The notes beneath the pieces were generated by a model that was not told the origin of the DNA, did no database searches, and saw only the letters and a list, made by a program, of their open reading frames with translations. DNA of 64,000 nucleotides from Thamnaconus septentrionalis (taxonomy: Eukaryota > Chordata > Actinopteri > Tetraodontiformes > Monacanthidae): assembly GCA_009823395.1 (NCBI GenBank), contig CM020509.1, positions 15,733,001 through 15,797,000 on the forward strand, written 5' to 3'. Position numbers and translations under genes: made by a program. Below, piece by piece: positions 1 to 64,000 of this stretch; the first letter of the stretch is position 1; every line of letters starts with the position of its first letter.

Positions 1-30
1 GCCGGAGAGTTTGGACGGAATGCAGTCAGG

Positions 31-33
<3 letters not shown>

Positions 34-86
<53 letters not shown>
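34..86. repeat. (GT)n microsatellite
   Basis: About 26 uninterrupted GT units near the left edge. Confidence 0.95.
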
Positions 87-89
<3 letters not shown>

Positions 90-2689
90 AAGCTCAGCGC
101 CATTTTGCTGAATAATCCTGATCCGATAACGCTGCACCTCCACGCTGACCTGATTAGAAAACGCTAAATGTCATCCGCAATTTTCTTGTCAGTGGGAAAG
201 AAGAAATGTTTAATGCGGCGGCGCACTAAGTGATATTCCCCATGGATCGCTTTCTGTCAATTTAAGTCGCCTTCTGGTTTGACTCAGCGAGCCCTCTGAC
301 TCAATTACCACCCCGGCCAACGGCCCCTTCACCCGGAAACTCTGCGTTTTTGAGGCTATTGTTTTTCAGACGGCGGGGACGCCGTGGCGTGATATAACTG
401 TGCCGCAGCGCAACCACCCCGCCGCCCACCACCACCTCCACCACCACCAAAGTCACCCTCCTCACCCCCACCACCTCCCGACTTGGAAACGATGCAAACT
501 CACAAGCTCGCACACGAGCTCATTCTTTCGTTATTATTACCTCCATCTGCTCGCCCTCATCGTTCTCCTTCTTTGTCTCTGTCTAGCCCTGCATTTTGCG
601 GGGAGTATTTATAGTCGCTTTAACCCCAGTGGAAAACTCCAGTGTTTACACCCAACTGGCAGAGCCTACATGTTCCACCACCTTGAAGAACTAACAGGAT
701 AGATCCTGCAACACATGGGCGGAGGAGCTGGAGCCGCAAACCGCAAACCTGCGAAAAGTAAAAAAAGAAAAAAAGAAAGATAAAAAAAAATAAACAACAT
801 CAATTCTCCCCAAAACGTATGTAAATTTTGCGCGCAGCTACTTCACAGAGGGGTGGCAGAGCAAAGCGCGGAACGCGACGTGTTTTTTGGATCGGTAAAC
901 AGCGGAGGGATATTCAGCCCGAGAGGATGTGAGCGTGCCGCGGTGAAACAGAGCGGAAAACATTGTGCTGCCATGTTTGAGGACGCAAACCAGCAACCCG
1001 AGCGCCATTCTGATAGGGAGGCAAGATGAAAATGTTTTTCCGCCTGGTATCCGCTAAAATGTATTTCTCGCCTCCTCGTCTGCAAATCCGGCACCTCGTC
1101 TCAGCTCGGCTCACCGCTCCTGATTGGGTTAGCGAACCCCTGGGAACGGCACTATATTATAGCGCACCTCTCATCCCGCCACTCTTGTCAATTACAGGAA
1201 TGGATTTTATACGGCAGACGGGCCGGGATGAGTCGACTCTTTCCTTCCTGGAGCCCGGGCCACTTAAACATTCATACAAAGTGAAGCGACTCTATATATA
1301 GCTTGTTAAGAATGGACGGGCTAAGAAAAGTAACATTCAAAGTCACTTAAGGGCATGGAGCGGAAAATAAGAAATAATAATGTATCAAATTTCCTCAGAA
1401 ACTGTGTTAATGAACTCAAGGTAAACTCCATAAATCACTTTTAAAAATTTGTGCATATCTGATGTGTTTTGATAAACTTGTCAGATGAGGACAAACCTTA
1501 TAAGAAGGCATTTGAGCTAACCGTTTAAACAATAATAATGTTGTGTTGTGTTAATAATAATAATTTTGGAAATTGGACAGGATTAGCAACAAATGACTGA
1601 GTGCTTCTCTTCCTCAGTAAATATTTCACTTCTCAACTCGCTGCTAAAATGTCAAGAGATTCATAACCTATTCATCTATTTTCACTTTTTTAAATTTACA
1701 TGATTACAGAAAGGGTGATTTCTTTGTGTCACAGTAAACTTTTTTTTTCTTCCATTTTCCAGTCACCAATACACACGCACACTATGCATTATGCAAAGGC
1801 AGAAGCGGGGGACTGTGCAGCACAAGGGGGGGAAAGACTCGCGTGCGACTCGTCCCGTCTGCCAGTCCAATTAGAGGCCGGGAACGGTGACATAAACTCT
1901 GCAATCAGTGCAGCGTTCATGCTCGAGCAGCATGGGGGAAGACTCTTTAACAGGCCGTTTACTCCTGCACCCTTGTCCCGGACCAGTCGACTGTGCCTTC
2001 TCTCTTCCTTTTTTTTTTCTCAGAACAGGATAATCAGATTACTTGGCGGGGTTTAAAACCTCCTGCCAAACGTCATTTGTTTTTTGTTGTGTTTTTTGTA
2101 AACAGGAACACATCCGCCGTGTTATGTCATTTATTTGAAGTTGTAATCAAAAGCTCATTATAGGCTCTACTACTATCACGTAGACTCCATGGCCGACTCC
2201 GACTCCCTGATACCGAGTGCTTTGCTGTCATTAGCGTCAAGAGGAACTTTCTTTTCCTGACTTGACTTCCACACCACCAGCCCATGCAGCACAGTTCGCT
2301 TTCAGAACCATCCATGATCAGAAGAGCACGGCCTTAAAATGACTCTGCTTTGATTTCAGCTTCTGTTTGCTGCTGTTTCTGATGCCATATCTCAAGATTA
2401 AAAGAAGAGCTCTCGGTGAAAGCGGCAGTTCGCGAGCATTGATCGTACACTTGGGGAAAAATGTGTTTAAAACTGTGCTTGCGATGGGATTGTAACTGTG
2501 CTACGTCGCCGTCTGGAGTCACGACCGCTGTAGGGCGTCGTTCTATGTATATCACCAGGACGGTCCTGTGACTGCAACTTAAATCTGTTTTTGTCACTTC
2601 CAAGATTTTTTTCCACACTGGATGAAAAGCAAATTGAGAATCAAGATAATATTCCTCCTCTGTCTAATCGATGTGAATGAACTATCCCA

Positions 2690-2723
2690 CACACACAACA
2701 CACACACACACACACACACACAC
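2690..2723. repeat. (CA)n microsatellite, imperfect
   Basis: About 16 CA units with one interruption near the left end. Confidence 0.9.
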
Positions 2724-2846
2724 GGGCATGTACCAAAATATCACAGTTGGGCAGAGTGGGAGGGGTTGGAGGGCCAGAACCTTAATGTTTTAATTTTTCT
2801 TATATTTCAGAAATCAAGACAGTATTTTCTTGCCATGCTTGTAAAA

Positions 2847-2848
<2 letters not shown>

Positions 2849-2915
<67 letters not shown>
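2849..2915. repeat. (AAT)n microsatellite
   Basis: About 22 uninterrupted AAT units; the poly-Asn and poly-Leu frames across it are artefacts of the repeat. Confidence 0.95.
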
Positions 2916-3001
2916 TGAACAACTGGATGGTCCTTCTTTGCAAAAAAAATGTTTTTCAAACATTTAGATGTATTACTTTTTTTTTTACAAACCACTGGTC
3001 T

Positions 3002-3076
3002 AATAGATAGATAGATAGATACATAGATAGATAGATAGATACATAGATAGATACATAGATAGATAGATAGATAGAT
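3002..3076. repeat. (GATA)n tetranucleotide repeat with CATA interruptions
   Basis: ATAG/GATA units interrupted at intervals by ATAC; likely length-variable. Confidence 0.95.
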
Positions 3077-4097
3077 TTGCATATACCTTTGCATGTCAAA
3101 GCTATTTGCTTGAGATGAATATTCTTTTGTTGCTATTTTGCACTCTGAAGCAACTCCGAGGAACATTTTCAATACAGTTCCACAGTTCACCCCAACATTT
3201 AGCAGCAACACAGTGATGGAACAACAGGAAAACAACTTTCGCAATGACTCAAGATAAAATGGATGACATTGATAAGAGTTGGAGTATAACTGGATTATGT
3301 CAAAAAATACCATCAAAAGTGAACATAATCAAAGAAAATTGAACGGCCAAAGAAGAGGCCCTGCTTATCAATGCTTGCCAGAGGCAAAGGGGGCTGAGCG
3401 ATGCAAAGGCACCTCTCACCTTGGCTGCACACAGGACACTAGAGGTCCTGGTGGTGGCGGTGGGGCCGGATAACTGCTGGCTGACTGGCTGACTGACTGG
3501 CTGGCTGGGTGATTTATCTGACACGGATGGGCCAAGGATAATGTCTGGATGGTGTGCGGTGGGAGAGGGGGCAGCTTGTCGTTATTTATGAAGAGGAATG
3601 AAAGCGGACGCGACAAGGCTGCAACGACTCCATCACGCTGCCGGCGGCCGAGCAGCAGCAGCAGCAGTAGTGGGGCTGGTTGGGGATAGAAGCCTGATTG
3701 TCAGGCACAATCAGGTCAAACGCGCTACATGTTATACCTTACATAATTACAGTCATGAATGAAGAGGCAGGATCGGGTGGAGTTCCCACATACTGTAGGT
3801 CATTGAGACAAAGATGTGTTTGGCTTGATTCTAGCGAGAACAATTAAAAAGAGCCTGTGTCGTCTGGAACATGAGGAAGTCACTCATCACTGTTGGCTAA
3901 TCACTTAAAAAAAATAATAAAAAAAATTATTTTCCTGATCCGTAATGAGCATCTCCTTCGTGGGTCGGCCAGTTTTTAACCATTAAAAACTCACTCAAAC
4001 CAACATCGCAAGCATCATTCTTCAGTATCCCTGATAAAAAACAAATAATAACGATATAAAAAAACAATCCAAAAGCTGGAGTGTCAGAGTGGCTCAC

Positions 4098-4302
4098 CTG
4101 CGTTCCTGAGTTTCTTGTTCCGGTACACGGACAGAATGACGAGGACGTTGCCCAGGATGTCCACGACGATGGTGAAGATCAGCACGCTGGCCAGCGCAGT
4201 GGACAAGCCGGAGGACGAGGCGGCGCTCAGTCCGCAGCCGCCACTCGCGTTGCGGGACGCGCAGCTCGAACCGTTGCCACCAGGCTTCAGCTCGAAATCC
4301 AT
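4098..4302 (-). CDS. mtnr1al: Melatonin receptor type 1A-like, first coding exon (partial gene)
   Basis: Melatonin-binding class A GPCR of the plasma membrane, normally coupled to Gi. Seen: the minus strand encodes 68 residues beginning MDFELKPGG. They include two N-glycosylation sequons (NGS, NAS) in the extracellular tail and then a first transmembrane helix, LIFTIVVDILGNVLVILSVY, with the GN pair typical of TM1, followed by RNKKLRNAG. The exon ends in phase 1 at a good donor (GCAG|GTGAGC). Known: melatonin receptors have exactly this two-exon structure, with intron 1 after RNAG. The start is the ATG at 4302; the open frame continues upstream but without another ATG. The second exon, of about 290 codons, is not in the window and must lie left of position 1, so intron 1 exceeds 4 kb. 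The IFTIVVDILGN core is MTNR1A-like rather than MTNR1B-like. The 'a-like' (Mel1d) assignment is inferred from the 5q35-type neighbourhood and is less certain than the family. Confidence 0.9.
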
Positions 4303-4860
4303 GTCCCCCTCAGGGCGCGCGGGCCATGGCGGGGGCCACTTCAAGGAACCAGGTGGAGGGGGCGCGCGAATGAAAGTGAGACCCCCCCTTCCTCCCTGCC
4401 TGCCGGCACAACCAACGGCACCTAGAAGAAATAATAGAGAGAGAATTTAGCACGAGGGGTCTTACCCTCTCCCTCTCTCTCTCTCCCTCTCCCTCTCTCC
4501 CTCTCTCTCTCACTCTCCCCGTGTGTGCCTGACGTTACCGGCGGGGCCGAGGCGCGCGCCGATTTTACGCACGCACGCTAGACGCACGGAGGTGAGAGGA
4601 AGAGTTTGGGAGCCCCGCGAGCGAGTCGTCGCCGCCGTCTCCGCGAGTCACTGCGCGCCGCCGCTCCATCCCGCCGCCCGAGGAGCTCCAGAGGCGCGCG
4701 AAGGCTAGCTGCTGCTGCCCCGGTGCGTAATGGAATTGCCGGGGTGATGCGAAGCGAAGCTCTCCCTCCGCGCGCAGCTCTTTGCGGGTGACGCGCGTGC
4801 GTGCGTGCGTGAGATGGCATCGAGTTGAGATGCCGTCAGCGAGCGCGGGCGGGCGATAAG
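4303..4860 (-). promoter_or_regulatory. CpG-rich 5' region of the melatonin receptor
   Basis: GC- and CpG-rich DNA directly upstream of the receptor start, interrupted by a CT/CCT-rich tract at about 4465-4513 (GA-rich on the transcribed strand). It has the look of a CpG-island promoter and 5' leader. I see no clear TATA box and cannot place the transcription start. Confidence 0.45.
4310..4327 (-). promoter_or_regulatory. Short upstream ORF before the melatonin receptor start
   Basis: A five-codon frame (M-A-R-A-P-stop) opens with an ATG in a strong context (GCCATGG) and stops only 7 nt before the receptor ATG at 4302. If transcription starts upstream of it, it would be read first and could limit receptor translation by requiring reinitiation. 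Seen in sequence; the effect is inferred. Confidence 0.45.
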
Positions 4861-5497
4861 GCAACTGGCTGGAAGCCGCGTGGAGTATCACGTGCTTTTA
4901 AAAGATTTTTTTTAAAAATTTGTTTAATGATGTCAGTGACAACTTTGATCTCGAGCAAAGTAAACACCGTAACGAGGGGGAAACAGTTGCTTGTCCATTA
5001 TCAGTGTCAACTTTTGCAGCAGCTACTGCCGCCCTCATGATTAATTTAACTGCACTATTTTGATTCGCTGTTTCTGAGCTCGTCGTGTGCATAGAAATGG
5101 CGCCTTCGTGTGTCCGACGACCACTCTTACAGACTGAGAGAGAGGAGGCGGTGAGAGAGCCGAGAGCTGCTTCCACTGTCTAACTAAACAGGAAGGTTTA
5201 TCAGCTCGTAAACTTCCCATCTTCACAACTTCACACGTTTAAAATTAAATTAAATGGATATATTGCGCTGATATTGCCCTCTGTTAGATAAAGGTCATAA
5301 TAGCAGTCTTAACGTTTTCCACAATAAAGTCATGTAAAAAGAAAAGAGCTACTGTTTTTTTTTTTGTATCAGAAAACGACTATTTTTAAATTTCCTCAGT
5401 CATGTCATGCCATGTGACCTGCAGTTTGCATGGCCCAGTGTGGAACAAATGGACTACATAACAATAACGACATGCAATGGAATAGAAAATATGTTTT

Positions 5498-5532
<35 letters not shown>

Positions 5533-6150
5533 AAGTGGAGTCACTCAAAAAAAGAAATAGCTAATGCATTTTTATTGGCTAATAATTTTCGTGTTACTGC
5601 GTCATTTCACATTGTGCCATATTGTGCCATTAAGTACAGCAGCCAAGAATGTTGCTCTTCCCAATGTTTTGTGATTTTACCTTGATGTCACAGCTGGTAT
5701 AAGAACATTATGAGTCAGGAGTCTGGTGTCATACATTATAAAAAAAACAAAAACAGAAAAGTTCATTTGTCTGTCATGATGTGTCTTACCACTAGATGGC
5801 ACTGTATGTATAAGACACAGTGCCTTTAAAATTATGTCTAAAAAAAACAGCAAATGTGCTAAAATAAAGGATTAACGTGTGATGTTTTTTTTTTATCTTA
5901 AGATCTCTGCTGCTCTTTTCAGTTTTCCAATAAAACATTAATGTGGTTATTATTATATTATTGAATAAAAAAAATCTTCTAAAAGAAAAAAAGAAAACCT
6001 GCTTCTTCTCATTTCATGAGGCTGTCCATCAAGCCTAAAACTAATGAAAGCAGGTTGATGGTTCAAAACTTTCGTGATGATTCATGACAAAGTGGATGCG
6101 TCCTGTGAGCAGCTGCTTTCATGTGCAGCACTCAGCTCTGAACAAAACTG

Positions 6151-6194
<44 letters not shown>

Positions 6195-8449
6195 GTCCAG
6201 TGCCTTGCAAATTAATCCTGCTTCTGTCGAACAAAAAGCAGGAAGACGCTGCAGCTGTCGTGCTTCTGCTTGTGTTTGTTGTTCTCCATGTTTCGTCCTC
6301 CAGGTTTGCCTCCTTTGTGCCGCCACCGTTGTCTCCTCCTCGTTAGTTTCACCAGCTCCTCATTATCCTCACCTCGTGTCTCTGGGTCTGTGCGCACCTG
6401 TTAGTGTTTGCCGCCCAGTTGCATTTGCCTCACCATTTGTCTTTTTTTGTACCTTCAGAGAACAATGTGTGTGCTCTACACTCTCCAGTCTTTGAACTAA
6501 ATCTTTGTTTGGCTCCTCATATGCACGTGTTTGTGTATCAAATTTGCTGACAAGACCCGCCTTAATTTTTTTTTTTAACCCACTGACGTTAACCCCAGAG
6601 TCAACACACAGTTCAGCCATTGTATTCACAGAATGATTGAGCATATCACTCACTCAGTGTGAGTGTTTCGTGCAATTATTCAGTCCTCCTGTGTTTTGTG
6701 GCTATGGCGTAAACTGCTACATGAGTGAAAGATACAGTTTAAGCCAACAAGAGATGCATCATATAACTCTGTGAAGAGCCAAAGTCAGGAAATGACAGAA
6801 TAAATGGTCTCTATTTGTGAAACTATCCAGTCCTTTTTTAATCACTGATTGCTGGAGTCCTGAATTATATGCATGACTCACAAACTCAATTCACATGTGC
6901 GGAAGTTTGATTGCGTTTTGTTCCACTTCTCAATGTTTCCTGCGCTAGAGCGATATAAAGTGACCAAATGGCAAAACGAAAACATGAAAATATTTTTAGG
7001 AGAAAAAACACAAACAAAAAACAGTCAAATGTTGCTGCAAAACAGACCGTAAACTAGGAAACAAAGGGAAACGGAATAGCTACAACAACAAACAGGAAAA
7101 TTGAACTGTCTTTGTTTACTCTGAGCAAAACCAATACCCAAGGACAGCAGTCCTAAAAGCAATCGTGTTTTTGCCACTCGTTAAAAAAAACAGAGAAGAT
7201 TTGATCTTAGAACATGTAAGTGTTGCTTCAAATCAAAGACAAAAACTAAAAGCCACACTGTCAAACAGCACGTAAGAAAGGAACCGCTCCTTAAGTGCAG
7301 CCTGGTGCAGTCATACTCCCCTCCTCCTCCTCCTGTTGGCTGCGGGTTAAGAACAGGTGTGCTGCACCAATCAGGCTCCCGGCTGAGGTTGAAGGTTGGA
7401 ACTGGTGAAAGCTGGAGAAATCGCAGGCGCACTGGACGAAGCCTCACGACAGTGCGAAACTGACCAACCCCTGAGCAGCAGGGGTCCAACTGCAGGACCG
7501 ACAGAGAAGAGGGAAGCAGGGAGGCCTCGGGCCAGAACATCAAACACTCGCTAGAACTTTGAGCAACTGTAGACAAGAAGAAGAAGAAAAAAGTCCTTGT
7601 GGGCGATCATGAAAGCCAATCATATGCAATTTATCTTTGTTTAAACTAGTCTGAATAAAAGAGCTGGCAGTTCAACTTCTAAGGGGGACATCATGTGGTC
7701 CAAACCCAGTGTATGCTGTCTTGTTGGCCTGTGGCTCTTTTCTTTTCTTTTTTTGGTTTGGCTCACTAAATTAACTCTGGATACATTTAGTCAAGTATGT
7801 TAAAAGCACTTGTCATCTTCCTGCTGGCTGGCGCTTGATATTTTGCAAGGACAATACTCCGAGTGTAGGCAGCTGCTTCGCTCAAACAGCTTCCCCAGTG
7901 TCCCGTACAAGTAGGTTATACATGAAAAGAATTTGACCCATTAGCATCATGTGTATGGACACTAATTGAATGTAAATTAAGCACAATGCAGCCGATTATG
8001 TGTTGGCTATTGACTGTGTTCTAATATTTGTACCAAAAAGCTTCAGAACACAGGAAGTGAGAGCTCGGAACATTTCCCCCAAGCCTCGATCAGACCTGGG
8101 GACATCAAGCACTCTCGTCTTTTGGGGTCATTTTAGGATCTGCTCTGGAGCTACTGATCACACCATAAGAGAAAAACTCAAAGTAAAGAATGCTATTTAT
8201 CACCAAGCAACTGTGTCTTTTAAGGTTTTTGGCTCACATTTAATTCACTGTTGGAGTATTCACTGTTACCACCAGAGTGAGATTGCCACCCAGGTTGTGC
8301 ATAATATGTGTGAAACAACAAGAGACCAGAGTGATATCTGAAAAAAAAAAAAAACAACAATTTAAAAAAAAATGTTTAATGACTCTTTGGCAAAGTGGTA
8401 CAATGAATTGACCAATTGGAAGAAAAGCACAAATTAATCACAGTCCACT
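4861..8449. other. Intergenic DNA between the melatonin receptor and neurl1b
   Basis: No gene recognised. It contains a TTG tract at about 5502-5533, a CTCF-like motif at 5789-5803, a GT microsatellite at 6152-6192 and several A/T runs. Open frames here are short and have no family resemblance. The 5' ends of the two flanking genes do not face each other: the receptor promoter points left, and the neurl1b 3' end lies on the right. Confidence 0.6.
6152..6192. repeat. (GT)n microsatellite
   Basis: About 20 uninterrupted GT units. Confidence 0.95.
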
Positions 8450-9113
8450 TTTATTCATCTGACAATGTGCAAAAACCAGATTCTTCACTCTATACGTTCC
8501 AACTCCCCCGCTTCCTCTAATCGGACCGACGAACCGACCGCGCACCTCTTCCACTTGCTGCTACAGACTCCACATTTTGCCTTGTTTGCATATGTACATG
8601 TAGAAAAATGGCTGCACTGGGGCTGTAACCATGGAGACACAACGCGACAGATCTAAGGCACTGGGCTCGGGCGCCGTCGACTACACTTGGCTGAAGCACA
8701 TTTCATAAATCAAACAACACAGTGAGGGAGAAAAGACAAAATGTACATGGCTGGCTCTCCGCCCCCCCCCCCCCCCCCATCACCCACCCCCCAACCCTGC
8801 CCAGTTAGCTCAGTGAACACACGTGACATTAAAAATAGACACCACATAGATAAAATAGAAGCTCACAAGCCTTCTCTTATTTCTCTTGTCAAAATAAATG
8901 AGCTTGTGTTTGCAGTCTTTGTACATCAACTAGGGTCATCCCCGGGGAGTCTTTTTTTTTTTCCCACCTCCAGAAAACAGATTAGAAAAAAAAAAAATAG
9001 GCACCATTGTGTCCGAGTTTGGCTCATCTCCAGATAGATTTCCAAGTCCAACCCATCCTGAGGTGGAGAAGACCACCGCGCGCAAGACGCAGTACCTGCT
9101 CGCGTGCGGCCCA
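8450..9113 (-). other. neurl1b: Probable neurl1b 3' UTR
   Basis: On the minus strand the first AATAAA hexamer I find after the stop is at 8455-8450, giving a 3' UTR of about 0.66 kb. The stretch includes a run of about 18 C at 8761-8778 (G on the transcript) and A/T runs. The end point is inferred from the hexamer only. Confidence 0.4.
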
Positions 9114-9361
9114 TCACGGCCGGTACGTCTTGATGACGTCCTTGATGGGCCTCCTGCAGATGGGACAGCACGCGTTGATCTGCCTCTTGAGCTTCAGCCC
9201 GCAGTCGTTGCACAGGCACATGTGGCCGCAGGTGTAGATGACCGTGTCCACCTCCTGGTCGAAGCAGATGGTGCATTCTCCGTTTTTGCCAGCAGGGGGC
9301 AGCTCCGGAGCGGGGACCGTAGGAGAGACCGGCGGGCTGAGAGGGGAGCTGGGAGCGGTGA
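9114..9361 (-). CDS. neurl1b: neurl1b coding exon 6 (RING domain and stop)
   Basis: 248 nt, residues 508-589. A Pro/Ser-rich lead-in precedes a C3HC4 [18 protein letters not shown] and CCPIC pairs in correct spacing, ending DVIKTYRP then TGA. All eight zinc ligands are present, so the ligase should be active. Confidence 0.96.
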
Positions 9362-12300
9362 CTGAGGCACGGAGAGGTAGAAAAAAAAGATATTAATAAA
9401 GTATAATAATATATAGATTTTAGATGTATAGATTTTTGCTGATTATTTCTTGTGTTTTTTTGGGGGGATTTATTGTGTTTTGCACTGCATTTTCTCCAAC
9501 ACATTCCTACAAAATATTACTCACTTTTTACCATATATCAAATATATCAAATTTGTCCGCAGTGGAGATGCTCACATGAAGTGTTTTTCTGATTTTTATT
9601 TTAACATGTCGTTGGGGTTGTCTTCACTTGTATAAAACAACAATTTAAAATTGCCTTGGCTTAGTTTTGGAGGATCTGTGGGGATCAAATGTCATCGTGA
9701 TATCATGACTCTTTCGGCAGCCAAGAAATAAGCAGAAGCAGGGAAGTGTGAGGCTGCTTCCTTCCAGGCTGCAACATCTGAAAGCTGTTGAAAGTGTCCG
9801 TCTCAATTTTCTGCAGCGCAACGCGATCTTATCGAATGTCTCCAACATTGTGTCCAACACGCCGTCCCGCAATCCAAAAACGCTAATGACAATTGAAAAG
9901 CACTGAAACTAGATAATTATTGGTTGATTTGAAAGAAGAAGTAGTAGTTGCCAATACTTTTTTTTTTTTTTCCAACCCCCTTTTGGTGGTGATTCATCAC
10001 CACCAAAAGCAGCTCCGTGTCCCAACTGTGAAGTTATCTCTCAGCATCAGTCAGTGAAGCATCTCTGCTGGGACCCGGTCAGAGCCATCTGGTATTTGGA
10101 CGGCCAACATTTCATTTGGGGCCTTTGAAAAATACATCCATACATATCTGGAAACCTACCAAGCGACGACTCTGAGGCCGAGGAGGATCTGTTGACGCTG
10201 AAGGCCAGGTCTGAGTCGCTGTCCTCGGGGCTGCTGCTCTGAGAAGTGCTGGAGGACATGGAGGGGGGGCTGGACTGCAGCGTCCCTGTGTCACAATGAC
10301 AAACACACAGAAGAACATTAATATATACAGTTAGATTCATGCAGTCCGGGAGGAAAAATAATGTCTGACTGGGGGTTAATACAATGCACCCACAACGTTA
10401 CGGTCTCGTACTTTACGTACCAGACATCAAATATTACATTTTATACGTTCTTTTTTGTTGCTGTTGTTTTTCTACAACACAGTACGTTCACAAGTAAGTC
10501 TGTGGTTTTTAGTTTCGCTAAGTCGAACATGTCGGAGCTGCTGGGAATTTACGTGGGAGTGGTGGGAGTAGGACAGATAGGTCACAGCTCTAAATTGAAC
10601 AGCCGTTCAGACAGAAACTACTCAGCCGCATTCCTGCAGTCTGGGAACATACAAATTATGTACAGACCCTGGCTGAACTTGGTCAATGGGTAATAATTGG
10701 CTATTTTTGTACATTTTTTTAAATTTTTTATAAAGATTGAGATTTTAGGAGCAAACTGTTTGCTTTTATGAAGTTAAAAAAAAAAGAGAGAGCCTGATGG
10801 CCTTGTCCACACGTACGCAAGTATTTTTACAGCTTTCTATTTGCACTCTCGCCTTTTATTCAAATGCAAACAATTTTTTTTTTTTGGTCACGAAAAACAT
10901 CACTTTCGGGAAACTTCCCTCAGGGTTATAAAAACGGACGTTTCCTCGCTTCTCTTTTTTCGACAGAGTCTCGTCAAAAACCCCTTTGTTGCCCCTGAAG
11001 CAACCGGCGCAACAGCAGCAGCAGGCGGAAGCAACAGACGCGCGTCCAGTTTAATGTTCATCCGCACTCACACCGCAAGCGAGGACGAGTGAGAGGCGTC
11101 ACATTCCCGTTTCCTCCGTTTGTTGTTTACATTCCAACTACAGTGTGTGCGTGTGTTTTACATTTCTGATTTACTTCAGACTGCCGATTGGCCAAAGGAC
11201 CAGTGGGTTTGTGTGAGTTGGATGTTTGTTTTTATATACATGTATATTTAAAACAACACTGCTAAAATAGAACATAAACACAACAGAACAAAAGCAACTG
11301 TTGCCCTTCTTTAAAAAATAACCAACCAATTTAAACATACCTGTCCTTCAACAGTGAACTATTCAAGGTGATTTTTGCTGTAACGAGGAGGACCTGATTC
11401 ATCTGTCGTTCTGCTTCATTCATTCATACAAATTAGGGATGTTAACAATTAATCGATCATCGACTAATTGTTTATTAAGAATTTAATCGATTAAATTCAA
11501 TTACTAGCAATTAAGTGAACATTTTTTACACGGGTAGTTAATATGATAACAGTGTAGTGGAAGGAAAGAGCAATTCACCTGTAGATACTGTGACGGTCGT
11601 TTTAAACAACCTTTTTTTTTAAAAAGGTTGGAAATGTGACCCATTAGAAGTCAATTTAAAGTCAGAGGATAAATGTTTAGGGTGTTTTTACTGTTCTCTA
11701 ACGTAAAAATGGGTCACATTGGACCCTCAACATTATTTAAGGGTTAAATAATGTGTTCCTTACACATTTTTATTGTGAAATTTAGGTTCTCAGGAAAAAT
11801 CGCCGCTTATCAATTAATAGTTAATCGATCAATAAGGTCAATCAACTAACGATTAATGAATGAATCGATAATTTGCATCCCTCATACAAATACAACCAGT
11901 TCCAACATCGCGATCCACAGCTGAGCCCAGCTGGCAGGTTGAGACGCCACCACAGGGAAACTGATCCCGGCAGTTGCACTACGCCGATCACTATCGTGCA
12001 GAATTGCAAACGCTGTCATCGGCACGGAAAACCCGGAGGAGGTCGTTCGTCAGGTGCTTATGCACCAGTGTTGGCGAGTAATCTACTACTAAGTAATACA
12101 CTACTGTAATCAAACTACTCTTTAAGATGGTAATTACATTATAATTACTTTATCAAGTAAGGATTTCGTTACTTTTCCGAAATCTTCTAATTATTTTAAC
12201 AATATGGGCTGTGCAAAAGGCACCGGTGCTGTACATGAGTTTGTTCTGTGAAATGTGCAGTTTGTGTTCAGAGAGCAAACATTCATTTTCATCAATTGCA

Positions 12301-15300
12301 ACGCAATTAGTAATTGATTACTTATGATACAAAGTAGATAAGGAAGTAACTAGATTACTTTATTAAGGGGTAATCAGTAATAGTAGTTGCATTACTTTAA
12401 TGGAGTAATCCCAACAGCACTGTTCTCCACTTACCCAGGATCCTGAGTCTGTTCACGGCCCCGTGCAGGGTGAAGAAGGCCCACAGGACCTGAGAGGAGT
12501 CCACGCAGAGCAGGCGGCCGCGTCCCACTCCATTCACCCCGTGGTGCACCTCCCCGCTGGGCAGCAGCGTGAAGCTGAACACGTCCCCGGGGCAGGGCAT
12601 GGGGAAGCCGCGGTGCACCACCCAGTACTCCTTGCGGTCCAGGAGGACGTCGGGGTCGGCCGGCAGGTCCCCGGCGTGCAGGCTGGCCGGGTCACATGAC
12701 GTCAGGCCGAACATCAGGGCCCCAAAGTAGAGCAGCCCCAGGTGGCCCACCTCCACGTACAGAGTCTCGCCCACGCGCAGCGGCCGGTCGCTGAACACCA
12801 GAGTCCGGCTGCTGTCCATGAAGTTGATCCAGGCGGCCGAGCGGTCGGCGGAGAGCGTCACGTCGGAGCCGCGGACCGGGTGAAAGTGCAAATCGTTGTC
12901 CAGCGAGGAGGCCGGGAGGCCACGGCCGCCCCTGGGCACGCTGAATCCAGTGAAAGCAGACGAGGACGGCGTGGCGGCGGTGGTGGCGGAGGAGTTGGAG
13001 GAGGAGGTGGAGGAGGAGGACGAGGACGAGCAGCAGGGGATGAGCTGCGTGTAGCTGTTGAGCTGGAGGGTGGCCATCTTGGCGGCGGCCGCCTGGTTGT
13101 TCTCCAGCTGATTGTTGCTGTAGTTGGCCGAGTCGTGGCTGCTCTGCAGCAGGTAGGCGCTCAGCCGGGCCGTGCTCAGGCAGCTGGAGCCCACGCTCTC
13201 AGCGAACGCGCTCTCTGCGGAGGATATTGAAAAACCATCACACGGCTTGGACGGCATCGCGGTCAAAGTCAGCTCAGGCCAGCTAGTGAGTTTTGTTTCG
13301 CTTGTGCGTGCGCGGTGGATAACGGCAGTCAGAAGAACGCCTGCGCAAAGTGATAGCAGGAATATGTCGAATAGTAATAAATGCGCAAATTGTACTTTAT
13401 GAGCATTTTTCTCACTGATTTACGGTGCTCTAAAGACTTGCAGGACAGCAGTTATTGTGCATCACGGTACAATCATGTTCCTTTCCGTCTTCATGGCCTG
13501 ATCTGTTTTTTCACCTGATCACATCTTCAACAAGAACAGCTGCGTTTTAGTTCACATTCTTATTTTGCTGCTTTTTCCATTGATTATTATTTTATTTTTT
13601 TTATGTCCAGCCTTCAGGTAAAAAATTAAATTCCCTGAACTTCAGTTCAGTCTTGAGTCCAAATGCTCATCTCTTCAGTCATAAATCACTGAGGAGAAGA
13701 GCATAATTTCACACTTTCAGTGGTCGATGACTGACCATGCACGTGCATTACGAGTCTATGACATGTTTCATTGAAAAACTACGCTCAAAAAAATATGTCA
13801 CAAATCCATTGGGTTTATTTCGCATATTCATCTGATATGCAAAAAAAGGAAAAAAACAAACAAACTTAAAAGGTCACTGGGTGAACCCAGTTAAAGCAGA
13901 TCAAACTGGGGCAGGGAGTACCAGGTCAAGGCTTCCCAATGATGGATTTTACAGCACTATAAGCGGAATGCACACATTCATTCATTCATTCATTCATCTT
14001 CTATACCCACTTATTCATATTCAGGGTCACGGGGGTCTGCTAGAGCCTATCCCAGCTGTTTTAGGGCGAAGGCAGGGTGACACCCTGGACAAGTCGGAAC
14101 GCACACAACAACCAATATTCAACTAAACTCTTGTCCAAGTCCGACAGAAGTACATGTTGTTCTTGTTTTTTTTTTTAATGAAAAATACCACCTGGTTCTG
14201 ATTTTTTTTTTAAATATTACAACAGCGTCCACGCTAAATAAATGTCTTAGATTTGCCACTGTTGGAATACTGAAGACCTCCTTTCACTTTTATCTTGGCT
14301 GCAGAGTCAGAAAAAGCTCCCTGACCACTGAATGGAGTGTCTTCTTCTTTTGTTTTTTTGTCTTATTGTAACAATGCGCTCAGTTATTCACAGGAACATC
14401 TCTACGTATGGGTATAAACGAGTCGGGCCCTCCTCAGATCCCCCCGGTGACTTCTGATGCATTCCGGTATTCCTATTTCTAGGGATGCGGTCGAGTGCGC
14501 TGGCCCCCTCAGCAAAGCTCCTGGGATCTGCCGCATTGACCAAACATGGCCATCGCTCCTGTCGGACCCAAGATAAACACGCCCAGAGGGAACCACAGGG
14601 GGAGAGAGGGGTGATAGAGGAGTCGGGACAGTGACAAAACGCCAGAAAAGTGATACTAGGAGAGTGTCCGGAGTCGCGGCTGGGGTGAGCTGCTGGCCGC
14701 TGAGAACCTCGGCAGCGGTTAAACCCTGTTTATCCGTGCGGGGACGCTGGTGTAAACAGGCCCGTTTCTGTCCCAGGATCTTTGATCCGCGGGCCAGAGC
14801 CTCGGCCCCGCTACCCTCCTCGTCACTCGGCGCCAGCGCTTTAATCGCCTCATTGTACAGCTGCTCGCTAAACTCTCAGCGCGCCGATAAAATTAGCCCC
14901 CCCGCCGGTGTGTTGACACTACGAAAAAAAAAGGTCTGTGCGGTTTCGGGGTTGTCAAAGCACAAACAGGCAAAATTGCAGCTCGAAGCCGCCGACCCGT
15001 CCCGTCCAGGAAACAGCTGCTCGGAATGGACAGGTTGTGAAATCGCTCCTTCACACTTCCTCTCTCTACTCGCTCAGCTTCTCCTAAAAATCTGCGAAAA
15101 AATCACACTCAAAGTGTTTTTCCGAAAAGGTAGCAGCGAGTCGGAGGATGGCTCACCGAGCAGCGTGACCTCCTGCGTGATCCCGTAGATGTCGACGATG
15201 GCCCACAGCGGGCAGCCGATGCTCAGGCCGCAGTGGAAGAGGATGGGCTCGCCGTCGTTGATGCTGTAGAAAACCCTGCCGTGGCGGTCGGCCCAGAAGG

Positions 15301-18300
15301 ACAGCACGTTGTCCTTCAGCGCCAGCCTCTCGGGCAGCGCCTTGGCCCAGTAGCCCGGCCGCGTCACCAGGTCCGGGCAGGCGTACTTGGGGATGTCGGT
15401 GGCGACCAGTTCGCTCGGGTCCAGGCTGGTGAAGCCGAAGCGGAGGGCTCCGCTCCAGCCGCTGTGCACGCCGGTCAGGCGGAGGCGCACCTGGAATGCA
15501 AAAAAATAACAAAAAAGAGGGATGTAGGATGAGTCCTGTCAGGCCGAGGGGCTGTTTGACTCCATCAGCTGATTGAACAGAGTCCACATCAGCTGACGGC
15601 TCAGCTGATTCCACGCTGCAGCCCGCCGGCAAATTTTTCCTCCTACTGCGCGCTATTTAGACTTCTTTAGCCAGCGAGTCTTGCTATGGAAGATTTCCAA
15701 TCCCATTACCAGTACATTCTTTTACACCCCCGACTATAAATATTCAATCTGTCTAAAAGCGATAGAATTTCTCGCTGGAGTCCAGTTGGCTCTGCTGCTC
15801 TAATAAGTGCACTTCACGCCTTGCAGCTTTCCTTGGAGTCCATAAAAGGACAAGGGAAGTCCCAGGACTGGACCCTACAGCCGGATCCAACTGCCACTGA
15901 AGTTTCTCGGCAAATTGAAACGGAAGAGAAAATCAGCACGGTGGCAACCAACCTTTTCGTAGAGGTGGACGGGCCGGTGGCTGAACGTGATGCCGTTGCA
16001 GAAGCTGTTCTTGCGCGTGGCCCGGCGGAGCTGCCCGTCCAGCCGGATGTTCTTGCCCTTGGCGTGCGGATGGAAGCGGGGCGAGTCCACGCCGTCGTTG
16101 AGCGGCGCCGGCGCCGAGGTCCTCCGGTCCACGCCGCCGCCATTGTTGGGCAGGGTGTAGTACTGCCTGCTGACCGCAGCCGGCCGTGGCTGCAGGGACG
16201 GGTCTGCCGGTACAGAGAACCAAGGCGTCGGTGAATCAACCCGACAGGGTAAAATCAGACAGGAAGGCGGCGGGAACAGGAAATGGCACCGCGTGAGTCA
16301 CATTGAAAGAGTTGCTACTGTCAGCAACACCAGCTGTCGGAAAATAACACAGACTTATCCCCACAGAATAGCTCGTTTGTAAGTGGTGTGTGTGTATGTG
16401 AGAGAGAGATGGTCCAGAGGTCACAGGTCAGTTATGTAAAGCAGCCCCACAGTACTCCCGTTCTTACTCATTGTGACAGGCTGAAGCCTCTTTGGCCTTC
16501 AGCGGAGGCTGCAGCCGCACTAAAGCAACAAACTCCAGCACAATCATCATCACTTTCAACTTGTGATCCACCCAACTGCACCTCTCTTTCAAGTATGACT
16601 CAGGACCTTTCGCAAAAAGTCACAGCACCCACGGAGATCACCCCCCTCCACTCTCTACGTATCAGCCCTTACTGGTCCTTTTCAGATACTTTTTGGTGTA
16701 TTTGGACCTGCGCTACGGCTGTCATGAGATCTCATGAGCATGCTTCCAATCTCCTAAGACTCTCCAAAGACTTTGGCAAAGTCCACGCCCAAAACAAACA
16801 GGTTCACTTCTGGTGATTTTCATTGCTATGGCCGGATTTTGTCGCTAATACCACACCTCTCCACTGGAGGCGCACACAGACTCATTTTCCTTTTCCTCAT
16901 CTTCTGACATTCCACATCACCTTGGTCCTCCTGCTGAGTTTCCACCACCTTTTACCCCTCCCAACACCTCTACACCTTCCCAACCGTCCGTCTACCACCC
17001 GCCCTCATAACTAGCAGGGTTCCATTCTGTCAGTCTGTAGGCAACAATGAAACTATTTTATCCAAGCAGACTGTCCCATCCAACAATACCTAATCCAAAC
17101 TAACCTGAGTCAGTCGGCCTCTTCACTGCAAAATCCATCTTAGATATTTAGCAATTGATCGCAATATCACAGGAGAGAGCTTTTTTTTTTTTTAACATAA
17201 TAAGTCCACAACAGATGTGATAAGTCTTTTTTGTGAACGAAGCGGCCTTGGCCCACAGCATAAACAAACCCTGAGTAGGCCCTTTCATTTCTTCAAAGCT
17301 ATCCTTAAAAGAGGAGAATGAATCACACGTAGGCCTGTCAGTGAAGAGATTATCACAACAGGGGGCTTAACTTTGATTTCATCTTTAAAAGGGTCACTGT
17401 CCAACTACGGGTTCCCTTCTTGCATCAAAAGGCAAATAAAACTGGGTGACAAATCAAACGAGACCGGCTGATTATTGGGCTAGACTTGCACTGTTATTGT
17501 TTGGATTTGATATTAAGCTGCAAATGAGCAGATGGAGTGCAGTTTTTCAGGCGTGGGGAGGTCGTTTTTCCATTCTCCTGGGACACGATTCTGTTTAAAT
17601 CCACGGTGATCTTAGTGTAAAGACAATAAGTCAGTGAAATGTTCCACAGTACATTTCCTAAATTAGACATTATCATTGATTGTATTCTAAACTGTGAAGC
17701 AGCAGCGTGAACATCTGTAACATGTCAAATGCCTCTACGCCAAGGACGACTTTTACGTAATCCAGCTTTAGAAGGAGGAAAGTATACCGTGGTGAAAGTA
17801 CGCAGAGAAAACTATGTCCAGAGCCGGCTTCAACGTCACTACAATAATGCGAGCGCAGACCGAAATGGGCCCAAAGCATTATGGGAGGGAGGCATCGCAG
17901 AGGCGGTGAAGTCGTGCAGAAACTCGCGCCACATGTAGCAGAACTAAACTGCATATGAGCAACATCATGAATATTCAAAACAACATTCATTATTCCAACA
18001 AATGATTTTCCACCTATTAAACAGGCCAGTCGAGAATGACATCTCAATGATATCTGGGTTCTGTCAATTTACAATTTACAATTTGCTTCCAACATAAACA
18101 TCTGGGGACTTTTGCACACGGGCATGAAGCAACGCAAAGCTTTGCCAACGCTTCCACTGGTCTCTGCGGCAGTTGTGCACTTCATCAATAGCCGCAAAAG
18201 ACACAACAGAGAGGCAGCTGAGGTCAAGGGAACACTGGATGTGAGGCTTGTGTCTCAACAAAGCGTTGTTTTCTCCTGAACAGATCCCAAGCAGACAACC

Positions 18301-21300
18301 AAAGTTATATAACCCTCTACCAAAATCCTTATTCATAAAACTGGATGATAGCCTAGCAAGGTAACATCCTTAATAAAAGAAAGAAAACAAAGCTGCACCG
18401 ACTGACCAATCAGCTGTGATTGAAAAAAATGGCCTGCCCACTCACTCAAGTGGAAATGGAAGTTTGAGCTAGTTGCCTGAAAAAGAAATGGCCAAAACGT
18501 TATGCAAGATAACTGTGAATGATGCCATTAAATTGCAGTTAGCTCTGAGCCTTATTTGAAATAACAAACATCATTTTGCCTGAAGTCGACCTGAATTACC
18601 TGAATTGGTCACCCTCACATTGTTGTTGCCTGCGTCTGTGAAGCTGAAGCTATCAGTGTCCTGTCCGCATGATTTGTGAGGAACATTGATTTAAGATGTT
18701 GTTCACATGTGTAATTAGCATCATATCCACTCATGCCTTGAATAAGTTAGCCGCACAGTTGGCTATTAAGTTGGCTGTGCTGTGAAGGAGAACAGAATTT
18801 TATTGATCTGTTTAGTATGCGCAGGTTGCAAAGGAACAATATAACAGGCGCAATTTTAATACTTACCAAAAAGAAATGCAGTTTGTGTGTTTGTGACTGC
18901 AAGGAAAAGTAGCGAGTTAAGGATGTTGATACAAGACAGGATGGCTCGGCGGGCTGTAAACATGCCAATTTTCCACAACAAGCTTTCATATCTCTCCATC
19001 TCACAGTGTCAATAGAAAGAAACTTGCTTGGTGGAGCCCGAAACTGATGAAAATAGCATACGTATTTGGATATAGGACATGAAAATCATAGTGCTGCTTT
19101 AATCCCTGCTGGGCTTTTAATGTAAAACGAACACACACAAGTTGAGGCAGCGGATTAGAGACGCCGCTGCCTCACAAAGCTCAGTCTCAGTATGTCCCTG
19201 ACCCGTAAGGTTCCGTCACTTATTGGGGAAAACAGAAACACATTATGTTTAATGCAAGATAATAAAAAAACAGAAAACTGAAAAATAAATATATGACACT
19301 TGGAGGAACTGATATATAAAAATCTTTACGAAAAAGGCGACTATAAACTGTGGCTGAAACTCCTGATTTTGAGTGGATTTCACTCTCTTTTGTCATGTGT
19401 TTTTGTCAGTGAATGTTAAGGACATTAAGCCTCAGCTGCTTCACATGATGTAATGGTCAGTGGTGGCCAGCAAAGTGACTCAGCGAACCTATAAAAACCC
19501 CATTTTCCGATGTGTTGCACACATCTCCAACAGCCATAATGAAAGTCACACACTGCGAGCAGGGCTCCCGCTCCACTGAAGGGACCTGCTCTCGGTCCAG
19601 AAGCCTCAGTCATCTGGCTCTGGTGGGAAAAAACCAACCTCGTTCTGGCTCGGAGGGGGTCTGTTTGGGGCAGGGGAGCGTCACGCAATAAATCACAGCG
19701 AGTCGAGGAGCTGATTTGGGTCCATTGACAAACTGATACCTGCAAGAGCTGAACGGCTGATTTTTGCAAAAACAAAAAAAGTGACATCAAATTGTTAAAT
19801 AATTAATTTCTAATAATTTATTATAAGAATATTTCACCGGCAATAATTTTGATATCTTGGTATGTTATATTTAAATGCAAATGGCTTAACATTGTTCAAG
19901 TTTTTATGGCCTTTCAATGCCAACATGCAAGTGACCCTCAGCAGTGAGATTCAAAATGGTAAACTGAGATTGTACACACAGAGAAGGAAGATATTTATTT
20001 GCTAATTTACCGCGATGATTCTGATTGACTTCAAGAACAGGGCACTGCTGAAATAATAAACGAGTGTAATTTCACTTGGCCCAAGTGTGCAGGTTCTGAC
20101 GGAGCCGCCCTCAACCACAACTTCAGCCAGCATTTGGAGATAAATTTCGCTTTTCCTACAAGAAAAACAAAAACAAAGCCCACAAATCATAAAGCGTGCA
20201 TCATTACACGGACTGGCGGCTTGATGCCCGTAGCCGGACTCGCTCTCGGGGAATCGCGCGCGGCTCCCCCGCGGTGGCGGCGACGCGCGTCTCCCAGTCG
20301 TGGACCAGGCGTCGGGACGAGCCATGTGCGGCCACCGGGACGCCGCGTCCCTACCTTACCGAGCCGAGCTCGCGCCATCGTGGCCAAAAAAAAAAAACCC
20401 ACCGGCGGAGCAAATCACGTTCATGATTGACGATGACACGATTCGCGAGTGCGCGCGCCTCACCTATGAGAGGTTTAGGTGTCGTATTCCCCATGACTGT
20501 GTCCAGAGGTCGCACGCGCCGGCTGAGAAGTTAATCCCGATTGGCTTTGTGTCTCTGTCCATCCGTGTGTCCTCGCTCGCGCTGAGCGTCTCCGGCGGGA
20601 ACGTTGCTTCAGCGTGCGTTTGTCGATGGCTGGTTCCGCCAACTGCTCCTATTTCACGTCAAAGCCCCCTTCGCTCGCTCGCTCGCTGCTGCTGCTGCGA
20701 CAGGCAGGCGGGCAGACAGACAGACAGACAGACACCCCCTACCCACTCTCCAGCCAGCCTCTCCTCCTCCTGTCTTTCTATAGTGGAGGCTCCCACTCCT
20801 GCTTTAAAGACACAGCATGCAGGAGACCCTCGTCACACCCCCATCACCCTCCCTCTAATCTCCTCTCCTCTCCTCTCCTCTCCTCTCCTCCCCTCTCCTG
20901 TCCTCTCCTCCAGAGCATCACAGAGACACTGGAAGGGACTTGTTCAATTATTGAGAGTCGGCGATGAAGGTCAGTCGGTCGGTCGGTCGGTCGCACACCA
21001 CGTCCGGAAACGAGGTAGACGGATTCTATTATGTTTTTAGTCCGTCTCAAGTATCGGAGGTCAGGATGGATGCCACCGACGCCAGATCATTGATGTTAAT
21101 CTAACGCCAGACAGCCTCATCCTGGGGAAATCATCGCCTCTTTAATCAAACGTATTGGACACGGCACATAAGTGGCAGACACTTGATGAAAGTCCGAGCG
21201 CCATATGAGGAAATCCCCTCGTTTTTCCCACCCTATCCTCTTGCCCTCCCGCAGCCTTGACTTTTCTGGGCTCCTCTCAAGCTGTTTCCTGCCTTCTGAC

Positions 21301-22004
21301 CACAGTGGCTCTCTGAGGAATCACGGGGCCTGCAGGGCTTTTAGGGGGACCGAGGCTGTAGGAGGGAAGGGAGTGTTTCTCCCAGTGTAGAGATTTAAGC
21401 TGCGTTCACACCAAATCCAACGTTGTGATTCTTTTTTTTTTTTTTTCTTTCTGGTGAGATCTATTGTGGTCCAGCTGTGATGTTTGTCGACGACACGATG
21501 AACTACAGGGAGTGGACTGTCGCGTCGGTCTTCTGTTGCGTTAGTTATGCCAGGACGCCTTCCTCCAGTCCTGCAGCACAGACTGTTGGTAAGACATAAA
21601 AATGTACAAAATCATAAATTGCTTTTTTTTTTTTCGTCTGGTGTCCGTGCAAAGTGGCTAATTGGAACCAACAAGACAGAGGTTTAGCCCACTTTCCCCC
21701 TACTTCTTCTTCTTCTTCTTCTTCATATTCAGGTTAACTAAACAGACTTGATCCGTATCGCAGACAGAAAAAGCAGTCGAGGCCTCACCGGCTAAATCTC
21801 TTTGAGGACAAGCTTGCCCCCGTGAAACGTGGCATTCGGGCCGACTAAATATAACTCAAAGACAAAAGCATTTGTTTCTACCTCCTCAATGCTGTTTGTT
21901 TTAGCAGGATATGGTAGCTCCTTATATGAGTCCTGGATGAATGGTGTTTGGGGTGAAGCAAAGTAGAGGTTAAAAAAAAAAATCAAACACACACACACAG
22001 ACGG

Positions 22005-22074
<70 letters not shown>

Positions 22075-22767
22075 GGGGCTTAATGAACGGCGTAGTGATT
22101 GCGGAGCTGCGTTAGTTCCAAATTCAAGGAAGTGTGATTTTCTGGATAGTTTTTCAGCGCAATCATTGGAGAAGCCGACTGCGGATGCATTAAAACACTT
22201 CAGTGACACGTCGAAGGAAGTTTTCAACATTTCTGCTCAGATTCTTTTTTTTTTTTTTTTTTTTGCAACCTTTGCCCGAGGAGAGCGACAGCGAAAGGAT
22301 TGTTTCCAGTAAAGCGGTACCCAGAATGACATCTGCTAATGTTCAAGTGACAAAAAAAGCCCGTAGTGGTCAGGCGTGAGCATGGATCGTCGCCTGCCGC
22401 TGTCAAGGAGATTCTCCGCCGAGAGAGAGAGAGAGAGTTTGTGGAGGAGGACAAAAATCAAGACATGCCGCAGTCGAGGCTGTACGAGTCCCCATTTCTA
22501 GCAAACAACTGCGGTTGGCTTCCTGAGGCGTGACCGCAAACATTGCCGGCGGCGACGCGCGTCTCCCAGTCGTGGACCAGGCGTCGGGACGAGCCATGTG
22601 CGGCCACCGGGACGACGCGTCCCTACCTTACCGAGCCGAGCTCGCGCCATCGTGGCCAAAAAAAAAAAAACCCACCGGCGGAGCAAATCACGTTCATGAT
22701 TGACGATGACACGATTCGCGAGTGCGCGCGCCTCACCTATGAGAGGTTTAGGTGTCGTATTCCCCAT
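9114..22767 (-). CDS. neurl1b: Neuralized E3 ubiquitin protein ligase 1B, complete, six coding exons
   Basis: RING-type E3 ligase. In vertebrates the family ubiquitinates Notch ligands of the Delta/Jagged class and drives their endocytosis in the signal-sending cell. Seen: six exons joined at consensus splice sites in compatible phases: 22737-22767 (or its twin 20464-20494), 15953-16203, 15157-15490, 12435-13214, 10160-10285 and 9114-9361. They total 1770 nt, an exact multiple of three (589 residues plus stop; human about 555). Order of parts: MGNT amino end (Gly2 suits N-myristoylation), NHR1 at about 54-206, a serine-rich linker, NHR2 at about 313-465, a second Ser-rich linker, and a C3HC4 RING at 537-578 ending in TYRP. 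The extra length relative to human lies mainly in the first Ser-rich linker. NEURL1B rather than NEURL1 is shown by the MGNT start, the LLESAFA junction and neighbours dusp1 and ergic1. Oddity: exon 1 is duplicated in tandem. Confidence 0.95.
9362..10159 (-). other. neurl1b: neurl1b intron 5
   Basis: Intronic DNA with no exon seen. Contains a perfect 13-bp hairpin at 9980-10009 next to a T run. Confidence 0.8.
9980..10009. other. Perfect 13-bp inverted repeat with 4-nt loop
   Basis: The arms CTTTTGGTGGTGA and TCACCACCAAAAG are exact reverse complements, separated by TTCA, inside neurl1b intron 5. No miRNA-length stem is visible beyond these arms. Confidence 0.85.
10160..10285 (-). CDS. neurl1b: neurl1b coding exon 5 (second Ser-rich linker)
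   Basis: 126 nt, residues 466-507. Encodes [16 protein letters not shown] and then [20 protein letters not shown], matching the acidic/serine linker before the RING in NEURL1B. Acceptor ACACAG, donor G|GTAGGT. Confidence 0.92.
11434..11882 (+). mobile_element. hAT-like MITE, copy 1
   Basis: A non-coding AT-rich element bounded by short inverted ends (AGGGATG ... CATCCCT) and internal ATTAATCGAT-type inverted motifs. It is flanked by a direct repeat CATACAAAT (11425-11433 and 11883-11891), close to the 8-bp target duplication typical of hAT elements. A second copy in the opposite orientation lies at 57272-57667, which confirms the boundaries. No transposase is encoded. Confidence 0.8.
12066..12422 (+). 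mobile_element. hAT-like non-autonomous element abutting a splice donor
   Basis: Ends are CAGTGTTGG and CCAACAGCACTG, with repeated TAATTACTTT/AGTAATC motifs inside, a pattern I recognise from short teleost hAT-derived repeats. The flanking octamers TTATGCAC and TTCTCCAC match at 6 of 8 positions, a decayed target duplication. In the neurl1b transcript orientation it begins at intron position +13, just after the exon 4 donor. Confidence 0.7.
12435..13214 (-). CDS. neurl1b: neurl1b coding exon 4 (Ser-rich linker and NHR2)
   Basis: 780 nt, residues 206-465. Begins [11 protein letters not shown], carries the NNQLENNQ segment shared with mammalian NEURL1B, then a Ser/Thr/Ala-rich linker (about residues 267-291), then NHR2 with the recognisable [26 protein letters not shown] and [14 protein letters not shown] stretches. 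Donor G|GTAAGT. A transposon-like insertion ends only 12 nt beyond the donor. Confidence 0.95.
13215..15156 (-). other. neurl1b: neurl1b intron 3
   Basis: No exon seen. Contains a teleost interspersed-repeat fragment at about 13976-14100. The moderately CpG-rich stretch at about 14580-15050 gives open frames that look like chance. Confidence 0.75.
13976..14100 (+). repeat. Fragment of a common teleost interspersed repeat (retroelement 3' tail)
   Basis: A (CATT)n tract leads into CACGGGGGTCTGCTAGAGCC and CTATCCCAGCTG, then a CACCCTGGACAAG stretch. This is a tail sequence I recognise as scattered in many fish genomes. The exact family (LINE or SINE) is not decidable here. Confidence 0.65.
15157..15490 (-). 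CDS. neurl1b: neurl1b coding exon 3 (rest of NHR1)
   Basis: 334 nt, residues 95-205. Contains the NHR signature stretches [35 protein letters not shown] and the conserved [16 protein letters not shown] segment. The acceptor is CCAG at 15491-15494 and the donor G|GTGAGC. Confidence 0.95.
15491..15952 (-). other. neurl1b: neurl1b intron 2
   Basis: A 462-bp intron splitting NHR1 between residues 94 and 95. Nothing else recognised. Confidence 0.85.
15953..16203 (-). CDS. neurl1b: neurl1b coding exon 2 (start of NHR1)
   Basis: 251 nt, residues 11-94. The acceptor is GGCAG at 16204-16208 and the donor AAG|GTTGGT at 15952. It encodes the short variable amino part and the first strands of NHR1 ([12 protein letters not shown]... 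[10 protein letters not shown]... HLYEK). Confidence 0.93.
16204..20463 (-). other. neurl1b: neurl1b intron 1 (to the proximal exon 1)
   Basis: About 4.26 kb with no exon or clear mobile element. Reading frames are short and unrelated to known families. Confidence 0.7.
20464..20494 (-). CDS. neurl1b: neurl1b coding exon 1, proximal copy
   Basis: Same 31 coding bases, start codon and donor as at 22737-22767, with identical flanking leader sequence. Being nearer to exon 2, it could serve as the start exon on its own. The sequence cannot show which copy is used, or whether both exist in one chromosome. Confidence 0.8.
20495..20960 (-). promoter_or_regulatory. neurl1b: Candidate neurl1b promoter and leader (proximal copy)
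   Basis: CpG-rich DNA just upstream of the proximal start codon, with simple tracts at about 20680-20735 and 20850-20910. I see no obvious TATA box. A matching region follows the distal copy at 22768-23230. Promoter role is inferred from position and composition. Confidence 0.4.
22003..22071. repeat. (CA)n microsatellite in left duplication unit
   Basis: Uninterrupted CA tract, preceded by an imperfect CA stretch and followed directly by ATATGGGGCTTAATG. Confidence 0.95.
22737..22767 (-). CDS. neurl1b: neurl1b coding exon 1, distal copy
   Basis: 31 nt encoding [10 protein letters not shown] plus one base, followed by the donor G|GTGAGG. The phase-1 end joins exactly to exon 2, which starts with two bases of a split codon (Asp) and continues PSLQPRP. 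Mammalian NEURL1B also begins MGNT and has an LPDPS-type junction here. This copy lies farthest upstream for the minus-strand gene. Confidence 0.8.
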
Positions 22768-24247
22768 GACTGTGTCCAGAGGTCGCACGCGCCGGCTGAG
22801 AAGTTAATCCCGATTGGCTTTGTGTCTCTGTCCATCCGTGTGTCCTCGCTCGCGCTGAGCGTCTCCGGCGGGAACGTTGCTTCAGCGTGCGTTTGTCGAT
22901 GGCTGGTTCCGCCAACTGCTCCTATTTCACGTCAAAGCCCCTTCGCTCGCTCGCTCGCTGCTGCTGCTGCGACAGGCAGGCGGGCAGACAGACAGACAGA
23001 CAGACACCCCTACCCACTCTCCAGCCAGCCTCTCCTCCTCCTGTCTTTCTATAGTGGGCTCCCACTCCTGCTTTAAAGACACAGCATGCAGGAGACCCTC
23101 GTCACACCCCATCACCCTCCTCTAATCTCCTCTCCTCTCCTCTCTCTCCTCTCCTCCCTCTCCTGTCCTCTCCTCCAGAGCATCACAGAGACACTGGAAG
23201 GGACTTGTTCAATTATTGAGAGTCGGCGATGAAGGTCAGTCGGTCGGTCGGTCGGTCGCACACCACGTCCGGAAGCGAGGTAGACGGATTCTATTATGTT
23301 TTAGTCCGTCTCAAGTATCGGAGGTCAGGATGGATGCCACCGACGCCAGATCATTGATGTTAATCTAACGCCAGACAGCCTCATCCTGGGGAAATCATCG
23401 CCTCTTTAATCAAACGTATTGGACACGGCACATAAGTGGCAGACACTTGATGAAAGTCCGAGCGCCATATGAGGAAATCCCCTCGTTTTTCCCACCCTAT
23501 CCTCTTGCCCTCCCGCAGCCTTGACTTTTCTGGGCTCCTCTCAAGCTGTTTCCTGCCTTCTGACCACAGTGGCTCTCTGAGGAATCACGGGGCCTGCAGG
23601 GCTTTTAGGGGGACCGAGGCCGTAGGAGGGAAGGGAGTGTTTCTCCCAGTGTAGAGATTTAAGCTGCGTTCACACCAAATCCAACGTTGTGATTCTTTTT
23701 TTCTTTTTTTTTCTTTCTGGTGAGATCTATTGTGGTCCAGCTGTGATGTTTGTCGACGACACGATGAACTACAGGGAGTGGACTGTCGCGTCGGTCTTCT
23801 GTTGCGTTAGTTATGCCAGGACGCCTTCCTCCAGTCCTGCAGCACAGACTGTTGGTAAGACATAAAAATGTACAAAATCATAAATTGCTTTTTTTTTTTT
23901 CGTCTGGTGTCCGTGCAAAGTGGCTAATTGGAACCAACAAGACAGAGGTTTAGCCCACTTTCCCCCTACTTCTTCTTCTTCTTCTTCTTCATATTCAGGT
24001 TAACTAAACAGACTTGATCCGTATCGCAGACAGAAAAAGCAGTCGAGGCCTCACCGGCTAAATCTCTTTGAGGACAAGCTTGCCCCCGTGAAACGTGGCA
24101 TTCGGGCCGACTAAATATAACTCAAAGACAAAAGCATTTGTTTCTACCTCCTCAATGCTGTTTGTTTTAGCAGGATATGGTAGCTCCTTATATGAGTCCT
24201 GGATGAATGGTGTTTGGGGTGAAGCAAAGTAGAGGTTAAAAAAAAAA

Positions 24248-24250
<3 letters not shown>

Positions 24251-24323
<73 letters not shown>
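24251..24323. repeat. (CA)n microsatellite in right duplication unit
   Basis: Counterpart of the tract at 22003-22071, here followed by CCAGGGAAAG and about 150 bp before the shared ATGGGGCTTAATG. Confidence 0.95.
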
Positions 24324-24324
<1 letters not shown>

Positions 24325-24953
24325 AGGGAAAGAAAGATCTGCTATGGCGAAGGGGATTAACAGAGGAAGTGAGTGTGAGCCTGCGATGGAGTCTGCAATC
24401 AAGCTCTGCCTGTAAACACAGCGGTGCTCCAGTAACAAGTGCCGCTTCGCCCTGATTCCTGCATTACTGCTCCACTATGGGGCTTAATGAACGGCGTAGT
24501 GATTGCCGGAGCTGCGTTAGTTCCAAATTCAAGGAAGTGTGATTTTCTGGATAGTTTTCAGCGCAATCATTGGAGAAGCCGACTGCGGATGCATTAAAAC
24601 ACTTCAGTGACACGTCGAAGGAAGTTTTCAACATTTCTGCTCAGATTCTTTTTTTTTCTTTTTTTTTGCAACCTTTGCCCGAGGAGAGCGACAGCGAAAG
24701 GATTGTTTCCAGTAAACGGTACCCAGAATGACATCTGCTAATGTTCAAGTGACAAAAAAAAAGCCCGTAGTGGTCAGGCGGCTTCGCGGATCGTCGCCGT
24801 CGCTGTCAAGGAGATTCTCCGCCGAGAGAGTGAGAGAGAGAGTTTGTGGAGGGAGGACAAAAATCAAGACATGCCGCAGTCGAGGCTGTACGAGTCCCCA
24901 TTTCTAGCAAACAACTGCGGTTGGCTTCCCGAGGCGTGACCGCAAACATTGCC

Positions 24954-27445
24954 CGGCCTTACCCCGTGCGTCTCATCTGGTCATGTAGCGGCGGAAACAA
25001 GTGGCGATGCCGCGGCGGTGACAAGACGCAGCAATTAAATTAACAGAGTTAATTGGGTTAAACGCTGAGCGCAGGAAGAGTTTGGTTACTTATAAACAAG
25101 ACCGGGTGTTGACACAAGCTCCATGCGTTGCAAAGGCTTTCTAAAATATGTACTTTTTTTTTTTTTTGCGCCGCATACACTCTGACGGTAAGGACAAATG
25201 AAAGGCGCATCTGGATGCACTCGTCCGCTTGAGGCTTTTGGCTTTCTTTGCAGCTGACAGCGAGAGTTGCACAGTGCTTGGATGGGATTTTCATCCACTT
25301 CAAAATGCAACCAACTAAGAGGTTTACTGGGGAAAAAAAGGAAAAAAAAAAAAGCTCAGGGACACAGATATTTTCCTGACTACTTTAAGACAAGTAATGT
25401 ACAACGAGCTGACAAACACTTGAATCGACTCTGACTTTGACTTTCCCGGTTTGGTCTGATCGGATGAGTCGGGTTGTGTTGCGGGCTGGACAGTTCGCTC
25501 GCACGTATTTACAATTCCTCCGCCATCACGGCAGTTCGGGAGGGGCGTGCTTGGCGTGCCGGAGTCTAGTGCTCTCTGCACGGGTCACCAAGAGAACCCA
25601 TCCATGTATCATCAGTCAGCAGACAGCGCAGCGACATTTCACTTTGGTGCATATCAACTGTGTGTAAACAGTGAAATGTGAAGCAACACAGTTCTTCGCG
25701 AGAATGTGTTGGTGGTCCCCCTCCGTAGTCAGCCAGAGCTTTAATAACAAGATGTCCTCAGCCTTGGATCTCACCCCTGGACACTGTTAACATAGATATG
25801 TCAGCCTGATTACTCCAGCAGAGGCAAAGATGCCTTCGGAAGTTCTTGCGGGCACTGACGGAGTAAAAGAGCCTTGATTGTAGGCTCAAATTGACTTCAA
25901 CGGAACGGACTCAGACACTGTTAAACTACAGAAAAGAGGACGACGCAGCTGGCCAATGTTCAAATTAAGTTCAATTACTCAGTTTAATATGTGAAAATAC
26001 TCCAAAATGTGATGATTTTACACATTGGTTAAAGAAAGAAAAACAGTACATTGTGCTGTACTAAAGCAACATTTTTCGTATGTGTGACTGGACGCAACGA
26101 AAAATTCTTGACTTTGAAATGGTCCGTACTGTTCTGCTTAAGGCTATGGATGATCTCCACTGCGAAGATTTAACAAGGACCCTTATAGAGATTAGTTATT
26201 TCCAGGGAAAGAAGGCAAGCATGCCTTGTTTTCCCAATGAATCTCGGGCCACAGCAGAGCCCTGGAGCAGCGCAGCCATTGCTCCTTGGAAGGCAACGTG
26301 TTAGACTTGAAGCATTCAAATCTTGGGACTCACAAGTAATGAGAAGGAAAAAAAAGGCAAAAGCAGCAGATGGCTGTTTGTGTGCGGCGGTCTCAGTATC
26401 AGGGGAGGGCTGCTCTCCAAACCTCAGTCACTGATCTAATGGATGAAGTGAGTCATACCCACCTTCAGTATGAAAACGACCATCTCCATCAAACACACAT
26501 GGGCCGAGCACAATGAGTCGCTTTCATAAAACAATGTTTTTCTGGTTTTCCTGGTCATCCCCTCTTTGTGCGAGCGCTGCGCTCCACTCTGGTGCTTTGA
26601 CATCTGTTTTCAATGTTGCGCTCCTGTCTTTTCATTCGAGCCACTCTTAGCAGGCCATCGGAGTCGAGCACCTGCTTTATCGGAAAACCGCAATCAGAGT
26701 TAAACCATTATCAGAGTCATTGCATCATTAAAAAGTCCCTCTTTTAAATGATAAAACCCAAACCGATTTCGGCCTGCGCTGCATTTGCCTTCAATTTGAA
26801 CCTTTTTTTTTTTTTTTTTTTTAATTTTATTAGGAACTCTTGCCATGTGCTAGGTGCCCTGACAGACTGTTCTCATTTCCACAAACCTCAGATCATGAGA
26901 CGGAAAGCTGTGGCAGTCTCGTGCAGACAAAATGCATGCATGCTCGGTTTCACTTCTGCAATTTCTGATTTCAGTAAATTAGAAACACCGCTGTGAAGTG
27001 AATCACCGGCAACGGGGGGAAAACAAAGCAGTTGCCATTGCCATGACAGCCACGCAATAAACTGACAATGGGGGTCAAACATATAAGTGGCATTTACCCC
27101 GTCATTAATGGATGCAGGTTTTAGTAGTTTGCTTTGTGATTCAGACTAATAATCAAAATACTTCAGATATTTACCTGTTCGGAACTGCAAGCTGTGAAGT
27201 GCTTAAATTAGACCAAACCCTAATCTCCTGCCTGTCAAACCATTCCACCTCCCATGCAGAGCGCTGCCTTTTTAGAGCCTCTCTCAGCTATTAATTAGGT
27301 GAGATACCGCAGGGAAAATTGTGTGATTTATTCACGCATTGCATTTTGAATAAGGAACATTTCGCAGCGTGTAGTCGTGCTGCAACATCGTTGCGAAAAC
27401 AAAAAAACAAACAAAAAAAAATGTTCTGTGCTCACCAGTTTTTTC
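24954..27445. other. Intergenic DNA between the two tandem duplications
   Basis: No gene recognised. Contains long T runs near 25148 and 26800. Upstream parts of the neurl1b transcription unit could extend here, but nothing shows it. Confidence 0.6.
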
Positions 27446-30044
27446 TTTGGTTTTCAATATTATTTTATGACCTTTCAGCTGGAAAGAGTTTTGCTCAGTC
27501 GCTACCCAACTGCACATTTGCACAATAAACCTGAGAACTCTCAGATGCTGAGGAAGGCTGAGGTTTGACAAGGCAGCAAGTAAAACTTTGATTGCATGCA
27601 AATGTGTTTTCACTGCGAGCGATAAAAGTGATAAGGTTGAGAATACACATGCAAAATGCAGAATTTTTTATTCAATTTCAATGTCAATGGATTCCTTGAA
27701 CTGTTACATGCTGACCCCTTGAAGCAAATGATAACCAGCAGAGATGTGAAGTTGTAATGGGAGGGACTCCTGGTCCATTTTCCATTGTCAGAGTCTAAAT
27801 CATGACATTATGTAACGTGTCAGCCAATGACATTACCCGACCCCTGTAATACTAAGACAATGGAAACAGGCGGCAGTTATGTGAACATCTTCACTGCTGC
27901 TTCTGCTGCTGCTGCTTCTGCTGCTGTTTGGTGTTTTAAGGCATGCATAACTGTCAATAAATCATTGTTGCACAAAAAAAAAATAAATGTCTAGTTTGTG
28001 GTGGCTGGACATGAAACGTTGACATGGCTCCACTAAAATGTTGTTTTAGGCCTCTCCGTCAGTGGGAGACGTGCTAAAAATGGCCCTTCAATGCATTTAA
28101 CCAGATGCACAGACAGTGCTCTTCCTCCATCTGTTCTATTGTCTCGGTGTTCTCTGGGATGAGGGGCGGATGCACCACCGAAGGAGATGCAGGAAACACT
28201 CTTGGCCTAGAGCTGGAACCGCCAACTTTTTTTGCCTTTGGTGTGTAGGGGCTTGTGATGCACGTGCAACTTTTGGTCTAAGGCCTAATGAAGGTGTTTC
28301 CTGAAGCATACATCTCGATTTTTCTAGCTTTTTTACGATTTTGATCCAAATATCTTTTGTTTTATGGTGTAAGGCCTGTGGACTCAACAGCAGCTAATAA
28401 CAAATGTACTTATTGTAAAGATTGAAGAGCTTATATAAGACATTTATTTATCCAGTCATTTCAAGGATTTAGGAAAACATCTCTGCAGCATTTTTCTGAA
28501 ATGTACGAAGCAAATCTAGTTTTCTTAATTATTCAAAAGGGGACAAAGATGAAAGAGAACCCTAAAAAGGCCTAATAGTGAGCCGGGTGCTTGTCAACGG
28601 CAATAAAGTGAGTGTTTTTTGCGGTATATGTGGGACGTGGGACAGATGTTGTTGACTCATAGCTTTTTACTGCTGCGCCACAATCCTGTGCCATAGTCAC
28701 ACTAATCCTCTCAAGCGCATGCAAGCTAAAGCTGTGATTTTTTTTTTTTTTGCAGCATCTGAGAAATGACAACAACAAACCCACACTTAAGTTAATCCTG
28801 ATTGAACCAGTTACTTTATTGGAATTTTTTTCAATGTTCAAAGAGAAATCGGCTCCAGAGCAAAGAAGGCCTTGTCTGAATGCCGTTATCAGCTCCCAAA
28901 ATTCTGAAGTCGTGATTGTATTGCCCTGACTTATTATAAGAGCTGTGTCGATGGCAATTTCATGTCTGAAAGTGCCGTTCGTAAACAGTAGCTTTCATCG
29001 CTAGCCCTACATTTAAGATTCAATTTCTCCCATGCAGGAAGCAATGACGGCTCACTGCCTCCTGAGGACAACCTGCAACCTTTTTCTCGACTGTGACTCT
29101 GGTGGTGGTCGGTCACATCAGTTTGTCCTCCCTCTTGAGCAACAAGTCGAACATTCACTCCAAGGTGCTCTCTTACCTCACATGGACATCTTGAAAAGCA
29201 TCAATATGAACTATTTTCAGCTGGTCAGTGTGACCTTGCCTACCAGAGTGGAAAGTCTTGGTAGCTACAAAAACAAGCAAGGCATGGCCGGTCCTGCAGC
29301 GTTGAAGATGCTGCAATAGTTTCACAATAGATTTTGCAATATTTTCTTTTAAGTTTGGGACTGAACGTTTCCTTATTAATAAGAATTTTCAACGTACCCG
29401 ACCGGATCTTGGCTCGCCATCGGGTGGAAATGCTCGACAGCGCGAAGGAAAACCTCCCCAGAGAGATATCATGAACTCTCCCATCTTGTTATTATGCAAA
29501 TTACATTTGACAAGTCTTTTCATCTTGTCTGTTATGTTAGCATCAATCTTAAAAATACAAGAGTCATGAATCTGATACATGTTTTAAGAACTGCACGTAG
29601 GTTTGGGAACGTTTTTGAGCCTTTAAATCAGAGCTTTTCAATCATTTCATTTATTCCCAGTTTATCACAAATAAAAACCACATTGTTGGAGCAATTCGGT
29701 TTTTTGAGGTAGAGTCAATGTTCCTGAGAAGTGTGTGTTTTCCATCACGCCATACAGTAAAACAGTGTTCGGGATGTTTTCTTTATCCATGCTCACGTGC
29801 AGAAGCAGTTATTTTTTCTTCGGTCATTGACTTCGTCCATATTCCTCAAATTATATGACAAATAAAACTACCAACACAGTCAATACGTTAAACCTCATTT
29901 GGTGCTTTCCCACAATCAAACATAAACAGATCTGAGAATTCCCTGCACGTTGCTAGAAGTAGCCGTGTACACGCTGGGCTGGCGCCCCTTGACGACGCAA
30001 TCCTTGACCGCAGAGGTTCTCGCCAACCGGAGAAGGTCTCCGGT
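27446..30044. repeat. Tandem duplication 2, left unit
   Basis: A block of about 2.6 kb beginning TTTGGTTTTCAATATT at 27446 recurs head-to-tail from 30045. It ends with CGCCAACCGGAGAAGGTCTC near 30040. No gene is seen inside; the open frames shared by both units (for example 29032-29319) have no recognisable domain. Confidence 0.95.
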
Positions 30045-32636
30045 TTTGGTTTTCAATATTATTTTATGACCTTTCAGCTGGAAAGAGTTTTGCTCAGTCG
30101 CTACCCAACTGCACATTTGCACAATAAACCTGAGAACTCTCAGATGCTGAGGAAGGCTGAGGTTTGACAAGGCAGCAAGTAAAACTTTGATTGCATGCAA
30201 ATGTGTTTTCACTGCGAGCGATAAAAGTGATAAGGTTGAGAATACACATGCAAAATGCAGAATTTTTATTCAATTTCAATGTCAATGGATTCCTTGAACT
30301 GTTACATGCTGACCCCTTGAAGCAAATGATAACCAGCAGAGATGTGAAGTTGTAATGGGAGGGACTCCTGGTCCATTTTCCATTGTCAGAGTCTAAATCA
30401 TGACATTATGTAACGTGTCAGCCAATGACATTACCGACCCTGTAATACTAAGACAATGGAAACAGGCGGCAGTTATGTGAACATCTTCACTGCTGCTTCT
30501 GCTGCTGCTGCTTCTGCTGCTGTTTGGTGTTTTAAGGCATGCATAACTGTCAATAAATCATTGTTGCACATAAAAAAATAAATGTCTAGTTTGTGGTGGC
30601 TGGACATGAAAGCGTTGACATGGCTCCACTAAAATGTTGTTTTAGGCCTCTCCGTCAGTGGGAGGCGTGCTAAAAATAGCCCTTCAATGCATTTAACCAG
30701 ATGCACAGACAGTGCTCTTCCTCCATCTGTTCTATTGTCTCGGTGTTCTCTGGGATGAGGCGGATGCACCACCGAAGGAGATGCAGGAAACACTCTTGGC
30801 CTAGAGCTGGAACCGCCAACTTTTTTTGCCTTTGGTGTGTAGGGGCTTGTGATGCACGTGCAACTTTTGGTCTAAGGCCTAATGAAGGTGTTTCCTGAAG
30901 CATACATCTCGATTTTTCTAGCTTTTTTACGATTTTGATCCAAATATCTTTTGTTTTATGGTGTAAGGCCTGTGGACTCAACAGCAGCTAATAACAAATG
31001 TACTTATTGTAAAGATTGAAGAGCTTATATAAGACATTTATTTATCCAGTCATTTCAAGGATTTAGGAAAACATCTCTGCAGCATTTTTCTGAAATGTCT
31101 GAAGCAAATCTAGTTTTCTTAATTATTCAAAAGGGGACAAAGATGAAAGAGAACCCTAAAAGGCCTAATAGTGAGCCGGGTGCTTGTCAACGGCAATAAA
31201 GTGAGTGTTTTGCGGGTATATGTGGGACGTGGGACAGATGTTGTTGACTCATAGCTTTTTACTGCTGCGCCACAATCCTGTGCCATAGTCACACTAATCC
31301 TCTCAAGCGCATGCAAGCTAAAGCTGTGATTTTTTTTTTTTTTTTGCAGCATCTGAGAAATGACAACAACAAACCCACACTTAAGTTAATCCTGATTGAA
31401 CCAGTTACTTTATTGGAATTTTTTTCAATGTTCAAAGAGAAATCGGCTCCAGAGCAAAGAAGGCCTTGTCTGAATGCCGTTATCAGCTCCCAAAATTCTG
31501 AAGTCGTGATTGTATTGCCCTGACTTATTATAAGAGCTGTGTCGATGGCAATTTCATGTCTGAAAGTGCCGTTCGTAAACAGTAGCTTTCATCGCTAGCC
31601 CTACATTTAAGATTCAATTTCTCCCATGCAGGAAGCAATGACGGCTCACTGCCTCCTGAGGACAACCTGCAACCTTTTTCTCGACTGTGACTCTGGTGGT
31701 GGTCGGTCACATCAGTTTGTCCTCCCTCTTGAGCAACAAGTCGAACATTCACTCCAAGGTGCTCTCTTACCTCACATGGACATCTTGAAAAGCATCAATA
31801 TGAACTATTTTCAGCTGGTCAGTGTGACCTTGCCTACCAGAGTGGAAAGTCTTGGTAGCTACAAAAACAAGCAAGGCATGGCCGGTCCTGCAGCGTTGAA
31901 GATGCTGCAATAGTTTCACAATAGATTTTGCAATATTTTTTCTTTAAGTTTGGGACTGAACGTTTCCTTATTAATAAGAATTTTCAACGTACCCGACCGG
32001 ATCTTGGCTCGCCATCGGTGGAAATGCTCGACAGCGCGAAGGAAAACCTCCCCAGAGAGATATCATGAACTCTCCCATCTTGTTATTATGCAAATTACAT
32101 TTGACAAGTCTTTTCATCTTGTCTGTTATGTTAGCATCAATCTTAAAAATACAAGAGTCATGAATCTGATACATGTTTTAAGAACTGTACGTAGGTTTGG
32201 GAACGTTTTTGAGCCTTTAAATCAGAGCTTTTCAATCATTTCATTTATTCCCAGTTTATCACAAATAAAAACCACATTGTTGGAGCAATTCGGTTTTTTG
32301 AGGTAGAGTCAATGTTCCTGAGAAGTGTGTGTTTTCCATCACGCCATACAGTAAAACAGTGTTCGGGATGTTTTCTTTATCCATGCTCACGTGCAGAAGC
32401 AGTTATTTTTTCTTCGGTCATTGACTTCGTCCATATTCCTCAAATTATATGACAAATAAAACTACCAACACAGTCAATACGTTAAACCTCATTTGGTGCT
32501 TTCCCACAATCAAACATAAACAGATCTGAGAATTCCCTGCACGTTGCTAGAAGTAGCCGTGTTTACACGCGGCTGGCGCCCTTGACGACGCAATCCTTGA
32601 CCGCAGAGGTTCTCGCCAACCGGGAGAAGGTCTCGG
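30045..32636. repeat. Tandem duplication 2, right unit
   Basis: About 2.59 kb, nearly identical to 27446-30044. Differences are mostly one-base changes in runs of G, C, A or T plus scattered substitutions (for example a GTACG/GTCTG difference near 28504 and 31098). It ends at AAGGTCTCGG, after which the sequence is unique. Confidence 0.95.
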
Positions 32637-35589
32637 TGGGGTGATGACACCGCATACTTTGGTTATAATTACCCCCGAGCAGTTACTAAAAAAGACATTG
32701 TGGCCCACTTTCGACAACAAGCCCAGAACAACCCCGTTCGTAAAAGACTCGAGTGTCTTGAAATGAGGTTCAAGAACAACAGCCAACAGCTGCGCTTGCT
32801 ACATACTTACTGTTAGTGTGCTCTTGTTTTTTGTCTCACGGTCTCCAAAGGACAGAGCACACAAAGCGGAGCTCAGGGCTCCAGGTAATATGTTACATAA
32901 TTGTATATTTTCTTCCAGACCCCTTTCCATTACTCTGGTCGTCAGGCACACAAGGACACAACTGCTCAGCCTGCTGCCGCTTTACTCTTTGGCTCTAGCT
33001 TTTCCTACCACCTCATTCCTCCTGCACGCACAGAAATGTTATTGCACGATTTACTGGCATGTCAGAGTTTTTTGCTTTTTTTGCTCTCTCCAAAAGTATT
33101 TTATCTTAAAGTTAGATTCTTATTACTTTCATGAAATGCCCACCACCAAATTCAGCTTAAGCAGCTCAGAAATAAGCTTGTGACAAACTGAACAAACCGC
33201 CACAAAGCCTTTCCTGTTCTCTTGTTCATCATGATCAAGGTCATTCCAAGACCCTTCGGGGGGGGGGGATTCAAGTCAAGTCTCTCACTGTCGAGCTCTG
33301 CGCACATGAGTCACTCATGTGAGCTGACATAACGGCCGTCTGAGCCGCCGGCAGCGACGTGAGGTCAGCAAATTACGCGGCATTCTTTTTTTGATTGCGG
33401 GTCGCAGCCCCTTTTTTTTTTTTTTTCCTTTGACTTTAATGACGCTGTTGTTCGACCTTGTGAATAATGCCAACAGTTATTTCCTTTATCTCGGAACTGG
33501 GGTGAAGTGAGGTTGTGATCAACCCTGTGCTTGTCCTCGCCGATCCAGCCACCTGCTCCTGACTAGTCCAGGTGCATTGTGCTCCTTCGCCAACCGACCC
33601 TCCCCAGTGCTCTGCCCCACAGTTGCATCACAGATTCCAGCCCCATCACGCCTTTCTGTATTGAGTTTCTACACTGTAGACACACTGACAAACCAGCCAG
33701 GGATAATCTTTCACAGCCTCCAGGCTGGATTCCTTATCTATTCTCCTCATCCTGACAGCTGCATACGCAATTAATCTGACACTGCGCCAAACAAAAAAAT
33801 AAAAATGTTTTTCATTTCATTTTCAAGGTGCCCCTGGTCCGGCCGCGACAGCCGCAATGCCTCCAGCCACCGACTAGTCCCCTTGCCTGAAGTTCTGCAG
33901 CTGTACAGTGACGCTAAATGCACTACAGTAGAACACACCACTTGACATTGCACAATGGTTCCTCTTAAGTGGGGCCTCTAGTCCCAAACAAAACCTTTAC
34001 TTTCCTGACACGAAGCGCCTGATGTGGCGCGAATGCACAGCCCGAATCAGGACGTGCAGCAGAAGGAGTCTCACGAAGTTTCCACAACAGAGCGGGCTGA
34101 GCTGCGCAATTTGCATTTGATTGTGTTTGACTGCTAGAAGATGTGACAGGCAGCTCCACCACAAAATTGCTCTCCAACGACCAAAACCCGGAGACGGTTC
34201 CGACTTCTCTGCCCACAGTGGGCTGCCACAGCGAGGAACGCGAGGACGGGTCATGTTAGCAACCGCGGGAAAGGCTGCTTCGTGGCAGCTTCACAGCATC
34301 ACTCTGAATTCAGCTTTGATCATTCCACCAAGCTTGTGCACTCGCCTCCCTCGTTCCAACTGGCTTCAGATTTACAAGCTACATCTCAAATACTGCAAAA
34401 ATTCTGACGTATGCCAAGGTCTCTGTGCATGTTGTCGTGGTATTATTGTTGCTTCTTTTTTACCATCATGTGATGATTACGAGTTTTAAACATATTTTTA
34501 CAAAGTCAGAGTTTCAAAACTACTGATGTGTTCAAGGCTCCTTCAAGTCATGTGCAGCAGTAAGTAACACTGGTATTACTATTTTATCATTGTCATTATA
34601 CTATAATTATTATTTCATGACATTTAAAACCTGTTTGACCCTCAGCTTCTGTCCTGTTTCCTTTTCGCATCTTCCTCATCTCCCTGTGCTATTGCCGGAC
34701 AAAGCAGCGTCATTAAGTGTTTTGTACGGAAGGGAGAGGCTCTCTGTCTTTCTCGGCTGACCCGGGTGGATATATTTGAAAGAGATAAAATCCTGTTGCT
34801 TTGGATCTCCAGGGAAACAGCTGCCATGCAAATCCGGTTCCCATGGAGCAGCCAGTAGCTGAGGTGCGTACACACTCCGCTTGGACCAGACGGCCTTCAC
34901 TGGGCAGCACCAAGCATATTCTTCCTACTGCCTGTAGTTGAAGCAATCACTGTCAAAAATGAATTGCCAACAACGATGAATAACGGAATTGTCCTGGTTT
35001 CGCTACTCAAGAACATGTAAACTCCATCATCCTAATAATGCTTAATAATGTTTAATCGTTGGTGCTCAAATATGGGACGTTTTGACCAAAAGAAAAAGTC
35101 AATACTTATTCCAATCTATTAAAAAAAAACTGGCTGGACTTCGACTCAAAGAAATAAATGATGTTCATCTACACACACTTTCAGGCCTTCCAGCTGCAAT
35201 TGTGCCGGTAAGCAGAAACAGGACAGGGCCCCTTTCTGTTGTTCTATGATTCAGATCAGCTTGTGTTGGCTGACCCTTACAGTTCAGTTGGAGTCCAGCA
35301 CCTAAGTAAACATAATCATTTATTTTATTAAATAAAAAATAGGTCCAAAAAAAGAAAACGCAAAAAGATTTTTTTGTTTTATTTTCTCCTCTGCCGAGAC
35401 GGGTGGTTGATGAGGTTGTGGTGCTCTCATTTATTCAGAGTCATGTGTTTGAGCAAAATGATCCAGAGAAGGTTCCAACTTGACACGTTCATTGCAATCA
35501 TAAAAAAAAATAAAAAGTTGGAACTTTAAAGTTTCCATCACTATTGCATGGAACAAACAATATATTTTATTTCATGGAGTTATTTTAGG

Positions 35590-35865
35590 CCAACGCTGTG
35601 GTGTGGTGGTTAGCACTGTCACCTCACAGCAGAAGGGTCGCGGGTTCGACCCCTGAGCCCCGAGTGAGGTTCTTTCAGAGTTGTCTAGCTTCCTTCTACA
35701 GTCCAAAGACATGCGTGTGAGGCAAAATGGGAATTGGGAATGTGTGAGTGTGAATAGTTGTTTGTCTTTGTGTGTTTCCACAAAGACAGCTGGGATGGGC
35801 TGCAGCAAACCCCTGCAACCCTGAGTGCATTAGAAAGTAGGTATAGAAGACGGACGAATGGTTCT
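35590..35865 (+). repeat. Teleost interspersed repeat, SINE-like with tRNA-like B-box
   Basis: Contains GGTGGTTAGCACTGTCACCT and GGTCGCGGGTTCGACCCC (matching a pol III B-box), then TCCAAAGACATGCGTGTGAG and a tail GCTGGGATGGGCTGCAGC. I recognise this arrangement from a very abundant fish repeat family. It is diverged and probably inactive. Confidence 0.7.
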
Positions 35866-38800
35866 TGCAAAATTGACTTAAACACGTAGTTCCTGTCCAG
35901 AAAATTCCCAATGTCCAAGTCTAACATTGCGACCTAAATGTTGTAAAACTGTCCTGTGAAACTCGGCACGCAACACTTGAATTCAGATCAAACGGAATTT
36001 TCCTTCTCTTGGCAGATAAATGGGAAACAGTGTGGAATGACTCCCATGGAATTCGTCGTGCAAAGGACAAACACTCCCGTGAAGATACAAAAAAATATAC
36101 ACCTTTCTAGGTGGTGAAACACTTTAATCTGACAATATGGTGATGTGCGGTTTCCCGGCAAAGGGACATCAAATCTAAATTCCTCTGCTGTCCTGAACGT
36201 AGCAAACTTGATATGTGTTGCACTGGACACTATCGGCTATCTGAGGGGTTTGTAGACGGACGGCATACCAGACATGAAAGGCGGCTGTCACGGGGAGCCG
36301 TGAGCCTATGGGAGGCTTGGTAAGCCGATACTTGCGGGACACTTGGAAATGTTAGCATGTACAGTATGCAGCCAATACATTTAAACAGGTAAACAACTGT
36401 GGCACGGCAGCAGTTAGCGATTACAGCAGCCGAGATCCATCGTCACGGAGCTGAAAGTGGAAATTGGCGGTGCCGTAAGCTCCCCCACCGTTACGTAACT
36501 CGGCCGTTTGACTTGTGCACGGAAGGGAAACACCGGGGTCAATTTCACAGACACTCGCTTCACCTTTGGCACCTTGACGCTGCTGAGTGTTTCCACCCAT
36601 TGGTGCCCCTCTTCCTGCTCGCCCGCGGCCCCCTCGCTGCCATCAATGCAAACACCACCACGACCCTTTTGTTTGAGACCCCAGCCCCCTTTGAACACGA
36701 GTCCTCAAGCCTTTATTTATCTTACTCGCTATTTTTCTTTCCCCTCTCCTTAGGGCTAATCTCGCTCCTTCCCATTCCCTGGGCCCTCTTTCCTCTCTCC
36801 CTCGCTCCCTTGTCATGACATTGGCCTGTGACACGTGTGGGAAACTTCTGCGGGGGCCTCTTGCTTCAAGAAGGACACTGATATACTGAGAGTGCTGGGT
36901 GAAGGGAGCTATTTTGGGAACTTGTAAATATGAGAACTTCCTCTCCTAAAGTCTATCTCCATCCCAGCGGATCAGTGACAACAAGAAGCAATACCGAGGT
37001 GGAATTAAAGCGCGTACATCGACGTTCCAGGCGCGGCTTCCTCCGTCGTCTCTTTATGGAGGGCGAGTCAAGAGTACGTGAGAACATGCAACATGCAACG
37101 ACGCCCTGTTTTGCACAGGCCCTTTCCACTTCACATATCTGAGGGTTATAAAAACAGAGATGGCAAGGAATTCATTGCAGTCTGCCACAATCAGCAATTG
37201 TCTTTCCGGTGTCAATAACCTTTGGTTGTGAGCACAGTGAAAGTGGTGAGACGAGGAAAGTGGAGAGGAAACATTTCTGGGAATGAAACTTCACAGAAGG
37301 AAGCAGAAGAGCGAGATAGGGAATTATCTGCGGACCTCTGCCAGTCTTCTGCACACACCAGTTCCCATTAAAAGACCTCAAACCTGCTTGTTTTTGTGAA
37401 GGGACGATGGAGAGCAATTTATTTCTGTTGCATGACAGTCGTGCCACAAAACCACATTGCTTCAGGTAGGCTTTAGGGGACTTCATTCTTGGCTACTCAA
37501 AGACATTTGAAGGCGTCCCGAACAAAGTTGAATACCTAGGACTCCTTCAATCGTTTTCAGAACTGGAGAAGATTTTTTGGGATGACAGGTTAAACTTATT
37601 TTAGCAATCAAAAAACAGAAGTTTAGTCACCTCCGACTCACCAAGTAAAGACCATGATGACCTGGACAACTGAGAACCTACAGACACGGTCTCATGTGAT
37701 TACAGAGCTTGAACAGTCAGAATCTTGAGATCACAAATTGTTCAACAGCCAAAACTTATCTGCCAAGGGAAGGAGGTCTGAACTTTAGCTCCAATGTGCT
37801 CGGAGAATCTCATTTGAAACGGATGATGAATGTTTCAGCACTCAAGGGGTAATCAGTGCAAATGATGAGAAGAAGACAGCGTTGCTGCTAAAACCATCAC
37901 GTGCCTCGTTTTTTATCCTGTCTTTGACATGAAAAAAAACAAACACACCCTGACACATACATGCGCCGAGATTCACGCAGTAAGGTGGTCTTGAATAATT
38001 AAGAAGGTGCTCAATAATTAACAGCCTCCTCTTGCAGCCCCCCCTTCAAAAAGCTGCCGTCATGTTGGCTTTTATTCTGCCTCCAGTTCTGCATAGGAGG
38101 ATATGAAGGGAGTGCTGTTCTGCCCCAGAGCAAGGAAAAAACAGAACTATGTATAAAACGATCAACAGGACCAGGCTGATGTAAAGTCAACATGCAGTCG
38201 GTATTCGAGGGAACTAAAATAAAACTGTTAGTGTGGATATAAACAGACAGTAGTTATTTATATTTATCGGAGGGTGTTGACACAGGCCACAATGCGGGAC
38301 ACTGTGTACAATGTCACGTTTCTCCTGTGCAAGATTTACAAGTTCTTTAAAACTAATATATTTACTTAAAATTATAAAATAAAAAAAATAAAAAATGATG
38401 AAAAAAGTGTCGCTTTACACTGCACGTGATCTTGGCAGTTTGCAATAAGGGACGTTTTATTTTTTTACTGCTTTCGCAACTGTGACCCTTTCAAATCTTG
38501 GTTTAACGGTGAAAAACATGGCCTGAGGCTAATTCCAGTGACAAATAAAACAAAGATGACAGGAGGAGGAGAAGAAGAAGGAGGAGTGTCGTGTTGTGAC
38601 AGTACTGCACTGTCACTTTGGACTGGTCCCACTCCGTAAGACTCAGCAGCATGGTGTCTTCTGCTGACTTCATGGCAGAAAGGAGTCCGACAACACCGAC
38701 ACTGAGCCCCCTTCAAAAAGAAGAGCCGCCTGGAGCCTCAAATATAGGAGCAGATCCCAGCTGACGTTACACAACCACACCTGTTGCTCGAGGACATGGG

Positions 38801-40499
38801 ACATGTGTCACCGATTCTACGAAGGAAAAAAAAAAAAAAACCACAGTGCAACCATGACTCCGGCGCCGCGGGGCATCGCCGCACATTTGAACAATGGTTG
38901 TTTAAAAAAAGAAACAAAGCTCATTGTGATCTAAAGCAGGTTCCAAACAATGATGGGGACCAGTGAACTCATCGTGGAGGCGGTCAAAGTAGGAACATGA
39001 CCTAACCTCCACAGCACGCCAACCACCGCGGTGTTATTTTTAGAAAGTGGCGCCACCTAGTGACGCATACTGGTATGCACAGAACAATCTGTTCAAAAAT
39101 ATTTTCATTTTTTGAGCCGTCCCTTGAAATTAACCAGAGCTTAGAATTAGTTTTTTTTTAGCAAGCCCAATCGGATCTCCCTATAGCCACACTTTGCCAC
39201 ATCCAGACACACTACTGAACCCCAAATGAAGCACCATTCTCAGGCACACAACCAACAAGATTCATCTAACTCCATGTTGAAAATAATAATCACAAACACA
39301 CTGTCACCTTGTGAAATGTTTGGGTAATTTATTCTGGGACTCTTGGAAAGATTTCTCAAGGACTCAAGGATTCCTCGGATCCCGCTGTGATAACCACTGT
39401 CATCACAAATCCCTGCTTGTCAAAACAGATACTTGCCGCCGCCGGAGCTATTTTGTATTGCACAATGTGCCTCCCTTGATACCGAACTCAGAAAATACAC
39501 TGTTTTCCAGTTTTATGACTTTTGCACAAGGTTACGGCGGGGAAACAAAGCCATTGCAATCCAAACAAATGTTTCTGCATCACCACAACCCCTTTGATTA
39601 CTAACACAGTGGATGGTGGTAATGATGTCAGACAGAGCTATTAGCTATTTATGAACAAACACAACAAAGTGGATGAATAGGGGAGGAGGAATACAAATAA
39701 AGAAAGGAAGCGGCAGATCATGAGGGATCGCCCGGAGGTCTGAAAACATGCTGAAAGTGTTTATCTTTTCGCCTTGATTACATTGTTACACCGACTTCCT
39801 TTCCTTTTCTCACAAAACACTCTGGCCTACGTCCCATCGTGTCGCAGGAGTCTGGGAAAGCTGTGACATCACCGCAAGGCCTTCGTGAACCTCAGTCGTA
39901 TAGGGACCAGACTGGGAGAGGATGAGTGACAGGCATTTCCTGCCGAGGGCTGAACCTATAAATCTGAACGTTAACCGATATCAGATGTTGTACAGAGGAC
40001 CGTTCAAATGCTCTTTCCTGTTCAGAATGTGCCCTTAATTGTGTAATTCATCACAGCAGCAGACAAACTAATTGTGCCGTTTATATTTGAGTCTGCTCGA
40101 GACACAATGCCTTTTTGTGCACATATGCTCGGCGTGCGGCACCAGAGGAGCGGCTCAGAGCAAGCTACACACTTGACTTTGACTTTTTGAAGTAGCAAAA
40201 ACACAAAGCAGGATTTAGAAAACAAGAAGGTATGGAGAAAGTGTGTGTCTTACCGTCTGCGCTGCTGTCATGATTCTTTTCCTTGTGGGAAAGAGGAAAT
40301 TCGCACAAGCCCAAGGGAATGCAAGAGCTCAACCGGTTTGTTCCTAAGTTGTTTCCCATAGCTCAGGAGAAATTTTCAACGTTTACCAAAGCAGGGTTTG
40401 TTTTTAGCGTTCTGGTGTTCTGGAGTTCCAGCGTCCTGGTGTTCCCTTCTCTCTTCAGTGACGGACGGCAGCAAACGTCTCGTATTTAACTCGTGAACC

Positions 40500-40760
40500 G
40501 ACTCCCGCCTGAAATTTGAAGACGAGTAAACACGAGCACGTGGCCCCGTCACTGCGGCCAATAAAATCGCACCTGGGCGCATCGCGGCGTGGACACGTGA
40601 GCAAACGGTCGTGCGCGTGCGCGTGTGCGTGCGGTGGGCGGGGGCGCGAGATCGGCGGACGGTTGGGTTTATCTGTCTCGTCCCGTCCCGTCCCGTGACA
40701 TTGGCAGAGAGGACTGGCGCGATTCCTGCTGGAGGAAGTCCAGCTAGGAGCTGCTTTGGA
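40500..40760. promoter_or_regulatory. Orphan CpG-rich island with E-boxes, CCAAT and GC box
   Basis: Seen: CACGTG at 40537-40542 and 40594-40599, CCAAT at 40558-40562, GGGCGGGGGC at 40636-40645, a CGTGCG-rich stretch and three CCCGT units at 40682-40696. Adjacent DNA is AT-rich. This looks like a promoter or enhancer island without an annotated gene; function is inferred. Confidence 0.5.
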
Positions 40761-41150
40761 AGGATATGCTCCACGAGAAAATACAAAAACGTAGCCATAC
40801 AGAAATTGCAACAGTTGAATAGTCTATAATCTTTTTCCCGTTTGTTTAGCTCCTATACAGACTGTCGTGATTTCCAGCCGCCAGCAAATACAGCCTGAAG
40901 GGGGCGCTGCTTGAACCTGATCCCCAGGCATCGAGGAGTGCGAGGAGAGCAGAATTTGAAAGATTGTGAATACAACGTGTGTTTTAGTCTCAGGGGTTGA
41001 GTTAAGGCAACTCAAGTGGTTATTTTTCCAGTCGCCTTAACTTAACTAGACTCCAATGACACGGACAACCCGAGGACCGTCACAGATAAAGCGTGTTTTA
41101 GTGTGTCTGCACTTGTACAACCGTAAAATTGTGAAGCTAATCAGCAATTT

Positions 41151-41179
41151 CAAGCTTTTCTGTTCTTCAGAAAAGCTTG
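41151..41179. other. Perfect 12-bp inverted repeat with 5-nt loop
   Basis: CAAGCTTTTCTG and CAGAAAAGCTTG flank TTCTT. An isolated hairpin with no visible gene context. Confidence 0.85.
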
Positions 41180-41196
41180 GACAATTTGGTTATACA

Positions 41197-41197
<1 letters not shown>

Positions 41198-41231
<34 letters not shown>
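41198..41231. repeat. (GT)n microsatellite
   Basis: About 16 uninterrupted GT units. Confidence 0.95.
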
Positions 41232-41233
<2 letters not shown>

Positions 41234-43740
41234 CTTAAAGAAGTGATTTCTCATTTTCGAATGGATAATACAGCATATGCAGCCTATACTGTTCATTTAT
41301 CTATTTATCTACTTAAATGTATAATTTGTTCAGTATTTTAAAGCTTTTACACATTTCTTCAGAAAAAGTAAAACAATAAACAACATATATATATATATGT
41401 CCTATTTCTGTGGAAACATTGATATTAATCAACATCCCAAACGGGCAAACTGTGGAGACATAACAAATTTAATAGCAAGCTTGAATAAGTATTGTTAAAT
41501 ATGTCATGTAAGATTTTTTTTTATTGCAGAAGAAAAAAAAAATCTGTCCTTAATTCTAACTTTTTCTTTATGTTGTTTTGTTGTTTTTAAGCAGTACATG
41601 TTCCAGTTAATCATCTTAATCATTAACTTTCAATCAACTGTTTATCTATAGTGGGCATAGTTCACCCTGAAAAGCTATTTGTGGCCCCTCACATCAGCAG
41701 TGTTACTCATTAACACCACTGCTTGAAAGCCAACATTTTGAATTGGCGATTGACCAATAGTATCAGGTCTCCTCTGACTTTTATCTGAGCACAGCAATTT
41801 TCCTCTATTCATCCGCACTTTCTCTGCTTTTTTATTGGCCTGCAGTTTGAATTTGAAAAGGCTGTCGTTAAAGCGAGTCGGGTCTCCGAGGCCGGGCTTG
41901 TCTGAGACCTCCCGCTCCTGCATGCTTCTGTGCGTCACAATTGGGCAGTTGATTTTCCAACACTTAAACCAATCATTTTACAATCTCCTGTCAACAGAGT
42001 TTCACAAACACAAGACTGTCCACCCATCACTGATCATGTGAGAGAGCAAAATCAATATGAATTTCTCATTCTCTTCTCATTCATTCATTCTCAGCCTGAA
42101 TGTTTGTTGTTTTTTTTTTAATAAAAGTCAAATGTTCCTTCACAAATAAATTACTGCTTTCTGCAAACGTAACACATTCTGATGTCCTCTAGATGGCGCT
42201 GGGATTCAAAATAAGACTTGGCGGGTGACTAGTCATTGACTGTTGTCAGTGCAACAGACTTAACCAATTTCACTTCACTCAAACACAAACTGGTTTTGTA
42301 TGAAACAGAATAAACAGTTTGACTCATATATGGAAAAATGAAAACTGAGCCGAAGCTTTTTTTTAATATACTTTTTTACTTTTAAAAAGTATTTAGAACT
42401 GAAAAAGTGTTGAGTTGACTCCAAAAAAAAATCGCACAATATTTAATATATTAGTTTATTCTGTGAGTCCCATTTTAAAGTACCAGTGTGTATGTATGCA
42501 AGGAAATCATTTTATCAATGCTCCTAACATAACAGCACAATCTAGGCCACGATCGGCTCATTCCGCAGATTTTAAATTTCCTCAGTTTTGAACCCCGGCG
42601 ATTCAAGCATGATAAGCTCGAATCGCAATGAAAGCCAATCGCAGTATCTTCGGGCAGGAGAACAGCAATTTGTTACACCTTCACACCACAAGCCAAACCA
42701 TATGAGCATTTCCACAGCTGCACTTGGATCATGGGATCTGATTCTTGTAGGAAAGTCTTTGTATCCATGTGACATGACGGAAAAGGGCTGGTGTTTGGAT
42801 TCAGGATGTCCCATGCTTGCTTTGGCCACAGGCCCTGAAACCTCTCAAGTAGGATTTATGTTTATGGTGCAACTATATCAATGGGGCTGGGGGAAAAAAA
42901 AAGAAGAGGCCGATCGAGTATGAATCTTTGGGAAATGCAGGTTCCTTGTATGACAGTGGCTGATCTAGTGCTCGAACGTGAATCTCGATTGCGCCGCCTT
43001 AATCAAGCACTTATGTTGGCCTGGTGTGATTTACGTCGGCTCATATGTATGTTTTTTTGTGCGCGTGACATCATCCGCTCAGAGTGCAGCCAATGTATGA
43101 GACGGGATGCCAGACATTCCTCGAGTGCTCCACACAGGATCTCGCTCCTGCTTGTGAACACAACCCCGTTCCTCCATTGAGTGGAAAAATACAGAGCTCC
43201 GTGTACAGATACAGCATGGCCATCGAGGCTCTGTGGGGGATTTGGAGGGGGCTTTCTTCAGACTTTCATTGAGAAACATGACAGATTATCAGCCGTTTGA
43301 AGCAGATTTGTGATCGCAAAACAGTTGTTTTGTTGTTTTGTTTTGTTCTGTTTTGGGTTTTTTTAAGAATTGCCACGTAAAAGTTTTTCATGTGACGTCG
43401 CAGGAGAGCCTTATCAGGAAACAGGTCGCGCATACCACAGACGCACGCAGGCACACCAACGTCGGTGGCCGTCTGCAGAGATGCCTTGAATGATGCCACA
43501 GTTGCAGGTTCCTACATTGCTCCTTTCCACCGTCATCTGACATTCCAGACGGGGTTGTTAAAGGAAGGGGAGGTCTGCCGGAGAGGAAAAGCCACTTCTC
43601 TGCAGACCTACAGAATGTTTTCCTTGCGCTACACAAGCCTCCGCTTATCACGTCACACATCGGGCCTTATCTCCAGCGCAGGTCACGCAAACGGCGGCTA
43701 GTCTGGCTCGGCTGCAACCTTCGAAGGTTTACCTCAGCTG

Positions 43741-43742
<2 letters not shown>

Positions 43743-43797
<55 letters not shown>
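43743..43797. repeat. (GT)n microsatellite
   Basis: About 26 GT units with one late interruption. Confidence 0.95.
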
Positions 43798-43798
<1 letters not shown>

Positions 43799-46020
43799 GT
43801 CAATTAATCCGCTGGAAAGGTTTATAAGCAGGTTTGGATTTAACATTCCGAATGCTGTTTGTAAGAAGCGTTCACTCAAGATATGGCATCTGGCACAACA
43901 GACTGTTTGCCCCGGAGACTTTAGAGAGGTTTCGCCATCACACTTGTAATCCTCTTAGAGATTTAGCGCAGGTGAGCAATCTGCTATGTCATCAGTGTGC
44001 AGCTAGATCTTCACTCGGAATATTGGCCGCGTTCGTCACAACGTGCGTATGTGCGCACGGGTCTTAACCCACTTCACAGGCACAATGTAATTAGAGGTGG
44101 GAATACTCAGGATTCTCCACTCTGACACCTAAATTGCCCTTCCAGACGAGGTTCCACGTGGGGAAACTTGAGCGTTTGCTGCTTCGTCCAACTTGCTGGA
44201 ATATTGATATGAGAGGGTTTTTTTTTTTTATAATTCAGATTGCTTCCTCTTTTATCGTTTGTGTTGAAAACAAACAAAAAATGCTCAAGTAAGGATTTTC
44301 CAGCACTTTATTCTTCCCCTCATCTTTGTGTTATGTCATTAGCTGTGTGCAACATATTTACTCTAACAAAATAACCAAATAATACTAAAAAAAACAAAAC
44401 AAGCAACAAAAAATGACTGGTACGTTAGACAGTGGAAATCTTTTTCAAAGTATTTTAGGAGTAAATGGATGTCTTTCACATTTTTGAAGGTGGGGGGGTG
44501 GGCGCAACAGCTTATCCATGTTACTTTCAATTTCACTTGAGTGTGTACTTAGGTACTTTTCTTGGGAGACAAACAACTTGTACACAGCTACTGCTACAAA
44601 CTGAAAGCAGACACAAATATGATCTTAGGTACTTTCTCCAGTTTATCATGTCATTGCTGCAAAGTTCCAGGTATATGGAGTAGATAGATATGATAGCCTG
44701 ATACATATATAGTAGATATATTAAAATATTTGTATGGTATGGAGCATTTGTATTTCCCTGGTAGATGATGACTTTAAATGTCAACGTTTCATTTTTTCAT
44801 GGACAGCTTCAGTCGCGTCCATTGAAAGCTTTTTGTTTTTTCCGCATTTATTTTCACTTTTAGTATTAAAAAGTATCACATATATTGAGCAGGACAAAAC
44901 TGGAAACCAAAAGGAAAGCAGTTGCATTAATTACCCACAAACTGCCATAATTTGTCCACATGTCACATGTATTGGAGGCGCCAGGTTCCACGTCATTTGT
45001 TTACACATCAATCAGGCAGGCATTTTTTTTCATAATCCATAAAAATCACCCATAACGTTTTCTTCCTACCGTCACATAATCATATAAACACTTCAAGAGG
45101 AAGTGTGAAACACGCACTGAGAGTCATAACTTTTCACACAGGCAATGATGGTTTATTCTCTCACTGAAAGCCTTTGTAAACTTTTAAGCCTGACATTTCT
45201 TTACTTTATAAATTCCTGATCCCAAATATGACGAAAACACTTTCTGACGCCAACCAAGTTTGGTCAAATCCATTATACTTGGCCAAGAAAAGAATGTGTC
45301 ACATGTCAGGTTTTATGGACAAGAGCTGAAATCTTACATCATCGTGAACACATGCGATTCTGACTGGATGATGCAGTGGGGGGAAAAAAGTGGGGGGTGG
45401 GATTATGTTTCTTCCTGTTCTGGCACCACAGCCTGACACATTATATAACCATTGTTTCCTCAGTACTGTGTTAATTAAAATGACTTTGAAGTTGAGTCAC
45501 ATCTCGGTTGCTAAAAGCAGCGGCCAATTGGCAACACGGTGAAAATGACAAGATGACGTTAGTCAGTGGTCTGGCTGAACACAGCAGCGAGTTTGAGAAT
45601 AAAATACAACAAAAAGAAATTGTATAACAGTGACAGGAAACTGCACTTTAGCACTTCCCTTTTCACACTGAATCACTCCATATTTCACCCTGATGGAGGA
45701 TCCAGGCCAACTTTGACGGCACCTTGGCATCTGTAGATCTGTTTCCTCATCAGATTGTAAAAGATGCCTAACGACTTTCACACACACACAGACGCCGCAG
45801 GCACACATGCCGCGGCCACCCAGCCTTTCTCCTGACTACAGGGCATCTGAAGACACAAAAGTGGGGGTGGGCCCTTTTGTGTTGGTGTGGGAGGGAGGAA
45901 GAGGGGATCAGAGGGGGGGGTTCACACTTCACACATATGTCACCAAAACCACAGACTGTCTGAGGGAGCCGGTGAGGCAATGAATGATTCTTTCATAACG
46001 GAGGCATCGTTATGATTCGC

Positions 46021-46048
46021 GAAAAAAAAAAAAAAAAAAAAAAAAAAA
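46021..46048. repeat. Poly-A run
   Basis: About 28 consecutive A. Could be a retroposon tail, but no element is recognised beside it. Confidence 0.9.
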
Positions 46049-47055
46049 TCAATTGTTTCAAATGTTTGCTTTGCCGACAGGCAAGACGTCAGTAAAGTTG
46101 GATTTTGAATGATGAAATTCTTTGCCCTTTTCAATGAGCTCCCAGTGTTCAGCGTTGTTTGTATAATGACGATCCTCAGGCTATCAGCGTTTGACATCAT
46201 TACCTCTGGAGGAAGTTTTTCCTCCCTTTTCTCACACCCCGCCAAGGGTCAGTGCCAGTGTTTTGGCTCATTTGCAACCCAAAACATATCCCTATCCCTT
46301 TCATATCCTAACTGCCCCCCCGCCACCCCGCGAGCGTGTGAGCCGTTGGACACAAGGCCGGTCCTTGACTGAGCCCTGAATGCTCTTTGGTTGCCACACT
46401 TTTCCCAAACGCCTTGCAGCTGCTCCCATTGTGGCGGCAGAAGGAGCGCTCTGCCGCTGATCCTCCAGGCCTCCCGCTGTTGCCCTGCCCTCGGATGGCT
46501 TCATATTAGTGAGGGAGTGTGTCCTCGACAATGGCTAATAGAATTACGTCAGGCCTTTCACAAAGGCAAACTTGTGGCGAAGTTGAACGCTGGAATTCCG
46601 TCGCAAGGATCGGATTTGCCAAGCTGGTCAAGACCAATTTCAGGCCTTTGGTATAAAAAATATGTTTGCTGTAATCTTTTGTCAGTCCTTCACTGTTTTA
46701 GACTGAATTAGATAAAACAAAGTATATGCCATCTCAGTTTTTTTTAATGTGGTTGTACTTTTGCGATTATTTTATCATGCTAAAACACATTTCAATAAAT
46801 TAACTTGATAAATAAATGTAATATTTCTGCCTTTTAAGATAAAAACAAATTTAACCATTAAGTATTTATCTATATTACTATAGTATACTATATATTTTAT
46901 TCTATGTACTTTTTGTAAATGTGTAAACAGTATCAATACCTTACTCTGCACCTTCACTAGGTAGAAAAACAAATACTGTCCAAATGAATAAAAAGTGGGA
47001 TGGAAAGAATGAGAGAGAAGAATCAACAGAAGATAAGTACAAAAGTCAAATGACG

Positions 47056-47843
47056 TTTATTTGACGGTATAAAAAACAATATGCAAAAATAGATATGATT
47101 AAGAAATATATTACTTTACTTCAATAAATACGTCAGAATGCAGTCACCAAGGACTACGCGTCCCCTTGTAGTAGAGTTGTGTGAGCCTCAGCGCTGCGGT
47201 ACACAGTACAGAAACATGAGGTATTTCATGGTCTATTTCCCCAATGTGTCAGGATCGTCGAGGTTCAGCCATATCTTGAAAAGGAATGAGTTTTTGTTTT
47301 TTTGTGATTTGGCAACCCATTCAAAACCTCCAAAGTCTGTGCCATCTACGCTGGGGAGGGGAGGGGATACATTCATTGTTCATCGGACGAAGTGGCAATT
47401 TCGAGCTGGTGAAAATGGTTTGTCTGCGTTCTTTGACAGCACGCAAAAAACGTTTTACATTTGATGATTGAACTTCCTGAGACAACTGTAAGGCCACACT
47501 GTGTGATGATGATTATCAAAAGCAGTTGTCGAGATGAAAAAAAAATAAATATAGAATCTGTCCCTTCAATAAAGAACATTAATCATCAACTTCCACGCAG
47601 GAAATTGTTTTGTTGGGAGGTTTCTGGGGAGGTTTAACTTCAATACTGCCTGATGGGAACGTTTGACACTCCCCTTTGAAATGACGAGGCCTTCACACTG
47701 AGATTTGGCAAGCAGATCTGATGCGAAACACAAAGTCTCATTCTATGCAGTGATTCCAGTATCACTGTAGAACCTATAGTGTCTTCAGCAAGAGACCCTT
47801 GTGAGTTCAAGTCCAAGCAGAGCCTTTGCTCTCCGCACAGCCC
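47056..47843 (-). other. dusp1: Probable dusp1 3' UTR with AU-rich motifs
   Basis: Downstream of the dusp1 stop the minus strand carries UAUUUAU-type motifs near 47545-47555, and the first AATAAA hexamer I find is at 47061-47056, giving about 0.79 kb. Another UAUUUAU-type motif lies near 47122-47130. DUSP1 mRNA is known to be short-lived through AU-rich elements, so this fits. The end is inferred from the hexamer. Confidence 0.45.
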
Positions 47844-48196
47844 TCAGCAGCTGGGAGAGGTGGTGATGGGACTGTGGAGGAACGAGAGCTGGCTGGCGGA
47901 GGCGCGCACGGGGATGGAGACGGGGAAGTTGAAGACCGTGTTGTTGTTGATGGCCGGGCTGCCCGCCTCGGTGGCGCAGCTGGACGACGCCAGCACCTGG
48001 GACTCGAACTGCAGGAGCTGCCCCATGAAGCTGAAGTTGGGCGAGATGATGCTGCGGCGCTGCTTGACGAACTCGAAGGCTTCGTCCAGCTTGACGCGGT
48101 TGGTGCGCATGAGGTAGGCGAGACAAATGGTGGCGGAGCGAGAGATTCCAGCTTGACAGTGCACAAAGACACGTCCTCCTTTGTTTCTCACAGAGT
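47844..48196 (-). CDS. dusp1: dusp1 exon 4 (catalytic loop and tail)
   Basis: 353 nt, residues 246-362 plus TGA. Holds the HCX5R loop and the conserved RRSIISPNFSFMGQLLQFES segment. Acceptor CAACAG. Confidence 0.97.
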
Positions 48197-49920
48197 CTGT
48201 TGAGGAGGGGGAGAAGAAAATCAGAGACGTTAGAGTTTTGTATAATATGAGTCAGGTGAGAGTCCTTAAATTCTGCCCGCATGCTCCCGGGAGGGAAAGA
48301 CATTTTCAGTTGCTTAGTCTTCATTAAAATACAAGAAAACAGTCAATAGAGGGTGAGGGGTGGGAGATGGTGGGCGCCTATTCCCCAAGGAGGCAGTCTG
48401 AATGGACAAAGAAAGGGAACAGACTCCTGCTGGGGGTATTGAACTGGGAGCGACACCGACTGAGGAGAAATTGCTTTTTGTTCAGTTGGAACAAAGGGCG
48501 GCGCGGGGGGAGCCATTTAATCGCAGCCAGTCAAGCCCACAACAAAACTAGTTTAGGGCTCACAATTCACGAAGGGGGTGGGAGGAGGGTTGCCCCTTGT
48601 TCTATGGCTGAGAGGTGGTGATGATGTCACCGCTATTATGGAGCAGCGGGGAGCCTGTGCCAAACCAGCTGGTCGGTTTTGGAGGGAACTTTTTAAAATT
48701 TAAATCCGGAGCAAACACCAGGGGGGGTTGGGCGGATGTCCGTGTCATCAATGGGGGTTTGGCGGGGCGACAGCTGTGACAGGCTGCTTCACATTTGGCG
48801 GTTAAGTAAGCGCGAAGGAGGCGAAACAAGCCAGTGTGCTCACCAATAAACTCGATTGCCACGTTGAACCAGGAGCTGATGTCGGCCTTGTGGTTGTCCT
48901 CCACCGGGATGCTCTTGTAGAGGAATGAGTCCTCGAAGTGGTTGGGGCAGTTGGCGGAGACGTTGATGAGAGCGGTGATGCCCAGCATGTCCAGCATGTC
49001 TTTTCTTGAAGCGTGGTAGGCACTGCCCAGGTACAGGAAGGGCAAGATCTCCACTGGACCACCCTGCGGAGAAGAACGAAATACATTCAGTCAATTCCAA
49101 AACAATCCACTGTCATAAAGACTAATAAAGCTCATTTAAAAATATTATTAAGAAAACACATACCTGGTCATATAGAGGAGTGTTGCAAGGACTACAGCTG
49201 GGGTCTGCAGTTTCTGGGTGGCTGGAACTCAGAGGCAAACTGAGCCCTTGTGGAGGTGATGATTTGGCACACATCTCAGGAAACTCTTTGGAAAAAGTCT
49301 CAAAACCGCCTAAAATAGGGGACAAGAAGATTTAAAACGTGCGTTAGTCCAATGACAGGACGATGCAGAGACATTTCCATGTTTAGATAAAGGTGACAAC
49401 GGCTCATCGGGGCTATTTTGGAACATTGTTTACTTCGGAGCAGCTGCTGTGGTGACAGCTGTAATCCGCATTTGTTTCCTCGTTGTTAGGATACGAGGGG
49501 GAAACAATTGGATGGGGTCTTAAAAGTTGAGTGATCACCTTGGCTCTTACCTTTCAAAATATAGAGCCGCATTCCGCAGGGGTCACGGCACAGGGCCGTG
49601 ACGGCGAGCATCAGCGTCCCGTCCTTCTTGGCCTGGCTCAGGTCCGAGCTGCGGTCGTCGAGCAGCACCACGGACTGGTAGCCTCCCGACAGCAGCCGGC
49701 TCCTGGTGTCCTCGTTGGGGACAATGTGCTCGAGTCCCAGGCCGCCGCGGGCTCTCCGGCGGACGATGGTGCTGAAGCGGACGTTGGCGGAGCCCGAGAT
49801 GTGGGACAGGTTGAAGGACAGGAAGGAGCGACAGTCCAACACGAGGCAGCCGGGGACGTCGTCCCCCAACCAGCCGCACAGGGTCGCACAGTCGACTGCG
49901 GGAACATCCATGATGACCAT
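47844..49920 (-). CDS. dusp1: Dual specificity phosphatase 1 (MKP-1), complete, four exons
   Basis: Nuclear MAP kinase phosphatase that removes phosphate from Thr and Tyr of p38, JNK and ERK; an immediate-early feedback gene. Seen: exons 49551-49920, 49164-49309, 48844-49063 and 47844-48196 join in phase to 1089 nt (362 residues; human 367). The rhodanese-like part (about 18-125) has the kinase-interaction basic cluster RRR at 54-56. The phosphatase domain (from about 173) has general acid Asp228 in VEDNHKADI and the HCQAGISRS signature with Cys259 and Arg265. The tail ends SPITTSPSC, keeping the Ser-Pro sites that ERK phosphorylates in mammals. The start is the ATG at 49920; a second in-frame ATG follows three codons later. 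Four exons with these junctions are the family standard. Nothing is broken. Confidence 0.97.
48197..48843 (-). other. dusp1: dusp1 intron 3
   Basis: A 647-bp intron inside the phosphatase domain. No further exon seen. Introns 1 (49310-49550, 241 bp) and 2 (49064-49163, 100 bp) are short. Confidence 0.85.
48844..49063 (-). CDS. dusp1: dusp1 exon 3 (first half of phosphatase domain)
   Basis: 220 nt, residues 173-245. Begins GGPVEILPFLYLGSAYHASR and includes general acid Asp228. Acceptor CCGCAG, donor G|GTGAGC. Confidence 0.97.
49164..49309 (-). CDS. dusp1: dusp1 exon 2 (linker)
   Basis: 146 nt, residues 124-172. Begins GGFETFSKEFPEMC and ends CNTPLYDQ, matching the inter-domain linker; GLSLPLSSS is conserved with mammals. 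Acceptor TTTTAG, donor CAG|GTATGT. Confidence 0.95.
49551..49920 (-). CDS. dusp1: dusp1 exon 1 (rhodanese-like domain)
   Basis: 370 nt, residues 1-123. Contains LVLDCRSFLSFNLSHISGSA, NVRFSTIVRRRARGG and the GLEHIVPN stretch. Donor AAAG|GTAAGA. Confidence 0.96.
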
Positions 49921-50215
49921 AGTAGGGCGACGCGACAAAAATGTCAAATCCAAATACATAAAGCTTGAGCGGTGGCGAGGCGGAAGTTGAAGTTGCGTGT
50001 AAAGAGCCGTTTGTCTGCCGAACTTCTAAGTACGAGGCGGCGGGTCCTTTGTTCCGGGGTTTCAAAAAAAGGGCAGAAGAAGAAAAAAAATCGCTGTGGG
50101 AGAGGGGGAAAAAGTTTTTAGACTATCTAAATTACTCCTTTCTTCTTTTGAGCGGGCTTTGTCGTTCTAGGTTTCTACTTAGTTTTGCTTAATTCAAGTT
50201 TTTACAAAGAATCCC
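49921..50215 (-). other. dusp1: Probable dusp1 5' UTR
   Basis: About 295 nt between the predicted start site and the ATG. No in-frame upstream ATG before the coding start is evident. Boundaries rest on the TATA position. Confidence 0.5.
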
Positions 50216-50241
50216 TTCTGCCTGTGCGAGGTTCGGAGGCA

Positions 50242-50327
50242 CTTATATATCTCCGTGACTGTCAATGAGAGGCCAATGACGTCAGGCGCCGCCCCTCTCG
50301 GCTTCCTGCCAGTGCTGCAGACGTCAT
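50242..50327 (-). promoter_or_regulatory. dusp1: dusp1 core promoter: TATA box and two CRE-type sites
   Basis: On the minus strand TATATAAG lies at 50249-50242, about 320 nt before the start codon. Upstream of it lie a palindromic CRE TGACGTCA at 50277-50284, an adjoining CCAAT (plus-strand reading, 50273-50277 region) and a near-CRE ATGACGTC at 50327-50320. Known: mammalian DUSP1 is induced through TATA-proximal CRE sites by CREB/ATF. The likely transcription start is near 50215 (inference). Confidence 0.8.
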
Positions 50328-50334
50328 CGCTGTG

Positions 50335-53300
50335 CTCTCGGTCCCCCTCCCCCCACCTCTCCTAGTCCGTACGGGCTCGCCACATGCGTAGTGCACGTAC
50401 GCGCTCACGCTGTTAACGCGCTCGTACCGTTCAAGAGTTGTTGTTTTTTGTTGTTGTTGTTGTTCCATTTGGTGTCACACTTAACAATATTTGGCCTCAT
50501 ATTTTCTATATTTATGTAACTATCTTTAAAAATAAAAAATAAAAAAATGATTTACATCATATTTTTCTATTTTGCGCCTTCACCATGAAGTTAATAGGTA
50601 AGATTCAGTCATGGAGGCCATAAAAGTTTATTCTTTGTTTTTATTAGTCAGAGGTACATAGAACTCAATCCTCCGAGAGCAAAGGCCAACCATAAAAGTT
50701 AATCACTGTGTAGAAATCTGAAGTCCAGTAAATTTCCACATGCAGGGAAACAAAACACCAGGCTGACAGGAAGAAAACAGCAGATGGAAGATCTCTTGAC
50801 CTGTACGTTTTGTGTGGTTTGAGGTTTGAATTAAACAGATGGATGTGTCTCTCTGTGTCATTTCTGAAATTGTGGTGCATTTTAAAGAGACACAGAGTGC
50901 CTGAATCCCATTTGGGAAATCCCTCCAATTTGTCGGACGGCTTTGCTGACTCAGACTGGCCAACGCTGCTGTGTGAGGAAACAGGAAGATCACTATTGAC
51001 AGACAACAGGTATGTCCTGTGACAAGCTTGGGGGAGGAGGGGTGTTGAAACTTGGAAACAGAGACAAATATAACTTGTTTTGTTTTGAAACAACTATTGA
51101 CTAGGAAGGCTTTGGATACGTTTTATGTATTAAGTTTCTGCCATCTGTGTTTTTACCTGACATGTTACTTGTGGATTTAAAAAAAAATAAAAAAAAAGAT
51201 CATCCAATACACATCCAATCTGTTTCAACTGTGTTTTGGTTCCGGTAAAGGGGGAAGGAGGAGAAGATGTGTAATCCGAGACGAGAGGGGGAAGGGCAGC
51301 AAAGAAGCGCAACAAGTCACGAAAACTTCACACTCCATTGAGATGAGTCAACTGTGAGCCACATGCCTAAAAGCAGGAATGCAACACACAACACAATGGT
51401 GGGGGAAACAAAACTGGCCCTGAAAACACAGTGTACCCAAACATTTTGTCCTCACTGCTGCCCATGTCATGGCAGCAGTGATGTACGTTTGTGTGGGAAT
51501 TAAACTAGACACCACATGGAAGAGTGAATGATGACTTCCGAAGCTCTAGCGTATCCAAGTACAAAATGTTTACTTTTGCCCCCTTTTTCATCTTTAAAAA
51601 CAGCCATTTCCTGTCATACAGTAACAGTTTAGTCATAATAATAGCAACAAAAAAACAACAACCCTGTGACCCTGTAAGAAACAAAACCTTTCAGTATCAG
51701 TATTAGGACACAGAATGTATTTTTTTCCCTCCAAAACCAAAAAACAAAAATTTTACAACTATTTGTTGTACACCCACTTTGTTTTTGTGTTTTTTTTGTC
51801 TTTTGAAATAAAATAAATTAAAAGACCTTATATGCTTGCATTAAATCCTATGTTACGCACAAAGCACACATAAGCAAACTTATAAAAACAGTATAAATTA
51901 TTATTTAAAAAAAATACTATGATGGTGTTTTTATAAGTGATACACTGCAAAAAATAAGAATATTAACAAGGCCTGTGTCTGAAATAGAGGCCGAGACGAT
52001 GCTCTGTTTTGATTCCCATAATTATGGCGCGTAACCAACCAGTTGTCATCCAGAAAGAGAAGTGAAACAGAGGATGACAGAAACCATTTCCTGTAGCCAG
52101 GCCATCGTCATGATAGCCTGTTTACTGTCAGTGTAACTATAGACAACCGCTGAACCATCACTGGGAAAATACAGGGTCAATCCCGAGATACATTTTTGGG
52201 GGCAAGAATTTTTCATTTCACATATAAATATATCTATTGAGAAAAAAAATGGGGAAAAGCAAAGAGAAACTTTTGACCCACATTTCTAACCGAGAACACA
52301 AAGTATCAATTATGGATGGTGGGAATAAAGAGAAGTTTCCACAAAATTTTAATGAAACTCTTTTTAGGGTAGTCGTTTACCGCACTACCCACTTTACCGT
52401 GCTGATAAAATTTTGCATTCTTTTCTAGCAGTCGAATCTCCATAGGCCGTGTGGTGTTGTTAGTTATATCGGTTTCTTGGCTAAAATTGGTTTGAGATGC
52501 TTAAAGTAAAAATTTCTTTGTTTGCCAGGCTGTTGACATGGAACATTTCTTCCCTCTCTTGAATCTACCTCAAGTATTCATCTGCCCAAAGAAAGTGTTT
52601 TTAATGGGGGCGGCCTCTTAAACAAACCGAACTGGGAAGGCGATAAGACATACCAACGATCTAATTTGGACAGGAGGTCACAATTAGACTGTTGATCACA
52701 AATGGACCATTTGTAATGCCAGTTGGTATCATTTCAAATCTTCCTATTGGTGCGAAAAGCCACAATCAACACATGGCACTGGTGCATTTTTTCTTGGCAA
52801 AGCCTCTCAGATTTAAAAGTAGAACATCTCTTACACCTTCATTTTAGGACGGTCATGCTACTTGTTTTAAAGTTAAAATTGCCATCCAGTTCTCATAAAC
52901 GGCTGATACTTCAGCAGCTACACTATTCATCTACACTACTCTCTTTAGTCGCAGAAAAGCCTGCAATCAATCCCTGTGCTTCTGTGCCTCAGAAAGTAAG
53001 AGACCAAATACAGAGGATGAATTTAACTGAACATAACTGCATGTTTGTGTTACATAAATAATGTTCATTCTCTTTTTCAGCTTTAAAATTCAAATATTTT
53101 GATATCAAGCTTCAGTGCAACTGATTCATGTATAACACTAATTTTATGAAACAGTGAGCACAATTTTACCAACCAAAGCAACTTATGCTCGTTTGTCATA
53201 CATGTTTATTCCAAAATTTGAGATTTATTTATTGACATTGATCACAATCATCAAATTTTACTTGAGTTATCCATTACTGCACTGGTTCCGCATGAAGCCC

Positions 53301-53780
53301 AGTTCCAATTAAAACTGAAGGTACAATCATTAAATGACACATTAGGAACAATAGTTCTAAGTCGTATTTCTTAAAAGAAATGCTCCTGTCTTGCATTACA
53401 GTTTATCAAAGAAAAGTGCAGCGCAGAAGAGCATAAGCATAATAGAGCATTATAAAATTACATTAAGCAGAGCAAGTGAAAACAACATAAACTGATAGAA
53501 AAACACCTAAAACACTGATGTTAAAAAAATCATAAATTCTAGAACTCTGACCGCATCTTCAGCAAGCTAATATTTACATACAAATCATCATCTGTTTGTC
53601 AAACGGTTAACCGTTCATTTATCTTAAGACTGATAATTATGAGAAAAAATATTTTGCGATGACATTATGATATTTTTCTAAATTTAATTATAATAATTAA
53701 AAAAACAACAACAAACTAACAAAGTAGTTCAATAATTGTTGCACACAAGCCAGAGAACAACGACGCGAACTCGGCGGAAA
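50335..53780. other. Intergenic DNA between divergent dusp1 and ergic1
   Basis: About 3.4 kb, largely AT-rich, with no coding exon recognised. A TTG tract lies at about 50440-50463. Its left edge is the dusp1 upstream region and its right edge the ergic1 promoter. Confidence 0.65.
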
Positions 53781-53796
53781 TAGAATCAGAGCAAAG

Positions 53797-53959
53797 CGGA
53801 AGTAGCGTTGGACCAATCGGCTTTTGCAAAGCGTCCTAAGCTAAGGTGACGTCAACCCGGTACCCACGAACAACCGGTAGCCGAGGGCAAAGCTGAATGG
53901 TTCCCCCTTGCCTGTGGCTTTTCACCCGCTAAAGCCCCGTTGTGAAGCCCACCGGCATC
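53797..53959 (+). promoter_or_regulatory. ergic1: ergic1 promoter and leader: ETS-like, CCAAT and CRE sites
   Basis: CGGAAGT at 53797-53803, CCAAT at 53813-53817 and palindromic TGACGTCA at 53847-53854, then a GC-rich leader to the ATG at 53960. There is no TATA box, as is common for housekeeping secretory-pathway genes. Use of the sites is inferred. Confidence 0.6.
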
Positions 53960-53979
53960 ATGCCTTTCGATGTGAGGAG
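53960..53979 (+). CDS. ergic1: ergic1 coding exon 1
   Basis: Only 20 coding nt (MPFDVR plus two bases of Arg7), donor AG|GTGAGT. Its identity rests on the perfect phase and the match to the family amino end. Confidence 0.92.
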
Positions 53980-56900
53980 GTGAGTACGAAGCTTCCTTTC
54001 ACTCCGGTTCGGATAGACGAAGGTTTGGCGGCGGAGAGTCGACACGTCTGGGAGGTGTGAATGAAATAACGGCTGGCAAAGCATCCCTGAGCTGGAGGGG
54101 CTGCTCAAAGTTGTGCCAGAAGTTATTCACGTTTGTTTCGTGAATGGGCTTCACTGTCTCGGGAGGAGGAAGGAGTGTTTTTCTTTCTTGTCTTTCTTTT
54201 CTTGTCTTCTCTTTTCTTTTGTTTTCTTTGAGACGGTGGCATGATGATGAGCTATGCTCTCGAGAACGTGCGCCTGAATCCTGATTCTGGCTGCGCATGT
54301 GCACGTTTCAACATCCATCCCCCCCCCCACACGGCCGTGAAATTTGAATGAGTGATGTCAGCAGCACAGTGTTCTCTGTCTCCCGTTGAATGCTGACTTA
54401 AAAGACAAAACACCTGTGTCCAGAACACAGAACAGTCGCCCTCACACCGTGAAGAACTGATTACAGTCGTCGCAGAAGCGCACACTTGGACCACTACTAC
54501 ACAACCAGTTTCGTCACACCTTCAAGTGTCAATAGGGCACACACCCTATCAAAACAAATGGCCAGGATGTTATTACCTGCGAACAGTCTTCTCAGTAGTT
54601 TGAAGCATCAAATGATGCAGACTGGTTCAATGCTGAAAATCATTAATTGCAATAAAAGTACTTCTTACGTATACTTATGAAGTGTTTATTACCTTTTAAT
54701 ATTTTATATTATAAAGCATGCTCACAAGCTTTCCCGGGATATGGTGCTCTACTCACGATGTACACAACATTTTGTAGTTACCTTCAGACATATTTGTGTT
54801 TGCTGCAATATGGTCACACACCTGGAAAAAAAGAATTCATTTATCTGTCACCCACCCCTAAAATACAAAACAAACAATAAAAATACCCAATCAAACCCCA
54901 AAATGATGTGTAATAACTCATTTAAAACATGCCAAACTTTCCATAATTCACTGATTTTTCTACAAGTCTAGAAGTTGTCTTTCTCTTGACTTGAAGTGAA
55001 CTGAAGTGAACTGAAGTGAACTGAATTGAATTTAACTTTATTGTCATTGTCGCAGTAGACGATGACTGTGAGGTCAGTCGTTTGTGCTACAGAGTAAGAA
55101 TTGCTAAAATATTCAAGAGGACAAAACAGCACACACAGGCACACACACATTCAATATTAGGCTTAATACTAATTCAAATCACTCTTGATATTAAACAGGA
55201 CCTGCCCTCGTTTGTGCAAACAGAATTTGGATGCTCATGGCAGCAGGATAAAAACTGATCTCACACATGACTTTCTGATGCTGTGAGCGGTCTAGGCGCC
55301 CTGCAGTAGAGCTTACAGCATCTTATCTCTCAGACCTCAGCTGTGTCACAGTAAAGAAAGAACAACGCTAGCTACAAACAGGATCTGGTGTAACTGTCGT
55401 TTACACCACGGCTGCAGTCTGCGGGATGAGTCCGCGGGTGTTGTCAGAGTGGGTGTGTCACCGAGCAGTCACATCCTGCTCGGATGTTTCACCCACCCGG
55501 TGCCCTGATCATATACAAAGCCTGAGTTGCAACAGCTAGAATTTGTTCGATGGACTAAGAAAGTCAGCGAGGTTGTCAGTCGGTCACAGTGTAAATTACC
55601 GCAGATCACATCACGCAACAGGCTGAGTTCCCAGAAATCTCCACCTCAGCTGCACTTGATACCAGCAAGTTTATTTAAGAATTTCAACGTGTATTTCTTT
55701 GTCTCATCATACCATACACATGTATAAGGAGCCAGTATGTACATTGTTATTCATCAAATTAGGTATTTGCTGCAGAATACAACCCTTTAGGTTGAACAGA
55801 AGCAATATTAAGGACTGAAAGAAGAAGATTGAAAAGATTTGTACCCAAGCAGAAACATTTCTTCTTTGAAATAGTTTGACCCTGCACATTCGGCAGGGCA
55901 GTACAGTGCGACAGTTTTCAACGCACTTGCGAAAAAAAATCATCCCGTGCGGAGAGAAATATGTATCCGCTGAGTTGCGCAGGCAGGCATCATGAACATG
56001 ATCATGAAGTGGTAAAACTAGTATTGCTTTGTTTTGACCTATACAAGTAACCATCCGTTGTTGGTAAAACTACTCCATGGGAGTTGTAGTTCTATGTGTA
56101 TAGCATCCATCTCAATTCAACTATTAAAGAACTACATTTCCTGGTTCAAATTAATTTCACAATAAACCCACCCGGGTGCACAAACTAAATTTTTCTTTGT
56201 GCTACTGAAATTTTTAACTTGCTAGCACTAGCGCTACCATTTCAAAAGGTAAGCGTACAACCCTGTTTTGATATATATTTGTAGTCCATTCTAACATTGC
56301 TTCAACACAAAGGTTTGCTTCAGTCAACAGGCGCCTCCTCGCTCAAAAAGTGATTAATGACGTAAACAGCCAGCAGCCACTTACGCCACGGATTGATAGA
56401 CTTTTAGGACATTTATTGACACAGGAAGCGTTGTTTTGGGCTAAACTGATGATGTCATGCCTGTGCTCCCATACTAATTAAATCAAGGGGGCCCATTGGA
56501 CGGCCACTCACTGTCAGGTGACTCTTTCTGTAGGCTGTTTACTGCTTTGACGCTAGATGCATATTTTGAGGCAAATGACTAAATAGAAACCTACATGAAG
56601 ACAACCTCAGCTTTTTTGTTTCGGGTTCCCAGGCCAGTACGCTGGTGATGAGTCATTTGAAAGCCCAGGTTAATTTACCTCTGGTTAACTCTCTGTCTTG
56701 GTACACCCCGTACTCTTAAGTCAGAGCGCTTACAGTCGGCGGGGCTGCTGCTGGAAGTGACGGGTGAGAGAGACGCTGACCGAAATTCAGGAAATTACTC
56801 GCAATGAACCGCAAGAGTGAACTCTCTACAGTCAACCGTGATATTCATGATGACAAATTGTTTGAACAGGGAAATGAAGCAAAACTGAGACCTTATGTGT

Positions 56901-59900
56901 CAGAGTAAAGTGAAAAAGTAGACATGATGGAATGTAATTGAGATATTGAACATTTAGATAAAAAAGTATTAATATTAAAAATGTGTTTTGTGTAGTTGTC
57001 ACATGATGAATGTAATTCCTGTTCATTGTGTGTAACAGCTCAGGTTGTATGTACATGCATAGAATTATTTTCAAGAAGGTAAATACATACATTAGAAATC
57101 CCCAAATGAGCAGATACACATCAGTTCATTTACTTAAAACAAAAAAGCTTAAAAGAAAAGACAAACTAAATGTTTTCCATAATATTTATAATGGTTCAAA
57201 ATAAATGAATTTGGCCTAAATCAAATGAGGACACAAAACCTTAATGGGGTCCAAATTCTGGAGCTACAAACTACGGATGCAAATTATCAATTCATTCATT
57301 AATCGTTTGTTGATTGACCTTATTGATTGATTAACGATTATTTGATGAGCTGCAATTTTTCCTGATAATCTAAATTTCACAATGAAAAATGTTTAAAGAA
57401 CACATTATTTAATCCTTAAGTAATGTTGAGGGTCCAATGTGACCCAGTTTTACCTTAGAGAACAGTAAAAACACCCTAAACATTTCCAACTATTTTTTTT
57501 AAAGTTGTTTAAAAGTAACTTGTTCTAGGTATACAGATATATGCCATCCAATTTACCAAAAAAAAAACAAGTGTAAAAAAATTTCAATTAATTGTGACTA
57601 ATTTAATTTAGTCGATTAAATTCTTAATTGACAATTAATCAATAATCGAATAATTGTTAACATCCCTGCTATAAACCAGACTGCAGAGTGTCTAAAGAGT
57701 AAAAGCACCAGGAATGAACACATAAACAAAGTGCTTCATTACTGAGCTCACTTTTAATTCTGCCATTCCCATGTCTGTTTGAATGGTCTAATGTTTTGTA
57801 CACATTGTGTATGTCATTAAAAAAAAAGTGTATGACCTACTCTGGATGATAGAAAAAAAACACCACCAACATTGTTAAATATGTGATGTGTGTCCGCCTG
57901 AACACACTCATTATACGCTATTTGGCAAAGGTTCATCATTTCTAGCCTTCCCCTCCCGCGGCCACCGGCTGAAAAAGATCCAAAGGCAGCAGAACTGGAC
58001 TTTCGAGGTTTTCTCACGACAAAGGTGTCGACCACTTGGCTCCGTCCCGTTTGTTGTCTCAGGAAGTCGGGGCAGTGGCCAGCTGTGAGCAGGAAACGGA
58101 CACGACCTCAGCACTTTAAAAGCTCGCCAGTCAGGAAGTGTGCAAAAAAGTTATTCTGGAGGCCGACCCTCCCTGAGAGCCCCCCCCCCCCCCTCTACCT
58201 CCACCCCACCCCACCCGACACCGTCTGCCCTCTATATGCTGCCAGGCCTGCTATTAGCACACGGTGACCTAATGCCTATGAGATTCGTGGACGTGGATCA
58301 GAGACGGAGCTGCAGACGGGATAAAAACAAACCAGTTGAAAGCCGTCGGCTCGGCCAAACGGGAGAAGCTGCTGGCCTGGATGGGGGGGGGCGTCAAACA
58401 GGAAGCCCTCCCCTTCCACTTCCTCCTCCTCCCCTGCGTCCCACATTGCATCAGCTCGCGCTCGTTTTCGCTGGCAGCGCTCGCCGGCGGAATAAAACGC
58501 GAACAGATGTGTTTTCGCGAAAAGGAGGGAGCGGGCGGAGTTTGGCCCGGCGTTCGGCTGTGAGCCTCGAAAAAAAAAAAACAAAAAAAAAACTTCTCAC
58601 TGCCCAAAAAGGACATGTGTAAGAACTCGCAAAACCCAAATAGTTACCGAACAGCGCCGCTCCTGCCAAACTCGGCTCCCCTCCCAAAAAAAATAAGCGA
58701 CAGTTGCATTTCACAAGAGCAGATTTTTTTTTTTTTTGCGGCCGTGACCTTTTTCTTGCGTCTAACCTCCGGATTTCACTTTCTCCCAAAATAATGTCGC
58801 TGGTCATGGCGCTCCTGCCGTTCTTTTTTTCTGATTCTTTTTCTGAATGCCTCATCTCTGCGTCTTTCAGAGGCCTTTGTTGGGGTTTCTTGGTCAGAAT
58901 GACGGAGAGCACGTTGTCAAGAAGGAGGTGCAGCTCAGTCAGAGTGGTGTGTGTGTTTAGTGGCTGGCGTTCAGGACCTACAGTAGCGGCCGTCCAGAAC
59001 TAACATTCCACCAGCGTTCCGTAATAACGCACGGCCTTATGGGTACAGAATGTCCTCTTTCCTCAATGTATTTTTTTTTTTTTCAATCTCTGACTCCCCT
59101 TTCTCTCTGTTTTTGTTCCCTGCTTTTTTTTTTCACCCCTCCCTCTCCGCAGATTCGATATCTACAGGAAAGTGCCAAAAGATCTCACCCAGCCCACATA
59201 CACAGGAGCGTTCAGTAAGTCCCCTCGAACCCCTAACCCACATTGACTGTTTAACCCTGAATATTGCTTCTCATTGCAGCATTAATTTGGACCTAGTTAC
59301 CCACTACTAGATTTCCTGCAATATATAAAAACCTTTTATTTATTTTTTTTTTTACATAACAGATGGAATGTCCTAAATAGTCAAAGCTCAAAGAAAGTCA
59401 TTTTTAAAGCGAAGACAACATTTTTAAGTTGATTGAATGTCCGTTCTGTAGAGAAAATGAGTCATGGAATCAATGGAAATCACTTTCAATTAAAGGTCAG
59501 TCAGATTAAGAACTGGAAAACCCAGCGATCCAGCTAGTTTTTATGCCAGTAAATTAATGTTTTTAACCGTTTTGCTCGCACAAACCAGCAATTTTCTTTG
59601 TTGAGGATGAGATAGGTTAAGCTCAGCTAATTGGTATTTAGCTGCACTGCAAGTCTCACAATTGTATCTATGCTAAAATGACTAGCTACTCCTCATATTT
59701 AACACGTAGGCAGTGGCGTCTTTAGCTTGTAAGTCAAAAGCTTCTTGCCAAGCTTGTTTTTTTACAAATGGAGTCGGTCTATAAGCCTTGTGTTTATTTA
59801 CACTCGTCAATATGTCTTGAGTTAAACAGCCTTCTGTCATTCCTGTCCACTCTGACGTAGCGTTAACCAATCACTCAGTTATAATAGCAGGACCTACAAG

Positions 59901-62900
59901 CTAGTAGTTAGCTCTTTTTGCGAGCTTTCACACTTGAGGCCTTTCATTTAGCAGCTAAATGGAAAGTGCCAGGCTCCGCTCTGGGGACACAGATTCACCA
60001 AAGTGCACCTCCTCAGGAAGGGGCGTAACTGTAACTCAAGTACCTGCGTGTCCCGAGAGTGGAGGTATGCTTTCAGTCAGCAAAGGGGCCGTGCCTGTTT
60101 TCGACCGACGGGCATGCGGAGAATGTAAATGATCGTGTCGTTACTTATCCTCGGGCACCTGAGAAATCATCAGCGCCCAAACGACGCTTTTCCTGTCAGC
60201 GCCCGCCTCGTCATCGCCAAGTCATTGTGTAAGCGGTGAGCTCACCGTGGCTAACTGCCTGACGGAGCACAAAAGGCCCCCATTGACACATTTCTCATCT
60301 CCTCAGTCATGTGCTCACGATGGAAATTTATTTGTCAACAGACGAGCGACTGGTGGATTTGAAATGTCAAAAGCAAGCCCAGGCGAACTGAGGCTGCAAA
60401 AGCGCCTCCCTGGATGGCGGCGACAGAGATTGAGCTCCTGCCAAACACACGCACTCGAGTTTCCACCCATTGAGGAAGTGGATGGAAGTTCTTCCTGTAC
60501 ACAATCAACACCCTTCCTGTCTCCAGCCGCTGTCTCGGGGTTGAGGGCACGGGGTTTATTTGGAATATTAGACAAGCGTTATTGCTCCGGCCGGGCCTGG
60601 AGGCCAACACTCTGGCCTAGCCTGGCCTGGCCTGGCCTGGCTCTGAGGCAACCAGAAACAGACCCCCTGACAAAAGGTCAACTATTTGACCCCCCCCGTC
60701 TGCTTTTGTTATTCTGTTTTAGGGCCGCATTCCTTTGAGGACAATTTATTTTTCTTTTTTCTTTGCGGTATTTACAATGAGTGACAGCTCTGTTTTCCAC
60801 CACAGCAGGCTCTGGGAGCCCTTACAGTTTTTTTTGTTGTTTTTTTTAACCCCGTCTGCCGCTGGATTAATTTCTTTCTTTCTGTCATAACACGCCTTTG
60901 TCTTCACCGTGCTGATTGGCATCTGGGTCATGCTGAGCTAATTTGGGGAGGTCTCCAGCCGCCTCACGGCATAATTGTGTTTGTTTCTTTGAATGAAACT
61001 TCTTAAACCCACTTAATCCCATGTGTGGGACTCTTACATAAAAGTGCCTGTAAATCATCCGGCCTGTCACTGTTTCCATGAGCTTCCAACCAGAATCAGG
61101 CCACGGCGCTGATCCCAAATAACACCTTCCCAGCATTTGACCTTTGGAGCCTGGCGAGAATTACTGTACTGTATGAACCTGCATGGGTGACCCATGTGTC
61201 ATAGCGACACACCCTTTTTTTTTCTTTCCTTTTTTTTCTCGTTGTTTGTCGGTTAAACATTACCTCACTTTAAAGCCTCAGCCACAGGGCCGGGCCACAG
61301 CGAAGCCTTTGCCAGCCCGCCTGCCTTGGGTCATGTGACCGTGTGATGATCCTAGGAGACAGTCGCCACACAAACACGTCTCACCTGCTGAGTAAGAGAG
61401 CTCGTTGGCTGCGTTGGCGCAGAGCGGCTCCTCTGCGCCTCAGTTTTGTGAATACAATATTTTTGGGGCGGCTGATAGGTTTGAGATTTTAAATAAAGTT
61501 CAATTCATGTTTTCTAGCAATAATATGTGTGCCTGCCCGAACTACCCAAGGAAGAGAAAAGTCCATCCTTTACAGGAAGTGGCAGAGTAGGAGGACACGC
61601 CTTGATGATGTCACCAAGTCAGTTGGAATTATATGGCACGGGTCATGTGACAAGCGTGAACTCAATAACAAACAAACAAACAACCAACAAATGGTGGTCA
61701 GTAGTACCTCAGCAGCAACTTTTCCCACTTAGTGATAACTTCCAATCAGGTCATGTTCTAAAGGTCACCTCCTAAAAAAATTGGCATTTTTGTGGGTTAG
61801 GCTGGCAACAAAGGGCTAACTGTGCTGTTTGTCTAAAGTTTTTCCCTGATAGGCTAAAAGATTTTTAGCCTATAAAATTTTTAATTTAATTTAATTTTAT
61901 TTTATTTCCTTATTTCTTTTAACCCTTTAGGCGCCATGGTTGCAAAATTGCGACAAGCGTCATTGCTGAATTAAACAGGCCATAGCTGTACATATGGTGC
62001 TAAAAGTAGTTACCACTTTACACCAGGAGATGGCAGACACCTGTGGCTTCAGTCTGAGCAGCATTTGTGGGGGGGTTTATATTCAGATTTTGGAGTATAA
62101 AGAGAGAGAAAGCCTCAGTCGAGGAGACGAGGAAGTGGTTGTAGTGGGAGCAGAGAGAGAAAGACGGCGAATTTTACCGAGAATACATTGCCGAGAGGTT
62201 TGTTCGTTGACGAAGTACTTCGTCAAGTAACGTCTGACTCAGATAACGAAGAGGAATATTCGCACTCTGACGATGATGTTCAGTCGTCCCGTGAGAGCGA
62301 GTCTGCCGGTGCGTCTTTACGCAGCGGCAGCGAGTCGATGCGCCACGACAGTCACCAAGCAGCGCATGCTTCACCTCAGCGTGGCCGGGGTGTAGTGGGA
62401 GTAATCGACGAATGAGGATGAGAGGACGTGGTGGGGGAAGCAGGAGTGCTCAAAACAAAAGTGGATAAAACATTTTGATGAACCTGTGGGGTATTGTGGA
62501 GACAAGGATCTGACATACAGACCGCTAGTCTGTGATCCAAAAACAAACAAACAAACAAAAAGTTTGGATTTACTGAAGCTTTTTCTCAATTACAGTATGG
62601 CTTTATCTCTAACCAATTTCAAGTCACAGCCATTTGAAATCTTGATATCAAAATTGAATATTTTCTTGAAAAAATTATGGCGCTTAAAGGGTTAATCTAT
62701 ATAATCTCCATTCCTTTCTATGGTATTGTTGCCGTAACATTTTCCCAATGTGGAATTAATAAAGGTTTCTTCTTCTTCTCCTTCTTCTTCTCCTTCTTCT
62801 TCTCCTTCTCCTTCTCCTTCTTCTTCACTCTATCTTTACATATTTTTGGATCATTATTCATGCGAAGCCATTTCCACAGGTTGAAAAGCAAACACGTATA

Positions 62901-63482
62901 AAACGGGTGGAATTCGCGACCTCCAAACCAACCCAGCTATTTCATCCCGGCTCGGTCTCGACATCATATTTATTTTAAAGGCTGACGTTGGGAATGTGCT
63001 TCCTGTGTGTGTTGCGGCTGACGCCCCAGACCGGGTTGTTTTGCCGCTATCATGAGCTCACCTCCCTTCCACGGCCGCCCGCCGCGCCGTGCATTAATGT
63101 GTAATTAGCGGAGGAGGTGTTTGAACAGCTCCGCCGCGGCCACCTTTAGCGCCATTCATTAAAGGGAGCTATTTAGGGGAAATGTGTTGCAGCTGCTGCT
63201 GAGCTCATTAGCGTCACGGCCTTTAGGTCAGCTGGAACAAGACGGCTCATTTGGCTCCCCGACGTTCCTTCAAAGTCGTAATTTCGGAGTCATGTTTAAA
63301 AAAAAAGAAAAAGGAAGAAAAAAACCCGTCTCAAAGATGTTGATTGTAACTTTTTTTCTCCCCCGCTTTTGCCCCCCCCTCCACTCCCCCCCCGTCCCCC
63401 ACCCCGCAGTTTCCATCCTCTGCTGCGTCTTCATCCTCTTCCTCTTCCTGTCTGAGCTGACGGGATTCATCGCCACTGAAAT
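53960..63482 (+). CDS. ergic1: ER-Golgi intermediate compartment protein 1 (ERGIC-32), first three coding exons
   Basis: Membrane protein cycling between ER, ERGIC and cis-Golgi, partner of ERGIC2/ERGIC3-type cargo receptors. Seen: exons 53960-53979, 59153-59214 and 63410-63482 join in phase and encode MPFDVRR, FDIYRKVPKDLTQPTYTGAF, then ISILCCVFILFLFLSELTGF and IATE. This is the cytosolic amino tail plus first transmembrane helix of ERGIC1, nearly identical to the mammalian protein. 155 nt (51 codons and 2 bases) of about 290 codons are present; the lumenal domain and second helix lie beyond the right edge. The gene is intact as far as visible. Neighbour order dusp1-ergic1 is the conserved vertebrate one. 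Confidence 0.96.
54987..55110 (+). repeat. GAACTGAAGT decamer repeat and possible retroelement tail
   Basis: About three GAACTGAAGT units run into AACTTTATTGTCATTGTCG, a phrase often seen in fish retroelement 3' ends. Family assignment is uncertain. Confidence 0.4.
57272..57667 (-). mobile_element. hAT-like MITE, copy 2 (inverted relative to copy 1)
   Basis: Shares ends and interior with 11434-11882 in reverse orientation (for example the GGGTCCAATGTGACCCA region and the ATTAATCGA motifs). Flanked by GCTACAAAC and GCTATAAAC, a one-mismatch direct repeat. The left end is mutated (ACGGATG for AGGGATG). No coding capacity. Confidence 0.8.
59153..59214 (+). CDS. ergic1: ergic1 coding exon 2
   Basis: 62 nt encoding FDIYRKVPKDLTQPTYTGAF, after a pyrimidine tract and CCGCAG; donor TTCA|GTAAGT. 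Confidence 0.95.
61849..61873. other. 11-bp inverted repeat with 3-nt loop
   Basis: ATAGGCTAAAA and TTTTAGCCTAT are exact reverse complements, separated by GAT, 45 bp left of the piggyBac-like insertion site. Confidence 0.8.
61923..62691 (+). mobile_element. piggyBac-like non-autonomous element
   Basis: Terminal inverted repeats CCCTTTAGGCGCCAT and ATGGCGCTTAAAGGG are bounded on both sides by TTAA (61919-61922 and 62692-62695), the diagnostic target duplication of piggyBac transposons. The 769-bp interior keeps only a short acidic reading frame, so the element depends on a transposase elsewhere. Confidence 0.85.
62188..62415 (+). pseudogene. Remnant resembling the acidic amino end of a piggyBac transposase
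   Basis: A 75-residue frame inside the element reads FVDEVLRQVTSDSDNEEEYS and continues Asp/Ser-rich, resembling the acidic leader of piggyBac transposases. The DDD catalytic core is absent, so it cannot be active. The assignment leans on the surrounding TTAA-bounded element. Confidence 0.5.
62766..62828. repeat. CTT/CTCCTT-rich simple repeat
   Basis: Polypyrimidine tract of mixed CTT and CTCCTT units. Confidence 0.9.
63410..63482 (+). CDS. ergic1: ergic1 coding exon 3 (first transmembrane helix)
   Basis: 73 nt encoding SILCCVFILFLFLSELTGF and IATE, after a long C-rich tract and CCGCAG; donor AT|GTAGGT in phase 2. Confidence 0.95.
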
Positions 63483-64000
63483 GTAGGTGTCTCCTGCAAT
63501 ATCCTGTGGCTGGAGCCCGGCCGATGGGCCCGCGGGGCTGTTTCTCGGTTGCCACACAACCCCGCAGGTGCCCTGTCGCTCTGAGACAAACAAGACCCAG
63601 AATCAGACTTAATCATAAAGGTGAAAGATCCCATTATGATGCAGTCTGCTCGGGCCCGGTGAGTGGAGCCAGCTCCCTCACAGGAAATTGGCTTTGTGCC
63701 TGCGTCAGCGTCTTGGCTTGTATGCAACAGGGTCTGTGTGTGTGTGTGTGTGTGTGTGTGGGGGGGGGGTGATTTAGGGAGGACGTGACATGAGGGAACT
63801 GGCTGAAAATAGACACACGAATGTCGCTGGTCGCGCAATTTGGGAAACGCAGACAAAAAAAACATTTGCAGTTTCTTTTTAACGCTTGTGTTGGTTTAAA
63901 GTCTCGTGTCGCGTGAAAATCAAAGAGAAAAGTTAATGTTTGAACAGAGCTCCACTTTGTCTAACGTGTCCTTTGCTTTCCTTTTTCTTCTTCCTCCCCC
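63483..64000 (+). other. ergic1: Start of ergic1 intron 3
   Basis: No exon seen. Includes a GT tract ending in a G run at about 63733-63769. The window closes in a pyrimidine tract (from about 63967) that could precede the exon 4 acceptor. Confidence 0.6.
63733..63769. repeat. (GT)n microsatellite followed by G run
   Basis: About 14 GT units and then about 9 G. Confidence 0.9.

Follow-up and report, generated by a model that had tools for sequence, protein, structure and literature searches.

The window analysed here, the whole 64,000-nt stretch of Thamnaconus septentrionalis DNA, contains neurl1b on the minus strand; the promoter is therefore expected to the right of each of its start exons. 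A Pfam search of open frames gave matches for 2 of 10 frames in one set and 1 of 10 in another, and the long exon of neurl1b has an open frame in which Neuralized was identified (7e-37). The proximal start exon, the 31-nt sequence ATGGGGAATACGACACCTAAACCTCTCATAG, was found in two identical copies on the minus strand, each followed by the donor gtgagg. Splicing of the left copy to exons 2-6 yielded a CDS of 1,770 nt and 589 amino acids in which phase is kept and no frameshift occurs (Table 1).

A protein search with neurl1b returned 551 homologues, and the figures given below rest on 120 of these 551. The best homologue among the matches listed, P0001, has 588 amino acids and is encoded on a public contig of 2,140 bp. 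Its first 18 residues read as in the proximal start of the window, and by eye the protein differs at two places; the contig evidently represents a spliced transcript, either of this species or of a close one. The closest homologues among the matches listed carry PF07177 and PF13920, the latter being of RING type. Starting from the proximal exon, one spliced frame thus holds both the Neuralized domain and a C-terminal RING. The gene had been named neurl1b in a sequence-only reading of this DNA, and the name is borne out by the open frame of exon 1 plus five exons and by the shared N-terminus of P0001. In a literature search on neurl1b, the word neurl1b appeared in none of the matches listed.

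Table 1. Positions of the neurl1b exons, the duplicated units and the proposed middle piece in the window
Feature	Position	Strand	Basis or remark
neurl1b exons 2-6	15953-16203, 15157-15490, 12435-13214, 10160-10285, 9114-9361	-	Pfam and splicing in phase
First duplication, copy A	20276-22547		Self-BLAST and alignment; presumed right end of left assembly piece
neurl1b proximal start exon, copy A (10 residues + G)	20464-20494	-	Exon search; in-frame splicing
First duplication, copy B	22548-24953		Self-BLAST and alignment; presumed left end of middle assembly piece
neurl1b proximal start exon, second identical copy	22737-22767	-	Exon search
146 bp private to copy B of the first duplication	within 24323-24475		Adjoins CA microsatellite; single in window
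Middle piece, 7,497 bp (presumed)	22548-30044		Deduced from the borders of both duplications
Second duplication, copy A	27446-30044		Self-BLAST and alignment; presumed right end of middle piece
Second duplication, copy B	30045-32637		Self-BLAST and alignment; presumed left end of right assembly piece
neurl1b distal start exon (MGNNLGTNRLSSCIPLGLCEFPLSHKEKNHDSSAD + G), likely	40254-40359	-	106 nt, donor gtaaga, phase 1; isoform alignment

A likely distal start exon of neurl1b

Farther upstream we found an exon whose peptide starts with MGNNLGTN and aligned with the N-termini of five fish isoforms (P0006, P0007, P0010, P0015 and P0017). Many fish neurl1b records begin with MGNN or a similar start peptide and then continue into the same exon 2. 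When start types were assigned by patterns in 120 of the 551 homologues, 68 were proximal, 23 distal and 29 neither. It is therefore very likely that neurl1b possesses two start exons unlike each other and separated by about 20 kb, and the distal exon is likely a genuine second start. Fish neurl1b is annotated with alternative first exons (isoforms such as X1 and X2), and the window fits this pattern in having more than one start, with the proximal and the distal MGNN types both present. Such alternative first exons are mutually unlike and lie about 18-20 kb apart, whereas the two copies of the proximal exon are the same exon twice. With starts arranged in this way, both duplications described below fall within intron 1 of the isoform that begins at the distal exon.

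Two adjoining duplications and the differences between their copies

Self-BLAST of the window showed that the proximal start exon lies in a duplication of two units, arranged head to tail and directly adjoining. Near-identical head-to-tail units with these borders, each with the same 31-nt exon and donor, had been proposed from the sequence alone, and both statements agree with our alignments, in which the exon copies are identical. One block (20276-22060 versus 22548-24322) has 98.7-98.8% identity and the other (22068-22550 versus 24473-24957) 95.7-96.1%; the two are set apart by a CA microsatellite that is unequal between the copies and by the 146 bp private to copy B. The CpG observed/expected ratio was 1.28 in the 500-bp window from 20000 and 1.25 in that from 22500, values that are promoter-like. 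There is no run of N anywhere in the window, and hence none at either joint.

A second directly adjoining duplication, with 98.9% identity between its copies, was detected by the same self-BLAST. It begins 2,492 bp past the end of the first, with the proximal start exons to its left and the distal one to its right. The sequence-only reading had mentioned neither this second duplication nor the minus-strand orientation of the gene, the 146-bp difference or the indel-rich profile described below. Together the borders of the two duplications suggest that both doublings are the two ends of one piece of 7,497 bp, whose left 2.4 kb repeat the preceding sequence and whose right 2.6 kb are repeated by the following sequence. 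A single misplaced piece thus explains both duplications together.

At both joints (22547/22548 and 30044/30045) exact microhomology amounted to 0 bp, and the first duplication could be extended by three bases in BLAST with one gap. Blunt joints are as for arbitrary contig ends; at the joints of true tandem duplications microhomology is frequent, though not required. As a separate observation, copy A of the second duplication ends, by eye, in an inverted repeat (30026-30044, immediately left of the second joint) whose 8-bp arms match perfectly around a loop of 3 bp; copy B has no such repeat.

We then characterized the differences between the copies. In minimal-edit alignments of both duplications, 42 indels were counted versus 14 substitutions, divided into 25 indels and 7 substitutions in the first and 17 and 7 in the second. 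Homopolymers of three or more bases hold 24 of the 42 indels, and 31 of the 42 fall in homopolymers or other simple repeats when classified by hand; outside simple repeats, the same classification left 11 indels versus 12 substitutions. About six of the substitutions are clean transitions. As a control, ordinary repeat pairs of at least 120 bp and at least 80% identity were taken from 314 kb of the same assembly. The 23 pairs had 428 mismatches to 30 gap openings, versus 22 to 35 in three alignments of the duplications made with the same program (Fisher P 1e-21, a value that is too small since several pairs share family members). Restricting the control to the 11 pairs of at least 90% identity gave 87 to 4 (Fisher P 1e-14, again too small, as these pairs are non-independent). 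Homopolymer content was 0.04-0.06 in three control repeats versus 0.09-0.10 in the duplications, a deficit that hardly accounts for the twentyfold odds ratio. Judged by this profile, the copy differences look mainly like residual sequencing error rather than divergence, which would mean that the copies have hardly diverged and that polishing failed at both duplications. On its own, such a profile does not tell an artefact apart from a true duplication of very recent origin, since truly identical copies also polish badly.

The distribution of the differences was examined along the units. Of the 19 indels in the leading 1.2 kb of both units, 15 are losses in copy B, compared with 11 of 23 in the remainder (one-sided P 0.0096 for the leading part, in a test chosen post hoc). 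An excess of copy-B losses at the unit starts is as expected for thin contig starts. Clustering of differences toward the unit ends was modest in the first duplication (P 0.027) and absent in the second (P 0.44). Losses in the middle piece versus its neighbour numbered 15 versus 10 in the first duplication and 6 versus 11 in the second. The absence of frameshifts from the 1,770-nt CDS makes the errors look local.

We also asked how often such structures occur elsewhere. The 200 kb of flanks contained no direct duplication of at least 100 bp and at least 90% identity within 30 kb, except for one short tandem array at C9:15820352 (264 kb including the window), and 50 kb of another chromosome, searched with the same criteria, contained none. 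In the 474-Mb assembly, the first unit of the first duplication matched two places, both at this locus, together with repeat-like matches of up to 95 bp; part of the second duplication (30600-32630) likewise matched two places, both here. These matches led us to reject a haplotig elsewhere in the assembly, and the lack of dispersed copies of the same two query sequences speaks against a mobile element. Searched as a whole, the 7,497-bp piece gave short repeat matches, and its own place was absent among the 39 of 132 candidates scored. The only N run in the 264 kb, 80 bases long, lies at C9:15640533, about 92 kb left of the window; the 6 kb on each side of it shared no plus-strand match at 1e-5.

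A probable assembly origin and its rivals

We consider it probable that both tandem duplications are false and were made by the assembly. We infer a history of three pieces, [...-22547], [22548-30044] and [30045-...], which would overlap successively by 2.3-2.6 kb and would have been laid end to end unmerged. The middle piece could have been a 7.5-kb contig set between its two neighbours; alternatively, untrimmed bridging sequence could have been used to fill a gap. A simple fill with a single raw read is not favoured, as losses prevail in the middle piece in one duplication and in its neighbour in the other. Under this history, the true locus would contain the unit of the first duplication once, the segment 24954-27445 once and the unit of the second duplication once. 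It would accordingly have one proximal neurl1b start exon with its promoter, in addition to the distal exon. The sequence-only reading had left two branches, a false duplication or two equivalent promoters. The former is better supported, by indel-dominated differences, a twin 2.5 kb away, blunt joints and the lack of a comparable duplication in 250 kb of other sequence.

This structure resembles described cases. Homotype false duplications are described by Rhie et al. 2021 (PMC8081667) as occurring near contig boundaries, being about as long as a read and being betrayed by differing consensus quality; tandem copies at contig ends and of roughly read length are what we propose for both duplications. 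The copies found here are likewise adjacent, near-identical and a few kb each, with differences of sequencing-error type (42 versus 14, and gap openings to mismatches of 35:22 versus 30:428 in the controls). In the scheme of Rhie et al. a gap stands between the copies, whereas none is present here, so that a gap-filling or unmerged-join step is needed. According to Ko et al. (PMC9516828), false duplications are marked by gaps, by depth and by discordant reads, and incorrect gap filling is mentioned as well; in the same source a gap most often separates the copies, and its absence here concerns a usual, not a required, feature. Kelley and Salzberg 2010 (PMC2864568) described duplicated overlapping contigs that double exons while transcripts use one copy. 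Their neighbouring contigs with overlapping ends, placed side by side, are like the arrangement proposed here. However, their cases were ascribed to differences between haplotypes and abound in SNPs (124,432 SNPs versus 22,960 indels for chimpanzee), whereas the differences here are chiefly indels. The published descriptions of false duplications (PMC8081667, PMC2864568) are thus matched in part.

Several points weigh against an artefact. The missing N-gap at both joints makes the feature unlike usual false duplications. Short-read polishing would also work poorly on a true identical duplication, which could then display an equal excess of indels. Clustering toward unit ends, modest in the first duplication and absent in the second, is weak as support for an assembly origin, the 146-bp difference and the clean transitions could be allelic or paralogous, and the rarity of such duplications elsewhere is based on 250 kb only.

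A possible, though not the preferred, form of the assembly error is a heterotype false duplication, in which neighbouring pieces would come from different haplotypes and both alleles would have been kept. The presence or absence of 146 bp at the microsatellite looks allelic, as do the roughly six clean transitions. However, allelic differences in vertebrates are mostly substitutions (PMC2864568), and here indels are three times commoner. On balance the false duplication would be homotype rather than heterotype, and the extra copy would be judged unreal under a heterotype origin too.

Most of the remaining probability falls to a real tandem duplication of very recent age, in which the proximal promoter and start exon would have been doubled and the second duplication would have arisen in the same event. 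We regard it as improbable. Two chained backward template switches 7.5 kb apart could produce such a duplicate-normal-duplicate pattern, and the same protein would be made from either of two equivalent proximal starts. Transcripts initiated at the farther copy would splice past the nearer start exon, which should be without a working acceptor. Both joints are continuous without N, exon and donor are intact in both copies, the units tested match two places that are both at this locus, and failed polishing of identical copies could yield indel-rich differences. A few bases of microhomology are the usual trace of template switching, however, and both joints are blunt (0 bp exact; three more bases with one gap in the first duplication). 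Two back-jumps 7.5 kb apart would be required, while the 250 kb sampled elsewhere contain no comparable duplication, and the local differences are of error type.

An older tandem duplication, with likeness kept by gene conversion or selection, would reconcile high identity with the 146-bp difference, but it is very improbable, as substitutions should then dominate as in the other repeats compared, and none of the 120 homologues listed of the 551 has two MGNT[TA]PK motifs in one protein, a feature that protein records are hardly able to show.

Consequences and neighbouring genes

If left in the assembly, the probably false extra copy would provide neurl1b with a spurious second promoter and start exon. 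Analyses of copy number and of promoters would be skewed as well, and reads would map with lower quality over a CpG-rich promoter. The twin duplication pinpoints the spot of the assembly for inspection, namely one 7.5-kb piece, and the distal start exon, which lies about 20 kb upstream and is likely genuine, can be told apart from a probably false alternative start. Were the event true, it would represent a natural change of promoter dosage in a ubiquitin ligase of the Notch pathway, with the protein unaltered.

Two further genes were noted on the minus strand of the window. The interval 48602-50025 contains a dusp1-like gene with a DSPc domain, whose best PDB match contains DUSP1 (1e-39); a weak rhodanese match in this gene stays below the Pfam cut-off. 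The segment 4087-4446 is a probable first exon of a melatonin receptor, with melatonin receptor type 1A as its best PDB match (5e-15).
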